This document shows, in pieces, positions 1-64,000 of a stretch of 64,000 nt of DNA (positions within the stretch are counted from its first letter, which is position 1; the number at the start of each line of letters is the position of its first letter). The notes beneath the pieces were generated by a model, which did no database searches, was not told the DNA's origin, and saw only the letters and a list, made by a program, of their open reading frames with translations. The DNA is taken from assembly GCA_027483605.1 (NCBI GenBank), contig JAIXUE010000022.1, positions 106,136 to 170,135 on the forward strand. Reading direction: 5' to 3'. A program made the position numbers and the translations under genes. Source of the stretch: Cryomorphaceae bacterium. GTDB taxonomy: Bacteria > Bacteroidota > Bacteroidia > Flavobacteriales_D > Crocinitomicaceae.

Positions 1-1049
1 AGCTTAGCGCGTATGACGTCAATGTAATAGACGTAAACGATAAAGATCAGCCAAAAGCCCAATGTGTACGGAATTACTTCGTAGGGGCCTAGTTTTTCAT
101 GGAGAAAATCATTGAAGCCAATTCTGATAACGCTGCCATAAAGCAACATCATGTGGATGATAAAAATACTTAGTGTATTTTGCCCAATTTTTAGAAACAA
201 ATTATCTTTTTTAATTTGAAGCACATAGGTTTCTAAACCGAGTAATAAAGAGAGAATGACCAAAACCATTCCAAATTTATCTAGAAGCCAATCCATTTGA
301 TAGAAGGTAACATCATGAAGGCCAGGCATACTTTGAAGCCAAATTAGAAAGGGTTTGATTCCAAAGAAAATAAGTAAGCCAGCACCAAAAGTCCCAATGA
401 TGACGGGTAATGACTTGACGTAGTTTTTGTAGTGATAGAGCAACACACCTAGCATGGCGCCGTACATGGTGTAGCCCATTCTTGGCGTAATTGGAAATTC
501 AGAATGCGGACCATGGAACATGTTTTGAACAAAAGTGGGCGCATTTTCGGGCCAATAGTGCTCGCCCAAGGAGCCAAAAAACAATTGGGAGTAAAAAAGT
601 AAAGTTCCAGCTAGAAAGTAATATACCCATAGGGGTATGACTTTTATCAATCGAAATAAACCATAGAGCAGAATAATTGTCAAAATGCCGATCGCTATAC
701 ATTGTAAGACATGAAAGGCATAAAACTGTAGCAGGTAGCCCCAAAAAAGCAGTTCAACGACGCGTTTGAATCCTTTGCGAACGCGCATATTCTGCCAAAA
801 CGACTGTTGTTCGTTGCCAAGCAGGAGGTAAGTAAAAATAAGGCCGGTTACTGTTAAAAATGTAGGAGAAGTAAAGCCGCGGATGAATTTCCAGGTACGA
901 TAGGCTGGAAAAGATTCATCTACCCACTCAAGTGCGAGTGAATCATGAACAAAATGCCCTTCCAACATTAATAAGATAGCGATGGTGCGCGCAATATCAA
1001 TGAAGTAAAGGCGGTTTTTGGGTTTATTGAGGCTGATTTGGTTTTCCAT
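1..1049 (-). CDS. DUF1624/acyltransferase-3-like multi-pass membrane protein, 3' end truncated by the window edge
   Basis: Open frame on the minus strand from ATG at 1049 to the window edge (MENQISLNKPKNRLYFIDIARTIAILLMLEGHFVHDSLALEW...VYYIDVIRAK). Missing from the ORF track because its stop lies outside the window. Same architecture as the neighbouring 1024..2172 product (FDxSRxxAIxxMxxGHF). Confidence 0.75.
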   Translation of the reverse strand, partial: MENQISLNKPKNRLYFIDIARTIAILLMLEGHFVHDSLALEWVDESFPAYRTWKFIRGFTSPTFLTVTGLIFTYLLLGNEQQSFWQNMRVRKGFKRVVELLFWGYLLQFYAFHVLQCIAIGILTIILLYGLFRLIKVIPLWVYYFLAGTLLFYSQLFFGSLGEHYWPENAPTFVQNMFHGPHSEFPITPRMGYTMYGAMLGVLLYHYKNYVKSLPVIIGTFGAGLLIFFGIKPFLIWLQSMPGLHDVTFYQMDWLLDKFGMVLVILSLLLGLETYVLQIKKDNLFLKIGQNTLSIFIIHMMLLYGSVIRIGFNDFLHEKLGPYEVIPYTLGFWLIFIVYVYYIDVIRAK

Positions 1050-2172
1050 TTGAGATAAAAAACGTGCGAAAGGTACGAAAGAAATGACGAATCGGCTCAA
1101 GAACCTGAACCAATGCAACAAAGAAAGCCACGAATACAAATGCTCCAAAAATGGCTTCCAATGCACTTAATTTGTTTTCCAGAAAAGTCCGTAAGCTATA
1201 ACCCGTAATGGCCCCATAAAGAATAACAGCATGTAGTACGTAAATCGCAAAGGTTTCTTGACCTACAGCCATGAAATAGGGATGCCTAAGGCGCTCAAAG
1301 CCGCTGATGTAGGTAAAAAGAATCAGCAATAAAGCCACAAAAAATGCGCGGTCAAAAGCCCAGAGGTACTTGTAATGAAAATGAGTGAAATCACCGTTGT
1401 AGATAAATGTCATGATCCAGCCGACTAAATAAAAAGCTAAACCGATCCCAATCAAGTAGCGGTAAACATTCTTGTTCTTGAATCCTGTTCCGTGGATACT
1501 GAGGTAGTGGCCAAACCCAGCGCCTAAAAATACAAAGCCAATCCAAGGAAAAATCGAAAAACCTGTTTCTGGCCCTTGTATCATATTTTGGATAATTGGC
1601 GGGATGCCCACCGGGAAATATCCTGACTGAAGGCGCACAAGTGGTGTAAAACCAAAGATAAGCAGTGCCAAAAGCAGGTAAAAAATCCAGCTCAATTGTC
1701 TGATTTTGTAAAGCAGCGCACTCATCAAGAGCAATAACAGGAGGCCCACCCCGATACATTGTAGAATATGGAAACCTAAAAAATGAGGGTTGAAATGCCC
1801 GGCAAAATAGTATTTAAGGTATTTGAGGTTGAGCTGCAATACATAACCTATTACTAAAAGACTGAGCGCTCGGCGAATACCTTTCTTGACGCGGATGAGC
1901 TTCAAAAACGGAGCATGTCCTTTTTGCCATTCTTTGTGCAATAAATAAGTAAAAACGGCCCCAGAGATGGTGAAAAACAATGGCGCGGTGAGCCCCCTGA
2001 AAAATCCCCATGCACTGAACCAAAAACTACCCGATGATCCGTGCAGGCGCACTTCTGCCATAAAGGTGGGGTAACTCTCAAGGGTCATAGAAATGAAGTG
2101 ACCTTGTAACATCATGAGGATCGCTACGCTGCGACTGAAATCTAGAAAATGGATGCGCTGTTTTTGGTTCAT
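1024..2172 (-). CDS. DUF1624/acyltransferase-3-like membrane protein (paralog of the neighbour)
   Basis: 382 aa, many hydrophobic segments, N-terminal HFLDFSRSVAILMMLQGHF motif. Confidence 0.75.
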   Translation of the reverse strand: MNQKQRIHFLDFSRSVAILMMLQGHFISMTLESYPTFMAEVRLHGSSGSFWFSAWGFFRGLTAPLFFTISGAVFTYLLHKEWQKGHAPFLKLIRVKKGIRRALSLLVIGYVLQLNLKYLKYYFAGHFNPHFLGFHILQCIGVGLLLLLLMSALLYKIRQLSWIFYLLLALLIFGFTPLVRLQSGYFPVGIPPIIQNMIQGPETGFSIFPWIGFVFLGAGFGHYLSIHGTGFKNKNVYRYLIGIGLAFYLVGWIMTFIYNGDFTHFHYKYLWAFDRAFFVALLLILFTYISGFERLRHPYFMAVGQETFAIYVLHAVILYGAITGYSLRTFLENKLSALEAIFGAFVFVAFFVALVQVLEPIRHFFRTFRTFFISNGKPNQPQ

Positions 2173-4091
2173 CGAGGGGGTAGAGATTCGGTACGCAGTT
2201 CAATGATCTCAATGCGTCTTTCGAGCGAAGCATCTTTGGAATAAACTGAATTGCGTTGGTCGTAGTAGTTGTCGCTCACGTCTTTATTGGCTTTGTATTC
2301 TCCCATTGGAACTTCAATAAATTGTAAGCGAAGTGGGGTGCTCAGCATATAGGGGGCAAATTTACCACCATCTATCTCTTCAAAGTAATTTTTAATGGCA
2401 GAAATGCGTCTATTTGTCAAATGTACGTTATAATCTGATTTAGCTAGCGGACTTGCAAATCCTTGCACCATAATACTGACTTGCTGACCAGATTGAAGTG
2501 CCTCCCAAACTTGTTCTCTGAAAAGAGCAAGATTTTGCATGCCGTGGTCTACTTCTTGGTCAAAGAATGCGAGCAGGGCTTGCGCTTGTGCAGCAGCAGC
2601 CAAAGAATCACGGCCCTCTGTTACCTTTTGAAGATACAAAGGATATTGGCTTTTGTATTTAATGTAGGTTTCCTCGTAAGAGAGTTCGGTAAAATCGGCG
2701 GTGGTTTTGGGATTCGGATGGTCATTTTCAAAATACAGTCGGATCGGTAATTTGACAATTTGAATGGTCTTAGCTGCCTCCTCTACTTTTTTCGGTTGAG
2801 GACGGGCTAAATATTGATAAAAGACATCGCTGCAACAGGTTGGGTGCGATGCATAGAGACTTCCTATGCGATTAGAGCTCAGATAGGCAGTATCTTTTTG
2901 ACAAAAAAAGTAGAGTTCGTTTGCTGGACTATTGAAAGGCATACCCATATTGACAGGGGGGCCAAAACTACCATCGGTTTGGAGTGAGGCATAAAAAATA
3001 TCATAACCACCGAATCCGGCGTGCCAGGTGCTTGAAAAATAGAGTCGTTTAAAAAGTGGATCAAACCATGGCGAGACTTCATTTTCAACTGAATTGAGGC
3101 CACTTAAGTTGATCGGGTTTTGAACCGAACCATTTTTCTCTATTGTGGTGATCCAAAGATCGAGACCGCCTTTCCCAGTCGATGCTGCTGCACTATAGAT
3201 GAGTTTGAGTTGTCCATTGAGTTCAAAAAGATGCGGCATACTTTGGTAAGAGTCAATCGGGAGTGAAAGAATGGTATTGGAATCTAAGTGCCAAGAATTT
3301 CCTTGTCTGTCTATTCTCATGATGCGACATGTCAGGGAAGAGGCAGCACGCTGACACTCACTACACAACGCAAAACTGCTGTCAGGAGCAAGCGTAAAAT
3401 TGCCGTATTCAGCCCCGGGACGCAAGCCTTTGATCCATAATTGCTTTTGGGATGTCGCCGGAAATTGATAGAGTTGAATGGTGTATTGTGCACTAAATAC
3501 TTGTTCTTGGTCATTAGCAGTGGAATCTGCTCTCAAAGAGCTAAAAATCAGAGTGTCGTTTAGAAAAAGGTGTCCAAATTCGGTATCGACCGTATTGACT
3601 GGATGTTGGAGTAAGGCGGTGTTTTCCTCTGCGCTCACAAATTTGAGTTGTTTGAGCACCCAATTACAAGCAATAACTTCTTGTTCGGCCTTTAGATAAG
3701 CGCTATTTTTTTTGTCTTCAGCAAAATACTTTTTGGCTTCTTTGAACTGTGCTAAGGCTTCTTTGTATCGTCCTTGTTGCTTGAGCATGAGTGCATAATA
3801 GAGCTGTGCTTGCGGATAAGTTTGACCATCGGGGTCTTGCTCGTAAACCTTTAGAAAATAAGTTGCTGCAGTTTTGTAATCCTTGAATTGTAGATTGGTT
3901 TGGGCAATTTTCCATTGAAGTGCAATGGAATTGGGCTCGAGTTCAAGTGCTTGATCGTAATATTTAAGCGCCTCGATATAATCCAAGGCCTCTACTTGGG
4001 CATCTGCATGCGCAACAAGCTTTTGGAGTTGTTTTTGACCCCAACATTCTGCACAGAGCAGTAGCAGACATATCAAATAAAATCTGGGCAT
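2169..4091 (-). CDS. TPR / PD40 (WD40-like) / OmpA-family protein, PorE-like
   Basis: 640 aa: signal peptide, N-terminal TPR repeats, PD40-like blocks (LFELNGQLKLIYSAA...GGLDLWITT; LYFSSTWHAGFGGYDIFYA), C-terminal OmpA-like segment (VQGFASPLAKSDYNVHLTNRRISAIKNYF). Adjacent to a PorP/SprF gene. Confidence 0.8.
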   Translation of the reverse strand: MPRFYLICLLLLCAECWGQKQLQKLVAHADAQVEALDYIEALKYYDQALELEPNSIALQWKIAQTNLQFKDYKTAATYFLKVYEQDPDGQTYPQAQLYYALMLKQQGRYKEALAQFKEAKKYFAEDKKNSAYLKAEQEVIACNWVLKQLKFVSAEENTALLQHPVNTVDTEFGHLFLNDTLIFSSLRADSTANDQEQVFSAQYTIQLYQFPATSQKQLWIKGLRPGAEYGNFTLAPDSSFALCSECQRAASSLTCRIMRIDRQGNSWHLDSNTILSLPIDSYQSMPHLFELNGQLKLIYSAAASTGKGGLDLWITTIEKNGSVQNPINLSGLNSVENEVSPWFDPLFKRLYFSSTWHAGFGGYDIFYASLQTDGSFGPPVNMGMPFNSPANELYFFCQKDTAYLSSNRIGSLYASHPTCCSDVFYQYLARPQPKKVEEAAKTIQIVKLPIRLYFENDHPNPKTTADFTELSYEETYIKYKSQYPLYLQKVTEGRDSLAAAAQAQALLAFFDQEVDHGMQNLALFREQVWEALQSGQQVSIMVQGFASPLAKSDYNVHLTNRRISAIKNYFEEIDGGKFAPYMLSTPLRLQFIEVPMGEYKANKDVSDNYYDQRNSVYSKDASLERRIEIIELRTESLPPR

Positions 4092-5050
4092 ATGCGGTAT
4101 TGCAATTGAGGGGGTTGAAATTTACTAAATACATAGCGTACACTTAATTCAAAAGCTCCGCGCCCTCTACTGGCTGGCACTAGTGAAGAATAATTGAAGT
4201 CATAGGAAATTCCTGTATAAAGCGGACCACGCGCAAGGCCAAACTGTATACAAAAGGCATCTTTTGTTCGCCACCAAAGTGCTGAGCTAAGGGTTAGATT
4301 GTCTTTTAATGAGAGCAAATACGCTGCAGTTGAGCCAATTGTCAATGCACGATATGGCCCCTGTAAATTGAGCTGAAAACTAGGTTCAAAGACCAAATTA
4401 GGATTGTATTGGTAATGCAATTGGCTAAACAAATTGACTCGGATATCACGTTGGGTATTGTCTGTAAAAAAACTTTGATTGGGCCTGGTGAGATTGAAAG
4501 CACTCAAACCACTTTGTAGAGAGATTTGCTTGCTGAGCTCGAATTGATGAATTAGGCCCAGGCCCAGCATGGGTCTGGTCATTGAGGCTGTCTGGAAAAA
4601 CTCATTGGTGGGCGCATTTGGATCGAAAATGTAGCCGTTATATTGGCTATCAAAGTAAAATGCATTGCTGTTCAATTGTCTTTGATTGAATCCAAGCTGA
4701 AGGGCAGCCCTCAGTTGGTGCTGCTTGTTGAGTACAAACGGACGACACAAACTCAGCTGTAGCTCGTTGGTCTGAAACTTGCCATCGCCAACTTGGTCAT
4801 GGAAATAATTGGCTGCAAGACCCCACTTTTTCCATTTCGTATCTGCCGCAATTGCTGTGGTTTGAAAAGGAATACTGACGCTACGCCATTGTGTGCGGTA
4901 ATTGGCCGTGAGGCGGAGGTCTTCTTTGAAATTTCCTGCGTGGGCAGGGTTAAGAAAAATGGGGTTATTGTTGAATTGTGTCCAATGGATGTCTTGGGCA
5001 AATACTGGGGTTGCCACTAATAAAAATAGAATCCTGCAAAGCTGCTTCAC
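4073..5050 (-). CDS. PorP/SprF family type IX secretion system membrane protein
   Basis: 325 aa: QDIHWTQFNNNPIFLNPAHAGNFKEDLRLTANYRTQW is the characteristic PorP/SprF N-terminus; beta-barrel pattern. Confidence 0.9.
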   Translation of the reverse strand: MKQLCRILFLLVATPVFAQDIHWTQFNNNPIFLNPAHAGNFKEDLRLTANYRTQWRSVSIPFQTTAIAADTKWKKWGLAANYFHDQVGDGKFQTNELQLSLCRPFVLNKQHQLRAALQLGFNQRQLNSNAFYFDSQYNGYIFDPNAPTNEFFQTASMTRPMLGLGLIHQFELSKQISLQSGLSAFNLTRPNQSFFTDNTQRDIRVNLFSQLHYQYNPNLVFEPSFQLNLQGPYRALTIGSTAAYLLSLKDNLTLSSALWWRTKDAFCIQFGLARGPLYTGISYDFNYSSLVPASRGRGAFELSVRYVFSKFQPPQLQYRICPDFI

Positions 5051-5085
5051 GTAACGAAGTTACAAAAAAGCCTGCGGATTAGAAA

Positions 5086-5769
5086 TTATGGATTGGAACT
5101 AGAAACAGGTATAATTTTGCCATTGAAAAATGCACCACTGTTCAAGGCAAAATCGGCTATAAATTGGGCCATTTGCGCTGGTGAGGTTGGCGCCAAATAA
5201 CCAGGAAAAGCAGCAGAGAGCATTTCGGTTTGTACTGCACCTAAGCACAAACAGTTCATGCGCAATGAGGAGTCTTTGTATTCTTCGGCAAATAGTTCGG
5301 TGAAGGCACACAAGGCTGCTTTGGAAGTAGAGTAGGCGGCAAGACCTGCAAATTTAAGGCTGCCTTGAAAACCTCCCATAGAACTGATATTGACGATATG
5401 TGCTTTTGGGGCAAGTTGAGGAAGTAAGGCTTGCGTGGCCTCCATAATGCCGATGATGTTAACTTGATAACTCTCTGTAAAATCCTGGTGACTCAGTTGT
5501 TCAAAGGGTTTATTTACCAAGAGCCCTGCGTTATTGATCAAGATATCAATTGGTGCAGCTAAACCGAGCGCAGCAATTTGTTTGTGAACGTCTTTGGAAA
5601 TATCCAAGTGATGACAGAAAACATTCTTTTGTAAGAAACGACCCTTCATCTTATCTAAATTCCTTGACAAGGCAAGAACGGTGGTGTCTTCCATCTGAGC
5701 AAAATGGTCTACAAGTGCAGCCCCAATGCCTTGACTCGCGCCGAGAATAGCAACAACCCTATTCATCAA
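5086..5769 (-). CDS. short-chain dehydrogenase/reductase
   Basis: 227 aa: GASQGIGAAL nucleotide-binding motif, NNAG, S...YSTSKAA catalytic motif. Confidence 0.85.
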   Translation of the reverse strand: MMNRVVAILGASQGIGAALVDHFAQMEDTTVLALSRNLDKMKGRFLQKNVFCHHLDISKDVHKQIAALGLAAPIDILINNAGLLVNKPFEQLSHQDFTESYQVNIIGIMEATQALLPQLAPKAHIVNISSMGGFQGSLKFAGLAAYSTSKAALCAFTELFAEEYKDSSLRMNCLCLGAVQTEMLSAAFPGYLAPTSPAQMAQFIADFALNSGAFFNGKIIPVSSSNP

Positions 5770-6823
5770 AACTCACAATTAGTTCGTCACTAGTGGCAAA
5801 TGCTTGACAGGTGAGGATGTAACCGTCAGCAATTTCGCTATCCGTGAGTGAATGGTTCATGCGCATGGTGGCACTGCCTTTGAGTACTTTGGCACGACAA
5901 GACGAACACACTCCGCCTCGGCAAGAGAATGGTGCATCGAGCCCAGCTTTTTCGGAAAGTTCGAGAATGCTCTTGTCTTGACCTTGCATCTCAAAAGTTG
6001 CAATTTCGCCATCTATCATGACTTTTACTTTGCTTTTTCCGGAGAAACTTGTTTCGGCCTTGGCTGTGGGTTTTTCTTCGCTTACAAAGAACAGTTCTTT
6101 GTGGATTTTCTGCGGGCTCACCCCAAAAAACGAGAGGGTTTTTTCAACACTTTCCACCATTTGTTGGGGCCCACACAAGAAAAATGCGTCGGCTTGTAGC
6201 AGGGCTAAATCGTTCTTGATTTGCGCTTTGAGCTCCACATCGTTGATGCGCCCAAAGTGCGCGCCTTCCACTTCTTTTTGGGAGTAGAAAAGGGTGGTTT
6301 CAGTGTGCTGAAGCGCAGTGATGTCATTTAAAAATAAAGCATCTTCTGGTCTTTTGTTGCCGTAGAATAGTTTAAATTGTGTTTGGCCTGTAGCCGTTTG
6401 CAACATGCTCATGATGGGTGTGATGCCAGATCCGGCGGCAATAGCTACAACCTTTTTGTAGGCAGGTTGCCATGTAAAGTTGCCCTCTGGTTCAAAAACG
6501 ATCAGCTCTTCGCCTGCTTTGATATTTTGCAGAAAATTGGATGCTTTTCCGTTTGCGATGGCCTTGACGCCGATGCTTAAACCGGCTGAAGAACTACTGC
6601 AAATTGAATAGGATCTTCTAAGTTGTTCGCCGTTGATGTCGAGTGCCAAGGTGAGGTACTGACCAGCTTGAAATTGGAAATTGGTGCTGAGGGCAGCGGG
6701 TACTGTAAAATCAATTTGTACAGCTTGGGCAGTCAATGCCTGTACACTTTTTACAGTAAGGAGATGCGCGCCTTTTGGCAGCGTCGCATTCTTGTTGGAT
6801 TTAAAACGGTCAAATAAGCCCAT
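5759..6823 (-). CDS. paaE: PaaE-like ferredoxin-NADP reductase with C-terminal 2Fe-2S domain (copy 2)
   Basis: 354 aa: RRSYSICSS flavin motif, AAGSGITPIMSML, C-terminal PFSCRGGVCSSCRAKV...LTCQAF plant-type ferredoxin. Confidence 0.75.
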   Translation of the reverse strand: MGLFDRFKSNKNATLPKGAHLLTVKSVQALTAQAVQIDFTVPAALSTNFQFQAGQYLTLALDINGEQLRRSYSICSSSSAGLSIGVKAIANGKASNFLQNIKAGEELIVFEPEGNFTWQPAYKKVVAIAAGSGITPIMSMLQTATGQTQFKLFYGNKRPEDALFLNDITALQHTETTLFYSQKEVEGAHFGRINDVELKAQIKNDLALLQADAFFLCGPQQMVESVEKTLSFFGVSPQKIHKELFFVSEEKPTAKAETSFSGKSKVKVMIDGEIATFEMQGQDKSILELSEKAGLDAPFSCRGGVCSSCRAKVLKGSATMRMNHSLTDSEIADGYILTCQAFATSDELIVSFDE

Positions 6824-6824
6824 G

Positions 6825-7895
6825 TTAGTCGTCGAATGAAATGAGTATATCGTTACTTTTTGGATGCGCCTGGCAAGTGAGTACGTAACCTTGCTCTACT
6901 TCTTCTGGGGTGAGCGCATAATTTACATCCATGGTCACTTCGCCCCTGAGCACTTTTGCTTTGCAAGTACAGCAAACACCACCTTTACAAGCGAAAGGCG
7001 CATCGGCGCCAGCTTTGTAGGCAGCATCAAGAATGGTTGGGCCATCTGAAGATAAATAAAAATCGGTGACTTCGCCATCCATGATCAGCTCAATATGCGA
7101 TTCAAAAGCTGGTATTTTGTCTTGCTTTGCCTCCGCTGCTTTGGCAATTGGCGCGGCATGGAACAATTCAAAATGGATGTCTTTGGCATCTACTCCAAAT
7201 GTGCTCAGCTCATCTTTAACCGCTAAAATCATGTCTTGTGGGCCGCAAATGTAGGCGCCGTTGATGGTCTGATTTTTTAAAAAAGCGTTGAGCAAGTCTT
7301 TGGTGCGGGCAGCATCTATGCGGCCTTTTAGCAGCGGGACACCAATATTCTCTCTGGAGAAAACGTGTACTAAATTGAGTCGGTTCAGAAAACGGTTTTT
7401 GAGCGCTTCGAGTTCTTCTCTAAAAATAACCTCGGCAAAGCCCTTATTGCCATAAAATAAAGTGACGGAACTGAGTGGCTCGGCGTGTAAGATCGTTTTG
7501 AGAATCGAAAAAATTGGCGTAACACCACTACCAGCTGCAAATAAAACATAATGGTTTTGCGCACTCGGGTTGGGCTCAAATTTAAAATTGCCCATTGGAG
7601 CCATTACTTCAAGCGTGTCGTGCGTTTGAAGTGTGGAGTTGGCAAAGGATGAGAACTTGCCGTTTGGTATTTGTTTGATGGCTACACGCCATTCGTTTTC
7701 GTGGGGTGCACTGCACAAAGAATAGGATCTTCTGATTTCTTCACCATCGATAGTGGTTTTGAAAGTAAGGTATTGTCCTGAAGCGAAGTTAAATTGTGCT
7801 TGAAGCGTTTGAGGTACTTCAAAAGCGACTGATACACAACCTTCTGTTTCTCTTTGAAGGTCCGTGACTTTGAGGGAATGAAACTGAGTAGACAT
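6825..7895 (-). CDS. paaE: 1,2-phenylacetyl-CoA epoxidase reductase subunit PaaE (copy 1)
   Basis: 356 aa: RRSYSLCSAP, AAGSGVTPIFSILK, PFACKGGVCCTCKAKV...LTCQAHP; divergent from paaABCD. Confidence 0.85.
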   Translation of the reverse strand: MSTQFHSLKVTDLQRETEGCVSVAFEVPQTLQAQFNFASGQYLTFKTTIDGEEIRRSYSLCSAPHENEWRVAIKQIPNGKFSSFANSTLQTHDTLEVMAPMGNFKFEPNPSAQNHYVLFAAGSGVTPIFSILKTILHAEPLSSVTLFYGNKGFAEVIFREELEALKNRFLNRLNLVHVFSRENIGVPLLKGRIDAARTKDLLNAFLKNQTINGAYICGPQDMILAVKDELSTFGVDAKDIHFELFHAAPIAKAAEAKQDKIPAFESHIELIMDGEVTDFYLSSDGPTILDAAYKAGADAPFACKGGVCCTCKAKVLRGEVTMDVNYALTPEEVEQGYVLTCQAHPKSNDILISFDD

Positions 7896-7914
7896 AGTCG
7901 TATTTAATCAGGGT

Positions 7915-7944
7915 CAAAAGTAAGCAATAATGCGCAAGCCTCAA
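7915..7944 (-). promoter_or_regulatory. Bacteroidota-type promoter for paaE operon
   Basis: Minus strand: TTG-N19-TACTTTTG (matches TAnnTTTG), about 20 nt upstream of the ATG at 7895. Confidence 0.55.
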
Positions 7945-7983
7945 CCAACATCTATCAATGAACAAACTGACGCCAATCATGTT

Positions 7984-8011
7984 TTGAAGGCGTAGTTATT
8001 TTCTATATTTG
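7984..8011 (+). promoter_or_regulatory. Bacteroidota-type promoter for paaABCD
   Basis: TTG (7984-7986)-N17-TATATTTG (8004-8011), 21 nt upstream of the probable ATG at 8033. Confidence 0.55.
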
Positions 8012-8032
8012 TTTCATCGTAACAAAGACATT

Positions 8033-8971
8033 ATGACCCAAGCTGAAAAAGAAATCCGTTTTCAAGAGAAAATTGACCGAGAAATCAAGATTGAGCCCAA
8101 TGACTGGATGCCAGACGAATACCGCCAAACATTGGTGCGTCAGATATCGCAACACGCACATTCAGAAATAGTTGGTATGCTTCCTGAGGGCAATTGGATT
8201 ACCCGTGCTCCTAATTTGCGACGCAAGGCCGTCTTATTGGCCAAGGTACAAGACGAAGCCGGACACGGCCTTTATTTATATTCAGCAGTAGAAACCCTCG
8301 GTACGAGCCGCGAGCAAACCATTGACGATTTACACAGTGGAAAAGCTAAATATTCATCTATTTTTAATTATCCTGCACTTACTTGGGCCGATATCGGCAC
8401 AATTGGTTGGTTAGTTGATGGTGCTGCCATTATGAATCAAGTAGCGCTATGCCGCACTTCTTATGGCCCTTATGCCCGCGCAATGGTTAAGATTTGCAAA
8501 GAAGAGTCTTTTCACCAGCGTCAAGGATACGAATCACTCATGAAATTATGCAGTGGTACCCCACAACAAAAAGCGATGGCGCAAGATGCCATGAATCGTT
8601 TTTGGTGGCCAGCACTCATGATGTTTGGCCCCAGCGATGCAGATTCAACGCATTCAGATCAGTCCATCAAATGGAAGATCAAGCGTTTTACCAACGATGA
8701 ACTCCGTCAGAGTTTCGTAGATGCCACCGTAGCGCAAGCCGAAATCCTTGGCCTCACCATTCCCGATCCGAACTTGAAGTGGAACGAAGCACGCGGACAC
8801 TACGATTTTTCTGAAATCAACTGGGAAGAATTCTGGCAGGTGGTCAAAGGAAACGGCCCTTGTAATAAAGAACGCCTCGCTGCGCGTGTCAAAGCCAAAG
8901 AAGAAGGCGCTTGGGTGCGCGAAGCCGCAACCGCTTTTGCTAAAAAGCGCGCCATGAAGAAATCAGCCTAA
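8033..8971 (+). CDS. paaA: 1,2-phenylacetyl-CoA epoxidase subunit PaaA
   Basis: [82 protein letters not shown] is highly characteristic of PaaA. Start set to the ATG at 8033 (ORF opens at 8009). Confidence 0.96.
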
Positions 8972-8987
8972 TTAAATTTATAAGACG

Positions 8988-9275
8988 ATGTCAACAAATG
9001 AATGGCCTCTTTGGGAGGTTTTTATCCGCAGCAAACAAGGACTCAACCACAAACACGTTGGTAGCTTGCGTGCTCCAGACGCTACACTCGCACTAGAAAA
9101 TGCACGCGATGTTTACACACGCCGCTCTGAAGGCATCAGTATTTGGGTGGTTGAATCTGTACAAATTCACGCGACAGACATAGACGAAGCCGCCTCTTTT
9201 TTCGAACCTTCTGATACCAAAATTTACCGTCACCCCACTTTTTATGAGGTGCCAGACGGCGTAAAACACATGTAA
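8988..9275 (+). CDS. paaB: 1,2-phenylacetyl-CoA epoxidase subunit PaaB
   Basis: WPLWEVFIRSKQGLNHKHVGSLRAPDATLALENARDVYTRRSEGISIWVV, typical PaaB. Confidence 0.95.
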   Translation: MSTNEWPLWEVFIRSKQGLNHKHVGSLRAPDATLALENARDVYTRRSEGISIWVVESVQIHATDIDEAASFFEPSDTKIYRHPTFYEVPDGVKHM

Positions 9276-9277
9276 AG

Positions 9278-10033
9278 ATGCAAGAATCAGCTCTTTTTGA
9301 ATACGTACTCCGGCTTTCCGACGACAGCCTTATTTTGGCTCAACGTTTGGGCGAGTGGTGTGGCCATGGCCCAATCCTTGAAGAAGACATCGCCCTCACC
9401 AATATTTCACTAGACCTTATTGGTCAAGCCATCAGTCTCTATGACTTTGCAGCCGACTTAGAAGGCAAGGGCCGAAACCACGACCAATTGGCTTATTTGC
9501 GCTACGAGAATGAGTACAAAAACGTACTACTTGTAGAACAACCCAACGGAGATTTTGCCATGACCATTCTTCGTCAATTTTTCTTCGATGCATTTCGTTT
9601 GCCCCTTTACGAGGCACTCATGCAAAGCCCAGAGGAACAATTAGCTGCCATCGCAGCCAAATCTGTCAAAGAAACGCGTTACCACCTCAAGCATACCTCA
9701 GAGTGGGTAATCCGCATGGGCGACGGCACCGAAGAGTCTCATCAGCGCGCACAAGCAGCAATTGATCATCTGTGGCGCTATACCCATGAGTTATTTTACG
9801 AAGACGCCCACGATCAGTCTTTACAGGCTGCTGGAAAAGTGCCGTCAATGGCTGAGATACAAGCTAAATGGATGGCTACTGTAACCAGCATTCTTCAGGA
9901 GGCCACTTTAGAGATTCCAAAAAATAACTGGAAATTCGATGGCGGACGCGAAGGACGTCATTCCGAACACATGGGCTACATTCTTTCTGATTTGCAGTAT
10001 ATGCAAAGAGCCTATCCAAATATGGAATGGTAA
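9278..10033 (+). CDS. paaC: 1,2-phenylacetyl-CoA epoxidase subunit PaaC
   Basis: 251 aa: LSDDSLILAQRLGEWCGHGPILEEDIALTNISLDLIGQA, typical PaaC; operon position. Confidence 0.95.
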   Translation: MQESALFEYVLRLSDDSLILAQRLGEWCGHGPILEEDIALTNISLDLIGQAISLYDFAADLEGKGRNHDQLAYLRYENEYKNVLLVEQPNGDFAMTILRQFFFDAFRLPLYEALMQSPEEQLAAIAAKSVKETRYHLKHTSEWVIRMGDGTEESHQRAQAAIDHLWRYTHELFYEDAHDQSLQAAGKVPSMAEIQAKWMATVTSILQEATLEIPKNNWKFDGGREGRHSEHMGYILSDLQYMQRAYPNMEW

Positions 10034-10512
10034 CAGAAACTGACATTCGGACTTACTTAAACGAGGTCAGTGATCCTGAAATCCCGGTACTCACGGTGAC
10101 AGACCTTGGTGTTGTACAACAAATTTATTTGCAAGACCAAACTTGGTTTGTTGAGCTCACACCAACCTATAGTGGCTGCCCTGCCATGCAACAAATAGAA
10201 GCGGATATCCTTGCGAAGTTGAAGGAAAAAGGAATCTTTAATGCGCAAGTTAAACACGTCTTGAGCCCAGCCTGGACCACCGACTGGATTTCTGAAGAGG
10301 GCCGCCAAAAGTTGAGACTCTACGGTATTGCACCACCGGTAAATGAACCCGACAAAAGTGCGCTTTTTTCAGAACCACCTCGCGTGGCTTGTCCAAAATG
10401 CAATAGCAACAACACCCGAATGGTCAGTTTATTTGGCAGTACGGCCTGCAAAGCGCATTACCAGTGCAATGAATGCCAAGAACCCTTTGACTACTTCAAG
10501 TGCTTGAAATAG
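10027..10512 (+). CDS. paaD: phenylacetate degradation protein PaaD (MIP18/DUF59 family)
   Basis: DPEIPVLTVTDLGVV...TPTYSGCPAMQQIE plus C-terminal Cys-rich CPKCNSNNTRMVSLFGSTACKAHYQCNECQEPFDYFKC. Confidence 0.95.
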   Translation: MVTETDIRTYLNEVSDPEIPVLTVTDLGVVQQIYLQDQTWFVELTPTYSGCPAMQQIEADILAKLKEKGIFNAQVKHVLSPAWTTDWISEEGRQKLRLYGIAPPVNEPDKSALFSEPPRVACPKCNSNNTRMVSLFGSTACKAHYQCNECQEPFDYFKCLK

Positions 10513-10533
10513 TATGATATAAATATAGTATTG

Positions 10534-10560
10534 AAGCGTCTAATGAGACGCTTTTTTATT
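10534..10560 (+). terminator. Rho-independent terminator after paaD
   Basis: AAGCGTCTAATGAGACGCTTTTTTATT: inverted repeat followed by a T-tract. Confidence 0.8.
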
Positions 10561-10571
10561 TTTATAGTACT

Positions 10572-10608
10572 ATGTAATACATAATACAATATAAAACATA
10601 TATCTTTG
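10572..10608 (+). promoter_or_regulatory. padR promoter region with putative PadR operator
   Basis: Palindrome ATGTA-A-TACAT (10572-10582) followed by TATCTTTG (10601-10608), matching TAnnTTTG, just upstream of the ATG at 10627. Confidence 0.45.
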
Positions 10609-10626
10609 TATCAAATTGAGTTAAAG

Positions 10627-10965
10627 ATGAATGTAGAGAATACGCAAGCGCAAATGCGAAAAGGTGTTTTGGAATACTGTATTCTTGGCATCTTGCATCA
10701 AGGAGAGGCTTATCCTTCAGAAATCTTGGATAAATTGCGCAATGCACAATTATTAGTCGTGGAGGGAACGGTCTATCCTTTACTCACGCGGCTCAAGAAT
10801 TTAGAGGTGCTCACTTATCGCTGGGAAGAATCCACCTCGGGCCCGCCAAGAAAGTACTACAAAATGACCCAAAAGGGCCAGGACTTTTACCTCGAATTAG
10901 CCCGCACTTGGCAAGAATTACAACAAGCCGTTGAACAAATCAATCAAAAAAAGAACCATGAATAA
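10627..10965 (+). CDS. PadR family transcriptional regulator
   Basis: KGVLEYCILGILHQGEAYPSEILDKL...VVEGTVYPLLTRLKNLEVLTYRWEESTSGPPRKYYKMTQKG is a PadR winged helix. Start at internal ATG 10627. Confidence 0.92.
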   Translation: MNVENTQAQMRKGVLEYCILGILHQGEAYPSEILDKLRNAQLLVVEGTVYPLLTRLKNLEVLTYRWEESTSGPPRKYYKMTQKGQDFYLELARTWQELQQAVEQINQKKNHE

Positions 10966-12508
10966 AACCGTTTCTATCCATATCCAAGGATTTCCCTTTA
11001 TTCTTGAAGAACAAGCCTACCAAGTACTTCAAAACTATTTGCAGGCCCTTAAAAACGTATTGAGCAATGAGCCTGGCGCAGATGACATCCTTCAAGATGT
11101 CGAGCTGCGCATTGTTGAACTACTCCAACAAAATCAGATGGGCGCTTCACAGGTCATCCTACAAACGCGCATAGATGAGGTTATAGCGGTATTGGGGAGT
11201 CCTGAAAACTTCAGTGACAACCCAATTGAACAGCAGGCTCCTGTTCAAACAGCCCAGCAAGATCGTTCACACAAGCGTTTTTTTCGCGATTCAGATACTG
11301 CAATTCTTGGTGGTGTAGCGAGTGGTGTAGCGGCATATTTCAATATAGATGTCGTTTTTGTTCGAGTGGCTTTTGTTTTGTTTACGATGGTATTTGGATC
11401 TGGAATCCCTATTTATGTTTTACTGTGGATCATCATTCCAGTCGCCAAAACAGCGAGTGAAAAACTTCAAATGAAAGGCGTTCCAGTGAATATAGAAAGC
11501 ATCAAAACTGAATTTAAAGAAGCTACAGAACGCATTGAGAAGAACGCCAATAAATGGTCAAGTCAACTAAAGACAGGATCAGGTCTAAGTGATAGCGCGC
11601 GTCGTTTTGTTGATTTTATCCGCAAGTTAATAGGAGCCTTACTAGTTTTTTGGGGCTTAGCAAGTATGGTAAGCACTTCTATTTTCTTGTTCGTTGACCC
11701 AGAGTTGATCCCCGCTCAGGTGAATGGCGAGTTTACATCACTTGGCGAATTAGGCGCCCTCTTTTTTGAAACAAGTCAAATCAAAGATATGGTCTACTTG
11801 GGAGTTGCATTAGTCGCATTTTCAATTGCACTTTCAGCTATGTTCATTGGGTTTCGCCTGCTCTTGGTATGGAAAGGAAAGTGGTATCGGGCTACATTAG
11901 GACTTTTTGGTGCGAGCGCTTTCATAGGTCTCGTTTTGTTGATAATTAGTGGTGTATCAACAGCTAAATCTTTTGCAATTGATGGCGGAATGCGCGCTGA
12001 GGTAGGCTCTTTTGAGGGAGATTCGCTCCAACTAAACGTAACAACAGACTTGCACTTAGCCCAATTGAATGAGCGCAAGTTTCGCTTGAATAATGACTCA
12101 TTTCGTCCGAGTCGCAATCCTGATCAAGGGCTCATACTGACCGACAACGGCCGAATTTACACGAGTGGAATCGAAGTAGTTTATACGACGTCCACAGATA
12201 GTCTATATCATATTTTTGTGGAGAAAAAGGCCAATGGCACCTCGTATTTAAAAGCCAACCAACGAGCAGCTCGTATAGCTTACCCTTGTCATTTAAAGGG
12301 AAGAGAACTCCTTATTTCGAGTGGCTTTTCTTATCCTGCAAAAGACCGTATTCGCGACCAAGAAGTTGTTCTTCAGATTGCCGTACCAAGAGGCAAGGTT
12401 GTCTTACATCAAAATAAAATTGTGTTTCCTTATTATTCTACAGAAGAACCAGAGCGCGCCTCCGACCGAGCTTACATATACGGAGGTGGTACTTACTCAG
12501 CGTGGTAA
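10958..12508 (+). CDS. PspC-domain membrane protein
   Basis: KRFFRDSDTAILGGVASGVAAYFNIDVVFVRVAFVLFTMVFGSGIPIYVLLWIIIP is the PspC domain. Overlaps the end of padR. Confidence 0.88.
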   Translation: MNKTVSIHIQGFPFILEEQAYQVLQNYLQALKNVLSNEPGADDILQDVELRIVELLQQNQMGASQVILQTRIDEVIAVLGSPENFSDNPIEQQAPVQTAQQDRSHKRFFRDSDTAILGGVASGVAAYFNIDVVFVRVAFVLFTMVFGSGIPIYVLLWIIIPVAKTASEKLQMKGVPVNIESIKTEFKEATERIEKNANKWSSQLKTGSGLSDSARRFVDFIRKLIGALLVFWGLASMVSTSIFLFVDPELIPAQVNGEFTSLGELGALFFETSQIKDMVYLGVALVAFSIALSAMFIGFRLLLVWKGKWYRATLGLFGASAFIGLVLLIISGVSTAKSFAIDGGMRAEVGSFEGDSLQLNVTTDLHLAQLNERKFRLNNDSFRPSRNPDQGLILTDNGRIYTSGIEVVYTTSTDSLYHIFVEKKANGTSYLKANQRAARIAYPCHLKGRELLISSGFSYPAKDRIRDQEVVLQIAVPRGKVVLHQNKIVFPYYSTEEPERASDRAYIYGGGTYSAW

Positions 12509-14956
12509 CTTAACTTGATCTTTTTTGAGTTGTTGGGCATCTAGCCAATAAATCAATTTCATGGAAAAGCTATTGAGTGCACCTGTTTGAAGGGTATAAG
12601 AAAGGTCTTGCCAATAAGCTGCATTGACTTGCTCATTACTTGCAAAAACAGAATTTTTCCACACAATATTCAGCTCGCTTCCGGGAAAGAAAACCCAGCG
12701 GTAGACCAAATCTATGGTAAAAGCATTGTAGTTGATATCGTAGGCAGATTTACCTTCAGACGTTAGGCCATTAAAGCCCTCTAAAAGTTCAAGGCTGCCA
12801 TCTTCTTGCAAAAGCGAAAAGTGTTGATAGGTAAGGGTAGAGCGGTAGTGGCGTAAGCGCAAGCTTAAAGACATGCGATTGGTCAGGATATAATCAAAAG
12901 ATATAGCCTGGATGGTTGTATTTCGATTGCGTTGACCAAAAAGAATACCTGAGTAAGTTTGGGCAGGGCTTGCAAACGGAATGGCGTAGCCGATGCTATT
13001 GAATTGCAACTCTTTTTCAAAAGAATAAATCAAGAAAATGGCATCAGAAAGCCGAATTCTCGGATTCAAATTATAGGCATATTGTTTCCAAGGGTGCGCA
13101 AGATATTCAGTGATATTTCCACCGAAATCGATGGCGAATTTTCGTTGGTAATTTGAGGAATACCAGGCGTTCAAAAAGACAAATTGCGGGCTTGTAAATA
13201 CTTTGCCCCAAGTACGTGCCTCAAAATAGTCTTTGCTTTCTTGCAAGTTACCTCCACCACTGAAACCACAAGCATTGAATTTTTTACTCACCGTAAAGAA
13301 ATTGAGGGTGGCCATATTTGATGTGAAAGTATTTGGTTCGTATAGGTAAGCTTGAAATACATTGGCATTGATACTCCATTTCATGAGCTTTTTCCATTTC
13401 GGTGTAAAATCGCGATAGCTTGCACTTGCTTCAAATACCCTTCGGTTGTTATTGTAATTGAATCCGAGGTCGTTTGGGTCATAGGTGTCTGATTCTTCCA
13501 AATAGCCTAGGCCTGCAATGAATGAGCCGCGTTGTTTTTGAATATTGAGATTGAGGTTGTGTCCGAGGGTAGCTTCTTGGTCAAGTTGGGCAGAAAGAAT
13601 GCCTTTTCCGTTGATGTTGTAATTGTTGTCTTTGGTATTGAGGTTGAAGTTAAAAGCTGAGACGTTAGCATCGTAAAAAGAGCCAGACCGCCATACGTTG
13701 GTGTTGGTGAAGGTGATTGAAGAATTGTTTTTGAGGTTTTGGTCAAAAACAAGTACGTTGTAATTGGTGAGTGGAGAAATAAGCACCTCGCGTTTGCTCG
13801 CATCAATTGTAGATACCGCTGTTGCTATTTGTTCGGCATTAACAGCATTGAAAACACCTATGCCAAGTCCGTTACTATTGCGCCCGGAAAGCTTAGAAGC
13901 ATTGTAAAGTTGAGACGAACCAGGGACGTTTTCTAGGTACTCATCTTCTTTGAGAAGAGTTTGAGTAACTTTATTGGGCGCTTGGATACCTATCCTGCGG
14001 CTATAAAATATGCCGGCTTTGTTGAAGAGTTCCATTCCCTCTGTGAAGAACTGCCGATTTTCATTGAATTGCACTTCAAAAGGGGTGAGGTTCAGAACTT
14101 GCTGATCAAAAACGACCTGGCCAAAATCAGGCACTAAGGTCAAGTCTAAGGTAAAAGCTTCGTTCACCCCGTATTTGATGTCCATACCACCATTGAAGGA
14201 GCGCAACAGACTTTTGCTACCATCTTCATTACGTACTTCGTCGGCATAAGCCGAGACATATGGTATGAGCGCTAAACGCAATGGGGGGCTTATGTTTTTA
14301 ATGTTGGTGATGTCTCCACTTTCTAGCAACATGTTTTCAAGGTCGGGATTGACTGCTACCCAAGAAGCTTCCTCTCTGTTTCTGGCAATTTGCCGCCCAA
14401 AATTAACACCCCAGTCTTGTACTTCCTTTTGTGGAAAACGCAATGCCGAATATGGTATGCGAATTTCGGCAATCCAACCATTTTCCACAATTTGAACGGC
14501 ACTGTGCCAAACTAAATTGAGGCGGTCGTTGTAGTCATTGGCTGCAATTTTGGCGTCGAGCTGCACCCCACGGCTAGTAAGGCCAAAATAGAAACCGTTT
14601 TGGTTGTCGTTATAGGTGTCGAGAAAAATTCCGATGATGTCGCAATTAGGATTGTAGTCGTCGCGCAGAGAGAGCACATTGGAAATGGAATCTGGCGGAT
14701 CTTGGCAGAAAAAACCAAAATAAACAGCATCTTGGTCATAGAGTAATTGAACACGAGTTAGGCTTTTTGAAGGTTTGCCTGGTTCTGGCTTGATTTGAAT
14801 AAACGGGCTCAAAATAGCATCGCTAGACCACGAGCTTTCGTTGAGTATGCCGTCGATAGACATTTTTTCGGTAGTGAATTGCGCTTGGAGTTGTTTTTGA
14901 CCAAAGCCATCAAAAGAAATGAGTAAGAGTAAAAAGAGTTGCCAACGCATGGGCAA
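12497..14956 (-). CDS. DUF5916 / carbohydrate-binding family 9-like domain outer-membrane-associated protein
   Basis: 819 aa: signal peptide, DGILNESSWSSDAILSPFIQIKPEPGKPSKSLTRVQLLYDQDAVYFGFFCQD (CBM9-like), then beta-rich C-terminal region (NENRQFFTEGMELFNKAGIFYSRRIG). Confidence 0.8.
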   Translation of the reverse strand: MPMRWQLFLLLLISFDGFGQKQLQAQFTTEKMSIDGILNESSWSSDAILSPFIQIKPEPGKPSKSLTRVQLLYDQDAVYFGFFCQDPPDSISNVLSLRDDYNPNCDIIGIFLDTYNDNQNGFYFGLTSRGVQLDAKIAANDYNDRLNLVWHSAVQIVENGWIAEIRIPYSALRFPQKEVQDWGVNFGRQIARNREEASWVAVNPDLENMLLESGDITNIKNISPPLRLALIPYVSAYADEVRNEDGSKSLLRSFNGGMDIKYGVNEAFTLDLTLVPDFGQVVFDQQVLNLTPFEVQFNENRQFFTEGMELFNKAGIFYSRRIGIQAPNKVTQTLLKEDEYLENVPGSSQLYNASKLSGRNSNGLGIGVFNAVNAEQIATAVSTIDASKREVLISPLTNYNVLVFDQNLKNNSSITFTNTNVWRSGSFYDANVSAFNFNLNTKDNNYNINGKGILSAQLDQEATLGHNLNLNIQKQRGSFIAGLGYLEESDTYDPNDLGFNYNNNRRVFEASASYRDFTPKWKKLMKWSINANVFQAYLYEPNTFTSNMATLNFFTVSKKFNACGFSGGGNLQESKDYFEARTWGKVFTSPQFVFLNAWYSSNYQRKFAIDFGGNITEYLAHPWKQYAYNLNPRIRLSDAIFLIYSFEKELQFNSIGYAIPFASPAQTYSGILFGQRNRNTTIQAISFDYILTNRMSLSLRLRHYRSTLTYQHFSLLQEDGSLELLEGFNGLTSEGKSAYDINYNAFTIDLVYRWVFFPGSELNIVWKNSVFASNEQVNAAYWQDLSYTLQTGALNSFSMKLIYWLDAQQLKKDQVKLPR

Positions 14957-14965
14957 ATTTACAAC

Positions 14966-15655
14966 TTAAACCCCTTTTCTTGCAACAACATGTAGGCATT
15001 CTTCATGAACTTCATAAGTAACCCAAATTTTAATGTCTTTTTTGAAGCGCACTAAAATTTGCGAAATCAATGTTTGCAGGTACTGATTTTCGATGGGTGT
15101 CAGGGGACGATTTGCTTTGAATCGGGAAAAAGAGATGTCAAAACTATTGCCGTTTAAATGAGGACTTCTCTTGACTGCAGTGCGGTTCTTGCGGACTAAT
15201 TTAGCTACGGTGTGTTTGGTGCGGGTCATGGAGGTAACAATCAATTGACACCCTTTGAGCGGAGTTTGGGCTAAAGAATCTTGAAAAGCGCTGCCGATTT
15301 GCGTCAATATTTTTGCAGCATAAGGCGTTAAAAATGCATAGGAATAGTGGAAAGTATCTAAAACAAAGCTTTTTTGAGCTTGCACAAGCACAAGCTGCTT
15401 TGCGCGAAAGGCTTTGCGCAGCCCTTGTGTATTGGCAACTGGTTGAATGCCTTGCTTGACGGAGCGGTCCATGTATTCTACTAGCCGGTTGTTGAGTTGT
15501 GCAGTATAAACAGAAGGATCTGTTGGTGTAAGAGTGATTGCTGTACCTTCTTGTATTTTGGCGGGCCCCATTGTATCAGCTGGCTCTGACGGCCAATAAG
15601 CAAAAGCTAAAAGCACAAAACTAATGGCGAATAAAAAGAGGTGATAAAGCCGCAT
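14966..15655 (-). CDS. DUF5715-family-like protein with N-terminal signal anchor
   Basis: Start at internal ATG 15655 (MRLYHLFLFAISFVLLAFAYW). TSMTRTKHTVAKLVRKNRTAVKRSPHLNGNSFDISF...YEVHEECLHVVARKG resembles a DUF5715/M15-like fold. Confidence 0.6.
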   Translation of the reverse strand: MRLYHLFLFAISFVLLAFAYWPSEPADTMGPAKIQEGTAITLTPTDPSVYTAQLNNRLVEYMDRSVKQGIQPVANTQGLRKAFRAKQLVLVQAQKSFVLDTFHYSYAFLTPYAAKILTQIGSAFQDSLAQTPLKGCQLIVTSMTRTKHTVAKLVRKNRTAVKRSPHLNGNSFDISFSRFKANRPLTPIENQYLQTLISQILVRFKKDIKIWVTYEVHEECLHVVARKGV

Positions 15656-15712
15656 TGAAACAAATATAAAAATTGATTGCTTTGGTCTAACGCAAGTTCG
15701 TAATTTTGTGTC

Positions 15713-15976
15713 ATGGGAACATTTGATACACTCAGAGCACAACTCGAAGAACAAGAATGGCCAAATGTCTATTTATTCAAATTTATTGTCCCTAATGACA
15801 ACACGCATCTTGCGCAAGTAACAGCGTTATTTGATGCCAATAGTGAAATCAGTTACCATCATTCCGGAACGGGCAAGTACGTGAGCTTGAGCGCCAAAGA
15901 AGTCATGCTGTCTGCAGCAGACATCATTGCTGTTTACGAACGCGCAGCGCTTATTCCGGGTATAATCTCTTTATAA
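15713..15976 (+). CDS. DUF493 (YbeD-like) family protein
   Basis: 87 aa: WPNVYLFKFIVPND...ALFDANSEISYHHSGTGKYVSLSAKEVMLSADIIxVYE-like pattern. Confidence 0.7.
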   Translation: MGTFDTLRAQLEEQEWPNVYLFKFIVPNDNTHLAQVTALFDANSEISYHHSGTGKYVSLSAKEVMLSAADIIAVYERAALIPGIISL

Positions 15977-16344
15977 TGGAAGCAATTGTCCAGTTCTTAT
16001 TTGTCACATTTCTTATTTTATTGGCTATTATCGGCTACCGTGCACTACTCCGAAAATTCCAACGGGGCCAAGTTGTTCACAAAGATTTCTGCGAGTTGTA
16101 TAACCTCGATCAGGAACCTGCCGCTGGTGAATTAGCATTTTATTTCGTTTGTCCTGAATCTACCTCGGTTCGTTTTGCTATTTGGCAAAACAACCAACTT
16201 GTATTGGAGCTCGCAAACGATACCTTTGATAAAGGTGGGCATCTCTTGCGTTTTGACAGCACGCAGCTTGCCAACGGTGTTTATTATTACGGTATTGTAA
16301 CTGCTGATCAGGAGACCAAAAAACGCATGACGATCGCTAATTAA
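15976..16344 (+). CDS. hypothetical membrane-anchored protein
   Basis: 122 aa, N-terminal TM segment; 1-nt overlap with the upstream gene. Confidence 0.55.
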   Translation: MEAIVQFLFVTFLILLAIIGYRALLRKFQRGQVVHKDFCELYNLDQEPAAGELAFYFVCPESTSVRFAIWQNNQLVLELANDTFDKGGHLLRFDSTQLANGVYYYGIVTADQETKKRMTIAN

Positions 16345-17042
16345 GACTCGTCTGTAGACTTCTCAATTTTGATGCGAGAAGGCTTTCTAGGCAATTTGTA
16401 TTTGGGTTTGTGAAAATCGCTTTTGTAGCCGTCGGTTTTTTCGATGCGATACACCAGGCCTAAGCTATACTGTGTGTAAGAGGAACTCCCTAGGATATCT
16501 ACCAAACCAAATTTATAGACGCCTTGTGCTTGCAATCCGATTTGCTTGCTAAGCCAGAACGTACAGCCTGCCGATAAATTAAGGGTCGGGCTGAGCAACG
16601 GTGCACTTTGTTTGGGATCTGCTGAACGCAGGCTAAAACCAAGCCCAGCACCTAAGTAGGGGTCAAGCGTACCACGGCCCAACTGCTTGTAAAATGAATA
16701 CTTAAGTGCAGCATCAAAATAGCCAATAAAACCATCGACACCTATTGAGTCATTGACTTTTCTTTCAGGTTTGTAAGTTTGTGCACCCAATACGGCTTCT
16801 GCACTCCATCCGTTGTAAATGTAGCGGTCGACGTACAGCCTAGAAGGGAAAGGCAACCCGTGGAGTTGGTCTATAGGCATTGGATTGAGCTCCTTACCGT
16901 CGTCATCGGTTGTGGTCCAGGCGAGCCCGAATTGCCAAAAATAGTTGTCTCGGTTGGTGATCATTTTGTCTGGCTGTGCCAGTACGGATGCCTGAATCAA
17001 GACAAAGAAAAGACTGAAAATGATGGAGAGTTGTTGGCGCAT
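16341..17042 (-). CDS. outer membrane beta-barrel protein
   Basis: Signal peptide from Met at 17042 (MRQQLSIIFSLFFVLIQASVLAQ), beta-barrel pattern, LDPYLGAGLGFSLR...YSLGLVYRI. Stop shares TTAA with the convergent gene. Confidence 0.7.
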   Translation of the reverse strand: MRQQLSIIFSLFFVLIQASVLAQPDKMITNRDNYFWQFGLAWTTTDDDGKELNPMPIDQLHGLPFPSRLYVDRYIYNGWSAEAVLGAQTYKPERKVNDSIGVDGFIGYFDAALKYSFYKQLGRGTLDPYLGAGLGFSLRSADPKQSAPLLSPTLNLSAGCTFWLSKQIGLQAQGVYKFGLVDILGSSSYTQYSLGLVYRIEKTDGYKSDFHKPKYKLPRKPSRIKIEKSTDES

Positions 17043-17163
17043 GCGTTTGTTTCTAAGTACAAATTTAATCAATATCACTACGGTAGCACTTTAAACAGAA
17101 TAAATGAATTGACAATCAATTGTTGATGTGTCGTTTGCTATTAAATCAGTAAATTTGGGACGA

Positions 17164-17592
17164 ATGGGAAAAGTTAAAAAATACGACCTCACCCTCGACG
17201 ACGAACAGCCCTTCGAAGTTTACGGAATATCTACTGCATTTGCCGATTACCGACTCACATGGGAACTCAACCAAATGCTTGGAATACGCCTAGAAAAAGA
17301 ACAACAACGCTTTGAACTCTTCATGCCAAAACTCAAGACTCAGCATGCGTTTAGTTTTTTCTCTTTCGAAGATCAGGAGCTTCTGACGCGGTTTTATTTG
17401 ATTAAAAACAAACAAGACCAGCAACTTTTACAAGCAGATCGCCCCATGATCGATTATTTTTTGGTCCTCAAAGATAACTTTTCACATGAGGCCTCTATTT
17501 TGATTGAGCAGCTCAGAAAAATAAACGGCATCGTTGCAGTGTTTAGTTTCAATTACGAAGAATTTGACATTTTAGATTACCTTACAAGTTAA
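17164..17592 (+). CDS. IPExxxVDY family protein
   Basis: C-terminal MIDYFLVLKDNFSHEASILIEQLRKINGIVAVFSF; adjacent to pyk as commonly seen in Flavobacteriales. Confidence 0.7.
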   Translation: MGKVKKYDLTLDDEQPFEVYGISTAFADYRLTWELNQMLGIRLEKEQQRFELFMPKLKTQHAFSFFSFEDQELLTRFYLIKNKQDQQLLQADRPMIDYFLVLKDNFSHEASILIEQLRKINGIVAVFSFNYEEFDILDYLTS

Positions 17593-17593
17593 C

Positions 17594-19012
17594 ATGAAAA
17601 GAACCAAAATAGTGGCCACAATGGGCCCTGCTTCCCTCAAAAAAGAGATCCTTGCCGACATGATGCGTGCAGGTCTAAATGTTTGCCGCCTCAATTTTTC
17701 GCACGGCAGCCATCAAGATCACGCCGGAGCAGTTACCCTTATCCGCGAGCTCAACGACGAGTTAGGTTTAAATGTGGCCATCTTAGCTGACCTTCAGGGC
17801 CCTAAAATCCGAACCCATGAAATGGAAAACAACGGCGTGCTCATCGAAGTTGGTCAGCAAATTGATGTTGTTGTAGAGAAAGTCTTGGGCAATAACCAAC
17901 GCTTTTCGATCAATTATAACTTGTTACCGCGCGATGTCAACCCAGGAGAAAAAATACTCTTAGACGACGGCAAGTTGGTTTTGGCGGTACTTGAAACTGA
18001 TCGCAAAGAAAAAATCCGCTGCGAAGTCATTCAAGGAGGTTTGCTGTGCTCCAAAAAAGGAGTCAACTTTCCAAATACCAAAATTTCTATGCCTTCACTT
18101 ACTGAGAAGGACATCGAAGACCTCAATTACGCGCTGAAACTTGGTGTAGACTGGATTGGCCTCTCCTTTGTACGAACGGCAAATTGCATCATCGATCTCA
18201 AAGAAAGAATTGCCAAAAAACGCAGCATCGCTAAAGTTGTAGCCAAAATAGAAAAACCAGAGGCCTTGGCAAACATAGATGCCATTATCGAAGAAAGTGA
18301 TGCGCTTATGGTAGCCCGCGGCGACCTCGGCGTCGAGATTCCTTATCAAAATGTGCCCCTGATCCAAAAAATGATCATCAGCAAATCCATTTCGAAGGCC
18401 AAGCCAGTCATTGTTGCTACCCAAATGATGGAATCAATGCTCAATAGCCTAACACCGAGTAGAGCTGAGGTCAATGACGTCGCTAACGCAGTACTGGACG
18501 GCGCAGACGCGGTCATGCTTTCCGGCGAAACTTCTGTGGGCCAGTATCCGGTTCAAGTGGTGCAAACGATGGCCAATATCATCTCAGAGATGGAGCAGCA
18601 CCCTAGTATGTATCATAAAGAAGAATTACCGCCAAAAGGGAATCCGCGCTTCATTTCAGATTCTATTTGCTTCAATGCTTGTCGATTGGCCCAGCGCGTA
18701 GAAGCCGATGCAATCATCACCATGACCTTCTCGGGCTATACAGCATACAAAATTGCCTCCCAAAGACCCGCCTCTCAGATTTTTGTCTTTACCAGTAACC
18801 GCAAAATCCTCACGCAGCTCAATTTAGTTTGGGGTGTGCGTGCATTTTACTATAACAAGCGGATTTCTACCGACCACACCATCGCCGACATCAAGTACAT
18901 CATGAAAGAAGGCGGTCATCTTCAGATCGGAGATGTCGTGATCAACGTGGCATCTATTCCACTAGAAGACCTCGGCGGTTCTAATATGTTAAAGCTCTCT
19001 TACGTAGATTAA
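17594..19012 (+). CDS. pyk: pyruvate kinase
   Basis: MKRTKIVATMGPAS, NFSHGSHQDH, MVARGDLGVEIP, DAVMLSGETSVGQYP. Confidence 0.97.
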   Translation: MKRTKIVATMGPASLKKEILADMMRAGLNVCRLNFSHGSHQDHAGAVTLIRELNDELGLNVAILADLQGPKIRTHEMENNGVLIEVGQQIDVVVEKVLGNNQRFSINYNLLPRDVNPGEKILLDDGKLVLAVLETDRKEKIRCEVIQGGLLCSKKGVNFPNTKISMPSLTEKDIEDLNYALKLGVDWIGLSFVRTANCIIDLKERIAKKRSIAKVVAKIEKPEALANIDAIIEESDALMVARGDLGVEIPYQNVPLIQKMIISKSISKAKPVIVATQMMESMLNSLTPSRAEVNDVANAVLDGADAVMLSGETSVGQYPVQVVQTMANIISEMEQHPSMYHKEELPPKGNPRFISDSICFNACRLAQRVEADAIITMTFSGYTAYKIASQRPASQIFVFTSNRKILTQLNLVWGVRAFYYNKRISTDHTIADIKYIMKEGGHLQIGDVVINVASIPLEDLGGSNMLKLSYVD

Positions 19013-19050
19013 CGGAAGGCGCGCATGCCTGATCCGTGTATTTTTACCAA

Positions 19051-20772
19051 ATGAACCTCTCTTGGAAACTCCGGGCTCAAGAGCCCACGTCTACAGTTAC
19101 TGAACTTGCTCAAGAACTCAAAATCCCAAATTTTGCCGCGCAGCTGTTATTGCAAAGAGGTGTGGATAGCCGCGAGCGTGCTGTAGCCTTTTTCAAGCCA
19201 CAACAAAATACATTGCACGATCCCTTTCTGCTGCGCAATATGCAGGTTGCTGTAAACAGACTGCAGCGAGCTATTGTAAAGCAAGAAAAAGTCCTGTTAT
19301 ACGGCGATTACGACGTCGATGGCACCACTGCGGTAGCGCTGATGGCTGAGCAGCTTTCCATATTAGGATTGCAGTGCGCCTATTACATCCCCGACCGTTA
19401 TAAAGAAGGTTATGGCGTTAGTCAAGCAGGGATCGACTACGCTATTGCTGAGCATGTTGACTTACTCCTTACGCTTGATTGCGGCATCAAAGCTCATTTA
19501 GAGCTTGCACGTGCAAAGGCGGCTTACATCGATGTCATTGTTTGTGATCACCATCAACCCGACGCAGTTTTACCAGACGCCATCATTCTCAATCCGAAGC
19601 AAAAAGGCTGCACTTATCCCTTCAAAGAGCTGCCTGGCTGCGGGGTGGCATTGAAGCTTTTGCAAGGGCTTTACCAACAACTCAATTTAGATGAATACGA
19701 GCTTTTTAAGAGTCTAGATTTAGTCGCTCTAGCAATAGGTGCAGATATTGTCGAACTACTAGACGAAAACAGAACCTTATGCGCCAGAGGCTTGGCGCAG
19801 CTCAACGCTGCGCCAAGGCCTGCATTTTTAGCTATTTTGGCGCTAGCTGCCAAAACCCCTCCGTTGTCGCTGCGCGACATCGTTTTTATATTGGCGCCGC
19901 GCATCAACGCAGCCGGCCGCATTGCCTCGGGTAAGCGGGCTGTTGATTGGATGCTCAGCACAGATCAAAAAGAAATTGAAGCACTCGCACTCGAGATCAA
20001 TAATGACAACACTACCCGCCGTGCTTTAGATCAAGAAATGACAGCCCAAGCGTTGGCACAAATTGAAGTCAATCCCTTGTTTCAAGAGCAATTTACGACC
20101 ATAGTCCATGACCCAGCTTGGCACAAAGGTGTGGTTGGCATTGTGGCCTCTCGCCTCATTGAAACGCATTACAGACCAACAATTGTTCTCACCGAGTCTA
20201 ACGGAGTACTTACGGGCTCAGCACGTTGTATGCCACCCTTGAATCTATACGAACTGCTCGAGAAATGCCACCAGCACCTCGTGCAATTTGGCGGGCATCA
20301 GTTTGCCGCCGGGCTCACACTCTTGCCAGAGCAGCTTCCTGCATTTAAGGAGACATTTGAAAATGTTGTTTCTAGAGCGCTTTCAAAGCAAAAATTGCAA
20401 AGACGCATAGACATCGATACCCAAATTGAATTCAAGGAACTAGGCGCTAATCCGCAACTACACTTTGGGCGGATACTACAAATTTTAGCTGCCTTTGAAC
20501 CCTGCGGCCCGGGTAATATGCATCCGATATTTTTAGCCAAAAACTGCATGGTGATGGAGTGCAAAGTACTCAAGGGTGCGCACCTCAAACTCAAATTGAT
20601 TCAGGAAGGCTCGCAGGTTCCAATTGATGCTATCGGATTTCAGCTCGCTTCCTATGAAAAGGATTTGGCCATTGGCGTTTTCATTGATATCGTTTTCCAA
20701 ATCAGCGCAAATACTTACCTGAATCGTACCACGCTGCAACTCGTGCTCCAAGATTTATGTATGAGCGCTTAG
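19051..20772 (+). CDS. recJ: single-stranded-DNA-specific exonuclease RecJ
   Basis: GDYDVDGTTAVALM, TLDCGIKA, VCDHHQPD, APRINAAGRI, GGHQFAAGLT. Confidence 0.95.
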   Translation: MNLSWKLRAQEPTSTVTELAQELKIPNFAAQLLLQRGVDSRERAVAFFKPQQNTLHDPFLLRNMQVAVNRLQRAIVKQEKVLLYGDYDVDGTTAVALMAEQLSILGLQCAYYIPDRYKEGYGVSQAGIDYAIAEHVDLLLTLDCGIKAHLELARAKAAYIDVIVCDHHQPDAVLPDAIILNPKQKGCTYPFKELPGCGVALKLLQGLYQQLNLDEYELFKSLDLVALAIGADIVELLDENRTLCARGLAQLNAAPRPAFLAILALAAKTPPLSLRDIVFILAPRINAAGRIASGKRAVDWMLSTDQKEIEALALEINNDNTTRRALDQEMTAQALAQIEVNPLFQEQFTTIVHDPAWHKGVVGIVASRLIETHYRPTIVLTESNGVLTGSARCMPPLNLYELLEKCHQHLVQFGGHQFAAGLTLLPEQLPAFKETFENVVSRALSKQKLQRRIDIDTQIEFKELGANPQLHFGRILQILAAFEPCGPGNMHPIFLAKNCMVMECKVLKGAHLKLKLIQEGSQVPIDAIGFQLASYEKDLAIGVFIDIVFQISANTYLNRTTLQLVLQDLCMSA

Positions 20773-20790
20773 TTTGCGTAAGTTTGCAAC

Positions 20791-21375
20791 ATGTTTACAG
20801 GAATCATCGAAGAAGTTGGCCACGTAGTAGCCATTGAAAAAGAAGCAGGTAATATACATTTTACGATTGCCTCTGGCTTGTCTGCCGGTTTTAAAATTGA
20901 TCAAAGTGTGGCGCACAATGGTTGTTGTCTCACTGTCGTTGAACAAAATGATCAACAACATGTCGTAACCGCTATTCACGAAACGCTTATTAAGACCAAT
21001 TTAGGCGCGTGGAAAATCGGCACTAAAGTGAATATGGAGCGTTGCATGCAACTCGGTGGAAGGCTCGATGGGCATATGGTTCAAGGCCATGTAGATTGCG
21101 TCGGTACTTGCACAAAAGTCTTAGATGAAAATGGTTCTTGGCGTTTTACCTTTGAACACCCAGATTCCTTTGTAACGGTAGAAAAGGGATCTATTACAGT
21201 AAATGGTACAAGTTTAACAGTTGTGGATGCACAAAAAGGACAATTCTCTGTATGCATCATTCCATATACTTATGAACATACAAATTTCAATGACATTGAA
21301 GTGGGCACAATCGTGAATCTCGAGTTTGATATCATTGGCAAATACGTAGCGCGCTACTTGAGTTTACAGCAGTAA
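20791..21375 (+). CDS. ribE: riboflavin synthase subunit alpha
   Basis: MFTGIIEEVGHV...NGCCLTVV...GHMVQGHVDCVGT...GSITVNGTSLTVV. Confidence 0.95.
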   Translation: MFTGIIEEVGHVVAIEKEAGNIHFTIASGLSAGFKIDQSVAHNGCCLTVVEQNDQQHVVTAIHETLIKTNLGAWKIGTKVNMERCMQLGGRLDGHMVQGHVDCVGTCTKVLDENGSWRFTFEHPDSFVTVEKGSITVNGTSLTVVDAQKGQFSVCIIPYTYEHTNFNDIEVGTIVNLEFDIIGKYVARYLSLQQ

Positions 21376-21401
21376 AGGATGCTTAGTAATATTTGATTGA
21401 A

Positions 21402-21436
21402 TAAAAATGGCGGCCCGGAGGGCCGCCATTTTTATT
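21402..21436. terminator. bidirectional Rho-independent terminator
   Basis: AAAAATGGCGGCCCGGAGGGCCGCCATTTTTATTT, a near-perfect hairpin between convergent ribE and TPR genes with A/T tracts on both sides. Confidence 0.9.
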
Positions 21437-21452
21437 TCAAATGAACTGATAA

Positions 21453-23114
21453 TTAGTTGCGAACTGGCGCAGCTGGTTTTGGAGTAGTGGTTGGCGCCGG
21501 AGCTGGATCTTTGATGCCAAGTGCTTTTTTAGCAACTGCATCGTTCGGCTCAATCGCTAAGATTTCTTCAAAGTATCTTTTGGCTTTGTCGAGGTCCTTG
21601 TTAGCAGACTTTGAGTAGTAATCAGCTACATAGCGGAGTGCTTCAAGAACGAACGCTTTTTTAGAGGCTTGGCTACGGTCTTCTGGTTTGACGATCTCAG
21701 TAACTTTGAAGTAGTAAGGGAAGGCTAGCCATTTTTCGTTGTTGGTGTCCATCTTGTAGTTGGAACGTCCGCGATAGATGTGTGCCGGCACATACGTAGA
21801 GTCATTTTTAATCACCACCTGGAAAATGCTATCTGCTAATTTGTAGTCATTGCGCCCAAAGTAATAAGCTTTACCTAAGTCGTACTCTTCTTGTGCCAAT
21901 AGTTTGCCATTTTTTTGGCGACGAACCTCATAAGCACTAATCACCTTTTCGTACATTTTGTTTTTGTTGTACAATTTGAGTAAGTCATTTGCGAGTTCTT
22001 TGTATGCGGCGTCGTTCATACTTGCTGCTTCTTCAAAGGCAATAATAGCAAGGCTGTCCTGACCTTTTTTCTGATAAATGGTACCTCTCAGCTTGTGATC
22101 TTGATAGTTAACTTTGTCTTTTGGAACCATAGTAAAGAAGCGGTCACTAGCACTCAAGGCTTTGTCTAGAGCCAAGCTGTCAGTTATACAATCGTTGTAA
22201 GCAAAAGCATAGAAACGTTGAATAAAATAATTATTCATATTGCCCGCGGTCAGGATATCGAGTTGCGGGATCATTTCACACCATTGTTTGCCGCCGTATA
22301 AAGCATTCACATAACGGTACCTTGACTCGAGGTTGTTGTTCAACTCGAGGTATTTTTCCCAGTTTTCAATAGCTTGTTTGTTTTTACCAAACATCATGAA
22401 GAGCTCGGCGTTCAAACGGTAAGCTGGCGCATACGTCGGATCGATTCCTTTGGCCTCGTTGTACATTTTGTTGGCTTCAGCTTCGTTGCGAGCACGTTGG
22501 TAGATGAGTGCTTTGCGCACGATGCCACGCGGAGACTTCGGATTGATGACCAAAACTTGGTTATAAGCTTTCAGCGCTTCAGATGCATCAGAAGAATTGC
22601 GGGCATAAAGTGCATCGCCTTTGAGCAAGTAGTTGTCTTCGTTGGTAGGATCTTTAAGGATCGCTTCTTCAATCAAAACGAGTGCTTCATCGAGGTTCTT
22701 TTTTGGAGCCTCCACGTAGATTTCAACGATCCCGCGAATGACTTCTGCTTTTTTGAGCTTGTCTTTTTTGGTCATCAAAAGCGCTTTGGTGAACTCAGCT
22801 TTTGCTTCAGTTTCTTTGCCTTCGAGCCACAGGACACGGCCTTGACCAACAAGTGGTAACGCACGAAGTTTGTCGACCTCAAAACCTTTTCGCCACATCA
22901 TTTTGGCAGAATCTAGTTCTTCCATTTCAAAGTAACAGTCGCCGTAGTAGAAATAGGTTTCACCGTTGATTGGGTCAGCAGCAACGAGCTTTTTAAAATC
23001 GTTGATGGCATCGCGGTAGCGCTCATTTTCTGTTTTAGCATTTGCAACTTGTAGGGTTTGTGCAAAATGCAGCCCTGAAATAAGAAGCGAACTGAGGAGT
23101 AAGATGCGTTTCAT
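21453..23114 (-). CDS. tetratricopeptide repeat protein
   Basis: 553 aa with signal peptide and multiple TPR units; Pro/Thr-rich C-terminus. Confidence 0.85.
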   Translation of the reverse strand: MKRILLLSSLLISGLHFAQTLQVANAKTENERYRDAINDFKKLVAADPINGETYFYYGDCYFEMEELDSAKMMWRKGFEVDKLRALPLVGQGRVLWLEGKETEAKAEFTKALLMTKKDKLKKAEVIRGIVEIYVEAPKKNLDEALVLIEEAILKDPTNEDNYLLKGDALYARNSSDASEALKAYNQVLVINPKSPRGIVRKALIYQRARNEAEANKMYNEAKGIDPTYAPAYRLNAELFMMFGKNKQAIENWEKYLELNNNLESRYRYVNALYGGKQWCEMIPQLDILTAGNMNNYFIQRFYAFAYNDCITDSLALDKALSASDRFFTMVPKDKVNYQDHKLRGTIYQKKGQDSLAIIAFEEAASMNDAAYKELANDLLKLYNKNKMYEKVISAYEVRRQKNGKLLAQEEYDLGKAYYFGRNDYKLADSIFQVVIKNDSTYVPAHIYRGRSNYKMDTNNEKWLAFPYYFKVTEIVKPEDRSQASKKAFVLEALRYVADYYSKSANKDLDKAKRYFEEILAIEPNDAVAKKALGIKDPAPAPTTTPKPAAPVRN

Positions 23115-23197
23115 GTCTGTTTATTTAACTTAATTTCCGGCCAAAAATAGCCTAGTTTTTTGGGATACAAAAATTGTGCCTATTATTATTTATTGAA

Positions 23198-24106
23198 TTA
23201 TTGCAAAACGAGCCTTACTGGAGTGAGGGCAGGCACGAGTCCGGACTTCTGAATAATGAGTTGACCTTTGTCGTCTTTCTTCATGAACAATACAAAACCG
23301 GTATTTAATCCTGACCTACGTCCTTTATTAATGACCCAAATATCGCGGATGAGCGGATACTCTTTGGTATAGATAAAACCTGCATATGGTTTGCAAGCCG
23401 TTTCGGGGTCCGTCGCATAAACTGAAGCCACTCTTAGCCCATCTCTGAAAGCCATGGAGGCGGGATCTTCTTGGTCAGAGATCCAGTTGAGGCCAATGAT
23501 TCCAATGGCATTCGGATGCGTTTTGACATAATTGATGACTTCTTGGTTAGATTTTAACGCAGAAACATTTTTTCCTAATTGTTGAAGTTGTAGCATATTG
23601 GTCATGAAATTGAAATTCGCAGACCCATTTTGATCAAATACAATTTGTTTCGTTGAGGTATTGGACGGAAGTTTTGTTTGGTCTCCGCGAAGCATATTTT
23701 TTATCTGCTCCACACTTAGTATGGTGTCCGTATTGCTCGGATGCAAAATGAGAACAACTGCGTCTGTGGCGATCTTATCACTGCGATAAGATACATTTTT
23801 GCTTTTGAGGTACGCTTTCTCCTTGTCATTGAAATCTCTGGTGATGACAATTGTTTTGGATTTATTGGCATAAAACGCCTCAATAATGTCGTTTTCTGGC
23901 AAGTACTGTGCCTTCACGCGCGCTCTTGGGTACTGACTCATGAATGTTTCAATAGAGGTTTGGAAAAGCGGCTGAAACGATTGTTCTATCAAGATTTTTG
24001 CCTTTCCGCGACCATGCGCATCTTTTTGATAAACAAATGGATTATTGTTGTGATCACAAGAGGTGAAAACAAGCATTCCGGCGAGTAAAAGAAAGAAATA
24101 TTTCAT
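23198..24106 (-). CDS. PstS-like phosphate-family substrate-binding lipoprotein
   Basis: LVFTSCDHN lipobox; KILIEQSFQPLFQTSIETFMSQYPRARV...AVVLILHPSNTDTILSVEQIKNMLRG; downstream of TonB/Exb genes. Confidence 0.75.
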   Translation of the reverse strand: MKYFFLLLAGMLVFTSCDHNNNPFVYQKDAHGRGKAKILIEQSFQPLFQTSIETFMSQYPRARVKAQYLPENDIIEAFYANKSKTIVITRDFNDKEKAYLKSKNVSYRSDKIATDAVVLILHPSNTDTILSVEQIKNMLRGDQTKLPSNTSTKQIVFDQNGSANFNFMTNMLQLQQLGKNVSALKSNQEVINYVKTHPNAIGIIGLNWISDQEDPASMAFRDGLRVASVYATDPETACKPYAGFIYTKEYPLIRDIWVINKGRRSGLNTGFVLFMKKDDKGQLIIQKSGLVPALTPVRLVLQ

Positions 24107-24111
24107 GGAGT

Positions 24112-24303
24112 TTATTTTTGTATAGACTTGATTCCTTTATAAATGCGCAGTGCTCTAAACAAACCATAGCACAGAAAAACGACTACCATGAGTTGTTTGC
24201 GCCAGTTATCCATTTCAATTAATTCTGTAGTGAGTAGTATAAAGGCAAATCCAAAACACAATACTACGACCAAAATACCTAGAAAATGTTGTATGTATTT
24301 CAT
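24112..24303 (-). CDS. small hypothetical membrane protein
   Basis: Start reassigned to the internal Met at 24303 (MKYIQHFLGILVVVLCFGFAFILLTTELI); the longer ORF would run through the tonB terminator. Confidence 0.55.
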   Translation of the reverse strand: MKYIQHFLGILVVVLCFGFAFILLTTELIEMDNWRKQLMVVVFLCYGLFRALRIYKGIKSIQK

Positions 24304-24317
24304 ATTTTTTTGGGAAA

Positions 24318-24345
24318 AAAAATCCCCATCGAGATGGGGATTTAA
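24318..24345 (-). terminator. Rho-independent terminator after tonB
   Basis: AAATCCCCATCTCGATGGGGATTTTTTTT on the minus strand. Confidence 0.85.
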
Positions 24346-24356
24346 ATGAGCGATTG

Positions 24357-25223
24357 CTATTGGGTATCGTAGATGATTGGTACACGAACCCAAAGGCGGA
24401 CTGGTCTACCAGCATTTTTAGCTGGGGTCCAGGGCGGAAACTTGTTGATGATTGCGAGCGCTTCTTTGTTACAAGCAGGACACTCAACGATTGGACGTTC
24501 AACTGTTGCGTTGGAGATGCGACCGTCTTTTTCGACAACAAAGCGTACAACGACTTTGCCTTTCACACCGAGTTCAATAGCTTCTTCAGGGTAATCGATG
24601 GTTTCATTGATGAATGCAACCATTTTGTCATAACCACCAGGGAATACAGCATCTTCTTCGGCTACATCAACAACTTCTTCAAAAACAGGAGTGTTGTCTG
24701 CCATGGCCGGGCCGTCTTCTTGGGTATTTGGCAAACCCCAATCTAAATCACCATCGTTGGTTTCAGTTGAGATGGTAACGGTTTCTAGTTCTGCTTGCGA
24801 CACCAATTCTTCTTCGACGTAGTCGTCTTCAGCTACAGGAGCCATAAACGCCTGGGTTTGCGTCATTGGCGGCGGTGGCGGCGCAGTGGGCGGCGGCGGC
24901 GGCGGAACGTCTTCTTTGGGAGGTGCAACCGTAAAGTTGGTATCGCTTACTCTTGGCTTGCGTTTTTCCTCTTTGGGAAGATTCTTAATGATCACAGATG
25001 CAACAAAGGCAAGGGCAGCAAAAGCAACCAATCCACCCAAAATGAGTGTCATGCGTTTGTTGTAGCCACTGCGTAGTACGTATGCACCATATTCGCGATT
25101 GCGTTGGGCAAAAACGGCCTCATTTCGGCTTACAGAAGTAATGGCTTCCCAGTTGCGATTGACGTAGTAATCGAAGAGGGAGAAACCTGTTACAAGAGCG
25201 ACGATAACATAAATGACTGTCAT
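24357..25223 (-). CDS. tonB: energy transducer TonB
   Basis: Pro-rich linker VPPPPPPTAPPPPP; C-terminal YPEEAIELGVKGKVVVRFVVEKDGRISNATVERPI...FPPWTPAKNAGRPVRLWVRVPI. Confidence 0.93.
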   Translation of the reverse strand: MTVIYVIVALVTGFSLFDYYVNRNWEAITSVSRNEAVFAQRNREYGAYVLRSGYNKRMTLILGGLVAFAALAFVASVIIKNLPKEEKRKPRVSDTNFTVAPPKEDVPPPPPPTAPPPPPMTQTQAFMAPVAEDDYVEEELVSQAELETVTISTETNDGDLDWGLPNTQEDGPAMADNTPVFEEVVDVAEEDAVFPGGYDKMVAFINETIDYPEEAIELGVKGKVVVRFVVEKDGRISNATVERPIVECPACNKEALAIINKFPPWTPAKNAGRPVRLWVRVPIIYDTQ

Positions 25224-25227
25224 GATC

Positions 25228-25863
25228 TTAGTTTTTAGCTTTTAACAATTCTTTCTCTCCGGCTGACAAGTCTGTTGGTGCGATCACACCAATACTTGCA
25301 ATCTTGAGTTCGTCGACTAAATCAATAAAGCTTTTGCAGAGGGCTTTGTCGTCGGTTTTGATGAGGACTTTGACAGCCTCTCTTTTCACCGTTAACGCAT
25401 TGAGCTTATTTTCGTATGTAGTATCTGCAATTTGTTTTTTGTCTAGCTTCTTATCAAGTTCAACCTTATTCTTAATAACGTATTCGTTCCAAGAAGCTAA
25501 CAATTTTCTCACACTATTTTCTCCTGATCCGAAATTAGCCTCTTCTAAGGTAGTAGGACCGTTTGGCCCTGGTTTAGATTTCGGATAGAATTCACCACGG
25601 TAAAAGTAAACTTTGTCGTCGGCCAAAATAAAAGTGGCAACGTTGTTTGCTTTAGGCGGTTTAGGGTCGGTTATTTTTGGTTTGGCGGGGTATGCGAGTG
25701 GCAATACTTTAGGTTTGCTAAAGGTGGAGGTCAAGACGAAGAACGTAAGAAGGAGGAACGCGAGGTCGACCATAGGGGTCATGTCTACGTGCGTTGAACC
25801 TTTCTTTGCTCTTTTCTTGCCTTTGCCGTGGTCGCCACCGCCGCTTTCTGCGATTTGTGCCAT
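25228..25863 (-). CDS. exbD: ExbD/TolR-family biopolymer transport protein
   Basis: HVDMTPMVDLAFLLLTFFVLTSTF. Confidence 0.92.
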   Translation of the reverse strand: MAQIAESGGGDHGKGKKRAKKGSTHVDMTPMVDLAFLLLTFFVLTSTFSKPKVLPLAYPAKPKITDPKPPKANNVATFILADDKVYFYRGEFYPKSKPGPNGPTTLEEANFGSGENSVRKLLASWNEYVIKNKVELDKKLDKKQIADTTYENKLNALTVKREAVKVLIKTDDKALCKSFIDLVDELKIASIGVIAPTDLSAGEKELLKAKN

Positions 25864-25870
25864 GTGTTTG

Positions 25871-26536
25871 TTAGTTAACCGGAATTGCTTCCGCAGAGGT
25901 TACAAAATTCAAATTATTCAAATTCAATTCTCTGAATACATCGATCACAACTTGGGCATCTTTGTACAAGGTTTTGGAGTCTACACGCAAAATGAACTTA
26001 GGCTTGAAATCTTCCATTTTAGGTTCGCCGCCCTTTAGCTTGGCTTCTTCAAAAGCAGTACGCCCTGTGTTACCAGCGGCGGTTGCTGCAAATGAAAGCC
26101 AGTCTAAAAGTTCATTTTTTGTAGAATCGGTAGGGATCCCTTGGGTAGGGAAACTTGCACGTTTTGCTGCTTCGGTGTTCATGTATGCAGGAAGTTCTTG
26201 CATGGTACAACCAAAGGTTGACATAAAAGAAAACTCTTCTATTTTCTCCGCACTAAGACCAATCTTATATTTCTGGAGCATATTGTTGAGCATTTCTTTG
26301 CGGGCTTCTGGGTCAGAGAGGTTGAAGAACACGCGTCCGTCTTTATCTAGGGTGACCATCAAGATGTTTTCAGGGATAATTTTATCGCTGATACTTGAGG
26401 GTGTTTCTACGGTTACGGGTTCGGCGTTTCTGAAAGAAGCCGTCAACATAAAGAAGGTTACAAGCAAGAACGCCAAGTCCACCATAGGCGTCATGTCTAT
26501 GGAAGGAGTGCCTTTGGGCATTTTGATTTTTGGCAT
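25871..26536 (-). CDS. exbD: ExbD/TolR-family biopolymer transport protein (second copy)
   Basis: PSIDMTPMVDLAFLLVTFFMLTASF. Confidence 0.92.
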   Translation of the reverse strand: MPKIKMPKGTPSIDMTPMVDLAFLLVTFFMLTASFRNAEPVTVETPSSISDKIIPENILMVTLDKDGRVFFNLSDPEARKEMLNNMLQKYKIGLSAEKIEEFSFMSTFGCTMQELPAYMNTEAAKRASFPTQGIPTDSTKNELLDWLSFAATAAGNTGRTAFEEAKLKGGEPKMEDFKPKFILRVDSKTLYKDAQVVIDVFRELNLNNLNFVTSAEAIPVN

Positions 26537-26566
26537 TGCTTGAGGATTTACTTAATGAGGACTCAA

Positions 26567-27370
26567 TTAGTTGTTGGCTGCAAAATCTTGAACGATCGTG
26601 AAGCTAGCTTCGTCGATACCATAGGTCATGGCGTCGATTTTTGTAGAGAAGAAGCTGTACGCGATGATCGCGATGGTTGAACCAGCAATACCGAATGCAG
26701 TATTGATAAGGGCCTCAGAGATACCGGTAGAGAGTTCTGCTGTATCTGGCGCACCTTGTGACATCGCGGCAAATGAGCGAATCATACCAAGTACCGTTCC
26801 AATCAGACCAATAAGCGTTGAAATCGATGCAGTAGTAGAAAGAATAGGTAGGTTTTTAGAAAGCATCGGCAATTCTAAAGACGTCGCTTCTTCTAATTCT
26901 TTCTTAAGTGCTTCTAACTTTTGTTCTTTATCCATGTTGGCATCTTTGACCATCATTTGGTACTTAACCAATCCGGCACGAACAACATTGGCCAATGAAC
27001 CGCGCTGAGCATCACAAGCTTCGATAGCACCATTGAAATCTTTGGCAGCCATTAATTCTTTGATTTTTTCGATGAATTGGTTGGCTTTACCTTTACCGTT
27101 TGCAAGCAATAAAGTTACCAAACGCTCAATCGTAAAAATTAAAACGATAAGGTTGATTGCAACCAAACCTGGTACGATGAAACCACCTTTATAGATCACC
27201 CCTAAAAGGTTTCCTTCTATTGGTTCAGCCTCTGGATTTCTGTCCACGAAGTTTCCTGGGTCACCAAAAATAAATTTGTAAATCAAGATACCTGCAATGA
27301 GTGCAAGTGCAATAGCCAAGAATGCAATGATTGCTGAAAATCCCCCGGCGGTTTTTTGTTTTTTGTCCAT
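26567..27370 (-). CDS. exbB: MotA/TolQ/ExbB proton channel family protein
   Basis: LPILSTTASISTLIGLIGTVLGMIRSFAAMSQ...ISEALINTAFGIAGSTIAIIAYSFF. Start at Met 27370. Confidence 0.9.
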   Translation of the reverse strand: MDKKQKTAGGFSAIIAFLAIALALIAGILIYKFIFGDPGNFVDRNPEAEPIEGNLLGVIYKGGFIVPGLVAINLIVLIFTIERLVTLLLANGKGKANQFIEKIKELMAAKDFNGAIEACDAQRGSLANVVRAGLVKYQMMVKDANMDKEQKLEALKKELEEATSLELPMLSKNLPILSTTASISTLIGLIGTVLGMIRSFAAMSQGAPDTAELSTGISEALINTAFGIAGSTIAIIAYSFFSTKIDAMTYGIDEASFTIVQDFAANN

Positions 27371-27740
27371 AATGATCGTTTTTAATTTTTCATTTTTACA
27401 ATTGAACGCCAAATATAAAAAAACTTTAGCCCCTTTTCAAAACGAAATTTCAATGTTTCCATTAGCCTAACGCATATTTATTGTATTTCTAACACAAAGT
27501 AGGACAATTTGAATGCTTTACGCCTGCTGTTTCAAGCAGGACCGGTGAAAAGTTAATATAGATTTAACATACTTTTTTGAGTGCTTGTGCTGCAAATGCA
27601 AGCACTTGCGAAAAACAAAACTCCTTTAAATTGCAGTTGCGAATTTCAATAATGGATAATTGCACTCAAGCAATAGATTTGCCGTTCGTGCAATCATTAA
27701 ATTGTGTGTTTATCGAAAAAAGTGTATCTTTTGCTTTGCT

Positions 27741-28226
27741 ATGAGATTTTATTTAGTTGACAGAATAGAAGAAATAATCCCTGGTCAAAAGGCATCAGGA
27801 ATCAAATGTTGGACTTTATCTGAAGATTACTTTGCCGAACATTTTCCAGGTTTTCCTATCGTACCAGGGGTATTGCAAATCGAAACAATGGCCCAACTCA
27901 TGGGTATACTCATCGAGCATTCACACGCGACGGCATTTCCAGGACAAGGACGCTGTTATCCGATCTTGAGCATTGTTCAAAAAGCCAAATTTCGAGACGT
28001 GATCATACCAGGGGACCAAAGTTTCATAGAAGTAACGCTAACATCGCTCGACACCATGCGCGCAACGGGCAGCGCCAAATTACTAGTGGACGGAAAGGTA
28101 AGAGCTGAAGCCGATTTGAGTTTTACTATTTTAGAGGCAAAGCAAGCGAGTAACAATCCGTTCATTGGTCAGCGAGACGAGTATTATTTAGCCTTAAATA
28201 TCAAAGAGACGCTTAAAAAACGCTAA
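27741..28226 (+). CDS. FabZ/ApeI-like 3-hydroxyacyl-ACP dehydratase (hotdog fold)
   Basis: HFPGFPIVPGVLQIETMAQLMG retains catalytic His and Glu. Start at ATG 27741. Confidence 0.85.
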   Translation: MRFYLVDRIEEIIPGQKASGIKCWTLSEDYFAEHFPGFPIVPGVLQIETMAQLMGILIEHSHATAFPGQGRCYPILSIVQKAKFRDVIIPGDQSFIEVTLTSLDTMRATGSAKLLVDGKVRAEADLSFTILEAKQASNNPFIGQRDEYYLALNIKETLKKR

Positions 28227-29254
28227 TGCTCGCTACTATTTCGGCTATTGGATTTTGGGAGAGCGATGTGTTTTCTGCCGACGGAGCCTTGGGGCCGCGC
28301 GCAGCATTATCGCTTAATCAGGCAACCACTCAGCGACAGCTTCCTGATTTAGATGCGGCTTTTCGGCAACTCGTCCTCGATGCTACGCATCCGAATTATC
28401 CAAAGCTCAGCGACCTCAAAATTTTGCGAAATGATACTATTGCGGCCCTTATTCTGACTCAGCAGATGCAGGTGTTGCATCAATGGGATCAATCTTTTAA
28501 AGAAAAGGGTGCTTTATTGGTGGCCAACAGCAATTTTATTGATGACGATGTACTCGATTTTGAGTCAATCGCGCAGGCCGTGAGTCAGCTTCAAAAAGCC
28601 CATGACCCATCCACTGAGAATAAATTATTTGGCACGGGTATTTCACCTTTGTTGCCGCTGAGAACACTCACCAACGGGGCGCAGAGTTTTATTGCGCAGT
28701 ATTTAGATTTTTACGGGAGCTCAACAACCTATGGCAGTACGGCCATTGCCAGTATGCAGGCGCTACGAGATGCATGCAACTTGTTGCAGATCAAAGTATG
28801 CCCTGTCGTTTTAGTAGGTGGTTGTCATTATGCTAATTTGTTTTCATTTCTCAATAATTGTTTGCTCTTAAAAGACACGGTTGGTTATGCTGAGGCAAGT
28901 GCAGCGAGTTTTTTTATGTTGACACCATTTGACGGACAGGCAGCTGGTAAAAATTGTTTACACATCTTACATTTCTATAAGCACCTCGACGAACTTCTTG
29001 ACGAAAGTGCCGATTGGTTATTCTATGGTGGTGCATTCACACCACTTCAAGACAAGGAATTGTTAAACAGTTGCCAACAATTACAATATACAGCAGCATT
29101 TAGCTGGTTTGCCCACACGGGCAACTTAGGTGCTGCCGAACTCGGAATGCTGCTCGCAGCAGCTGCCAATTGGCTGTTAAAAGACCAAACTGCAGTAGTG
29201 GTGCTTCAAGACGCGTATGGCGTTGTTGAACTTTTTAAAGTACAGAAGGCATGA
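28226..29254 (+). CDS. KS-like (chain-length-factor / KS-beta-like) protein lacking the catalytic Cys
   Basis: 342 aa: DFYGSSTTYGSTAIASMQALRDA aligns by eye to the KS nucleophile-elbow region with Ala at the Cys position; AHTGNLGAAELGML resembles the KS GHTxGAAG region; immediately precedes an intact KS. Confidence 0.6.
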   Translation: MLATISAIGFWESDVFSADGALGPRAALSLNQATTQRQLPDLDAAFRQLVLDATHPNYPKLSDLKILRNDTIAALILTQQMQVLHQWDQSFKEKGALLVANSNFIDDDVLDFESIAQAVSQLQKAHDPSTENKLFGTGISPLLPLRTLTNGAQSFIAQYLDFYGSSTTYGSTAIASMQALRDACNLLQIKVCPVVLVGGCHYANLFSFLNNCLLLKDTVGYAEASAASFFMLTPFDGQAAGKNCLHILHFYKHLDELLDESADWLFYGGAFTPLQDKELLNSCQQLQYTAAFSWFAHTGNLGAAELGMLLAAAANWLLKDQTAVVVLQDAYGVVELFKVQKA

Positions 29255-30519
29255 GCAGGTTAAGGGCATATGTATTAGATACCCATACACTGAGTCCGCT
29301 GGGTTTGGGTAGTTCAGCACTACTAGCGTCTTTAAAAGATCAAAAATGTGCTGCTGCGCCGATCACTCAATTTGACCCAGCTGGATTGCCGCAAACGAAT
29401 GCTTGTGAGGTGAATACTGCCGATATTCATTGTATTGAGCAACTAACCGAGGCCTGGCAAATAGTTGCCACCAATGACCGAAAGTTTGCACTTTGGGCAA
29501 GTGTGTTACAAAGTAAACGAGCTGAACTTCAAGCGCTCTTTGGTAGTTGTCCAAAAGAAAGAACGGCTCTTTTTTTGGGTTTGGGTGCCAATGCTTTTCC
29601 CGTTCAGCGCATTGCGATGTCGGTCGCTGACTACTCAGCTTTTGGACTGAATGAAGCTATTGCCGAACTCAATTTTTATAATGGTAAAAAAGCTAATTCA
29701 ATCTTTAATCATGCCGATTTATATGGGACTTACTTTCACCAAGAAATTGCACCATATGGATTTTGTCGCAATTTAATGACTGCGTGTTCAAGCAGTACCC
29801 AAGCACTTGCTTTTGGGGCAGCACAAGTTATGTCGGGTCAAGCGGATTTAGTTTTGGCAGGTGGAACCGATTCAATTATCAACCAATTTGCCTACATCTC
29901 TTTTGGTAAATTAGGTGTGCTGAGCCCCGACCGCTGCAAGCCTTTTGATACTGGCCGCAATGGCACCATAGCAGGTGAATGTGCAGGATATACGCTACTC
30001 GCTTCAGAAGATTTTGTGCGCAGGCACGGCTTGCAGCCCCAAACTGCACTAATTGGTTTTGGCAATAGCATGGATGCTTATAAAATTACGGCTCCCGATC
30101 CAAGTGGGGCAGGTGTGGAACGTGCGGTGCGCAGTGCGCTGCAAATGGCTCAGCTAGCTCCCGAGGCAATAGATTACATCAATGCACACGGCACAGGAAC
30201 GCGTTCCAACGACGAAGCTGAGCTGCGTGCCATTGAACGTGTAATGGGCTCTGCAGCCGCCCAAATTGCAGTGAGTTCAACCAAAGACCGTCATGGTCAT
30301 GCCATTGCAGCTGCCGGCATTCAAGAATTCCATGTGCTAACAACCTGTATGACCAACGACCTTATTGCGGCAAACCTCAGTTGCGTCAATCCTATACAAA
30401 CAACACTGGAGTTGCCATTTGAAACAAACCGGACTAAAAAAATCAAGTATGCTCTCACTAATAATTTTGCATTTGGCGGTGTCAATTGCAGTTTAGTCCT
30501 TGAAAACTTAAGTTTATGA
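29251..30519 (+). CDS. beta-ketoacyl-ACP synthase (FabF-like, KS-alpha)
   Basis: 422 aa: NLMTACSSSTQALAFGA (Cys), NAHGTGTRSNDEAE (His), STKDRHGHAIAAAGIQE (His), NFAFGGVNCSLVLE. Confidence 0.93.
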   Translation: MSRLRAYVLDTHTLSPLGLGSSALLASLKDQKCAAAPITQFDPAGLPQTNACEVNTADIHCIEQLTEAWQIVATNDRKFALWASVLQSKRAELQALFGSCPKERTALFLGLGANAFPVQRIAMSVADYSAFGLNEAIAELNFYNGKKANSIFNHADLYGTYFHQEIAPYGFCRNLMTACSSSTQALAFGAAQVMSGQADLVLAGGTDSIINQFAYISFGKLGVLSPDRCKPFDTGRNGTIAGECAGYTLLASEDFVRRHGLQPQTALIGFGNSMDAYKITAPDPSGAGVERAVRSALQMAQLAPEAIDYINAHGTGTRSNDEAELRAIERVMGSAAAQIAVSSTKDRHGHAIAAAGIQEFHVLTTCMTNDLIAANLSCVNPIQTTLELPFETNRTKKIKYALTNNFAFGGVNCSLVLENLSL

Positions 30520-31271
30520 ATCTAGATTTAAAAGATAAAGTAGTATGTGTTACAGGTGCGTCTGGTGGCATAGGTTTGGCTATTGTCCGTGCTTTTTTGC
30601 ATGAGGGCGCGCTAGTCTGTGCAACTTATCACCGCAATCCAGATAAGATTGAACAGCTTAAGATGCAGCTAGAACCTTCGCTGCGCACGCATTTGCATGC
30701 CTATCATTTGGATCTTCAAGACAACCACAGCCACAAGACTTGTATTTCCCATATTTGTGCTGAGCAGCAACGAATTGATGTTTTGGTCAATTGTGCGGGC
30801 GCCGCTTTAGAAAAACCTTTCTTACTTTTAACGCCGGAAGAAATCACTCAGCAGATGACCACGAATTTTAGCCAACAAGCACTTTTCACCCAACAAGTAG
30901 CCAAAGTGATGCTTGCACACCGAAAGGGGAGTATTGTCAATGTTTCGAGTTTACTTGCAAAACGCTTGGGTAGAGGAGTAGCAGTTTATGCTGCTGCGAA
31001 AGCAGCTATTGACCGTTTCACACAAACCCTGGCTTTAGAAGTTGGAAAGAAAGGCATCAGGGTAAACAGTATCAATCCTGGGCTAATTGCGACAAAAATG
31101 AGTAAAAATATTCAAGCAAATATGCCAGCTGATCTCATGAATATGAGCCCAATTTCAAGACCCGGCACACCTGAAGAAATTGCAAATGCCGTCCTGTTTT
31201 TAGCCTCAGATCGAGCAGCTAGTTACATCACTGGTGTTTGTCTGTCCGTAGACGGCGGACTCAGTATTTAA
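30516..31271 (+). CDS. FabG-like 3-oxoacyl-ACP reductase (SDR)
   Basis: GASGGIGLAI, NCAGAA, SIVNVSS...YAAAKAAIDRFTQTLALEVGKKGIRVNSINPG. Confidence 0.93.
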   Translation: MNLDLKDKVVCVTGASGGIGLAIVRAFLHEGALVCATYHRNPDKIEQLKMQLEPSLRTHLHAYHLDLQDNHSHKTCISHICAEQQRIDVLVNCAGAALEKPFLLLTPEEITQQMTTNFSQQALFTQQVAKVMLAHRKGSIVNVSSLLAKRLGRGVAVYAAAKAAIDRFTQTLALEVGKKGIRVNSINPGLIATKMSKNIQANMPADLMNMSPISRPGTPEEIANAVLFLASDRAASYITGVCLSVDGGLSI

Positions 31272-31292
31272 ATCAAATTTCATAATCTAACC

Positions 31293-31688
31293 ATGACACA
31301 AAACGAAGAAATTATCGAACAAATCAAACGCATCATCCAGCAATCTTGTGGAATAGACCCTGAGGTAATGCATGCGCATTCAACGATATTTGATGAATTG
31401 AGTATAGATTCGATTGATATGGTCGACATCTTGTTTCAGCTTGAAAGACACTATGATATAGAGCTAAAAATTTCAGAAATAGAGCAGCAGTCAAAGGTAG
31501 AAATGGGGGATGAGCCATTTGAGATCAACCAAGTCATCACTGCCAAAGGTCTAGAGGTGTTGCGTCGCCGTATGCCAGAGATAGATCCCAACGCACTCAC
31601 GGAGGGCCTTACCATGTTTGAAGTCATTAAATTGATCAATATTCAGAGTTTGGCAAATATGGTGCTGCATCAACTCGCAAAGAAATAG
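31293..31688 (+). CDS. acyl carrier protein
   Basis: DELSIDSIDMVDILFQLERHYDIEL with phosphopantetheine-type Ser; 131 aa, longer than housekeeping AcpP. Confidence 0.88.
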   Translation: MTQNEEIIEQIKRIIQQSCGIDPEVMHAHSTIFDELSIDSIDMVDILFQLERHYDIELKISEIEQQSKVEMGDEPFEINQVITAKGLEVLRRRMPEIDPNALTEGLTMFEVIKLINIQSLANMVLHQLAKK

Positions 31689-31692
31689 TACC

Positions 31693-32829
31693 ATGCAAGG
31701 AGTCGTATACCGCGTCGCTGCACAAGAAAAGCTCTACGGCTTCGGTGATTCTATTTTGGATGTTCCAATTTTGAACGAAAGTTTAGGGAACTATCAAGCC
31801 CGCATTTGTGCGCAATGTGGCTTACAAATCATTGATGTAGCCACACGAGCAGAACTGCCTAGCACAGATTTTCCGCTTTGGTATTTTGACGCCAAGATGG
31901 TTTTTACCCTAGATTTTTTGAAGTTGGCCATTCAACGAGCCAAAGATGACCCAACGTCATTTTTGCAATTTGGTTTGAAAAAGCATCCGTCTATTCAGCA
32001 ACACTCTTTACCGCTCGCTCCAAACGATAAGGATCTATTGTTTCCTTTTTTTTTCAAAGGCAGTGAATCAAAGCAAGCCACAATAATTCAATTAGAAGGC
32101 AAAGAGTATGACTGGCAAATTCACATGCCAAGTCAGGTCATGCCTGGAGGTGTTTACAGTTTGAATCAAAATGCAGTTTTTGCTACCTTGCTCTTGTCCC
32201 CATTTCATTTGCATGGCGCAAATATGGCCCTGAATTTGAACAGAGGTTTAAAGCTTCAGGCACTGCTCCCGGATTGGCTGCGGAAACGTATTTCCAAACC
32301 ATTTACCAAACTGACCTCTATTGGTTTGAAATCCATGAACCAAAAAGGGAAGAATTGTCGGATCCATCCGACTGCAGTGGTAGAGGGTTGTGTGCTCGGA
32401 GATGACGTCACCATCGGAGCCAATGCGGTATTGCGCATGAGCATGATTGGCAGTGGAACTTTTGTCGGCGATACAGCCGTGGTGAGTTTCTCTGTAATTG
32501 GCGCCAACAATTTTGTCAGTACGGGTAACCACTTGGTCAATAGCATGACTTATCCTTCTGTTTTTACAATCCACGGACCTTATCAATACAGCATTTTTGG
32601 TCAACACTCAGCGGTCTTTGCTACTATCAATTCCGATATCAGACTCGACACAAAAACAATTAAAATTCCGACGGAAGTTGGTGTCTGCGATTCAGATCAA
32701 ATTTTGCTTGGCGTGGCTTACGGACACCGATCAAAAATAGGTGGTTCGAATATCATTGCAGCTGGCCGCTTGGTGCCAAATGATTACGTGCTGAATCCGC
32801 CAAATTTCATTACCTTGAACTTTGACTGA
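31693..32829 (+). CDS. left-handed beta-helix (hexapeptide repeat) protein, putative acyltransferase
   Basis: GKNCRIHPTAVVEGCVLGDDVTIGANAVLRMSMIGSGTFVGDTAVVSFSVIGANNF hexapeptide repeats following a novel ~220-aa N-terminal region. Confidence 0.7.
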   Translation: MQGVVYRVAAQEKLYGFGDSILDVPILNESLGNYQARICAQCGLQIIDVATRAELPSTDFPLWYFDAKMVFTLDFLKLAIQRAKDDPTSFLQFGLKKHPSIQQHSLPLAPNDKDLLFPFFFKGSESKQATIIQLEGKEYDWQIHMPSQVMPGGVYSLNQNAVFATLLLSPFHLHGANMALNLNRGLKLQALLPDWLRKRISKPFTKLTSIGLKSMNQKGKNCRIHPTAVVEGCVLGDDVTIGANAVLRMSMIGSGTFVGDTAVVSFSVIGANNFVSTGNHLVNSMTYPSVFTIHGPYQYSIFGQHSAVFATINSDIRLDTKTIKIPTEVGVCDSDQILLGVAYGHRSKIGGSNIIAAGRLVPNDYVLNPPNFITLNFD

Positions 32830-33908
32830 TGGCAAGCACTACCTTTTTAATCGGCGCATATGGTTACACGGCAAAGCTGATTGCCGCAAAAATGGCGGAG
32901 GCCAATTTGTCATTTATTGCTGTTGGTAGAGATCAGTCGAAACTCGAGCAAGTGCTGCAGGGCTTTGCTAATTGTGTTGGAATCATAGTTGCAGACTGTC
33001 AGGATGCTGCAGATTTGGGTTTTGTGGCAGAAGGAGCAATAGTTGTGAACTGTGCGGGACCTTTTAACCTATTTGCCCCACAACTCATCAGCAAATGTAT
33101 AGAGGTTGGCGCGCATTATCTCGATATCACCGGTGAACAAGAAATTGTGCGCCAAAGTTATGAGCACTATGCAGCACTTGCTATACAAAAGCAGGTTTGT
33201 ATTGTCCATTCAATGGCTTTTGAATCTGCTCTGTCTGATTTGCTTTTGAGTCGGGCTTTACAGCAAATCAATCCTTCAGAGATAGAAGAAGTACTGTCCT
33301 ATTATCAGTTAGGGAGCCAGCAAATGAGTCCTGGAACCAAACTGACCATGAAGTTAGCGAACTATGCTCCAAATTACATAGTGGAAGACCAGTGCTTGTC
33401 GCCATTCGTGCATCAAGCTGCGCACGTTCCAGCAGGGCTGCCCTTCGAGGCGGCCAGAATTGTACCTTATCCAGAAGTCATTTTTGCATATGAACGTCTG
33501 AAACCAAAGCGCGCGGCATCACATTTTGTTGTTGAACAAGGGAGTAATCTAGCTTTTACAGGTAACTTAGCGCAAGCAGCGCCTAAGCAAAAGACACCGA
33601 TCGATTCCATCATTGATCGCTTTAAAAAGGTTGTGCATGTTGGGCCTGATGCAAACGCACGAGCGGGGCAAACATTTGATCTCTATTTGTTGGTGCGCAC
33701 CACACACAAAGACCATATGGAGTCGATTGCCGGCTCTAATATGTATGAGCTAACAGCAGCCCTAGTGGTGCTGGCGCTTCAACGCTTCGGGCTGTCAACG
33801 CTTCATTTAGGCGTACAGAGTCCTGGGCAGTTTTTGGGGCAAAGTGGCTTGAGATGGCTCGCTAACAACCCCTATTTTCAATTCAAAAACCATCAACCAA
33901 TAAAATAA
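32829..33908 (+). CDS. saccharopine dehydrogenase NADP-binding-fold protein, candidate trans-acting enoyl reductase
   Basis: FLIGAYGYTAKLIAAKMAEA...VVNCAGPFNLFAPQLISKCIEVGAHYLDITGEQEIV, resembling the Rv2449c/Rv2953-type family. Confidence 0.7.
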   Translation: MASTTFLIGAYGYTAKLIAAKMAEANLSFIAVGRDQSKLEQVLQGFANCVGIIVADCQDAADLGFVAEGAIVVNCAGPFNLFAPQLISKCIEVGAHYLDITGEQEIVRQSYEHYAALAIQKQVCIVHSMAFESALSDLLLSRALQQINPSEIEEVLSYYQLGSQQMSPGTKLTMKLANYAPNYIVEDQCLSPFVHQAAHVPAGLPFEAARIVPYPEVIFAYERLKPKRAASHFVVEQGSNLAFTGNLAQAAPKQKTPIDSIIDRFKKVVHVGPDANARAGQTFDLYLLVRTTHKDHMESIAGSNMYELTAALVVLALQRFGLSTLHLGVQSPGQFLGQSGLRWLANNPYFQFKNHQPIK

Positions 33909-33909
33909 G

Positions 33910-36636
33910 ATGCAAAAACTTAAGTTCACGATGCATTTATTGGTTTTCCCAGCCCTACAGCTATTGGTTATACTGGGTTTAATGATCTGGCCACTCTCCA
34001 CTATTGGCTCAATTGCTTTGGTTTTCCTTGCTGCGTTTTTGCTCAATTGGAATTTACACGTGAGTGTGCATCATTTAGTCCATCATCCGCCGAAAAACTT
34101 GGTCATCCGTCATTTGTGTTACCTGATTTCCTCTTTAATGTTAGGGCTCCCTTTTCATTATTATCAGCTCATTCATCGAAATCACCACGCCTATAATAAT
34201 GAACAAGGTGATTTTACCAGTACTTGGTCCATTCAAAATGGCCAATTGGTTCCTAGACCTTTCTGGACTTACGTCTTGTTCTGGTGGTTGCCCCAAGTTT
34301 CTATTGGAACACAGCTCAAAGCTGCTCGGTCTGCGGGTTGGTTGAGCCCAAAAGGTTGGCGCTTGCTTAGTTTGGAATTACTTGCAATTTTTTTGTTTTA
34401 CGGTTTGCTTTTTTTGTGCTTCGGTTGGAAAGTCCTGTTGTATGCCCTTCTTGTTTATTTGGGCTGGGTACTCATCAGTGCTCAAAATTATGGTCAGCAC
34501 TTGCCAAAAGACGTTCAGATCCAGACAACAAGTGTACACAAGAAGTGGTACAATTGGCTAACACTCAATAATGGTTTACACCACGAACACCACCAAAAAC
34601 CACAGTTAACTTATGATCGTTTGGAGAAAAATCAACAATTAGAGGTGCTTCAAACGCCACATTTAAGTGCTGGATTTTGGCCCAATAAGTGGCGAGGCAG
34701 TTTTGTACTTGCTTTATGTATTATTATAGGCCTGCTCACGCAGCTCCCAAATCTACAAATGACCGGTAGCCTTGACGGTTTTGCTGTTGGGGATACACAA
34801 GTATTTAAAGATGCACGCAACTATGATTCCATTTTTGGACAGAGTAAATATCGGTACTATTGGAGTATCACGCCTAGTGCAAACGGCAAGTTGAGTTTTC
34901 TGACTTCTTGTACTCAATTTGAACAAGATCTCAAAGAACTGGCACCTTCCCTCGAGTTCATTACCTCAGCTCGGCAATTGCGTAAATTTGCTCAGCTTCG
35001 CTTGTATTCCAAGCAAATGAGCGCACAGCAATTTTTAAAAATTGCTTCACAACACCCCCAATTAGGCAAACTCATTTCCAAAGATGGGCGATCATTTATT
35101 GTGATTGGAGACTTTAAAGGGACTTCAATTCCACTGAAAAAACTGGCTAAGTTAGAACAACAATCACGCCTGCAAATAGCGCAAATCAGAGGTTTTGGAA
35201 TTCAAGGTCTTGAGGCAGCTATCGCTAGCTCAATGCAGGACGATATCATCACTATAACTGGGCTCATTTTCATTTTGTTTGGGGCTTATCTATTCTGGCG
35301 TTACCGTCACATGAGTGCCATTCTTTACTTAGTGACGAACATGCTGTTATCTATATTGATTACGCTTTGTTTGTTTCCCCTTTTTGGTTATCAAATGACT
35401 GCAGTGAGTATTCTTGCTCTTCCTATTGTTCTGGTGCTTTCTTTGAGTGATGTCGTCCATTTACTTGGAGGCATCGCAAAGGGTCAATCGAGTACTGCTA
35501 CCATTTCAAAAATTTGGGTTCCATCTTTACTGAGCAGCCTGACGACCGCTATCGCATTTTTTAGTTTTCAATTCAATGATGCTCCTAATATGGTCCAGCT
35601 TGGAACCGTAACTGGTACCGCAGTCATACTTGAATTTTTAGTATCCGTTGCATTGGCGCAGCAATTTTTACACAAAGTGCGTTTGCGCAAGGAAGAAAGC
35701 CCAGTCATCATGAATACTAGTCATTTTTTGGAGCGTCATCAAAAAACCATTGGTTGGGGCTTGTTGGGATTGGTGTTGGTTGCCCTTTTATTGCTACCGA
35801 AGCTTCGTTTTGAAGCGACTACCGACGATTTTTTTCCGGACGGACATCCTGTAACGCAAGAGCACGCCTATTTCAAGCGCCAATTTGACGCACAAAAAGT
35901 ATTGCATTTGTGGTTTGATAAACAGCAAGATGAAGCGCAGCAGCGCAGTGAGATAGAGCTTTGGCTACAAAAACAAAAAGCCCCACAACTCATCGGTTAT
36001 GACATCCAAAGCCAAGTATCTGGCCTGCCCACAACGGTAAACATGTATTTTTCAGACATTAAGGCAATAGGGGTTTATTACAGAAGACTCGAACGAGATG
36101 GATTTTTAAAGCAAAATGACTTAGGCCTTCACGCTTACAGCACATTTGTGGTATTTGATGTAGTGAATCAGCAGGTGGCTTCTTCTTTGTTTTGGAGTTT
36201 GTTAACTGCCAGTTCTGCAATTGTTTTACTGATGTTATGGTTGACAAAAAATCCTCTTCAAGCTTTGATTGGTTTTTTGCCCAATTTAGTGCCACTTGCA
36301 GCTGTCGTAGTGGTTTTTGTGGGCTTAGATCAGGGTCTTAATATGCTCACTGCCCTCACTTTGGTGGTTTGTGTAGGCCTGCTCGACGACGACACCATAC
36401 ACGTTTTGTATCAAAAGTATGTGCTGCGCGCACCAGTTGCCCAAATGAATCCGATCATCATTCATGCGGCAGTGTTGCTTGCCTTAGGTTTTGGATGTTT
36501 TATCTTAAGTAATTTCAAGCCAACACGCCTGTTTGGTGGTGTGAGCGCATTGGTTTTTGTGGTGGGTCTCTTGGGAGAACTCACCCTATTTCAATGGATT
36601 TTAAACCAATTCAAGCAGGATAGTCATGAGCAATAA
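33910..36636 (+). CDS. fusion protein: N-terminal membrane fatty acid desaturase + C-terminal RND/MMPL-type transporter
   Basis: 908 aa. N-term His boxes VHHLVHH, HRNHHAYNN, NGLHHEHH; C-term two hydrophobic blocks with RND signatures (ILALPIVLVLSLSDVVHLLGG; TTDDFFPDGHPV; LTLVVCVGLLDDDTIHVLYQKY). Confidence 0.8.
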   Translation: MQKLKFTMHLLVFPALQLLVILGLMIWPLSTIGSIALVFLAAFLLNWNLHVSVHHLVHHPPKNLVIRHLCYLISSLMLGLPFHYYQLIHRNHHAYNNEQGDFTSTWSIQNGQLVPRPFWTYVLFWWLPQVSIGTQLKAARSAGWLSPKGWRLLSLELLAIFLFYGLLFLCFGWKVLLYALLVYLGWVLISAQNYGQHLPKDVQIQTTSVHKKWYNWLTLNNGLHHEHHQKPQLTYDRLEKNQQLEVLQTPHLSAGFWPNKWRGSFVLALCIIIGLLTQLPNLQMTGSLDGFAVGDTQVFKDARNYDSIFGQSKYRYYWSITPSANGKLSFLTSCTQFEQDLKELAPSLEFITSARQLRKFAQLRLYSKQMSAQQFLKIASQHPQLGKLISKDGRSFIVIGDFKGTSIPLKKLAKLEQQSRLQIAQIRGFGIQGLEAAIASSMQDDIITITGLIFILFGAYLFWRYRHMSAILYLVTNMLLSILITLCLFPLFGYQMTAVSILALPIVLVLSLSDVVHLLGGIAKGQSSTATISKIWVPSLLSSLTTAIAFFSFQFNDAPNMVQLGTVTGTAVILEFLVSVALAQQFLHKVRLRKEESPVIMNTSHFLERHQKTIGWGLLGLVLVALLLLPKLRFEATTDDFFPDGHPVTQEHAYFKRQFDAQKVLHLWFDKQQDEAQQRSEIELWLQKQKAPQLIGYDIQSQVSGLPTTVNMYFSDIKAIGVYYRRLERDGFLKQNDLGLHAYSTFVVFDVVNQQVASSLFWSLLTASSAIVLLMLWLTKNPLQALIGFLPNLVPLAAVVVVFVGLDQGLNMLTALTLVVCVGLLDDDTIHVLYQKYVLRAPVAQMNPIIIHAAVLLALGFGCFILSNFKPTRLFGGVSALVFVVGLLGELTLFQWILNQFKQDSHEQ

Positions 36637-38443
36637 TAAGGTCCAATTACAAGCGCAAAAAGTTTGGGCCCTCAATGGCAATGAGGCGCTGGCTTATGGT
36701 GCACTGCATGCAGGCGTTGCTTATTTTGCGCATTATCCGGGTTCGCCGGTAAATGGAATAGAACCAGTATTGAAACAACTCAATGCACAGCATGCCGCGC
36801 AAATCACCTTTAACGATGCACTTAATGAGCATGTTGCCGCTTGTGCTGCCATGGGAGCAAGTATGGCGGGTGCACGCACGATGCTCGTTATGAAACATGT
36901 GGGGCTGAATATCGCTGCAGACCCACTCAACTATGTAGGTTACGCTGGCATTAAAGGTGGAATGTTAATAGTGGTGGGCACTGACCCAGGAGCTAATTCA
37001 AGTACCGGAGAAGAAGATGTACATTGGTATGCCAAACAATTCAACTTACCACTATTTGAACCCACCAGCCCGCAGGGGCTTTATGATTGTTGTATAGATG
37101 GCTTTGCGCTATCTGAAGAGCTCGGCTTACCTATTCTTGTTTTTGCTACTGGTCTTATCTGCCATCAAAGTACCCGAATTCAGACACGGCAAAAAGCATT
37201 TGCACCGCGTCAATATTTTTTTGAAAAGGACCGAGATCGCTATATCAATGTGGGCCAACGGGCCGTGCAAAACCACCGCTTATTGCTTGAAAAAATAGCG
37301 ACATATGCCAACACACACGCTTTTTTTGAGGTAACTGGTCCGAAATCACCTCCCTTAGCAGTCATTACCAGAGGCAATACGAGTTTACATTTTCCGGAAA
37401 TCAGAACACATATTCCCCAATTAGCCAATTGCACCTGGATTCAACTCACCGGGGTTTACCCATTGCCCACCATGGCTTTGTTACCCTTGCTTCAAGACAA
37501 AACAGAGATTATCATCATGGAGGATCAAGACGGTTTTGTGGAGTATTTACTTAAAATGGAGTTGTTCAATACCCTCAAAGCCAAAATTCAGGGGAAGAAT
37601 TTGTTTCCAGCGCATGGCGAATTGCGCGTTAATGAATTATTGGCCATTCTCTGTAAGCACTTTGAGCTCCCATATCCATATGAGGGCTTACCTAGCTTGC
37701 CCATTCCTGAGCGCCTAGGTACTTTTTGTGAGGGTTGTCCGCATACGGGAAGTTATTTTGCCATAGAGCAGGCCTTACCTGAACAAGAACGCATCATTGG
37801 AGGAGACATTGGGTGCTCTTCCTTGCCACCTTTTCGGGCAGATTGGTTACTGTGTATGAATGCCGGAGTTGGCTTAGCACAGGGCATGGCTCCATTTGTA
37901 ACTTCGCAAAAATTGGTCTCTACAGGTGGCGATGGTAGTTTTTTTCACGGTGGTTTACTTGCTGTACTCAATGCTGTTCAAAATAAAGTCAATTTGGTTC
38001 ACTTAGTTTTTGACAATAAAAGTGTCGCCATGACCGGTCACCAAGCTTCAGCATCTACCCAAGTTGCCTATGCCGATTTGCTAGAGGCTTTAGGGGTTAC
38101 TTCTTTTGCTGAGGCTAGTGCTTTTCATCCAAAGGAATTGGAGGCATTGGTAAGAGAAAAAGAACAACTCGATGGTGTTCATGTCATTTGGGTGAGTGGT
38201 GCATGCGCGCGAATTCCAGATGCCCGCGCGAACTTTAGACGTGCTACCTACGCACCGCAAATCGATGCCAGCAAATGCGCCTCATGTACCCTGTGTTATG
38301 AGGCTTTGGCTTGCCCTGCGATTGATCAAAATGATTTAGGGCAGTTTCAAATCGATTTATCGCGCTGTATGCGCTGTGGTGTGTGTCATGAAATTTGCCC
38401 GAACGATGCCATCGATTTGGGAGCTAAAAACATGAAAGCATGA
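36626..38443 (+). CDS. iorA: indolepyruvate (2-oxoacid):ferredoxin oxidoreductase alpha subunit
   Basis: 605 aa: GNEALAYGALHAGVAYFAHYPGSPV, FCEGCPHTGSYFAI, GDIGCSSL, TGGDGSFFHGG (TPP motif), two C-terminal Fe-S motifs CASCTLCYEALACP and CMRCGVCHEICP. Confidence 0.9.
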   Translation: MSNNKVQLQAQKVWALNGNEALAYGALHAGVAYFAHYPGSPVNGIEPVLKQLNAQHAAQITFNDALNEHVAACAAMGASMAGARTMLVMKHVGLNIAADPLNYVGYAGIKGGMLIVVGTDPGANSSTGEEDVHWYAKQFNLPLFEPTSPQGLYDCCIDGFALSEELGLPILVFATGLICHQSTRIQTRQKAFAPRQYFFEKDRDRYINVGQRAVQNHRLLLEKIATYANTHAFFEVTGPKSPPLAVITRGNTSLHFPEIRTHIPQLANCTWIQLTGVYPLPTMALLPLLQDKTEIIIMEDQDGFVEYLLKMELFNTLKAKIQGKNLFPAHGELRVNELLAILCKHFELPYPYEGLPSLPIPERLGTFCEGCPHTGSYFAIEQALPEQERIIGGDIGCSSLPPFRADWLLCMNAGVGLAQGMAPFVTSQKLVSTGGDGSFFHGGLLAVLNAVQNKVNLVHLVFDNKSVAMTGHQASASTQVAYADLLEALGVTSFAEASAFHPKELEALVREKEQLDGVHVIWVSGACARIPDARANFRRATYAPQIDASKCASCTLCYEALACPAIDQNDLGQFQIDLSRCMRCGVCHEICPNDAIDLGAKNMKA

Positions 38444-38991
38444 GCCAAGAATTGCGCATATTGGTAGCGGGTATCGGAGGGCAGGGCATTCATGGCTTTG
38501 TACGGGTACTGCAACAAGAAATGGACGAACAAGGTTTTGAACTCATTTGTGCCCGCTATAAGGGAGGAGCACAAAGCCTAGGTTCTGTGCATGCCGAATG
38601 CAAAGTATTTTTGACAAAAGAGCAGTCCAATACGCAGCAAAGTAGTCAGTTGATACCTGGAACACTCGATATCTTGCTTGGCCTCGAACGCTGGGAAACC
38701 TTGCGTTTTTTGCCTTTTTGCCATGCCAAAACGCTCATCGTTTGCGATGCCTTCACAGAATTCCCCCCAGGAACCAAAAGACAAATAGGGCTCCCAACCA
38801 TAGACTCCTATTTTACCCAATTAGACAATCCATTGATATGCAAGGATTTTAATGCACTTGCAAAAGGAAAAGGCTTGTCTAAATCAGCGGTGCCCGTCTT
38901 GTTGTTTAATGAGGCAATTGATGCACTTGGACTGAAACAACTTATTGAACCACTTAAAACAGATACATATGAATTGGAAAGAAAGCTCTAG
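38440..38991 (+). CDS. iorB: indolepyruvate (2-oxoacid):ferredoxin oxidoreductase beta subunit
   Basis: RILVAGIGGQGIHGFVRVLQQEM...RYKGGAQSLGSVHAECKVF; 4-nt overlap with iorA. Confidence 0.88.
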   Translation: MSQELRILVAGIGGQGIHGFVRVLQQEMDEQGFELICARYKGGAQSLGSVHAECKVFLTKEQSNTQQSSQLIPGTLDILLGLERWETLRFLPFCHAKTLIVCDAFTEFPPGTKRQIGLPTIDSYFTQLDNPLICKDFNALAKGKGLSKSAVPVLLFNEAIDALGLKQLIEPLKTDTYELERKL

Positions 38992-40336
38992 AGTGGCCAT
39001 GCATTGGCATCCTCATGAAAATGGCAGTAAAATTGTTTGTGACCTTTGCCCAAGACATTGTCAGACCCAAGCGGGTCAGATGGGATTTTGCAAGGTACGT
39101 GGAAACGTAGATGGTACTTTTCACACTTTTAACTTCGGTAAGTCGGTGACGGCTACCCAAGAGTGTATAGAGACCGAGGCAGTCAATCATTTTATGCCTG
39201 GCGCACGTATTTTGAGTCTTGGCAATATCGGTTGCATGATGGCTTGCTCGTATTGTCAGAATTGGCAAACTTCTCAAATTAAACACCTCAATGATGCCAA
39301 TGTCTTTGAATATACTCCAGAGCAAGTCATTGAATTAGCGGTCTCTAATGATATCAAAGTCATTTCTTGGACCTACAATGATCCGGTTGTTTGGCACGAA
39401 TTTGTATTAGAAACTTCAAAACTTGCCAAAGCAGCAGGGCTTACGACCTTATATAAATCAGCGCTCTACATTGAGCTTGAACCGCTGCGCGAATTAATTG
39501 AAGTGATTGATATCTTTTCGATTTCACTTAAATGTATGGACGATGCTATTTACCGAAAAGAAAACAAAGGTAAATTACAGCCCGTACTAGATGCCATAGA
39601 ACTGATTGCCGCCTCTGACCGCCATTTGGAAATTTCGCAATTGGTCGTAACGGGTCTCAACGACGACGGCACTGATGCCATCAAAACGGCGCGTTGGATG
39701 CGCGAAAAGCTCAGGCCGGAGGTCCCACTTCATTTGGTGGCGTATCACCCGAGTTTTAAGTATAAAAAACCGCGCACCGAATTGGCAACACTTCTGAAAT
39801 TGCGTGAACTCGTCCTCAATGAAGGATTAGAGTATGTGTACTTAGGTAACGTATATGCCGACGACATGAGCAATACGTATTGTAAATCATGTTCAAACCT
39901 CCTCGTGGAGCGCTTTGGTCTTTCTGTGCAGGTGCCCGGACTCGATGCGCATGGCAATTGTAAAAAATGCCAAACACCATCTGTCATTAAAGATGCATTG
40001 GGTGGACAACCTACAGAAAAGCCCGTTGCCACACCTTTTGTTTCTGCACAATCACAAACTTTTGAGTGGAACGATGAAATCAGGTCTGTACACATATTCT
40101 TGGACCAACCCAAAAAGGAAACCGTACGCATCAGGCTGACACGTCTGCCTAAAAATTCGGAACAATATTTAGAATTAAACGAGGGGCTCGAGCGCATTAT
40201 TTTGTCTAAAAGTAGTGCTGACGAGACACAGCTCATTATCGAAACTGCTTGTCAAACAACGCTGCATATTTTACCGGTACTCGATCGCGCGCATTTCCCT
40301 GTGATTGATGAAACAAAAGCGTCGAGTTATGCATAA
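38969..40336 (+). CDS. AmmeMemoRadiSam-system-type radical SAM protein (AmrS-like)
   Basis: CDLCPRHCQTQAGQMGFCKVRGN...LGNIGCMMACSYCQNWQTSQ (CX3CX2C radical SAM motif), plus ~100-aa C-terminal extension. Start at Met 38969. Confidence 0.85.
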   Translation: MNWKESSRVAMHWHPHENGSKIVCDLCPRHCQTQAGQMGFCKVRGNVDGTFHTFNFGKSVTATQECIETEAVNHFMPGARILSLGNIGCMMACSYCQNWQTSQIKHLNDANVFEYTPEQVIELAVSNDIKVISWTYNDPVVWHEFVLETSKLAKAAGLTTLYKSALYIELEPLRELIEVIDIFSISLKCMDDAIYRKENKGKLQPVLDAIELIAASDRHLEISQLVVTGLNDDGTDAIKTARWMREKLRPEVPLHLVAYHPSFKYKKPRTELATLLKLRELVLNEGLEYVYLGNVYADDMSNTYCKSCSNLLVERFGLSVQVPGLDAHGNCKKCQTPSVIKDALGGQPTEKPVATPFVSAQSQTFEWNDEIRSVHIFLDQPKKETVRIRLTRLPKNSEQYLELNEGLERIILSKSSADETQLIIETACQTTLHILPVLDRAHFPVIDETKASSYA

Positions 40337-41447
40337 ACTGACCCAGATTTTAAAGCAACGTGTAGACACCACGAACGCAGCACCTGTGGTAACGCCCATC
40401 TACCAAAACAGTGCTTTTGAGGCGCATTCACCATTTTTTTATACCCGCAAGAACAATCCCAATGTCGAGGAATTAGAGCAAGTTTTTTGTGCTTTGGAAG
40501 AGTGTGCTCATTCGGTATGTTGTTCTACGGGAATGGCCGCTATTTCAAACACGTTGCTTTTGTTAAAACCAGGAGCTCATTTGGTGATCAACCAACTCAT
40601 TTATGGCTGTTCTTACGTTTTATTTGAAAGGTTCTGTGAACAGTATCAAATACAGCTCACGGTGCTAGACCTTTCCAGCCCTGATGGCATTAGTGCCATG
40701 CCTGAAGATGTCAGTATGGTTTTATTCGAAACACCGACCAATCCTTTTGTGCGCAGCATAGACATTGCAGCCGTTGCACAGCGTGCCAAAGCATGTAATC
40801 CAGCTTGTTTGGTGGTGGTAGACAACACTTGGGCCACGCCTTTATTTCAACAGCCGTTGCTGCACGGTGCAGATCTAGCGTTGTATTCCGCCACCAAATA
40901 CTTCTCTGGTCACAGCGATGTCATGGGCGGGGTACTCACGACCAACGATGAGGCCCTTGCCCAAAAATTGAGAGAAGCACGTTTTTACCATGGCGCCATT
41001 ATGGATCCTAATAGTGCATGGTTATTGCGTCGAAGCATGCAAACCTTTCATATCAGAATGCGTGCACATGGCCAAGCGACTACTCAAATTAGAGATTGGT
41101 TAAAGTTACAAAGTGGCGTGGAAGAAGTCTTTTATCCCAACATAGACGGACATCAGTTAACCGGTTACGCGACCTTATTGTTTTTTACGCTAGATGCCCG
41201 ATTGAGTGAACGATATGATGATTTTGTAGCAGCATTGCAACTCTTTGACACCGGAACAGGTATGGCTTGCGTCACCTCGATGGTTGCGCGCCCTTATACA
41301 GGAAGTCATGCGTCTATGAATGAGCAGCAAAAGCAGCAGATGGGCCTGAACCGTCAATTGGTTCGCCTCAGTATTGGTTTAGAAGAAGTACAAGACCTTA
41401 TTGCTGATCTGCGTCAAGCATTTGATCAAATTGGAGCTCATGATTAA
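40329..41447 (+). CDS. Cys/Met metabolism PLP-dependent enzyme (cystathionine gamma-synthase / methionine gamma-lyase-like)
   Basis: TPIYQNSAFE, FYTRKNNPNVEELE, CCSTGMAAI, VVVDNTWATPLFQQPLLHGADLALYSATKYFSGHSDVMGGVL (Lys-PLP motif). Confidence 0.9.
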   Translation: MHKLTQILKQRVDTTNAAPVVTPIYQNSAFEAHSPFFYTRKNNPNVEELEQVFCALEECAHSVCCSTGMAAISNTLLLLKPGAHLVINQLIYGCSYVLFERFCEQYQIQLTVLDLSSPDGISAMPEDVSMVLFETPTNPFVRSIDIAAVAQRAKACNPACLVVVDNTWATPLFQQPLLHGADLALYSATKYFSGHSDVMGGVLTTNDEALAQKLREARFYHGAIMDPNSAWLLRRSMQTFHIRMRAHGQATTQIRDWLKLQSGVEEVFYPNIDGHQLTGYATLLFFTLDARLSERYDDFVAALQLFDTGTGMACVTSMVARPYTGSHASMNEQQKQQMGLNRQLVRLSIGLEEVQDLIADLRQAFDQIGAHD

Positions 41448-42564
41448 TGAACTACAGGACCATCGTATTTTAACACTCAAGTCGATAGCAATTTTATCGC
41501 TGCTTATTTTACACATTGCACTTAGTTTTACTTGGATTCCTCAACTCTACGGCATTTGGCCCATTGGAACCAATACACCGAGTATCAACCTCACTGGATT
41601 AGCCTCCTTTTTAAATCTGTTTGGCCTCCTTTTGTTTTTTATTCTATCTGGATTTTCAATCAGAAAAAAAGCATTTGATCAGGAGCACTACCTCCTTGAG
41701 AAAGTGCAGCAAAATACCCGGCGATTTATTTGGTATTATGTTTTGCTTTCTCTTCTTTTCTATTTGCTTTTGTCTGCTTCAGAATGGCGCTTTTTAACAT
41801 TTTTTGAGTGTACATTTTTAACCTCGTTCTATCATTTGTGGTTCTTAGCTGCCCTTGCTTTTTTTCAGTTACTTCTCGTTTTTGCACGAAAAATTCTAGC
41901 ATCACGACTACAAAACATACGCATCCCTCTTTTTATCCCTTTATCTATTCACGCTTTAGGCCTTTTTTTTCAGGGTGGTGTTTTTCTAAAAACACCGACA
42001 CAATTGGATTCGTCTACGCTTTTAAGTATCGGTGTTTACTTCTGTTGGTTTTTTTATGGTTTTACGCTTTGCAATGGCCCTTTTCGTTTATCTAAACCTT
42101 TTTCGGCGCTCCGAATCTTGGGTGTCATGACTTTGCTGAGCCTTTATTTTATGGCCAAGACGGCGCTTTTGTTTTCTTGGACTTTTGGACTTTTCTGGCA
42201 GCTGCTTGGTTCAGTACTTGATCCTTTGGCATTTTTAGCCGCTTTACAAGTTTGTTTTTGGTTAATCGAAAAATATCATCAACAACGAACAACGCAGTCC
42301 ACAGATTATCTTCAGACTTTTTTACAGCGCTACCAGTTGCCTATTTATGTGTTTCAGATTCCTTTGATTTTTCTGCTCGTCTCTATTCTAGAAAAAATGG
42401 GTGCAGTCTTTTTAACACTTGATCAGTTGCCGCAGGCGCTACCTAACTGGGAGGAATCTTTGTCTACGTGGGGCCTGTTTTATCTGTTATTGCTCTTTTT
42501 TACTTTGGCACTTCTGCTCTTGTGGCGTTATCACCAACAAAAAACCCCTCATTCCAAAGAATAA
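41440..42564 (+). CDS. acyltransferase-3 family membrane protein
   Basis: LKSIAILSLLILHIALSF...LFGLLLFFILSGFSIRKKAF; ~10 TM segments; start at Met 41440. Confidence 0.75.
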   Translation: MINELQDHRILTLKSIAILSLLILHIALSFTWIPQLYGIWPIGTNTPSINLTGLASFLNLFGLLLFFILSGFSIRKKAFDQEHYLLEKVQQNTRRFIWYYVLLSLLFYLLLSASEWRFLTFFECTFLTSFYHLWFLAALAFFQLLLVFARKILASRLQNIRIPLFIPLSIHALGLFFQGGVFLKTPTQLDSSTLLSIGVYFCWFFYGFTLCNGPFRLSKPFSALRILGVMTLLSLYFMAKTALLFSWTFGLFWQLLGSVLDPLAFLAALQVCFWLIEKYHQQRTTQSTDYLQTFLQRYQLPIYVFQIPLIFLLVSILEKMGAVFLTLDQLPQALPNWEESLSTWGLFYLLLLFFTLALLLLWRYHQQKTPHSKE

Positions 42565-42572
42565 GGGGTTTT
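42539..42572. terminator. bidirectional Rho-independent terminator overlapping the end of the acyltransferase CDS
   Basis: AAAAAACCCCTcattccaaagaataAGGGGTTTT; the stop codon (42562-42564) lies in the loop/3' arm side. Confidence 0.85.
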
Positions 42573-42576
42573 GATG

Positions 42577-42647
42577 AGGTCTCAAGCAGATTCGAACTGC
42601 TGTAGACGGTTTTGCAGACCGGTGCCTAACCGCTCGGCCATGAGACC
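42577..42647 (-). tRNA. tRNA-Cys (anticodon GCA)
   Basis: Reverse complement GGTCTCATGGCCGAGCGGTTAGGCACCGGTCTGCAAAACCGTCTACAGCAGTTCGAATCTGCTTGAGACCT folds as cloverleaf; loop CTGCAAA gives anticodon GCA; no encoded CCA. Confidence 0.92.
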
Positions 42648-42695
42648 ATCAGGATTGCAAAGATAAGCAAATTTAAACTTTCAAAAAAGGGTCAA

Positions 42696-44249
42696 TTAGA
42701 ACTTGATGATTTTTTTTGACAATAATTGGCCATTGACCCTTGCCGATACAAAGTAAATACCTTTTGGCAGGCCAAACCACTCATCATTTTGGGTCCCTAA
42801 ATAGAGCTGTGTGGTTCCTGTTTCAGGGGTGAGCTTCATTTTGACTTGGCCGTTGACATCATAGATGAAAATCAAATCGGTCTCGTTTAGTGATAGCGGG
42901 AAAGCCAAGGTGAGGGCCTCTTGTGTCGGATTCGGGTAGGCCAAGATGGTACTGTTGTCGTCGGGTGGGTATTCGTTCAAAGAGGCGCTGATCAGGGCTT
43001 CAAGGTCATAAGTTTCGTCGCCGGGCTGGTAGGGTAAATAATGAAAATAGGTCAAGAACATTTCGTCTGTGGTATTGAAGCCGCTATAGACATTTTGAGG
43101 CGGTGAATTGGGATTATTTGGGTTATTAGCGGTGTTGTCATAGGTGCCCTCGCTTTTGAGTTTGTAGCCGGGCGGCACTTTTTGAATAAACTTAAAAAAG
43201 TAGAAATCTTGCCACATAAAATCCCATTTAGGCACATTGACAAATTTCACGGTGTCAGCACCAGGTTTGTATGCATAAGCTTTGATGCTCGTACCGAGTA
43301 AGTGCATATGTGGAAAAACAGAAAGTACGGAAAAATTGGTAGGAATGGTTTGTGAACCCGGTGGATACGTAGCACTTAATGCCGTGATTTGCCCGGCAGG
43401 TAATACAAAACTGTTGTCGGCTAATAAGGGGCCTGCACTAATTTGCCGCACATTGGTGGTGCCAACAGGATAAAAATGCAAAATCACTTTTGTAGAATCA
43501 AAAAGCCCATACGAACCCATGGGGTAGTGCATCGCAAAGTAAATAGAAGAGCCCGGGCCAATATCTAGCCCCAGTTTAATGGGGTCTGTGGAGGGTAAAA
43601 TCATGGGTGTTGCCCCCGGTGTATAACCCGTTACTAATTTTGTGCTGGCATTGCTAGGGCTCGCGCAATTGCCACCGATGGTGTCAGTTGCCTCTATGCT
43701 GGTTGGGTCGAGGTAGATGAGGCAGTGGTGTACAATTTCTCTGTTGCCAGGTACCACCTCAACGGCTTTGATGATGCGATTTTGTGTGAGGTTGGTTGGG
43801 ATACTGAAGCAAACGTAGTCGTCTTGGGTGGTAGCCTTAGACATATATGTGGGGATCTGCACTTGTAAATCACCATTGCCGAGAAAAGTATTGGAGGTGT
43901 AGACGGGAGGAGGAGGTGTTTGGCTGGCGTTCCCCTCTGGCGCACCGTTATTGAGCCAGTTCATGATGGTGCTTTTTTCGGTAGTAGAAAGCGCGCGGTT
44001 GTGTTGGTATTGTTGGTAATTGTTGTCTGGAGGCCACGGCGGCATTTCGCCTGTATTGATGCATTGATACACCGCAGCAGCCAATGGACTTACCTCTGCG
44101 TGTGTCATGAGTGAAAAAGGTGCTGCTCCACCGGGGTGATGGCAGGCCGTACATTTGTTATAAAAAACTTGTGCGACATCACTGCTCCAAGTTTGGCCTT
44201 GGGTAGTGATGCTAGTTAGAACAAAAAGGGCAAATAAAATACTTCTCAT
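42696..44249 (-). CDS. T9SS-sorted protein with heme-binding (CxxCH) N-terminal domain and copper type II ascorbate-dependent monooxygenase-like domain
   Basis: FYNKCTACHHPGGAAPFSL, REIVHHCLIYLD, IYFAMHYPMG, VFPHMHLLGTSIKAY, C-terminal YPNPTQEALTL...GIYFVSARVNGQLLSKKIIKF sorting domain. Confidence 0.82.
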   Translation of the reverse strand: MRSILFALFVLTSITTQGQTWSSDVAQVFYNKCTACHHPGGAAPFSLMTHAEVSPLAAAVYQCINTGEMPPWPPDNNYQQYQHNRALSTTEKSTIMNWLNNGAPEGNASQTPPPPVYTSNTFLGNGDLQVQIPTYMSKATTQDDYVCFSIPTNLTQNRIIKAVEVVPGNREIVHHCLIYLDPTSIEATDTIGGNCASPSNASTKLVTGYTPGATPMILPSTDPIKLGLDIGPGSSIYFAMHYPMGSYGLFDSTKVILHFYPVGTTNVRQISAGPLLADNSFVLPAGQITALSATYPPGSQTIPTNFSVLSVFPHMHLLGTSIKAYAYKPGADTVKFVNVPKWDFMWQDFYFFKFIQKVPPGYKLKSEGTYDNTANNPNNPNSPPQNVYSGFNTTDEMFLTYFHYLPYQPGDETYDLEALISASLNEYPPDDNSTILAYPNPTQEALTLAFPLSLNETDLIFIYDVNGQVKMKLTPETGTTQLYLGTQNDEWFGLPKGIYFVSARVNGQLLSKKIIKF

Positions 44250-44257
44250 GAGGGCAT

Positions 44258-45568
44258 TTAACGTAATACTTGAATTTTGGTTCGGGCAATTTGTTGGTTT
44301 TCTGTCTCGACTTCTAAGATAAAGATGCCATTTGGTAGGGCATCTAAACTGATTTTTTGATCCAGCGTAGGGTTGGTTTTCAATTGCATGAAGATTTTCC
44401 CATCAAAGCCGTAAATTTTAATGTTAGAAAGGGTCTCGCTCGCTTGTACATGGATATCGCCCTGTGTTGGGTTTGGATAAACTTTTATTCCAATTTCTGG
44501 TGAATAATCGCTTAAGTTATTCGTTGTGCAAATTTCATTGCTTGGCGCACCATCACAATAACTCGACGGGTAAAGCACTGCTTGCTCTTGCATTTCGTTA
44601 GCCGGGAGCAAGGTACTTTGGTTGCAGCCCATGACACCGATCAGAAAGTCGCGGACAAAGCGTTCGGTGCTGTCCATATAGGCGGCGTTGCCAAGATAAG
44701 GAACGTGCGGTGCATTGTTGAAGGTGTAGAATTGATTGCTCACCCCGATAGCGCAGGCTCTTTCGTGAATCATGCGGCTACCATCAAGGTACATTAGTGG
44801 TGTCCCGGGATTGACCAATCCGCGATTGTACTTTACAGTGGCATCATTGGTGCCATGTACAGAACAAAGCGGCACATCGCCGGCCTCAAGCCAGTTGTAT
44901 CTGGCTAAAGCACCACAGCCATTAATGACCGCGTGTACTTTTGTAGAATAGCCAGGATTACCGGAGTTGCCGTCGAGCCCACCCATGTTGGCTAACGCAC
45001 TTGCATTCATGTATTCACTTAATTCACAAGCATCATTGAGATAAGCCACGTGTAGCGCTGTGATCGCGCCAGCAGAACTTCCACCGATAAAAATATGGTT
45101 GGTATCGATTTTAAACTGATTGGTCGTTTGGGCATCTTTGTAGAAATAACGGATAGCCGCCTTGAGGTCCTGAACGGCCCGCACAACTGCTTTAATGGCA
45201 TTGGTAGAATCGAAAGGAAAGAAACCTAGGCGGTAACTAATGCTCGCACAGGCATAGCCTTTGAGTGCAAATCTTTCAGAGAGCGCCTTGACATCTGGGT
45301 CTGTTTTACTCCCGCCAATAAAACTTCCACCGTGTACCCAGATGATCAATGGGCGGGCTGCTAGCGTATCGTTAGCCGGCTCATAAAAATCTAATTTTAG
45401 AGTGGTGGTGTTGTTGGCCCAGTTGCTATTTTGTCCGTAGGTGAGGTTGCTAGTGAGGTTGAATTGTGAAAAAACGGCATCTGCATAGCGCCCATTTGAA
45501 CAAGGGTCTTGTGCAAAGGCGATGTTGAAGATCAGTCCAAAAAATAAGAGTAAATAGGCGTTTTTCAT
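44258..45568 (-). CDS. T9SS-sorted alpha/beta hydrolase (carboxylesterase/lipase-like)
   Basis: RPLIIWVHGGSFIGG, IFIGGSSAGAITALH (GxSxG), C-terminal KVYPNPTQGDIHVQ sorting domain. Confidence 0.85.
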   Translation of the reverse strand: MKNAYLLLFFGLIFNIAFAQDPCSNGRYADAVFSQFNLTSNLTYGQNSNWANNTTTLKLDFYEPANDTLAARPLIIWVHGGSFIGGSKTDPDVKALSERFALKGYACASISYRLGFFPFDSTNAIKAVVRAVQDLKAAIRYFYKDAQTTNQFKIDTNHIFIGGSSAGAITALHVAYLNDACELSEYMNASALANMGGLDGNSGNPGYSTKVHAVINGCGALARYNWLEAGDVPLCSVHGTNDATVKYNRGLVNPGTPLMYLDGSRMIHERACAIGVSNQFYTFNNAPHVPYLGNAAYMDSTERFVRDFLIGVMGCNQSTLLPANEMQEQAVLYPSSYCDGAPSNEICTTNNLSDYSPEIGIKVYPNPTQGDIHVQASETLSNIKIYGFDGKIFMQLKTNPTLDQKISLDALPNGIFILEVETENQQIARTKIQVLR

Positions 45569-45644
45569 AGGATAGGTTTGTACATAAAATTAAACTTTTT
45601 ATACAAATCCCACGAAAAATACTTACTTTGTCATAAACAATTTC

Positions 45645-46517
45645 ATGAAGTATATCTTTTTTATTGCTTTCATTTTCAGCATCCTATCAATAAGTGCACA
45701 AGATTTGCCAGCGTACAAAATCTACAATGCAAATGGAAAAGAAGTCACTTTCAAGTCAATGGTGAAATCGGCGAATGCTGCACAAACCGTGCTATTTGGT
45801 GAATTTCATGACAACCCAATAACACACTGGTTACAATTAGAATTGACCCAACAAATGTTTGCCGCCCATGGCAACAACTTGCAATTAGGTTTTGAGATGT
45901 TCGAACAAGACCAGCAAGGAATACTGAGTGCATATTTATCTGGAACCATTCCTTCGGAAAAGTTGAAGGACACCTTGAGGCTATGGCCCAACTATGCAAC
46001 AGACTATGCACCATTAGTTGAATTTGCGAAAGAAAAAGGCTTGAGTTGTGTGGCGTCCAATATCCAAAGAAAATATGCGAGTTTGTTGTTTAAAAAAGGA
46101 AGAGCAGCACTAGATACCTTACCTGAGGCCATTAAACAACAAATGACACCTTTGAATTTTGCATTTGACACAACGCTTTCGCAATACCAAGACATGAAAA
46201 AAATGGGCGCGCACATGGGGCCAGGAATGGGTTGGCGTATGGTAGAGGCCCAGGCCATCAAAGATGCAACAATGGCTCATTTTATACTGCATAATCCATG
46301 GCGCCAATCTAAAACGGTACATTTACATTTCAATGGCGCATATCATTCGGATTTTTACCAAGGGATCATGTGGTATTTAGCGCATGAAGTCGCTACTTTA
46401 AAGGTACTGACTATCAGTACGGTGAGTCAAGAAAACATCCAAAAATTGGAAAAAGAGCATTTGGGAAGGGCAGATTTTATCATTTGTGTGCCCAGCAACA
46501 TGACCGCTACACATTAG
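45645..46517 (+). CDS. ChaN-family (heme/iron uptake, Tiki-like) protein
   Basis: TVLFGEFHDNPITHWLQLELTQQM...LGFEMFEQDQQG...KTVHLHFNGAYHSDFYQGIMWYL. Confidence 0.85.
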   Translation: MKYIFFIAFIFSILSISAQDLPAYKIYNANGKEVTFKSMVKSANAAQTVLFGEFHDNPITHWLQLELTQQMFAAHGNNLQLGFEMFEQDQQGILSAYLSGTIPSEKLKDTLRLWPNYATDYAPLVEFAKEKGLSCVASNIQRKYASLLFKKGRAALDTLPEAIKQQMTPLNFAFDTTLSQYQDMKKMGAHMGPGMGWRMVEAQAIKDATMAHFILHNPWRQSKTVHLHFNGAYHSDFYQGIMWYLAHEVATLKVLTISTVSQENIQKLEKEHLGRADFIICVPSNMTATH

Positions 46518-46518
46518 G

Positions 46519-47589
46519 CTATTTGAGCGGGATACCTCTAGAGCTGACAGGTCCTGTTGCTTTGCTTTTTTCGAGGCTAAAAGTAAAAGTAGTACCAATG
46601 CCGATGTTGCTTGTGACTTGAATTTGCTGTCCGTGTGACTCAATGATGTGCTTGACGATTGCCAGTCCTAAGCCGGAGCCACCTTCGTTGCGGTTTCGAC
46701 TTTTTTCAACGCGATAAAAACGCTCAAAAAGTCGGGGTAAGTGTTGGGGTTCAATCCCAGCGCCATCGTCTCTGAACTCGATATTGTAGGTGTTGTCAAT
46801 TTGAACAACACTTACGGTTAACTGCCCACCTTCTTTTCCGTATGAAATGGCATTGCTCGACAGATTGAGCAAGACCTGCGAAAGTTTATTTCTATCTGCA
46901 TTGACATAGCAGTATGGGTCGGAAGCTTCCACACTGAGTCTGAAATGTTTTTCTCTGGCAATGAGTTCTAGTGTTTCATATGTTTCTTTGATCAGTTCTA
47001 GAAAGTCAAAGCTTCTGATATCTAGCGGAATGCGCTCAAGTTCTAATTTGGTGAGCTGATCGAGGTCCTCTAGAATATGCGTCATGCGCTCTGTAGATTT
47101 AGAAGCGCGCTCCAAAAATGTTTTCAGTACAGTTGGGTCTTCCATACCGCCATCTAGCAAGGAGTCTATGTAGCCTTGAATAGAAAAAACGGGCGTCTTG
47201 AGTTCATGGGCTAGGTTGCCTAAAAATTCTTTTCTAAATGCCGCTTGTTCTTTGAGCTTCTCAATTTCTTGGTTGCGTTTTTGTTTCCATTCTCTTACAT
47301 CTTGCTCTCCTTGTGCAACCAGCGCATCAATAGATTGGTCTTTGCGCTGCTCACTTTCTAAAGTTTGAATACTGCGGTAAATCAGGCTCATGCGGTATTG
47401 TAAAAAGCGCTTAATGATGTAGTAAAAGATGGTATAAGCAAAAATCCCGGAAACGAGCGGGATTAAAAAGAGCAGTGTATTGCTCAGCGTGACTAATTGT
47501 AAATGGACAAATAAGGTAAAGAGAAAGGTCAGCACATAGAATAAAATGCTGCCACTTAGGATCAAGAAACTGGGTCTAGCTTTTCTCAC
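46519..47589 (-). CDS. sensor histidine kinase (PhoR-like)
   Basis: EFLGNLAHELKTPVFSIQGYIDSL H-box; NKLSQVLLNLSSNAISY; DDGAGIEPQHLPRLFERFYRVEKSRNRNEGGSGLGLAIVKHIIESH. Confidence 0.93.
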   Translation of the reverse strand: MRKARPSFLILSGSILFYVLTFLFTLFVHLQLVTLSNTLLFLIPLVSGIFAYTIFYYIIKRFLQYRMSLIYRSIQTLESEQRKDQSIDALVAQGEQDVREWKQKRNQEIEKLKEQAAFRKEFLGNLAHELKTPVFSIQGYIDSLLDGGMEDPTVLKTFLERASKSTERMTHILEDLDQLTKLELERIPLDIRSFDFLELIKETYETLELIAREKHFRLSVEASDPYCYVNADRNKLSQVLLNLSSNAISYGKEGGQLTVSVVQIDNTYNIEFRDDGAGIEPQHLPRLFERFYRVEKSRNRNEGGSGLGLAIVKHIIESHGQQIQVTSNIGIGTTFTFSLEKSKATGPVSSRGIPLK

Positions 47590-48266
47590 TTGTCATTGAA
47601 GGTATATCCGACGCCTTTTATGGTACGAATATACGCATCTCCAAGCTTTTCACGCAATTTTCTAATGTGAACATCAATAGTGCGTTCGCCAACAATTGTG
47701 TCGTTACCCCACACAACGGCAAGTATTTGATCGCGGTTGAATACCTTTCCAGGTCTGCTTGCAAGTAGTTCAAGTAATTCAAATTCTTTCTTCGGAAGTT
47801 GTAATTCCTTACCAGCGAGTTCGACAACGTATCGATCGCGGTCAATGATAATATTTGAGGCCCCTTCAGCCCCCTCCTTGTTTTTGAGACGGCGCAAAAG
47901 TGATTCTATTTTGCTGATCAATAAGCGTGGCCTGATGGGTTTGTTGATGTAGTCGTCTGCACCAGCTTCAAAACCGGCAATTTGAGCGTAATCTTCTGTT
48001 CGTGCAGTCAAAAAAGCAATTACGGGTTGCACCATGTTCAGGTCTTTTCTGATGACTTGGCACGTTTCAATGCCATCCATTTTGGGCATCATGACATCCA
48101 GCAAAATAAGTGAAGGATTGATTTGTTGGACCAGTCGCAGTGCCTCTATGCCATTGTTGGCTGTAAATACTTTATAGCCTTCTTTGCGCACGTTGTACGA
48201 TAAAAACTCTAAGATATCTGGTTCGTCATCGACGATCAGTATGGTATGTCCTTTTGTGTTTTCCAT
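47586..48266 (-). CDS. response regulator transcription factor (OmpR/PhoB family)
   Basis: ILIVDDEPDILEFL, LLDVMMPKMDGIE, C-terminal winged helix RTIDVHIRKLREKLGDAYIRTIKGVGYTF. Start at Met 48266. Confidence 0.93.
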   Translation of the reverse strand: MENTKGHTILIVDDEPDILEFLSYNVRKEGYKVFTANNGIEALRLVQQINPSLILLDVMMPKMDGIETCQVIRKDLNMVQPVIAFLTARTEDYAQIAGFEAGADDYINKPIRPRLLISKIESLLRRLKNKEGAEGASNIIIDRDRYVVELAGKELQLPKKEFELLELLASRPGKVFNRDQILAVVWGNDTIVGERTIDVHIRKLREKLGDAYIRTIKGVGYTFNDK

Positions 48267-48277
48267 CGTTCGTAGTT

Positions 48278-48317
48278 TAAAAAAAAAAGAGGGGGCTATT
48301 GCAACCCCCTCTTGATT
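48278..48317 (-). terminator. Rho-independent terminator after the T9SS/PKD gene
   Basis: AAGAGGGGGTTGCAATAGCCCCCTCTTTTTTTTTT on the minus strand. Confidence 0.9.
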
Positions 48318-48326
48318 TGAATTCAA

Positions 48327-50873
48327 TTAGTGGCGAATCACAAGGCGTTTTGTGCCTACTAGCGTCGCGTTAATAAGTTGAATGGTATATGTTCCAGAGG
48401 CAAGCTCATTTACATTGACAGGTACTTGGACTGCACCAATCTCGTTGATTTGTTGTGTGTAAACCAAACGACCTGTTGCATCAAGGATATTCAAAACACC
48501 TGTAGAGTTGTTTTCAAAAGCTACAACCACTTGATCAGTTGCAGGGTTAGGGAATACTGCGCAATTCAAAGCAGTGGTTTCGTCTATCCCAACTTCAATA
48601 GAAATTTCAAATGTCACGGTACTTGAGCAGTTGCCGTTGATTGCAGTTAAGACAACAGTGTAAGCCCCATTCGCAGCATAAGCATGTGCAGGTGCAGTTG
48701 CTGAAGAGTTGGTAAAGTCACCAAAATCCCATGAGTAAGAAGAAGCACCCGTAGAGGTATTGGTAAAAGTTACAACGTTTCCTGCAGTAGTGAATGAGCC
48801 AGCAGCTGTTGGTGTTGCTGTAAATGTGATGTTGGTCGTTGCAGATTGTCCAACACCATTGCATGCATTTGCATTGGTTACAATAACATATACACTTGCG
48901 TTGTCGGTAACTTGGATGCTTTGAGAAGTCTCACCAGTAGACCACAAATAGGAATCAGCTGCAGATGACGTTACCGTTACGACATCACCAGAACACGCTT
49001 GTGTACTAGATGCACTGATAGTAGGCGTTGGAGCGTTAGATACGTTCACAGAAATTGGAGCAGAAGCGCTTGCACAACCATTGGCATCTGTCACAGTTAC
49101 AGAATAGTTTCCAGTAGTTGAGACGGTGATGCTTGAGGTAGTGGCATTCGTAGACCATGTATTGCCAGTTGTTGCGCTAGAAGTAAGGTCTACAGAACCA
49201 CCCGTACAGAAAGTAGTAGAGCCACTAGCCGTAATGGTAGGTGTTGCAGGAAGCGCATTGACAACAACAGTTATAGCAGCGCGCATACTTTCGTCGTTTC
49301 CAGCATTTGCTTGAGCTACATAGTACATGTAAGTTCCTGCAGTTGTGGTGCTAGGTACTGGCGCAGTAGTAGTAAAAGTTCCACCAATTGCTTGGGTATA
49401 CCAACGTAGAGTGTTACCGGTAAGGGCAGTTGCACTTAACGCAGTTGCAGTTGCTCCTTGGCAATAAGTAAAGTTATTGGTCGCAACAACTGGCGTTGCA
49501 ACAGAGTAGAATACAGGATTCATAAATGTAGCGCCAGCGGCAGCAACAGATCCTGCCGCCAGGCGTGCATCAGGAGTCACACCTAGGGCAGTGAATAAAT
49601 TCACCCAATTCACTTGAGACAATGAAGCGGTAGAGTCGTTCCCATCAACACCCCACCATGAGTTGTACCATGCAGTAGTTGCACCGCCTGAATTCAATAC
49701 GGTATTAGTGTTGTTTGCAGACCAAGATGGTTGCGCAAAATTAGTAAGAATGTTATTTACAAATACCATGGTGTCGCCATTCAAGTTGGCTACTACAGGG
49801 GCACCTTCAATGGAAAGACCTTTTTCCCATCCGGTAACTAAAGAATTAAGAACAGACACTGCAGAGTTTCTGCGCAAACGGAAAGCTTTTTCGAATTTTT
49901 CACCAGCAGGAAGGGCGATAGTACCGTTTCCTCTAGGACCAACCAATGTGACGTTAGAGAAAACAGGACGGGTTTTTGGTTGTGCTGCAGAACCTGTTGC
50001 ATCATTGTCACATTCAAAAGCGTTGGAGTCTCCCGGAGCATCCGAAATATCTTTGTCACGAATGGAGAGCGCAAATTGAACTTTACCGCGGTAACCGAAA
50101 TCGCAGTCGAAATCGTCATCCAAACCACGGTATGCGATGAGGTGCTTAGCATTTACTGTTCCACCAAACCACTCAAAAGAATCATCGCCTGAAAGTGTAA
50201 CTTGAACGTAGTCTACTATGGTTCCGCTTCCAACAGACCCAAATGTGATGCCGTTGATTTCTTTATTGGGTTCAAGTGCAATACCGGCAAATTCAATACG
50301 AACATAACGTAAAATACCTGAATTGTCATTGTCAAAATTACCACCAAACTGAGAGTCTGTGGTAGGTACAATACCTTCTATGAATGCAACTCCACCAGGC
50401 TGGTTATTTTTGGCTAAACCTAAAAGGACCAAACCACCCCAGTCCCCTTCGTTACGTGCGCCAACTGCTTCATTCGAAGTAAATACAATTGGATTGGTAG
50501 CCGTACCGTCAGCAATGATTTTGGCACCGCGGGTAATGATCAAAGTACCTTGAGTGAGTTTGTCACCGCGGATGATAGTTCCTGGTGCAATAGTAAGCGT
50601 TGCATTGTTTTTGACGTATACTTTGTTATTCAGCCTGACTACACCACTCCAAGTTGTATTGGTGGTGATGTCTGTAGATACAGTCGTAGTAGTTGCCGGA
50701 TAAACAGTTGTTTCCGGATCAAAATTTGCCCAACCTGAGGTCCAGTCAGTGGCAGGCGTGTTGTCGGTTACTGGAAACGCACCACGGTAAGTAGTCGGCG
50801 TCCAGAATGCATCCTGAGCCAAAGCAACGGAGCCAAGGCAGAGGGCAGTTAATAGGGTGTAAACTTTTTTCAT
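48327..50873 (-). CDS. T9SS-sorted surface protein with beta-helix-like N-terminal region, Ig-like/PKD repeats
   Basis: 848 aa: signal peptide, GTLIITRGAKIIADGTATNPIVFTS, PKD-like FTNTSTGASSYSWDFGDFTNSSATAPAHAY, C-terminal CAVFPNPATDQVVVAF...GTKRLVIRH. Confidence 0.85.
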   Translation of the reverse strand: MKKVYTLLTALCLGSVALAQDAFWTPTTYRGAFPVTDNTPATDWTSGWANFDPETTVYPATTTTVSTDITTNTTWSGVVRLNNKVYVKNNATLTIAPGTIIRGDKLTQGTLIITRGAKIIADGTATNPIVFTSNEAVGARNEGDWGGLVLLGLAKNNQPGGVAFIEGIVPTTDSQFGGNFDNDNSGILRYVRIEFAGIALEPNKEINGITFGSVGSGTIVDYVQVTLSGDDSFEWFGGTVNAKHLIAYRGLDDDFDCDFGYRGKVQFALSIRDKDISDAPGDSNAFECDNDATGSAAQPKTRPVFSNVTLVGPRGNGTIALPAGEKFEKAFRLRRNSAVSVLNSLVTGWEKGLSIEGAPVVANLNGDTMVFVNNILTNFAQPSWSANNTNTVLNSGGATTAWYNSWWGVDGNDSTASLSQVNWVNLFTALGVTPDARLAAGSVAAAGATFMNPVFYSVATPVVATNNFTYCQGATATALSATALTGNTLRWYTQAIGGTFTTTAPVPSTTTAGTYMYYVAQANAGNDESMRAAITVVVNALPATPTITASGSTTFCTGGSVDLTSSATTGNTWSTNATTSSITVSTTGNYSVTVTDANGCASASAPISVNVSNAPTPTISASSTQACSGDVVTVTSSAADSYLWSTGETSQSIQVTDNASVYVIVTNANACNGVGQSATTNITFTATPTAAGSFTTAGNVVTFTNTSTGASSYSWDFGDFTNSSATAPAHAYAANGAYTVVLTAINGNCSSTVTFEISIEVGIDETTALNCAVFPNPATDQVVVAFENNSTGVLNILDATGRLVYTQQINEIGAVQVPVNVNELASGTYTIQLINATLVGTKRLVIRH

Positions 50874-50993
50874 CTTTTTTAAATTTTAACTGTTACAAAG
50901 TTCTTGCGTTCTGAGTCGGGTCAAGTTACAGCTCCCTTAAGTTTGCTTTAAATATGTGTTAAGCATTTGGAACAATTCCTTAACATTGATAGC

Positions 50994-53843
50994 TTAGAAC
51001 TTGTATTTGAAATTCAAGGTAATGGTCTGGCCAAAAGTGATTTCTTGCCAAGCGCTGTCTACACCTTTGTCATAGCGCTTGTTTTTGTTGATGTCCTGAA
51101 AGAAAACCAAATCTTGTGCAAGTAAGTCAGCGCAATTCAGTTTAAGTTCGTATTTGTCATTCCAAGTTTTTCCGATTTGAAAATCCAGCACATGGCGGCC
51201 GTTCTCCCATACGCTGGGTTCTTGAATGTTTCCAGAGATAGCGATGCGTTGCCCCACATAGTTGTAAGAGAAATTAACAACTAGGTCTTTTTGACTCTCG
51301 TAAAAAAGGCCAACGTTCAAGATATAAGGTGATTGACCTTGGAGTGGTCTTGCTGAACCCGGATATTCTTCTAAACCAGCAATAGCGCTGAGGTCTGCAG
51401 CAGAACGGATTAAAGAGGCATTTGTATAAAAGGTAGTTCTAGAGAAAATTGAATTTGAATCTGATGGATTGACCCAGCCTAAATTCATGCGGTATTCAAG
51501 TTCAGCACCGTAGCTCCTTGCTTTGTCTATGTTATCGAAATAGAGCTCAGGTTGACCAGACGTTCCGGTGCGCAATAGTAATTCAATAGGATCGTCAAAA
51601 GTTTTATAAAAACCAGATACACTTATGATTTGACCTTTTCCTGGGAAATATTCCAAGCGGGTATCGTAGTTATTGATTGTTGCACGTTTGAGTGCCGGAT
51701 TACCCGATGCCAAGTTGTCATTGAGGAAGTTGTAGAAAGTAAATGGTGCGAGTTCCCGAAACTCCGGACGGCTCACTGTGCGTGCGGCACTTGCCCGCCA
51801 CTGAAAACGATTGGTAAATTTGTAGGTAAGGTTGAGAGATGGCAAGATGTCAAGAACTGTCGTATCTAGGTATTGATCTTCGTTTGAACCAAATTCAACG
51901 TAGTGAAACTTTTGTTGGTATGCTTCTGCACGCACACCAGTTACGACGCGGAGTTGACTAAATAATTTAGTGTCGATCATTACATACGCCGTGTTCAGCA
52001 AAGAGGAGGCGTCGTAGCTATCATCTACGTTTGTACCTTCTTCTAACTTGAAACCACCTTGGCCGTCGGCCATCAGACCGAGATTTTCGGCAGCAAAAAT
52101 TTGATCTTCGGGTAAAAGGACCAAACTGCTGTTAAAACTAGATGATCCAACAGGATCAAATTTAGAAAACCCAAGGTTTCGGGCAGCGAAGTCACGACCT
52201 CTGTACTGATGAAAGCCACCAAATTTGAGGTAATTTTTGGAGTCGTCTCCACCAACTTGCTTGCTGAAGTCGTAGCGGGCACTTGCGATGTTTTCAGTCA
52301 TGGTAGACCAAAACATATTACCCGCACCAAGGGTAGAAATGTCGTTGTTTTGCACAACAGCAAAATAAGGTAAGGTGGTATCTACTTGCTGATATACCAT
52401 GCGACGCAAAAATGGGATGTCGCGCTTGACATTGCTGTATCCTACTGTCCAATTGAATTTCCAATCGTCTTTGAAGTCATGCTTTGCTAGTAATTGCGTT
52501 GTGAGCAAGTTGTTTTGAGTATACCAAATGTTGGTAGAGCGCTCGTTGTACATAGATTCGATATCCATATCGCGTTTTCCTTGGCGAATGTTTACCTTGT
52601 CGTCAGAAGAAACCGAATAAAGTGTCTTGAGTTGTAGTTCTGTTTTTTTACCTAAGTCAAATTTCAAATTGAGCAAACCCGTATTGAGTATAGACTTTGT
52701 ATAGGCAGAGTCTTTGAGTTCATTTTTGGTAATCACGCCTGTGGTTTGTTCTTCAAATTCGCGGCGTGTGACTAAACTGAAATTATTTGCGTTACTGTAA
52801 GAATAAGCAAAAACGTAAGACAAACTCTTTTTGTCTTGGAGTTTGATTTTATTGCCTACACTATACTGAAGGCTGCCGTTTGGCAAAGCCGTACCGCGCG
52901 ATGTAGACCAATTTGAAGGAATCAGTTTAGCGTATTCCGCTTTTTGCTGTGCATTTAGCGCATTGAATTCAGCTGTACTCGGAAGCCCATCTGGAATGGC
53001 TCTGGCGTTGGTTCCAAAACCTAAAAGATCAGTAGCACCACCGTTGTAGGTTCTGAAATCTTTACCAGTGCTTATTGTGTTATATCCTACACCAATCTGA
53101 ATGCTTTGAAATTTTTCTGATCGAGGCTCAACCGTTTTGATATCGATGACGCCCCCTGCAAATTCACCAGGAAGTTCAGGCGTTGCACTTTTCATGATGA
53201 AAAGATTCTCGAGCATATTGGAAGGGAAAATATCAAACGAAAAGGCCTTGCGGTCGCTCTCAGTACTTGGCAGCGGTGCGCCGTTGATCAGCGCAAAATT
53301 GTAACGGTCAGAAAGACCGCGAACCACAACAAATTTGTTATCTTGAACACTAGCGCCACTGACGCGCTTAAATACCTGAGAAACGCGTGAGTCTGGTGTT
53401 TTGACAAACGTATTTTTGTTGATGCCGTCAACCACACCGGGTTGATTGATTTGCATTTTAGTGACTTCAAGATCACCTTTATTTTTATCGGATTTGCGCT
53501 CAATGCGCACATCGCCGGTAGTTTGAGATTTTCCTTTGAGTACTGCTTGGGTGCTTGTGGTTTGCCCTTCTGTTACAACAATATCTTCGGATTTAAAAGT
53601 TTCGAATCCAGGAGCTTTGATTTCTACAGTGTAGGTACCAGCAGCAAGCGCACTGAAAACAAAGGTGCCTTTTTCAAGGTCAATTGTGGCTTTACTGGCC
53701 AGTGATAAACGCACGGTAAATTCTTTGACGGGCTTGTTGTTGTCGTCGAGAACGGTTCCAGCAATGGCACCTGTTTGTGCCGAAGCAGAAGTTGAAAATA
53801 AGCAGATTAGTAAAGCGGTAAGGGCAAGAGAAAAATACTTCAT
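50994..53843 (-). CDS. TonB-dependent receptor with N-terminal carboxypeptidase-regulatory-like domain
   Basis: 949 aa: AGTVLDDNNKPVKEFTVRL...TYTVEIKAPGFETF, plug-like RVSGASVQDNKFVVVRGLSDRYNFALINGAPLPSTES, C-terminal aromatic FKYKF. Confidence 0.92.
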   Translation of the reverse strand: MKYFSLALTALLICLFSTSASAQTGAIAGTVLDDNNKPVKEFTVRLSLASKATIDLEKGTFVFSALAAGTYTVEIKAPGFETFKSEDIVVTEGQTTSTQAVLKGKSQTTGDVRIERKSDKNKGDLEVTKMQINQPGVVDGINKNTFVKTPDSRVSQVFKRVSGASVQDNKFVVVRGLSDRYNFALINGAPLPSTESDRKAFSFDIFPSNMLENLFIMKSATPELPGEFAGGVIDIKTVEPRSEKFQSIQIGVGYNTISTGKDFRTYNGGATDLLGFGTNARAIPDGLPSTAEFNALNAQQKAEYAKLIPSNWSTSRGTALPNGSLQYSVGNKIKLQDKKSLSYVFAYSYSNANNFSLVTRREFEEQTTGVITKNELKDSAYTKSILNTGLLNLKFDLGKKTELQLKTLYSVSSDDKVNIRQGKRDMDIESMYNERSTNIWYTQNNLLTTQLLAKHDFKDDWKFNWTVGYSNVKRDIPFLRRMVYQQVDTTLPYFAVVQNNDISTLGAGNMFWSTMTENIASARYDFSKQVGGDDSKNYLKFGGFHQYRGRDFAARNLGFSKFDPVGSSSFNSSLVLLPEDQIFAAENLGLMADGQGGFKLEEGTNVDDSYDASSLLNTAYVMIDTKLFSQLRVVTGVRAEAYQQKFHYVEFGSNEDQYLDTTVLDILPSLNLTYKFTNRFQWRASAARTVSRPEFRELAPFTFYNFLNDNLASGNPALKRATINNYDTRLEYFPGKGQIISVSGFYKTFDDPIELLLRTGTSGQPELYFDNIDKARSYGAELEYRMNLGWVNPSDSNSIFSRTTFYTNASLIRSAADLSAIAGLEEYPGSARPLQGQSPYILNVGLFYESQKDLVVNFSYNYVGQRIAISGNIQEPSVWENGRHVLDFQIGKTWNDKYELKLNCADLLAQDLVFFQDINKNKRYDKGVDSAWQEITFGQTITLNFKYKF

Positions 53844-53961
53844 TTGTTGTCTTTAAATTGTAATGCAAAGGTCAAGTTGTATCTTGACGCTTACATTAAT
53901 CAAAGATTAATAAAGCATTAATAAGCCGTTCATATTTGTTAACAATGACATAACATAGAAA

Positions 53962-53980
53962 GGGAGGCTTGTGGCCTCCC
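53962..53980 (-). terminator. probable terminator hairpin
   Basis: GGGAGGC-TTGTG-GCCTCCC, 19 nt, followed on the minus strand by TTTC; between the OmpA/TSP3 gene and the TonB-dependent receptor. Confidence 0.55.
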
Positions 53981-54005
53981 ATTACAAATCAATACATTAC
54001 ACTAC

Positions 54006-56576
54006 TTATTCGAATACGATTTTCATCTCGACGCGTCGGTTCTTCTGACGGCCTTCAGGGGTGTCGTTGGTAGCGATTGGTTTGGTTTCGCCAAAGTAGA
54101 GTGTGAGCAGACGTGATGGATCAACTCCTTGACTGATCAGATATGCCTTGAGCGCCTCTGCACGTTTTTTAGAAAGGACTAGGTTGCCGTTGTCGTCGCC
54201 GACGTTATCGGTATGGCCAGAAATTTCAAGTTTCCAGGTTGTTTTCTTTTTGAGCACTTCTGCGAGCTCGTTGAGTGAAGGCTTAGAAGATTCAAAAATG
54301 ATGTCCTTGCCGGTTTCAAACTCAAGATTGTCGAAGGCTGTTTTGAGTACTTCAATAACCGCTTGCTCAATGACAGGGCAACCCTTGTTAGTTTTCGGAC
54401 CAGGCGTGTTAGGGCAGTCGTCGTCTTTATCGAGTAAGCCATCGTTGTCTGAGTCTTTGTAAGGACAGCCTTTGTTGGCTTTAGGACCAGCAAGGTTCGG
54501 ACAGTCGTCGTCTTTGTCGAGCAAGCCATCTGCGTCGGTGTCTGGCCATGGGCAACCTTGGTTTTCTTTCGGACCAGCTACGCTAGGGCAGTTGTCTACA
54601 TAATCAAACAGGCCATCATTGTCTTGGTCTGGGCAGCCTTGGTTTTCTTTCGGGCCGGCATTATCAGGACAAACGTCTTCTGCATCGGTAATGCCATCTC
54701 CATCTTTGTCAGGACAGCCTTTCAAGGTAGCCACGCCGGCCACTGTTGGGCAAGCATCTTCCGAATCGATGATTTTGTCGCCGTCCGTATCTGGGCAACC
54801 TTTGAATTCTGTGAGACCAGCTACAGTAGGGCAAGCGTCTTCGGAGTCGATGATTTTGTCGCCGTCCGTATCTGGACAACCTTTAAATTCTTTGAGGCCA
54901 GCAACGGTAACGCAGGCATCTTCTGAATCTGGAATGCCATCGTTGTCGGTATCTGGGCAGCCTAAGAAAGCCCATGTTCCAGGTACGGATTTACATTCGT
55001 CCATTTTGTCAGAAACCTTGTCTTTGTCTTTGTCTTTGACGCGGTGGTATAAAATTGGTAAGCGCAAACCAGCGTAAAAATCAACACCGCTGATGTCACC
55101 TTTTGCACGCAATAAATTCATGTCGTTCATGCCTATGATCACTGGGCCGATGCGGGTAGCTAGGCCAGTACGCAAGCCGCTATACTTATTGTAGGCAATC
55201 GGGAAATAAAGACCAAAGTAGGGGCTATCAAAGCTTGGCGTCAAAGAAAATTGACTTGCGATATTTACTTTGGTGTCTTTGTTTTTGGGAATCATGTTGA
55301 TCATTGCCGTTGCATTCACGTAGAAGTAGCTCCAGATATGGTAGTCTAGTTGCAAACTCATGGCAGTTGGGGTGCGCATACGGAAGGTTTGGGCGGGGTC
55401 TTGTAATGAAACCCATTCAGTGTTACCCGCTGCCGTAGATTCATTGATCAATGAGTCAATGACCATATCGAAAGATGTTAAATCTGTAGAGCTATCAAAG
55501 CGACGCAAATCAAAAAGCGAGCTTGAATTCACAACGAAGTTGCGGCTCAAACCTCCTTTGGTGAATTTCATGGCGCCCATGTCGAGCATTGAAAAACCTA
55601 CGCGTGCCTTGTATTTGTTTTCATTGCGCATCCAGAGGTCGGTTTTTCCATCCATGTCGTATTTGTATTTAGCATAGTTGGGACGCCATTCATAGACCGC
55701 ACCAATATCAAGACCAAAGCCAATGGAACCTGGCTTGAGGTAACTGGCAAGGTTGTTCTGATTGATATCGCCATTCACTCCTGCGGTAATAAAATCACCG
55801 ACTTCCTTAGAATAACCGTAGTCAAAAGTACCAGCGAGGTATTGGGAAGTATCTTCATTGATGAGGTTGTAACTGAAATCTTTGGTATGAACATAAGCAC
55901 TCGCAAAGCCGAGTAAAACTTTTGGGCTGATACCTATCTTTAAGAAGTGCTCTTTGTTATCGATGAGCACTTGGCTGTAATTGAAGCCGATTTCACTCCA
56001 GGTGAGGTGATTCACATTAATGAGTTCTTCGTTGAGTTGCGTATTCCACAAAGCAGGGTATTCCAAGCCTTCTTCTGACAATACGGCCAATTTAGGATCC
56101 ATGTTATCGACATTTGTAATCGAACGCAAGTTGGCATAGATACCAAGTGAGCGCTTTTCACCAATATGGAAAGCCAAATTGAATAGATCGAGCCTAAAGT
56201 TGATATTGGCGCCTAAAACACCGTCAGTTCCGGCATTGTAATTACGTACAATAAGGCGATCAATAAAAGTAGACGACGGATACGCCCAAGAATTGAGTAT
56301 CGCCGTATCTGTAAGTGATTTAGCCCACCAATAGCCGCCATTGCCTTGTTCTGTTCGCATGGCGTCGGCATTGAAGTAACCAAAATTTTGATAAGCAAAT
56401 AGGTTCATGGCCGGCAAGGCTAAGTCCATTTTGTAGCGCCCATCTACAAAAGATGCCGGATTTACTAAATTACCCATTGCGCCGGCGTAGTTACTCGTAC
56501 TTGCACCCAAATAGGCCTGTGCTTGTGCTTGGAAGGCACTGAACAGCAATAAAAATGACCAGGTTAATTTTCTCAT
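54006..56576 (-). CDS. OmpA-family outer membrane protein with DUF5723-like N-terminal region and thrombospondin type 3 repeats
   Basis: 856 aa: signal peptide, beta-barrel-like N-term, repeated DTDGDKIIDSEDACPTVAGL..FKGCP units, C-terminal OmpA LEISGHTDNVGDDNGNLVLSKKRAEALKAYLISQGVDPSRL. Confidence 0.9.
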   Translation of the reverse strand: MRKLTWSFLLLFSAFQAQAQAYLGASTSNYAGAMGNLVNPASFVDGRYKMDLALPAMNLFAYQNFGYFNADAMRTEQGNGGYWWAKSLTDTAILNSWAYPSSTFIDRLIVRNYNAGTDGVLGANINFRLDLFNLAFHIGEKRSLGIYANLRSITNVDNMDPKLAVLSEEGLEYPALWNTQLNEELINVNHLTWSEIGFNYSQVLIDNKEHFLKIGISPKVLLGFASAYVHTKDFSYNLINEDTSQYLAGTFDYGYSKEVGDFITAGVNGDINQNNLASYLKPGSIGFGLDIGAVYEWRPNYAKYKYDMDGKTDLWMRNENKYKARVGFSMLDMGAMKFTKGGLSRNFVVNSSSLFDLRRFDSSTDLTSFDMVIDSLINESTAAGNTEWVSLQDPAQTFRMRTPTAMSLQLDYHIWSYFYVNATAMINMIPKNKDTKVNIASQFSLTPSFDSPYFGLYFPIAYNKYSGLRTGLATRIGPVIIGMNDMNLLRAKGDISGVDFYAGLRLPILYHRVKDKDKDKVSDKMDECKSVPGTWAFLGCPDTDNDGIPDSEDACVTVAGLKEFKGCPDTDGDKIIDSEDACPTVAGLTEFKGCPDTDGDKIIDSEDACPTVAGVATLKGCPDKDGDGITDAEDVCPDNAGPKENQGCPDQDNDGLFDYVDNCPSVAGPKENQGCPWPDTDADGLLDKDDDCPNLAGPKANKGCPYKDSDNDGLLDKDDDCPNTPGPKTNKGCPVIEQAVIEVLKTAFDNLEFETGKDIIFESSKPSLNELAEVLKKKTTWKLEISGHTDNVGDDNGNLVLSKKRAEALKAYLISQGVDPSRLLTLYFGETKPIATNDTPEGRQKNRRVEMKIVFE
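54375..55015 (-). repeat. thrombospondin type 3 (calcium-binding) repeat block within the OmpA CDS
   Basis: About eight D-x-D-x-D-G-x-x-D...C-P units with near-identical nucleotide copies (for example gattttgtcgccgtccgtatctgg twice). Confidence 0.85.
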
Positions 56577-58720
56577 TGTTTGTTGTATTGAATGATATAG
56601 GTTCCTAAAAATGTGGTAATCGAATAGGCGTTGTTCCCAAAAGAACTCAGCTGAACTTCTTGCTGACCATGGCGTTTTTCGGTGTCGAGGTCTCTACATA
56701 AGTCGTCGAGCAGGTAGATTTGGTTGCCTACGGCATCTATTACACTGATGATACTTTGGTTATTGGGACCATAAAAGCTTGAAATTTGTGAAAGTTCAAC
56801 AGCAGGTATGGTCTTTTCCCAAACACGCTGCCCTTTTGAGTTGAAGGCAAAAAGGCTGTTATTGCGCTTAAAGATAAGGATTTGGTTCGATGCTTGCATA
56901 TAAGATCCGACACATTGAACGCGAGCAGGCACTTCAAATTGTTTTTGACCGTTCAAGGATAAAATTGTGGCGGTTGTTTGTGTTGTTTTGACAGCGAAAG
57001 CTGCTTGGTCATTTCCGACTAGAACATAGGTTGAGTCTACATTTTGCTTGATCGCCACCCTGCGTTTAGCCAAATCAATAATTTGTTGTTGGCCATCCGT
57101 TAAAATACTGACGTACGTTTTTCCGTTTTGTTTGTAGCTATGGAATTTGCGAACCTTACTGCCCAGATTGAATTGTTTGATCAGCCCACCGGTTTCGGAA
57201 ATCAACTGTATACTATTGGGACTGCCTGCGCATATGAATTCCTTTTTGCCTTTGTACTCGATTACCTGCATGCGTGTGCCGGCATCGTGCGTCAGGCGAT
57301 ACACCAAACGACCAGTTTTGTCAAATAATTGAGCTTCATGTTCCAATTGTACGCAAATGAGTTGTGCATAACCGCTGATTTGATACAGTTCAACTACTTC
57401 TTGACTGAGTTTCTTCTCCCATTTGCGCAAACCGTTGATATAGCCAACTAGTTGATGGTTTTCAGTGAGGGCAATCACGTTTCCACGCTCGGCAAAAGCT
57501 GCAAATTGCAAGACCCTAAAGCCCGGATTCATAACGAAATAATCTCTTATTTTATCTTGTTGCTGCAGCGTTTGAGCATTGAGTTTTTTATAACTCGTTT
57601 CGATAATTTGTGCACCCAGTAAGGAAACTGTTTTTTTCTGGTTGGCATCTACCCAGCGCGCACTGACCTTTCTTGGCATGTTTGCGTAGATTCGATTGGT
57701 CAGGGTTTCGTCCTGAGAAAGTGTTTGCCCCAAGGTGGCTGAAGCCAATGCTTGGTCAAGAAGTGTTTTACTGGGGCTCGCAAAAGCAAACTGCCCATAA
57801 GTTGCTAAATGCCAGGTTGTTTTGGTCTCGCTAATTAATACAGAAAACTGTAAGTTGTTGTAGGCAGCACTTTCGGTGTTGAGTTCTTCTCTTCTGAAGA
57901 ACTCGTTGAGGGTTTGAATTGGGTTGGCGTTTTCTAGAAAATCAAAAATGACTAAACTCGTGCTGTCTTGCTTGAGGTGTACAAAGCCGTGGCTGATGCA
58001 TTTGAACCATGGGCTTTTGGCAAAAGCGGGGTCCAATTGTTGGGCATAGGACTTGTCGTAGAAATAATAGCGCTTGAAAAAATCTGGAATGACGGCTGCG
58101 TAGAGCATTTGATCGTCTTGCTTGCGCAGGGAGGGGTTGGGGTTTTTGTATTTGAGGTAGCGGTAGTGCGCATCTTTTTTACAGTAAGTTTCGGTCAGGC
58201 GAATTTCCTTGTCTTGACCCCATTTGAGCCAGGTGTAGCTTGCCTTGGCGCTTAAACTGAATTGCAGCGGTTCGGCAGCGGGCAATTTGCCTTGGAATAG
58301 GATCAGTTGGTTGCGGTTGTATTTGCCGTGAAGCTGGCCAAATTCAAATTGCTTGAGCTTACCAAGCTGCAGTGGAAAAAGTCCGTTTGAAAAGAGGTTT
58401 TTGATATCTTTTTGTGTCCAATTGCCTTTTTTTTCGATCAGTATTTTGGTAGATTTTGCACTAAAAAAACACGTAACCGGTTCTTTAGATCTTTTGACAA
58501 CAGTGTAGTACAAACGCTGATTGAGTTCTGTGGTGACCATCCGTTCGTTATCCCAATCGAGTGCTTGGGGGTCTTGTACGATGTATACGGCTTGGTCCTT
58601 TGGGTTGAAATAAGTTCTGAAATCAACAAGGTTTTCGTTGGAAAGGAGGTCGTAAGAACTAAAGAGTACCCAGCCGAGCGCAAGAAGGCCCAGACAGATC
58701 AGAACAAGACGTTGGCGCAT
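56573..58720 (-). CDS. hypothetical membrane-anchored protein with beta-propeller-like C-terminal half
   Basis: N-terminal TM (MRQRLVLICLGLLALGWVLF); repetitive blocks such as ENHQLVGYINGLRKWEKKL, KTGRLVYRLTH, NSKGQRVWEKTI. Start reassigned to Met 58720; ATGA overlap with the downstream gene. Confidence 0.6.
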   Translation of the reverse strand: MRQRLVLICLGLLALGWVLFSSYDLLSNENLVDFRTYFNPKDQAVYIVQDPQALDWDNERMVTTELNQRLYYTVVKRSKEPVTCFFSAKSTKILIEKKGNWTQKDIKNLFSNGLFPLQLGKLKQFEFGQLHGKYNRNQLILFQGKLPAAEPLQFSLSAKASYTWLKWGQDKEIRLTETYCKKDAHYRYLKYKNPNPSLRKQDDQMLYAAVIPDFFKRYYFYDKSYAQQLDPAFAKSPWFKCISHGFVHLKQDSTSLVIFDFLENANPIQTLNEFFRREELNTESAAYNNLQFSVLISETKTTWHLATYGQFAFASPSKTLLDQALASATLGQTLSQDETLTNRIYANMPRKVSARWVDANQKKTVSLLGAQIIETSYKKLNAQTLQQQDKIRDYFVMNPGFRVLQFAAFAERGNVIALTENHQLVGYINGLRKWEKKLSQEVVELYQISGYAQLICVQLEHEAQLFDKTGRLVYRLTHDAGTRMQVIEYKGKKEFICAGSPNSIQLISETGGLIKQFNLGSKVRKFHSYKQNGKTYVSILTDGQQQIIDLAKRRVAIKQNVDSTYVLVGNDQAAFAVKTTQTTATILSLNGQKQFEVPARVQCVGSYMQASNQILIFKRNNSLFAFNSKGQRVWEKTIPAVELSQISSFYGPNNQSIISVIDAVGNQIYLLDDLCRDLDTEKRHGQQEVQLSSFGNNAYSITTFLGTYIIQYNKQ

Positions 58721-58736
58721 AAGGTTTTTTTCAAAG

Positions 58737-59348
58737 TTAGTCAAAAAGGCCAAGTTGATGATCTCGGGGCAATAATTGAAAAGTCATGCGGTGGTATGGG
58801 CTCGGACCAAATTCAGCAATTGCTTTTCTATGTGCAGGGGTCGGGTAGCCTTGATTTTGCGCCCAAGCATAGTGTGGATATGCTTGATCTAATTCTGTCA
58901 TGAGTGCGTCTCTATGTGTTTTTGCGAGGATACTCGCGGCCGCAATACTCGAAAAACGGGCATCTCCTTTGATCATGCAGGCATATGGAGTTTGAGCATA
59001 TGGCTTGAACCGGTTGCCGTCCACCAATATAAATGCGGGTTGTATTCGCAACTGCTCTAAAGCTCTGTGCATAGCCAGAATACCGGCATTAAGGATATTG
59101 ATTTGGTCAATTTCATGATGATCCACGATGCCAATTCCATAACAAAGTGCTTTTTCCAAGATTTCTTCGCGGAGTGCCGTGCGTTTTTTAACGCTAAGCT
59201 TTTTAGAATCGTTGAGTGCGGCAATTGGTTTGGCTGGATCCAAAATCACTGCTGCTGCAACAACCGGCCCCGCCAAGCAGCCTCTACCGGCTTCGTCACA
59301 ACCAGCCTCCGGAACAAGATCTTGATATTGTAAGATTAAATCTACCAC
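58737..59348 (-). CDS. rnhB: ribonuclease HII
   Basis: AGCDEAGRGCLAGPVVAAAVIL, LNDSKKLSVKKR, GDARFSSIAAASILAKTHRD. Confidence 0.96.
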   Translation of the reverse strand: MVDLILQYQDLVPEAGCDEAGRGCLAGPVVAAAVILDPAKPIAALNDSKKLSVKKRTALREEILEKALCYGIGIVDHHEIDQINILNAGILAMHRALEQLRIQPAFILVDGNRFKPYAQTPYACMIKGDARFSSIAAASILAKTHRDALMTELDQAYPHYAWAQNQGYPTPAHRKAIAEFGPSPYHRMTFQLLPRDHQLGLFD

Positions 59349-59401
59349 ACAACCAAATTATTGAAATATTTTGTAGTTTTATGCTAATCTAAATTCATCC
59401 C

Positions 59402-59770
59402 ATGAAAAAACTAACTCTTCTCGTATTGGCATTAGGTCTTAATTTGCTTGTTTTTGGTCAAAAGACACTTAGTGCATCGGCAACCAATCTCGCAGAGCTC
59501 AAAGGTGGAGTCGCTACTGGCCATATCCGACTTACTTTGCCTGCTGAAGTCACTGAAGAAAATGTCATTATGTACGCTAAGTACTATACCAACATGTTTA
59601 CCGTAGACTTCAACGCGAAGACACACGTAGCAACATTTCACATGCTCACCAATGATGCCAATTCAAGACGCGTTATTCTGCGTTTCTTAGGTGCAAATCA
59701 AATTGCCAATGTGCAGGTAGCTGAGCGCACTTATGATCTCGGTGCATTTTTTGACAATTTTTTACAATAA
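59402..59770 (+). CDS. hypothetical secreted protein
   Basis: 122 aa with signal peptide (MKKLTLLVLALGLNLLVFGQ); followed closely by the DUF4920 gene. Confidence 0.6.
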   Translation: MKKLTLLVLALGLNLLVFGQKTLSASATNLAELKGGVATGHIRLTLPAEVTEENVIMYAKYYTNMFTVDFNAKTHVATFHMLTNDANSRRVILRFLGANQIANVQVAERTYDLGAFFDNFLQ

Positions 59771-59791
59771 ACAATTTTCGTTCTCTCCCTC

Positions 59792-60280
59792 ATGAAAATC
59801 TTTTACGTAGCTGTTGCAGCCCTTTCTTTGTCTTTAACGAGTTGCAAAAGCACTCAAATCGCCTACAAACACTACGGCCCTGTTGCGGTAGATTCTACCC
59901 AAGCACTTACCCTAGATCAAATGCTTGTTGCTTTTAAGGCCAATCCCAAAAATGATGTTTTCACTTTTTCTGCACCATTAGTTGGTGTATGTCAGAGCGC
60001 GGGTTGTTGGGTCAATGTAAAGCCTAGTAATGGAGAGCTCATTCGCGTGCGTTTCAAAGACCACTTTCTGATTCCACCCACAACAGCAATCAATTCCGTA
60101 GCTTATTTTCATGGCCGTGCCTATTACGATACACTTTCTGTAGAGCTACAAAAACACTTTTTAGAAGATGCCAAAGCGCCTCAATCAGAAATTGATCAGA
60201 TTACTGCACCTAAAATAGAATTGAATTTTGAAGCAGACGGCGTTTGGGTTAAGAAGTCTTCTTCAAAACCAAAAAAGTAA
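59792..60280 (+). CDS. DUF4920-domain lipoprotein-like protein
   Basis: LTSCKS lipobox; FTFSAPLVGVCQSAGCWVNVKPSNGELIRVRFKDHFLIPP. Confidence 0.75.
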   Translation: MKIFYVAVAALSLSLTSCKSTQIAYKHYGPVAVDSTQALTLDQMLVAFKANPKNDVFTFSAPLVGVCQSAGCWVNVKPSNGELIRVRFKDHFLIPPTTAINSVAYFHGRAYYDTLSVELQKHFLEDAKAPQSEIDQITAPKIELNFEADGVWVKKSSSKPKK

Positions 60281-60303
60281 ACACAGTAAGCCTTCCTTGG
60301 TTT

Positions 60304-60873
60304 TTATTTTCTGAAATCATAAACTCCTCCTGGGGTAAAACAGAGGTGCAGCGGTATGTCGTCCGGATGCAAATCCGCTATGGGCACAAATTCGTCAAAT
60401 AAATGTAGCCCTATAAATAAGCAATCTGGCTTACACTGCTTAAGTAGGCGGTCATAAAAACCTTTCCCGTAGCCAACGCGTTGCCCTTCTGAATTGAGTC
60501 CGAGCAAGGGTACAAATACATAATCGAGTTTATGAGCAAGCAGTGTGCGACCGTGTTTGGGCTCAGGAATGCCAAAGGAACTGATTTCGAGTTGGCTCGG
60601 ATGCTCATAGTGGTAGAGCGTCAGGCTGTGGTCACTAAAATCAGCTTTAGATAAGATGGGATGCCCGCCTTTCAAAATAATGTCCTCGAGTAAGCCATAG
60701 GTAGAAATTTCTTTTTGCCGTTCAATCGGTAAAAAGATACTCACGAATTTCGACGAAAAAGGAAGGTAATCCAGCACAAGTGCTTGTACTTGTGCTGAGA
60801 TTTTGGTGATGTCGAAAGGGCTTAGCTGAGCTCGCTTGGCTTTGTATAGCTGGCGAATTTCGGCTTTTGTCAT
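60304..60873 (-). CDS. 5-formyltetrahydrofolate cyclo-ligase
   Basis: MTKAEIRQLYKAKRAQLS...FVPLLGLNSEGQRVGYGKGFYDRLL (canonical GxRxGxGxGxYDR). Confidence 0.93.
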   Translation of the reverse strand: MTKAEIRQLYKAKRAQLSPFDITKISAQVQALVLDYLPFSSKFVSIFLPIERQKEISTYGLLEDIILKGGHPILSKADFSDHSLTLYHYEHPSQLEISSFGIPEPKHGRTLLAHKLDYVFVPLLGLNSEGQRVGYGKGFYDRLLKQCKPDCLFIGLHLFDEFVPIADLHPDDIPLHLCFTPGGVYDFRK

Positions 60874-60874
60874 G

Positions 60875-63103
60875 TTATAAACGAACGCCGAGTTCGGAGA
60901 GCTTGCGGTTGTCTACAACAGCTGCTTTTTTGCGCAAACCACCCATTGCTTGGCCTTCAACTTGGTTGGCTAAACCTTGCATGAGTTGGTCTTTTTCTGC
61001 TTGGAAATTAGTTGTTGCAGGCGCTTTGGTGCTTGTTTTGATTTGGATCACGTAAACACCAGACTCCCCTTTAAGTGGGAGGGTGCGCTGACCTTTTTTC
61101 AAAGCTCCAGAGAATAAATTACCGATAATGGTAGGTTCGTAACCTGCATTTGAGATTTGTGGATTACCAAAGGTAACTTCTGCATCGATTACTGGTGTAT
61201 TGAATCTTTTTGAAATGGCTTGCAAAGATTTACCTGCCATTTGATTCATGAAACGTTTCGCTTTCTTTTCTTGGATGAGTTCTCTTTCCATTTGGCTGCG
61301 GACGTTTTCAAAAAGTGGCTCACCTTCCGGACGAATAGCGCTGATCATGGCAATTACGTATTTTTCTTTGTCGCGAATAGGAGAGAGGGTCATGGTACCA
61401 ACAGTAGCGTCTTCAGCATAAGCCATTTCCAAAACGCGGTCGCGGGCCATGGTGGTTGTGAAGCCATATACTTTTGGCGCTTTGTCTTCGATTTGGATGA
61501 CGCGTGGGGCATATTTTGCGCGCGTCACGATGGTATCAAAAAGAGTAGCTTTTTTGAAAGCATCTTCTTCTTTTGAGATTTTGCGATCGAGCTTCATGAG
61601 GATGCCGTTTACTTCGCTTTCCATGTTGGCGACGGTTTCGTCTGAAGGTTTGAAGGTAATTGTGATCGAAGCAAGAAGTGGGAATTTACCTGGAGCTCGG
61701 TCAAGTACTTCAATGATGTGGAAGCCAAAATCTGTCTTCACTACGCCTACCTTGCCGATAGGAGCCGTGGCACAATAGCCACCGAATTCTTTGACCATAT
61801 CGCCTTCGAGGAAATCTTCGTAAACACCACCTTTGTCTTTAGATCCGGGATCTTCTGAATATTTTTTAGCCATCGCATCCCAGTTCGTCTTGTTCAAAAC
61901 CTTAGCGATGCTGTCTGCTGTTTTCTTTTTTGCAGCAATAACTTTTTCGTCTTTGCTGCTGTTGGTAGAAATAAGAATATGGCGCGCTTTAAGGCTAGCA
62001 GGAGTAAAGCCAATGACTTTAGACAACACCATTTTTTCTTTAGATACATACGGACCAACAAGTTGACCTAATGCTGCCGTCTTGAAGATGGTATCTAGGC
62101 TCATTGGATAAGTTTGGTAGCGGTCTGCTTTTGGGTGCCCTTCCGGAACCGAGGTAGCACGTTTGTCGCTGAAGTAAACGGGTGTCTCGCTGTTTTGGGC
62201 CACAAAAGCGGAGTCGTTGGTGCTGGCTGAAAAGCCTGCACGGAGTGTATTCATTTTATTAGTAAATACAGTAGAATCGGCTTTTGATGGGCGAATATTG
62301 ACATCAAACATTTTGACGTCGCGATTTGCGTTGCGCACGAGGTATTTTTTGTCGCCTTTGTGTTCTTCGAAGTAAGTTTTCAATTCTGATTCAGAAACTT
62401 TGATGTCAGCATCAGAGATTTCAGTGTAACGACGTACCACGAAAGAAATCGTTTTCTTTTCGTTGTTGGCATAGTATTGATCTTCGGCTTCGAGGTCGGT
62501 AACGTAAACACCTTGCTTGAGTAAGCCAAAGTACTTCTCGGTTTTGCGGCGATCGGTGTGGTAGGCTTTGAAACCGTTCCATTGGTCTACAGCTTGTGCT
62601 TCTTTAGATTTTTTGAGGTTGTCAAGGGTTGCTTTGAGCTTGACACGGCCATTTTCTATGGATTGTGGTGTTTGGATACCTGTAAGGGAGTCTGTAAAAA
62701 ACTGCGCCAAATCTTGAATGACGTTGAAGCCATCTTTGGCATACCAGTAAGAATCGAGTTCGCGGTCGGTAACGGCGATACCTAATTTTTCGTATTCTTT
62801 GCTTAGAATAGTGGAGTCTACCATGAAGTTCCAGGCTTTGTCGCTGGATGCTTCCATATCTGTTTCCGTAAATTCTTTGCTATTTTGTGCAGCTTGGTTG
62901 CGCTCCTGTTCTTGGAACTTCGCACTAGCGATGCTGTAATTAGCAGGGTCTACTTTGTCACCAAAAACAAGACCAATACCATATTCACCTTCACCAATAC
63001 CAAACAAACTTTGGTAGTCATTGAGGATGAATGCCAATAAGGCAATACCAATCATTGCTACGAGTAAACCAGATTTTGCGCGAATTTTACCAATTAATGC
63101 CAT
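60875..63103 (-). CDS. peptidylprolyl isomerase (PpiD/SurA-like, parvulin domain)
   Basis: 742 aa: N-terminal TM MALIGKIRAKSGLLVAMIGIALLAFI; parvulin motif KARHILISTNSSKDEKVIAAKKKTADSI...YSEDPGSKDKGGVYEDFLEGDMVKEFGGYCATAPIGKVGVVKTDFGFHIIEVLDR. Confidence 0.93.
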   Translation of the reverse strand: MALIGKIRAKSGLLVAMIGIALLAFILNDYQSLFGIGEGEYGIGLVFGDKVDPANYSIASAKFQEQERNQAAQNSKEFTETDMEASSDKAWNFMVDSTILSKEYEKLGIAVTDRELDSYWYAKDGFNVIQDLAQFFTDSLTGIQTPQSIENGRVKLKATLDNLKKSKEAQAVDQWNGFKAYHTDRRKTEKYFGLLKQGVYVTDLEAEDQYYANNEKKTISFVVRRYTEISDADIKVSESELKTYFEEHKGDKKYLVRNANRDVKMFDVNIRPSKADSTVFTNKMNTLRAGFSASTNDSAFVAQNSETPVYFSDKRATSVPEGHPKADRYQTYPMSLDTIFKTAALGQLVGPYVSKEKMVLSKVIGFTPASLKARHILISTNSSKDEKVIAAKKKTADSIAKVLNKTNWDAMAKKYSEDPGSKDKGGVYEDFLEGDMVKEFGGYCATAPIGKVGVVKTDFGFHIIEVLDRAPGKFPLLASITITFKPSDETVANMESEVNGILMKLDRKISKEEDAFKKATLFDTIVTRAKYAPRVIQIEDKAPKVYGFTTTMARDRVLEMAYAEDATVGTMTLSPIRDKEKYVIAMISAIRPEGEPLFENVRSQMERELIQEKKAKRFMNQMAGKSLQAISKRFNTPVIDAEVTFGNPQISNAGYEPTIIGNLFSGALKKGQRTLPLKGESGVYVIQIKTSTKAPATTNFQAEKDQLMQGLANQVEGQAMGGLRKKAAVVDNRKLSELGVRL

Positions 63104-63167
63104 TTGTGTTCAATTTTAAGTTTGCGAATATAGGAAGATTTGAGCAGAGCCCCAAGTATTTGAACAC

Positions 63168-63190
63168 AAAAAAGGAGGTCTAACGACCTC
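63168..63190 (-). terminator. Rho-independent terminator overlapping the stop codon of the Pro-rich gene
   Basis: Minus strand: GGAGGTCGTTAGACCTCCTTTTTTT; TAG stop in the loop. Confidence 0.75.
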
Positions 63191-64000
63191 CTCCTTTAGT
63201 GTTTGTATTTTCATTCGTTGGTTTTGGTTTCGGAGTCGTCTCCGGAGTACTTGGTTTTGGTGCTCCAGGCTTTGGCGTGGAAGGTGCCGGTGTTGGTTTT
63301 GGCGCTGGGCTTGTTGTTGGTTTCGGCGTTACTGGCTTTGGCGTGGAAGGTGCCGGTGTTGGTTTTGGCGCCGGGTTTGTTGTTGGTTTCGGCGTCACTG
63401 GCTTTGGTGTTGTTGGCGCAGGTGACGGTTTAGGTGTCACGGGCCTTGGTGTTGTAGGTGCCGGAGCAGGTGTAGGTCTTGGTGTCACAGGTCTTGGTGT
63501 TGAAGGTGCCGGAGTTGGCGCTGGCCGAGGTGCAACTGGTTTGGGTGCAGCAGGAGCGGGTTTATTCACATTTGTTGGAGTGCTGAAGTTGTCTTGTTTT
63601 CCTTCGGATTGTTTATTTCCGTTCGGGTTGGTCATGATGCCTTCACCGCCAGATCCGTCGTAGGTCACTAAATAGGTATCGGTCAAAGTACCGCAATCAT
63701 TCGTAACGGTGATGGTGAGGTTATTGAGACCTGGAATTAGACTGACTTCAGCTAAAATATTCCCAAGGTTGTTGCTAAAGCCTGTGAGCACAACGCCATT
63801 CATGGAAAGCGTCACGGTCATGTTGGCCGTATAATTCACAATTTGAGCGTTGTAGGTAAAAATGGACTGGTTGGTAGTGTGGCCATTGGCATCCATGTTA
63901 TAAATGACTTGTGGAATGGCGCAAGGCTCGTAGCGAATTTCTCTTTGCTCTGTATCCGTTCCGCAAATGTTTGTAGCGGTAATGCTGATGTTATTGATCC
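63180..64000 (-). CDS. Ig-like-repeat protein with Pro-rich low-complexity C-terminus, 5' end truncated by the window edge
   Basis: Minus frame stays open from 63896 to the right edge (INNISITATNICGTDTEQREIRYEPCAIPQVIYNMDANGHTT...); the ORF-track start at 63896 is an internal Met. C-term PKPVTPKPTTxPAPKPTPAPST repeats. Confidence 0.8.
   Translation of the reverse strand, partial: INNISITATNICGTDTEQREIRYEPCAIPQVIYNMDANGHTTNQSIFTYNAQIVNYTANMTVTLSMNGVVLTGFSNNLGNILAEVSLIPGLNNLTITVTNDCGTLTDTYLVTYDGSGGEGIMTNPNGNKQSEGKQDNFSTPTNVNKPAPAAPKPVAPRPAPTPAPSTPRPVTPRPTPAPAPTTPRPVTPKPSPAPTTPKPVTPKPTTNPAPKPTPAPSTPKPVTPKPTTSPAPKPTPAPSTPKPGAPKPSTPETTPKPKPTNENTNTKGGGR
63215..63560 (-). repeat. tandem Pro/Thr/Lys-rich coding repeat, including a 66-bp (22-aa) unit in two near-identical copies
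   Basis: ggctttggcgtggaaggtgccggtgttggttttggcg... recurs at about 63268 and 63334. Confidence 0.85.

Follow-up and report, generated by a model that had tools for sequence, protein, structure and literature searches.

Thirteen genes on the forward strand of a freshwater Crocinitomicaceae bacterium (genome G000) appear to form a single operon-like unit that makes a lipid for export, working by the mechanism proposed below; we put the probability of this reading at about 60%. They occupy positions 27741–42564 of the window, the stretch of 64,000 nucleotides analysed here, and overlap at most junctions, by up to 23 nt; the widest gap is 21 nt. The open reading frames, order, strand and overlaps given in an initial annotation of this DNA were all borne out in the sequence, although it spoke of 12 genes and its own list held 13 proteins. 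Its central proposal, a dedicated type II FAS/PKS-like unit for lipid synthesis and export, is supported by the gene set, by recurrence in other genomes and by the catalytic motifs, which are intact across lineages.

The first part of the cluster encodes KS, KSb, KR, DH and ACP, a dedicated type II fatty acid/polyketide synthase set that is additional to the housekeeping FabF, which is intact elsewhere in the genome (G000, contig C42, 8287–9516; 607.7 bits). The FabZ/FabA-like dehydratase DH (27741–28226; PF07977, 69 bits) carries the His and Glu motif HFPGFP..PGVLQIE(T/S)M in all five homologues. In the condensing ketosynthase KS (29251–30519; PF02801, 103 bits; PF00109, 65 bits), the Cys-His-His set and the KDRHGHA motif are complete. 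KS scores 210.9 against the FabF equivalog cut-off of 493.75, and in a phylogenetic tree it falls into its own clade with 100% support, apart from FabF, ApeO and ApeR. The SDR-type ketoreductase KR (30516–31271; PF13561, 195 bits) retains the glycine-rich, Ser, Tyr and Lys motifs. The acyl carrier protein ACP (31293–31688; PF00550, 41 bits) has its phosphopantetheine Ser in five of five homologues and a conserved C-terminal extension of about 55 residues.

The gene between DH and KS, KSb (28226–29254), had been described as KS-like without the active-site Cys. The absence of Cys is confirmed in 5/5 homologues; the kinship to ketosynthases is very weak (PF00109, 18.8 bits, below the cut-off), with an hhalign probability of 52–62% from shallow profiles. 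A search of the PDB gave no useful template. KSb shares only 22–23% identity with its distant homologues, yet its position in the gene order is constant, and it is probably the KS-beta partner of KS. SDH (32829–33908; PF03435, 39 bits), a saccharopine-dehydrogenase-like NAD(P)-binding oxidoreductase resembling trans-acting enoyl reductases, carries the motif GA(Y/T)G(Y/F)T, again with no useful template found in the PDB. It is possibly the enoyl reductase of the synthase set.

Between ACP and SDH lies LbH (31693–32829; PF00132, 33.5 bits), a putative acyltransferase. The initial annotation called it a beta-helix protein, which is correct and can be made more exact, as the helix is left-handed (hexapeptide) and joined to a family-specific N-terminal domain. 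LbH has 101 invariant columns over five homologues, and its PDB matches were generic hexapeptide enzymes only. AlphaFold predictions for LbH and KSb, made from 3-sequence alignments, had a pLDDT of 40. The next gene (33910–36636; PF00487, 72.6 bits) encodes a fusion of a membrane fatty acid desaturase (N-terminal, about residues 1–265), with its His boxes kept, and an RND/MMPL exporter (C-terminal, about residues 258–908). The best family match of the exporter part is the HpnN-type hopanoid RND exporters, for which lipid export is a fair analogy; it differs in its fusion to a desaturase and in its low score (40 bits; cut-off 752). The last gene of the cluster, AT3 (41440–42564; PF01757, 35 bits), encodes a membrane acyltransferase-3 family protein with about nine hydrophobic segments. 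It is the fastest evolving gene, and its 47–64% identity to close homologues is the lowest of the 13.

IorA (36626–38443) resembles the alpha subunit of indolepyruvate/2-oxoacid:ferredoxin oxidoreductases and keeps the TPP motif and two 4Fe-4S Cys sets. Its score of 399.7 bits to TIGR03336 lies below the equivalog cut-off of 650.9, and we therefore regard it as a relative of indolepyruvate:ferredoxin oxidoreductase; the PDB returned matches to ferredoxin domains only. IorB (38440–38991), beta/gamma-like, matches PF01558 weakly (23.3 bits), and its homologue in genome G988 exceeds the cut-off (62.9 bits). The radical SAM enzyme rSAM (38969–40336) is of the AmmeMemoRadiSam type, scoring 290.7 bits to TIGR04337 against a cut-off of 220, with CX3CX2C in all five homologues and a C-terminal domain of about 120 residues. 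The PLP-dependent enzyme (40329–41447; PF01053, 321 bits) belongs to the cystathionine gamma-synthase/methionine gamma-lyase family. It falls below every equivalog cut-off, and the PLP Lys, the Tyr/Arg residues and the YGC(S) motif are present in each of five homologues.

This arrangement recurs in other genomes. The closely related genomes G011 and G050 carry the full set of 13 genes in the same order at the corresponding locus, and dN/dS lies between 0.02 and 0.12 for 12 of the 13 genes, KR not being computable. Two deeply diverged clusters were also found, each in another genomic context. The G988 cluster has the same gene order, with the desaturase and the RND protein encoded by separate adjacent genes. 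The G121 cluster keeps ten core genes, with the RND protein alone and a B12-radical-SAM protein in place of the desaturase and IorAB. Between the distant clusters, identities are 57–60% for rSAM, the most conserved protein of the cluster, 51–53% for the PLP enzyme, 41% for KS and 29–31% for the RND protein. Found in rearranged form at three unrelated genomic sites within Bacteroidota, the block is a real unit. The association of the genes, colinear over all 13 in two genomes and with its core in two diverged clusters, is far beyond chance, and the desaturase, RND exporter, radical SAM enzyme and Cys/Met-type PLP enzyme are genetically tied to the synthase set. The distribution is narrow. With LbH as the marker of the cluster in genome searches, matches were found in 4 of 240 genomes of the family and 3 of 388 of the class, and among 396 genomes of the phylum the only full-length match was the window's own genome; conservation across Bacteroidota, named at the outset as a possible support, is thus thin. 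LbH was not found in plasmid records, where matches to the radical SAM protein were ordinary AmmeMemo proteins only.

It might be argued that two unrelated modules, one a FAS operon and the other serving anaerobic 2-oxoacid and radical SAM reactions, are merely neighbors, since none of the second-half enzymes has a known role in lipid synthesis. That the two halves might not co-occur elsewhere had been raised at the outset. They were found together in three genomic contexts, at 40–60% identity, with IorAB in two of them, and genomes of the family that do not have the cluster lack IorA and rSAM as well; among 28 genomes, close matches of IorA occur only where the cluster is present. Chance neighborhood is essentially refuted for rSAM and the PLP enzyme, and we consider it highly improbable for the block as a whole. 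Type II KS-based lipid clusters of Bacteroidota are known mainly for aryl polyene and flexirubin pigments, and a pigment locus of the aryl polyene, flexirubin or xanthomonadin type has a similar make-up (KS, a KS-like partner, KR, DH, ACP and RND). Like the aryl polyene reference, the ape cluster of E. coli CFT073 (PMC8253772), the window cluster is one long operon of overlapping genes, among them those for type II KS, KR, DH and ACP and for an RND exporter; KS, KR and ACP are homologous to ApeO, ApeQ and ApeF, and DH is weakly so to ApeI. Unlike that cluster (PMC8253772), it has no ApeH ligase, thioesterase, lysophospholipid acyltransferase, glycosyltransferase or LolA/LolB-like proteins; in the protein-by-protein comparison, counterparts of ApeN, ApeB and ApeC were likewise absent from the 13 proteins. 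No Pfam family of the other route of aryl starter activation, an AMP-ligase with an ammonia-lyase, was detected among them. The exporter is present but gives no blastp match to ApeM, and a KS/CLF pair of the ApeO/ApeC type is not seen, with KS placed apart from ApeO (100% support) and KSb without an ApeC match. Beyond the ape set, the window cluster contains the enoyl-reductase-like oxidoreductase, IorAB, the radical SAM and PLP enzymes, all foreign to pigment clusters, and a desaturase fused to the exporter. With the marker enzymes missing and the KS clade separate, the view that the locus departs from the standard aryl polyene and flexirubin types holds, and a pigment product is quite improbable.

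Another resemblance is to the FASII clusters with radical SAM genes in anammox bacteria and Desulfotalea, of the ladderane or polyunsaturated hydrocarbon type. As described (PMC2649909), these clusters combine FabF paralogues without active-site residues, FabZ, FabG, ACP and (B12-)radical SAM proteins, the same joining of a FASII set, an active-site-less KS paralogue and radical SAM chemistry as in our case. Moreover, the G121 B12-radical-SAM protein scores 92.9 bits to TIGR04072 ("lipid biosynthesis B12-binding/radical SAM"). This falls well short of the cut-off (360), with higher scores for HpnJ and BchE, and the window cluster has no B12-radical-SAM gene, its radical SAM enzyme belonging to TIGR04337. 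Compared by description, the phytoene-dehydrogenase-like genes of those clusters are missing in the window, and the consulted passages do not mention IorAB, the PLP enzyme, LbH or a desaturase-RND fusion (PMC2649909). Membership in this group appears unlikely, though less so than a pigment locus.

We propose instead that the 13 genes make and export one lipid, which would best be read as an acyl lipid, part of which is derived from an amino acid or modified by radical chemistry. From family names we infer the order of the steps and the starter unit, as well as what SDH, LbH, rSAM, the PLP enzyme, IorAB and AT3 would do. The KS/KSb pair would lengthen a chain carried on ACP, with reduction by KR, DH and SDH. 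The desaturase would oxidize the chain in the G000 and G988 clusters, a step perhaps taken by the B12-radical-SAM protein in G121. The slowly evolving rSAM and PLP enzymes may make or install a small constant part, probably derived from an amino acid. Acylation would be due to LbH and/or AT3, and the RND protein would carry the product across the inner membrane. IorAB may oxidize a 2-oxoacid with CoA, yielding acyl-CoA, reduced ferredoxin for the desaturase and the radical SAM enzyme, or both.

A more specific form of this proposal concerns the starter unit. The PLP enzyme would convert methionine or a homoserine derivative to 2-oxobutyrate, from which IorAB would form a propionyl-CoA starter, giving an odd-chain product. 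Catalytic residues of methionine gamma-lyases are present in it, as is their YGC motif, and formation of acyl-CoA from 2-oxoacids is established for the IorAB-type family. However, G121 has the PLP enzyme without clustered IorAB, the enzyme reaches no equivalog cut-off, and gamma-replacement is as likely as gamma-elimination; we consider this form unlikely, if slightly less so than the kinship with the ladderane-type clusters. Because G121 keeps the PLP and radical SAM enzymes without clustered IorAB, IorAB is a variable rather than a core part. Its lack in G121 may be apparent only, since another contig carries, in a different context, a distant IorA-like protein with an IorB-like neighbor (25–27% identity). 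In the three lineages, the desaturase and IorAB are both present or both absent, and the HpnJ/BchE-like protein of G121 sits where they stand elsewhere. A role of IorAB in electron supply would fit as well as a 2-oxoacid-derived starter.

AMMECR1 and Memo are the usual partners of the TIGR04337 radical SAM enzyme. Although the window rSAM exceeds the cut-off of that family, it differs from the AmmeMemoRadiSam system in its extra C-terminal domain, its lipid operon context and the absence of these partners. Neither Memo (PF01875) nor AMMECR1 (PF01871) was found in G000, G011, G050, G121 or G020, and control genomes were positive. A further reading, to which we give a rather low probability, is that the product belongs to a novel family of exported lipids. 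An AmmeMemo-type radical SAM enzyme working without AMMECR1 and Memo would make the constant part together with a gamma-lyase-type PLP enzyme, and chain oxidation would be interchangeable, by an O2-dependent desaturase with IorAB as electron source or by an O2-independent B12-radical-SAM protein. The AcsF/BchE pair of chlorophyll synthesis is a known interchange of oxygen-dependent and oxygen-independent enzymes, to which the exchange between these clusters can be likened. Our literature search found no matching cluster and nothing on IOR with ketosynthase clusters, and the open literature searched gave no function for the AmmeMemo-type radical SAM family, which here gains a gene context in lipid metabolism. 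The enzyme set, differing from that of the pigment clusters, recurs in separate lineages.

The operon has been inserted between exbB and a tRNA-Cys gene, and related genomes contain the empty site. Genome G020, nested among the carriers, is cleanly without the operon; its homology stops at TTAATATAGATTTAACAT (27553–27570) and restarts at the terminator at 42538, so that the insertion spans 27571–42537. An integrative element at tRNA-Cys was considered and rejected, as no second copy of the tRNA end was found in the window and no integrase among the 13 island ORFs. The AT3 stop codon lies inside a terminator hairpin (42538–42572) that adjoins the reverse-strand tRNA-Cys(gca) gene bordering the island (42576–42647; ARAGORN, Rfam). 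A bidirectional terminator had been assigned to this end of the operon; the hairpin is real but belongs to the tRNA-Cys gene, which is older than the cluster. Because the same hairpin and the tRNA are both present at the empty site of a relative (locus L046), we regard it as an older tRNA terminator that now also ends the operon. As some genomes carry the cluster and a close relative has lost it, lipidome comparison should make it possible to find the product.

The cluster reported in the initial annotation is real and represents a type II ketosynthase-based lipid cluster, for which dedicated lipid synthesis and export is the likely general reading. It occupies positions 27741–42564 of the window, in a genome of 2.39 Mb (G000), and all of its open reading frames lie on the + strand, with neighboring genes overlapping by up to 23 nt or separated by gaps of at most 21 nt. 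Family scans agree with the gene order originally given, but there are 13 open reading frames rather than 12: a FabZ-like dehydratase (DH), a ketosynthase-like protein (KSb), a ketosynthase (KS), a ketoreductase (KR), an ACP, a hexapeptide left-handed beta-helix protein (LbH), a saccharopine-dehydrogenase-like oxidoreductase (SDH), a desaturase-RND fusion, IorA, IorB, a TIGR04337 radical SAM protein (rSAM), a Cys/Met PLP enzyme (PLP), and an acyltransferase-3 (AT3). The 3′ terminator of the operon is located at a tRNA-Cys gene on the opposite strand.

KSb barely reaches the KS profile and is only weakly connected to ketosynthases by sequence. Since it lacks both the active-site Cys (absent in 5/5 homologues) and the KS-type GH motif, KSb is probably a KS-beta-like partner. 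The catalytic motifs of DH, KS, KR, ACP, IorA, rSAM, PLP, and desaturase are retained in whichever homologues each cluster has. Every genome tested encodes a true FabF separately; therefore, the cluster encodes a dedicated synthase.

The 13-gene unit is conserved and under selection. All 13 genes are colinear at the same location in two close genomes (G011 and G050), and dN/dS against G011 is 0.02–0.12 in 12 of them, with synonymous sites saturated in KR. In cluster-free relatives, exbB adjoins the gene at 42696, with tRNA-Cys in between where examined (G020 and G024). Because G020 is nested within the carrier clade in the flanking-protein tree (97% for G000, G011, and G020) and its matches to the window flanks end at 27570 on the left and start at 42538 on the right, a single gain in this clade followed by clean loss in G020 is probable; alternatively, recombination replacing the locus may have left G020 without the cluster.

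The LbH protein served as a marker in overlapping genome samples, being found in 4/240 family, 4/393 order, and 3/388 class genomes and, as a full-length match among 396 phylum genomes, only in the window's own. Its profile located two deeply diverged clusters. G988, of the same genus but in a different genomic context, has the order DH-KSb-KS-KR-ACP-LbH-SDH-desaturase-RND-IorA-IorB-rSAM-PLP, with desaturase and RND as two unfused genes; a different acyltransferase-3 gene, giving no blastp match to the window's AT3, lies immediately upstream. G121, of the same class but a different order, has DH-KSb-KS-KR-ACP-LbH-SDH-RND-B12-radical-SAM-rSAM-PLP, and desaturase, IorAB, and AT3 are all missing from its cluster. 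It follows from these orders that ten genes form the core common to all clusters. Among the 28 genomes searched, cluster-type IorA and rSAM occur in carriers only; G121 encodes a distant IorA-like protein elsewhere.

The G121 cluster is interrupted between KS and KR by an oppositely oriented gene for a family 5 glycoside hydrolase (locus L022, 12763–14793), and this Bacteroidota genome also holds an Acido-Lenti-1 RNA match (L023, 14316–14360) scoring 40.3, just above the gathering score of 37. Directly downstream of the G988 cluster and convergent to it lies a GH3-family amido synthetase gene (L053, 6852–8342). Enzymes of this type couple acyl acids with amino acids, and this one may therefore be part of the pathway there.

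Because rSAM (57–60%) and PLP (51–53%) are the best conserved proteins over long distance and KSb (22–23%), SDH (28–30%), and RND (29–31%) the most variable, we infer that rSAM and PLP work on an unchanging portion of the product as the chain machinery drifts. Chain oxidation is tied to export by the fusion of desaturase and exporter, which are separate in G988. Desaturase and IorAB are jointly present or jointly missing across just three lineages, and in G121 their place is occupied by the B12-radical-SAM protein, nearest to HpnJ, BchE, and TIGR04072. BchE is an oxygen-independent substitute for AcsF. This pattern suggests that reduced ferredoxin for the desaturase comes from IorAB and that the B12-radical-SAM protein is an analogous oxygen-independent substitute. 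A starter-unit role for IorAB is possible.

The ape aryl polyene cluster of E. coli CFT073 shares homologous KS, KR, and ACP and a weakly homologous DH. Nothing in the window cluster corresponds to its starter ligase, thioesterase, LPLAT, glycosyltransferase, LolA-like protein, or ApeC, and the window KS sits in its own clade. Although rSAM falls in TIGR04337 by score, it is outside any AmmeMemoRadiSam system, since Memo and AMMECR1 are absent from the genomes tested for them. The general plan resembles that of the Kuenenia and Desulfotalea FASII clusters with radical SAM genes, by description rather than sequence (PMC2649909). No description of this enzyme set was found in the open literature searched.

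In G011, four additional genes, including a PD40 beta-propeller and a Fib_succ_major protein, lie between AT3 and tRNA-Cys (L016, 6038–9616), so the site beside tRNA-Cys seems to be a gene-collecting spot. In the window, 42696–45568 encodes two neighboring secreted proteins with Por secretion tails, one copper type II monooxygenase-like and the other a BD-FAE-type esterase. The public record VHBC01000005.1 (carrier locus L014) is titled Sphingomonadales; the title is probably wrong, since the record corresponds to genome G050, which is assigned to the same genus as the window genome and has flanks that match the window's gene for gene.

The region preceding the operon contains a pair of similar stretches at 27603–27619 and 27635–27653, reading about CACTTGCGAAAAACAAA and AGTTGCGAATTTCAATAA and lying 30 bp apart. 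Similar pairs occur upstream in G011 and G050, and the paired stretches could be a regulator site. Directly before the DH start, at about 27705–27740, a TTG-N20-TATCTTTTG match resembles a Bacteroidota promoter only loosely; its spacing is 21 in G011, and it is absent from G050.
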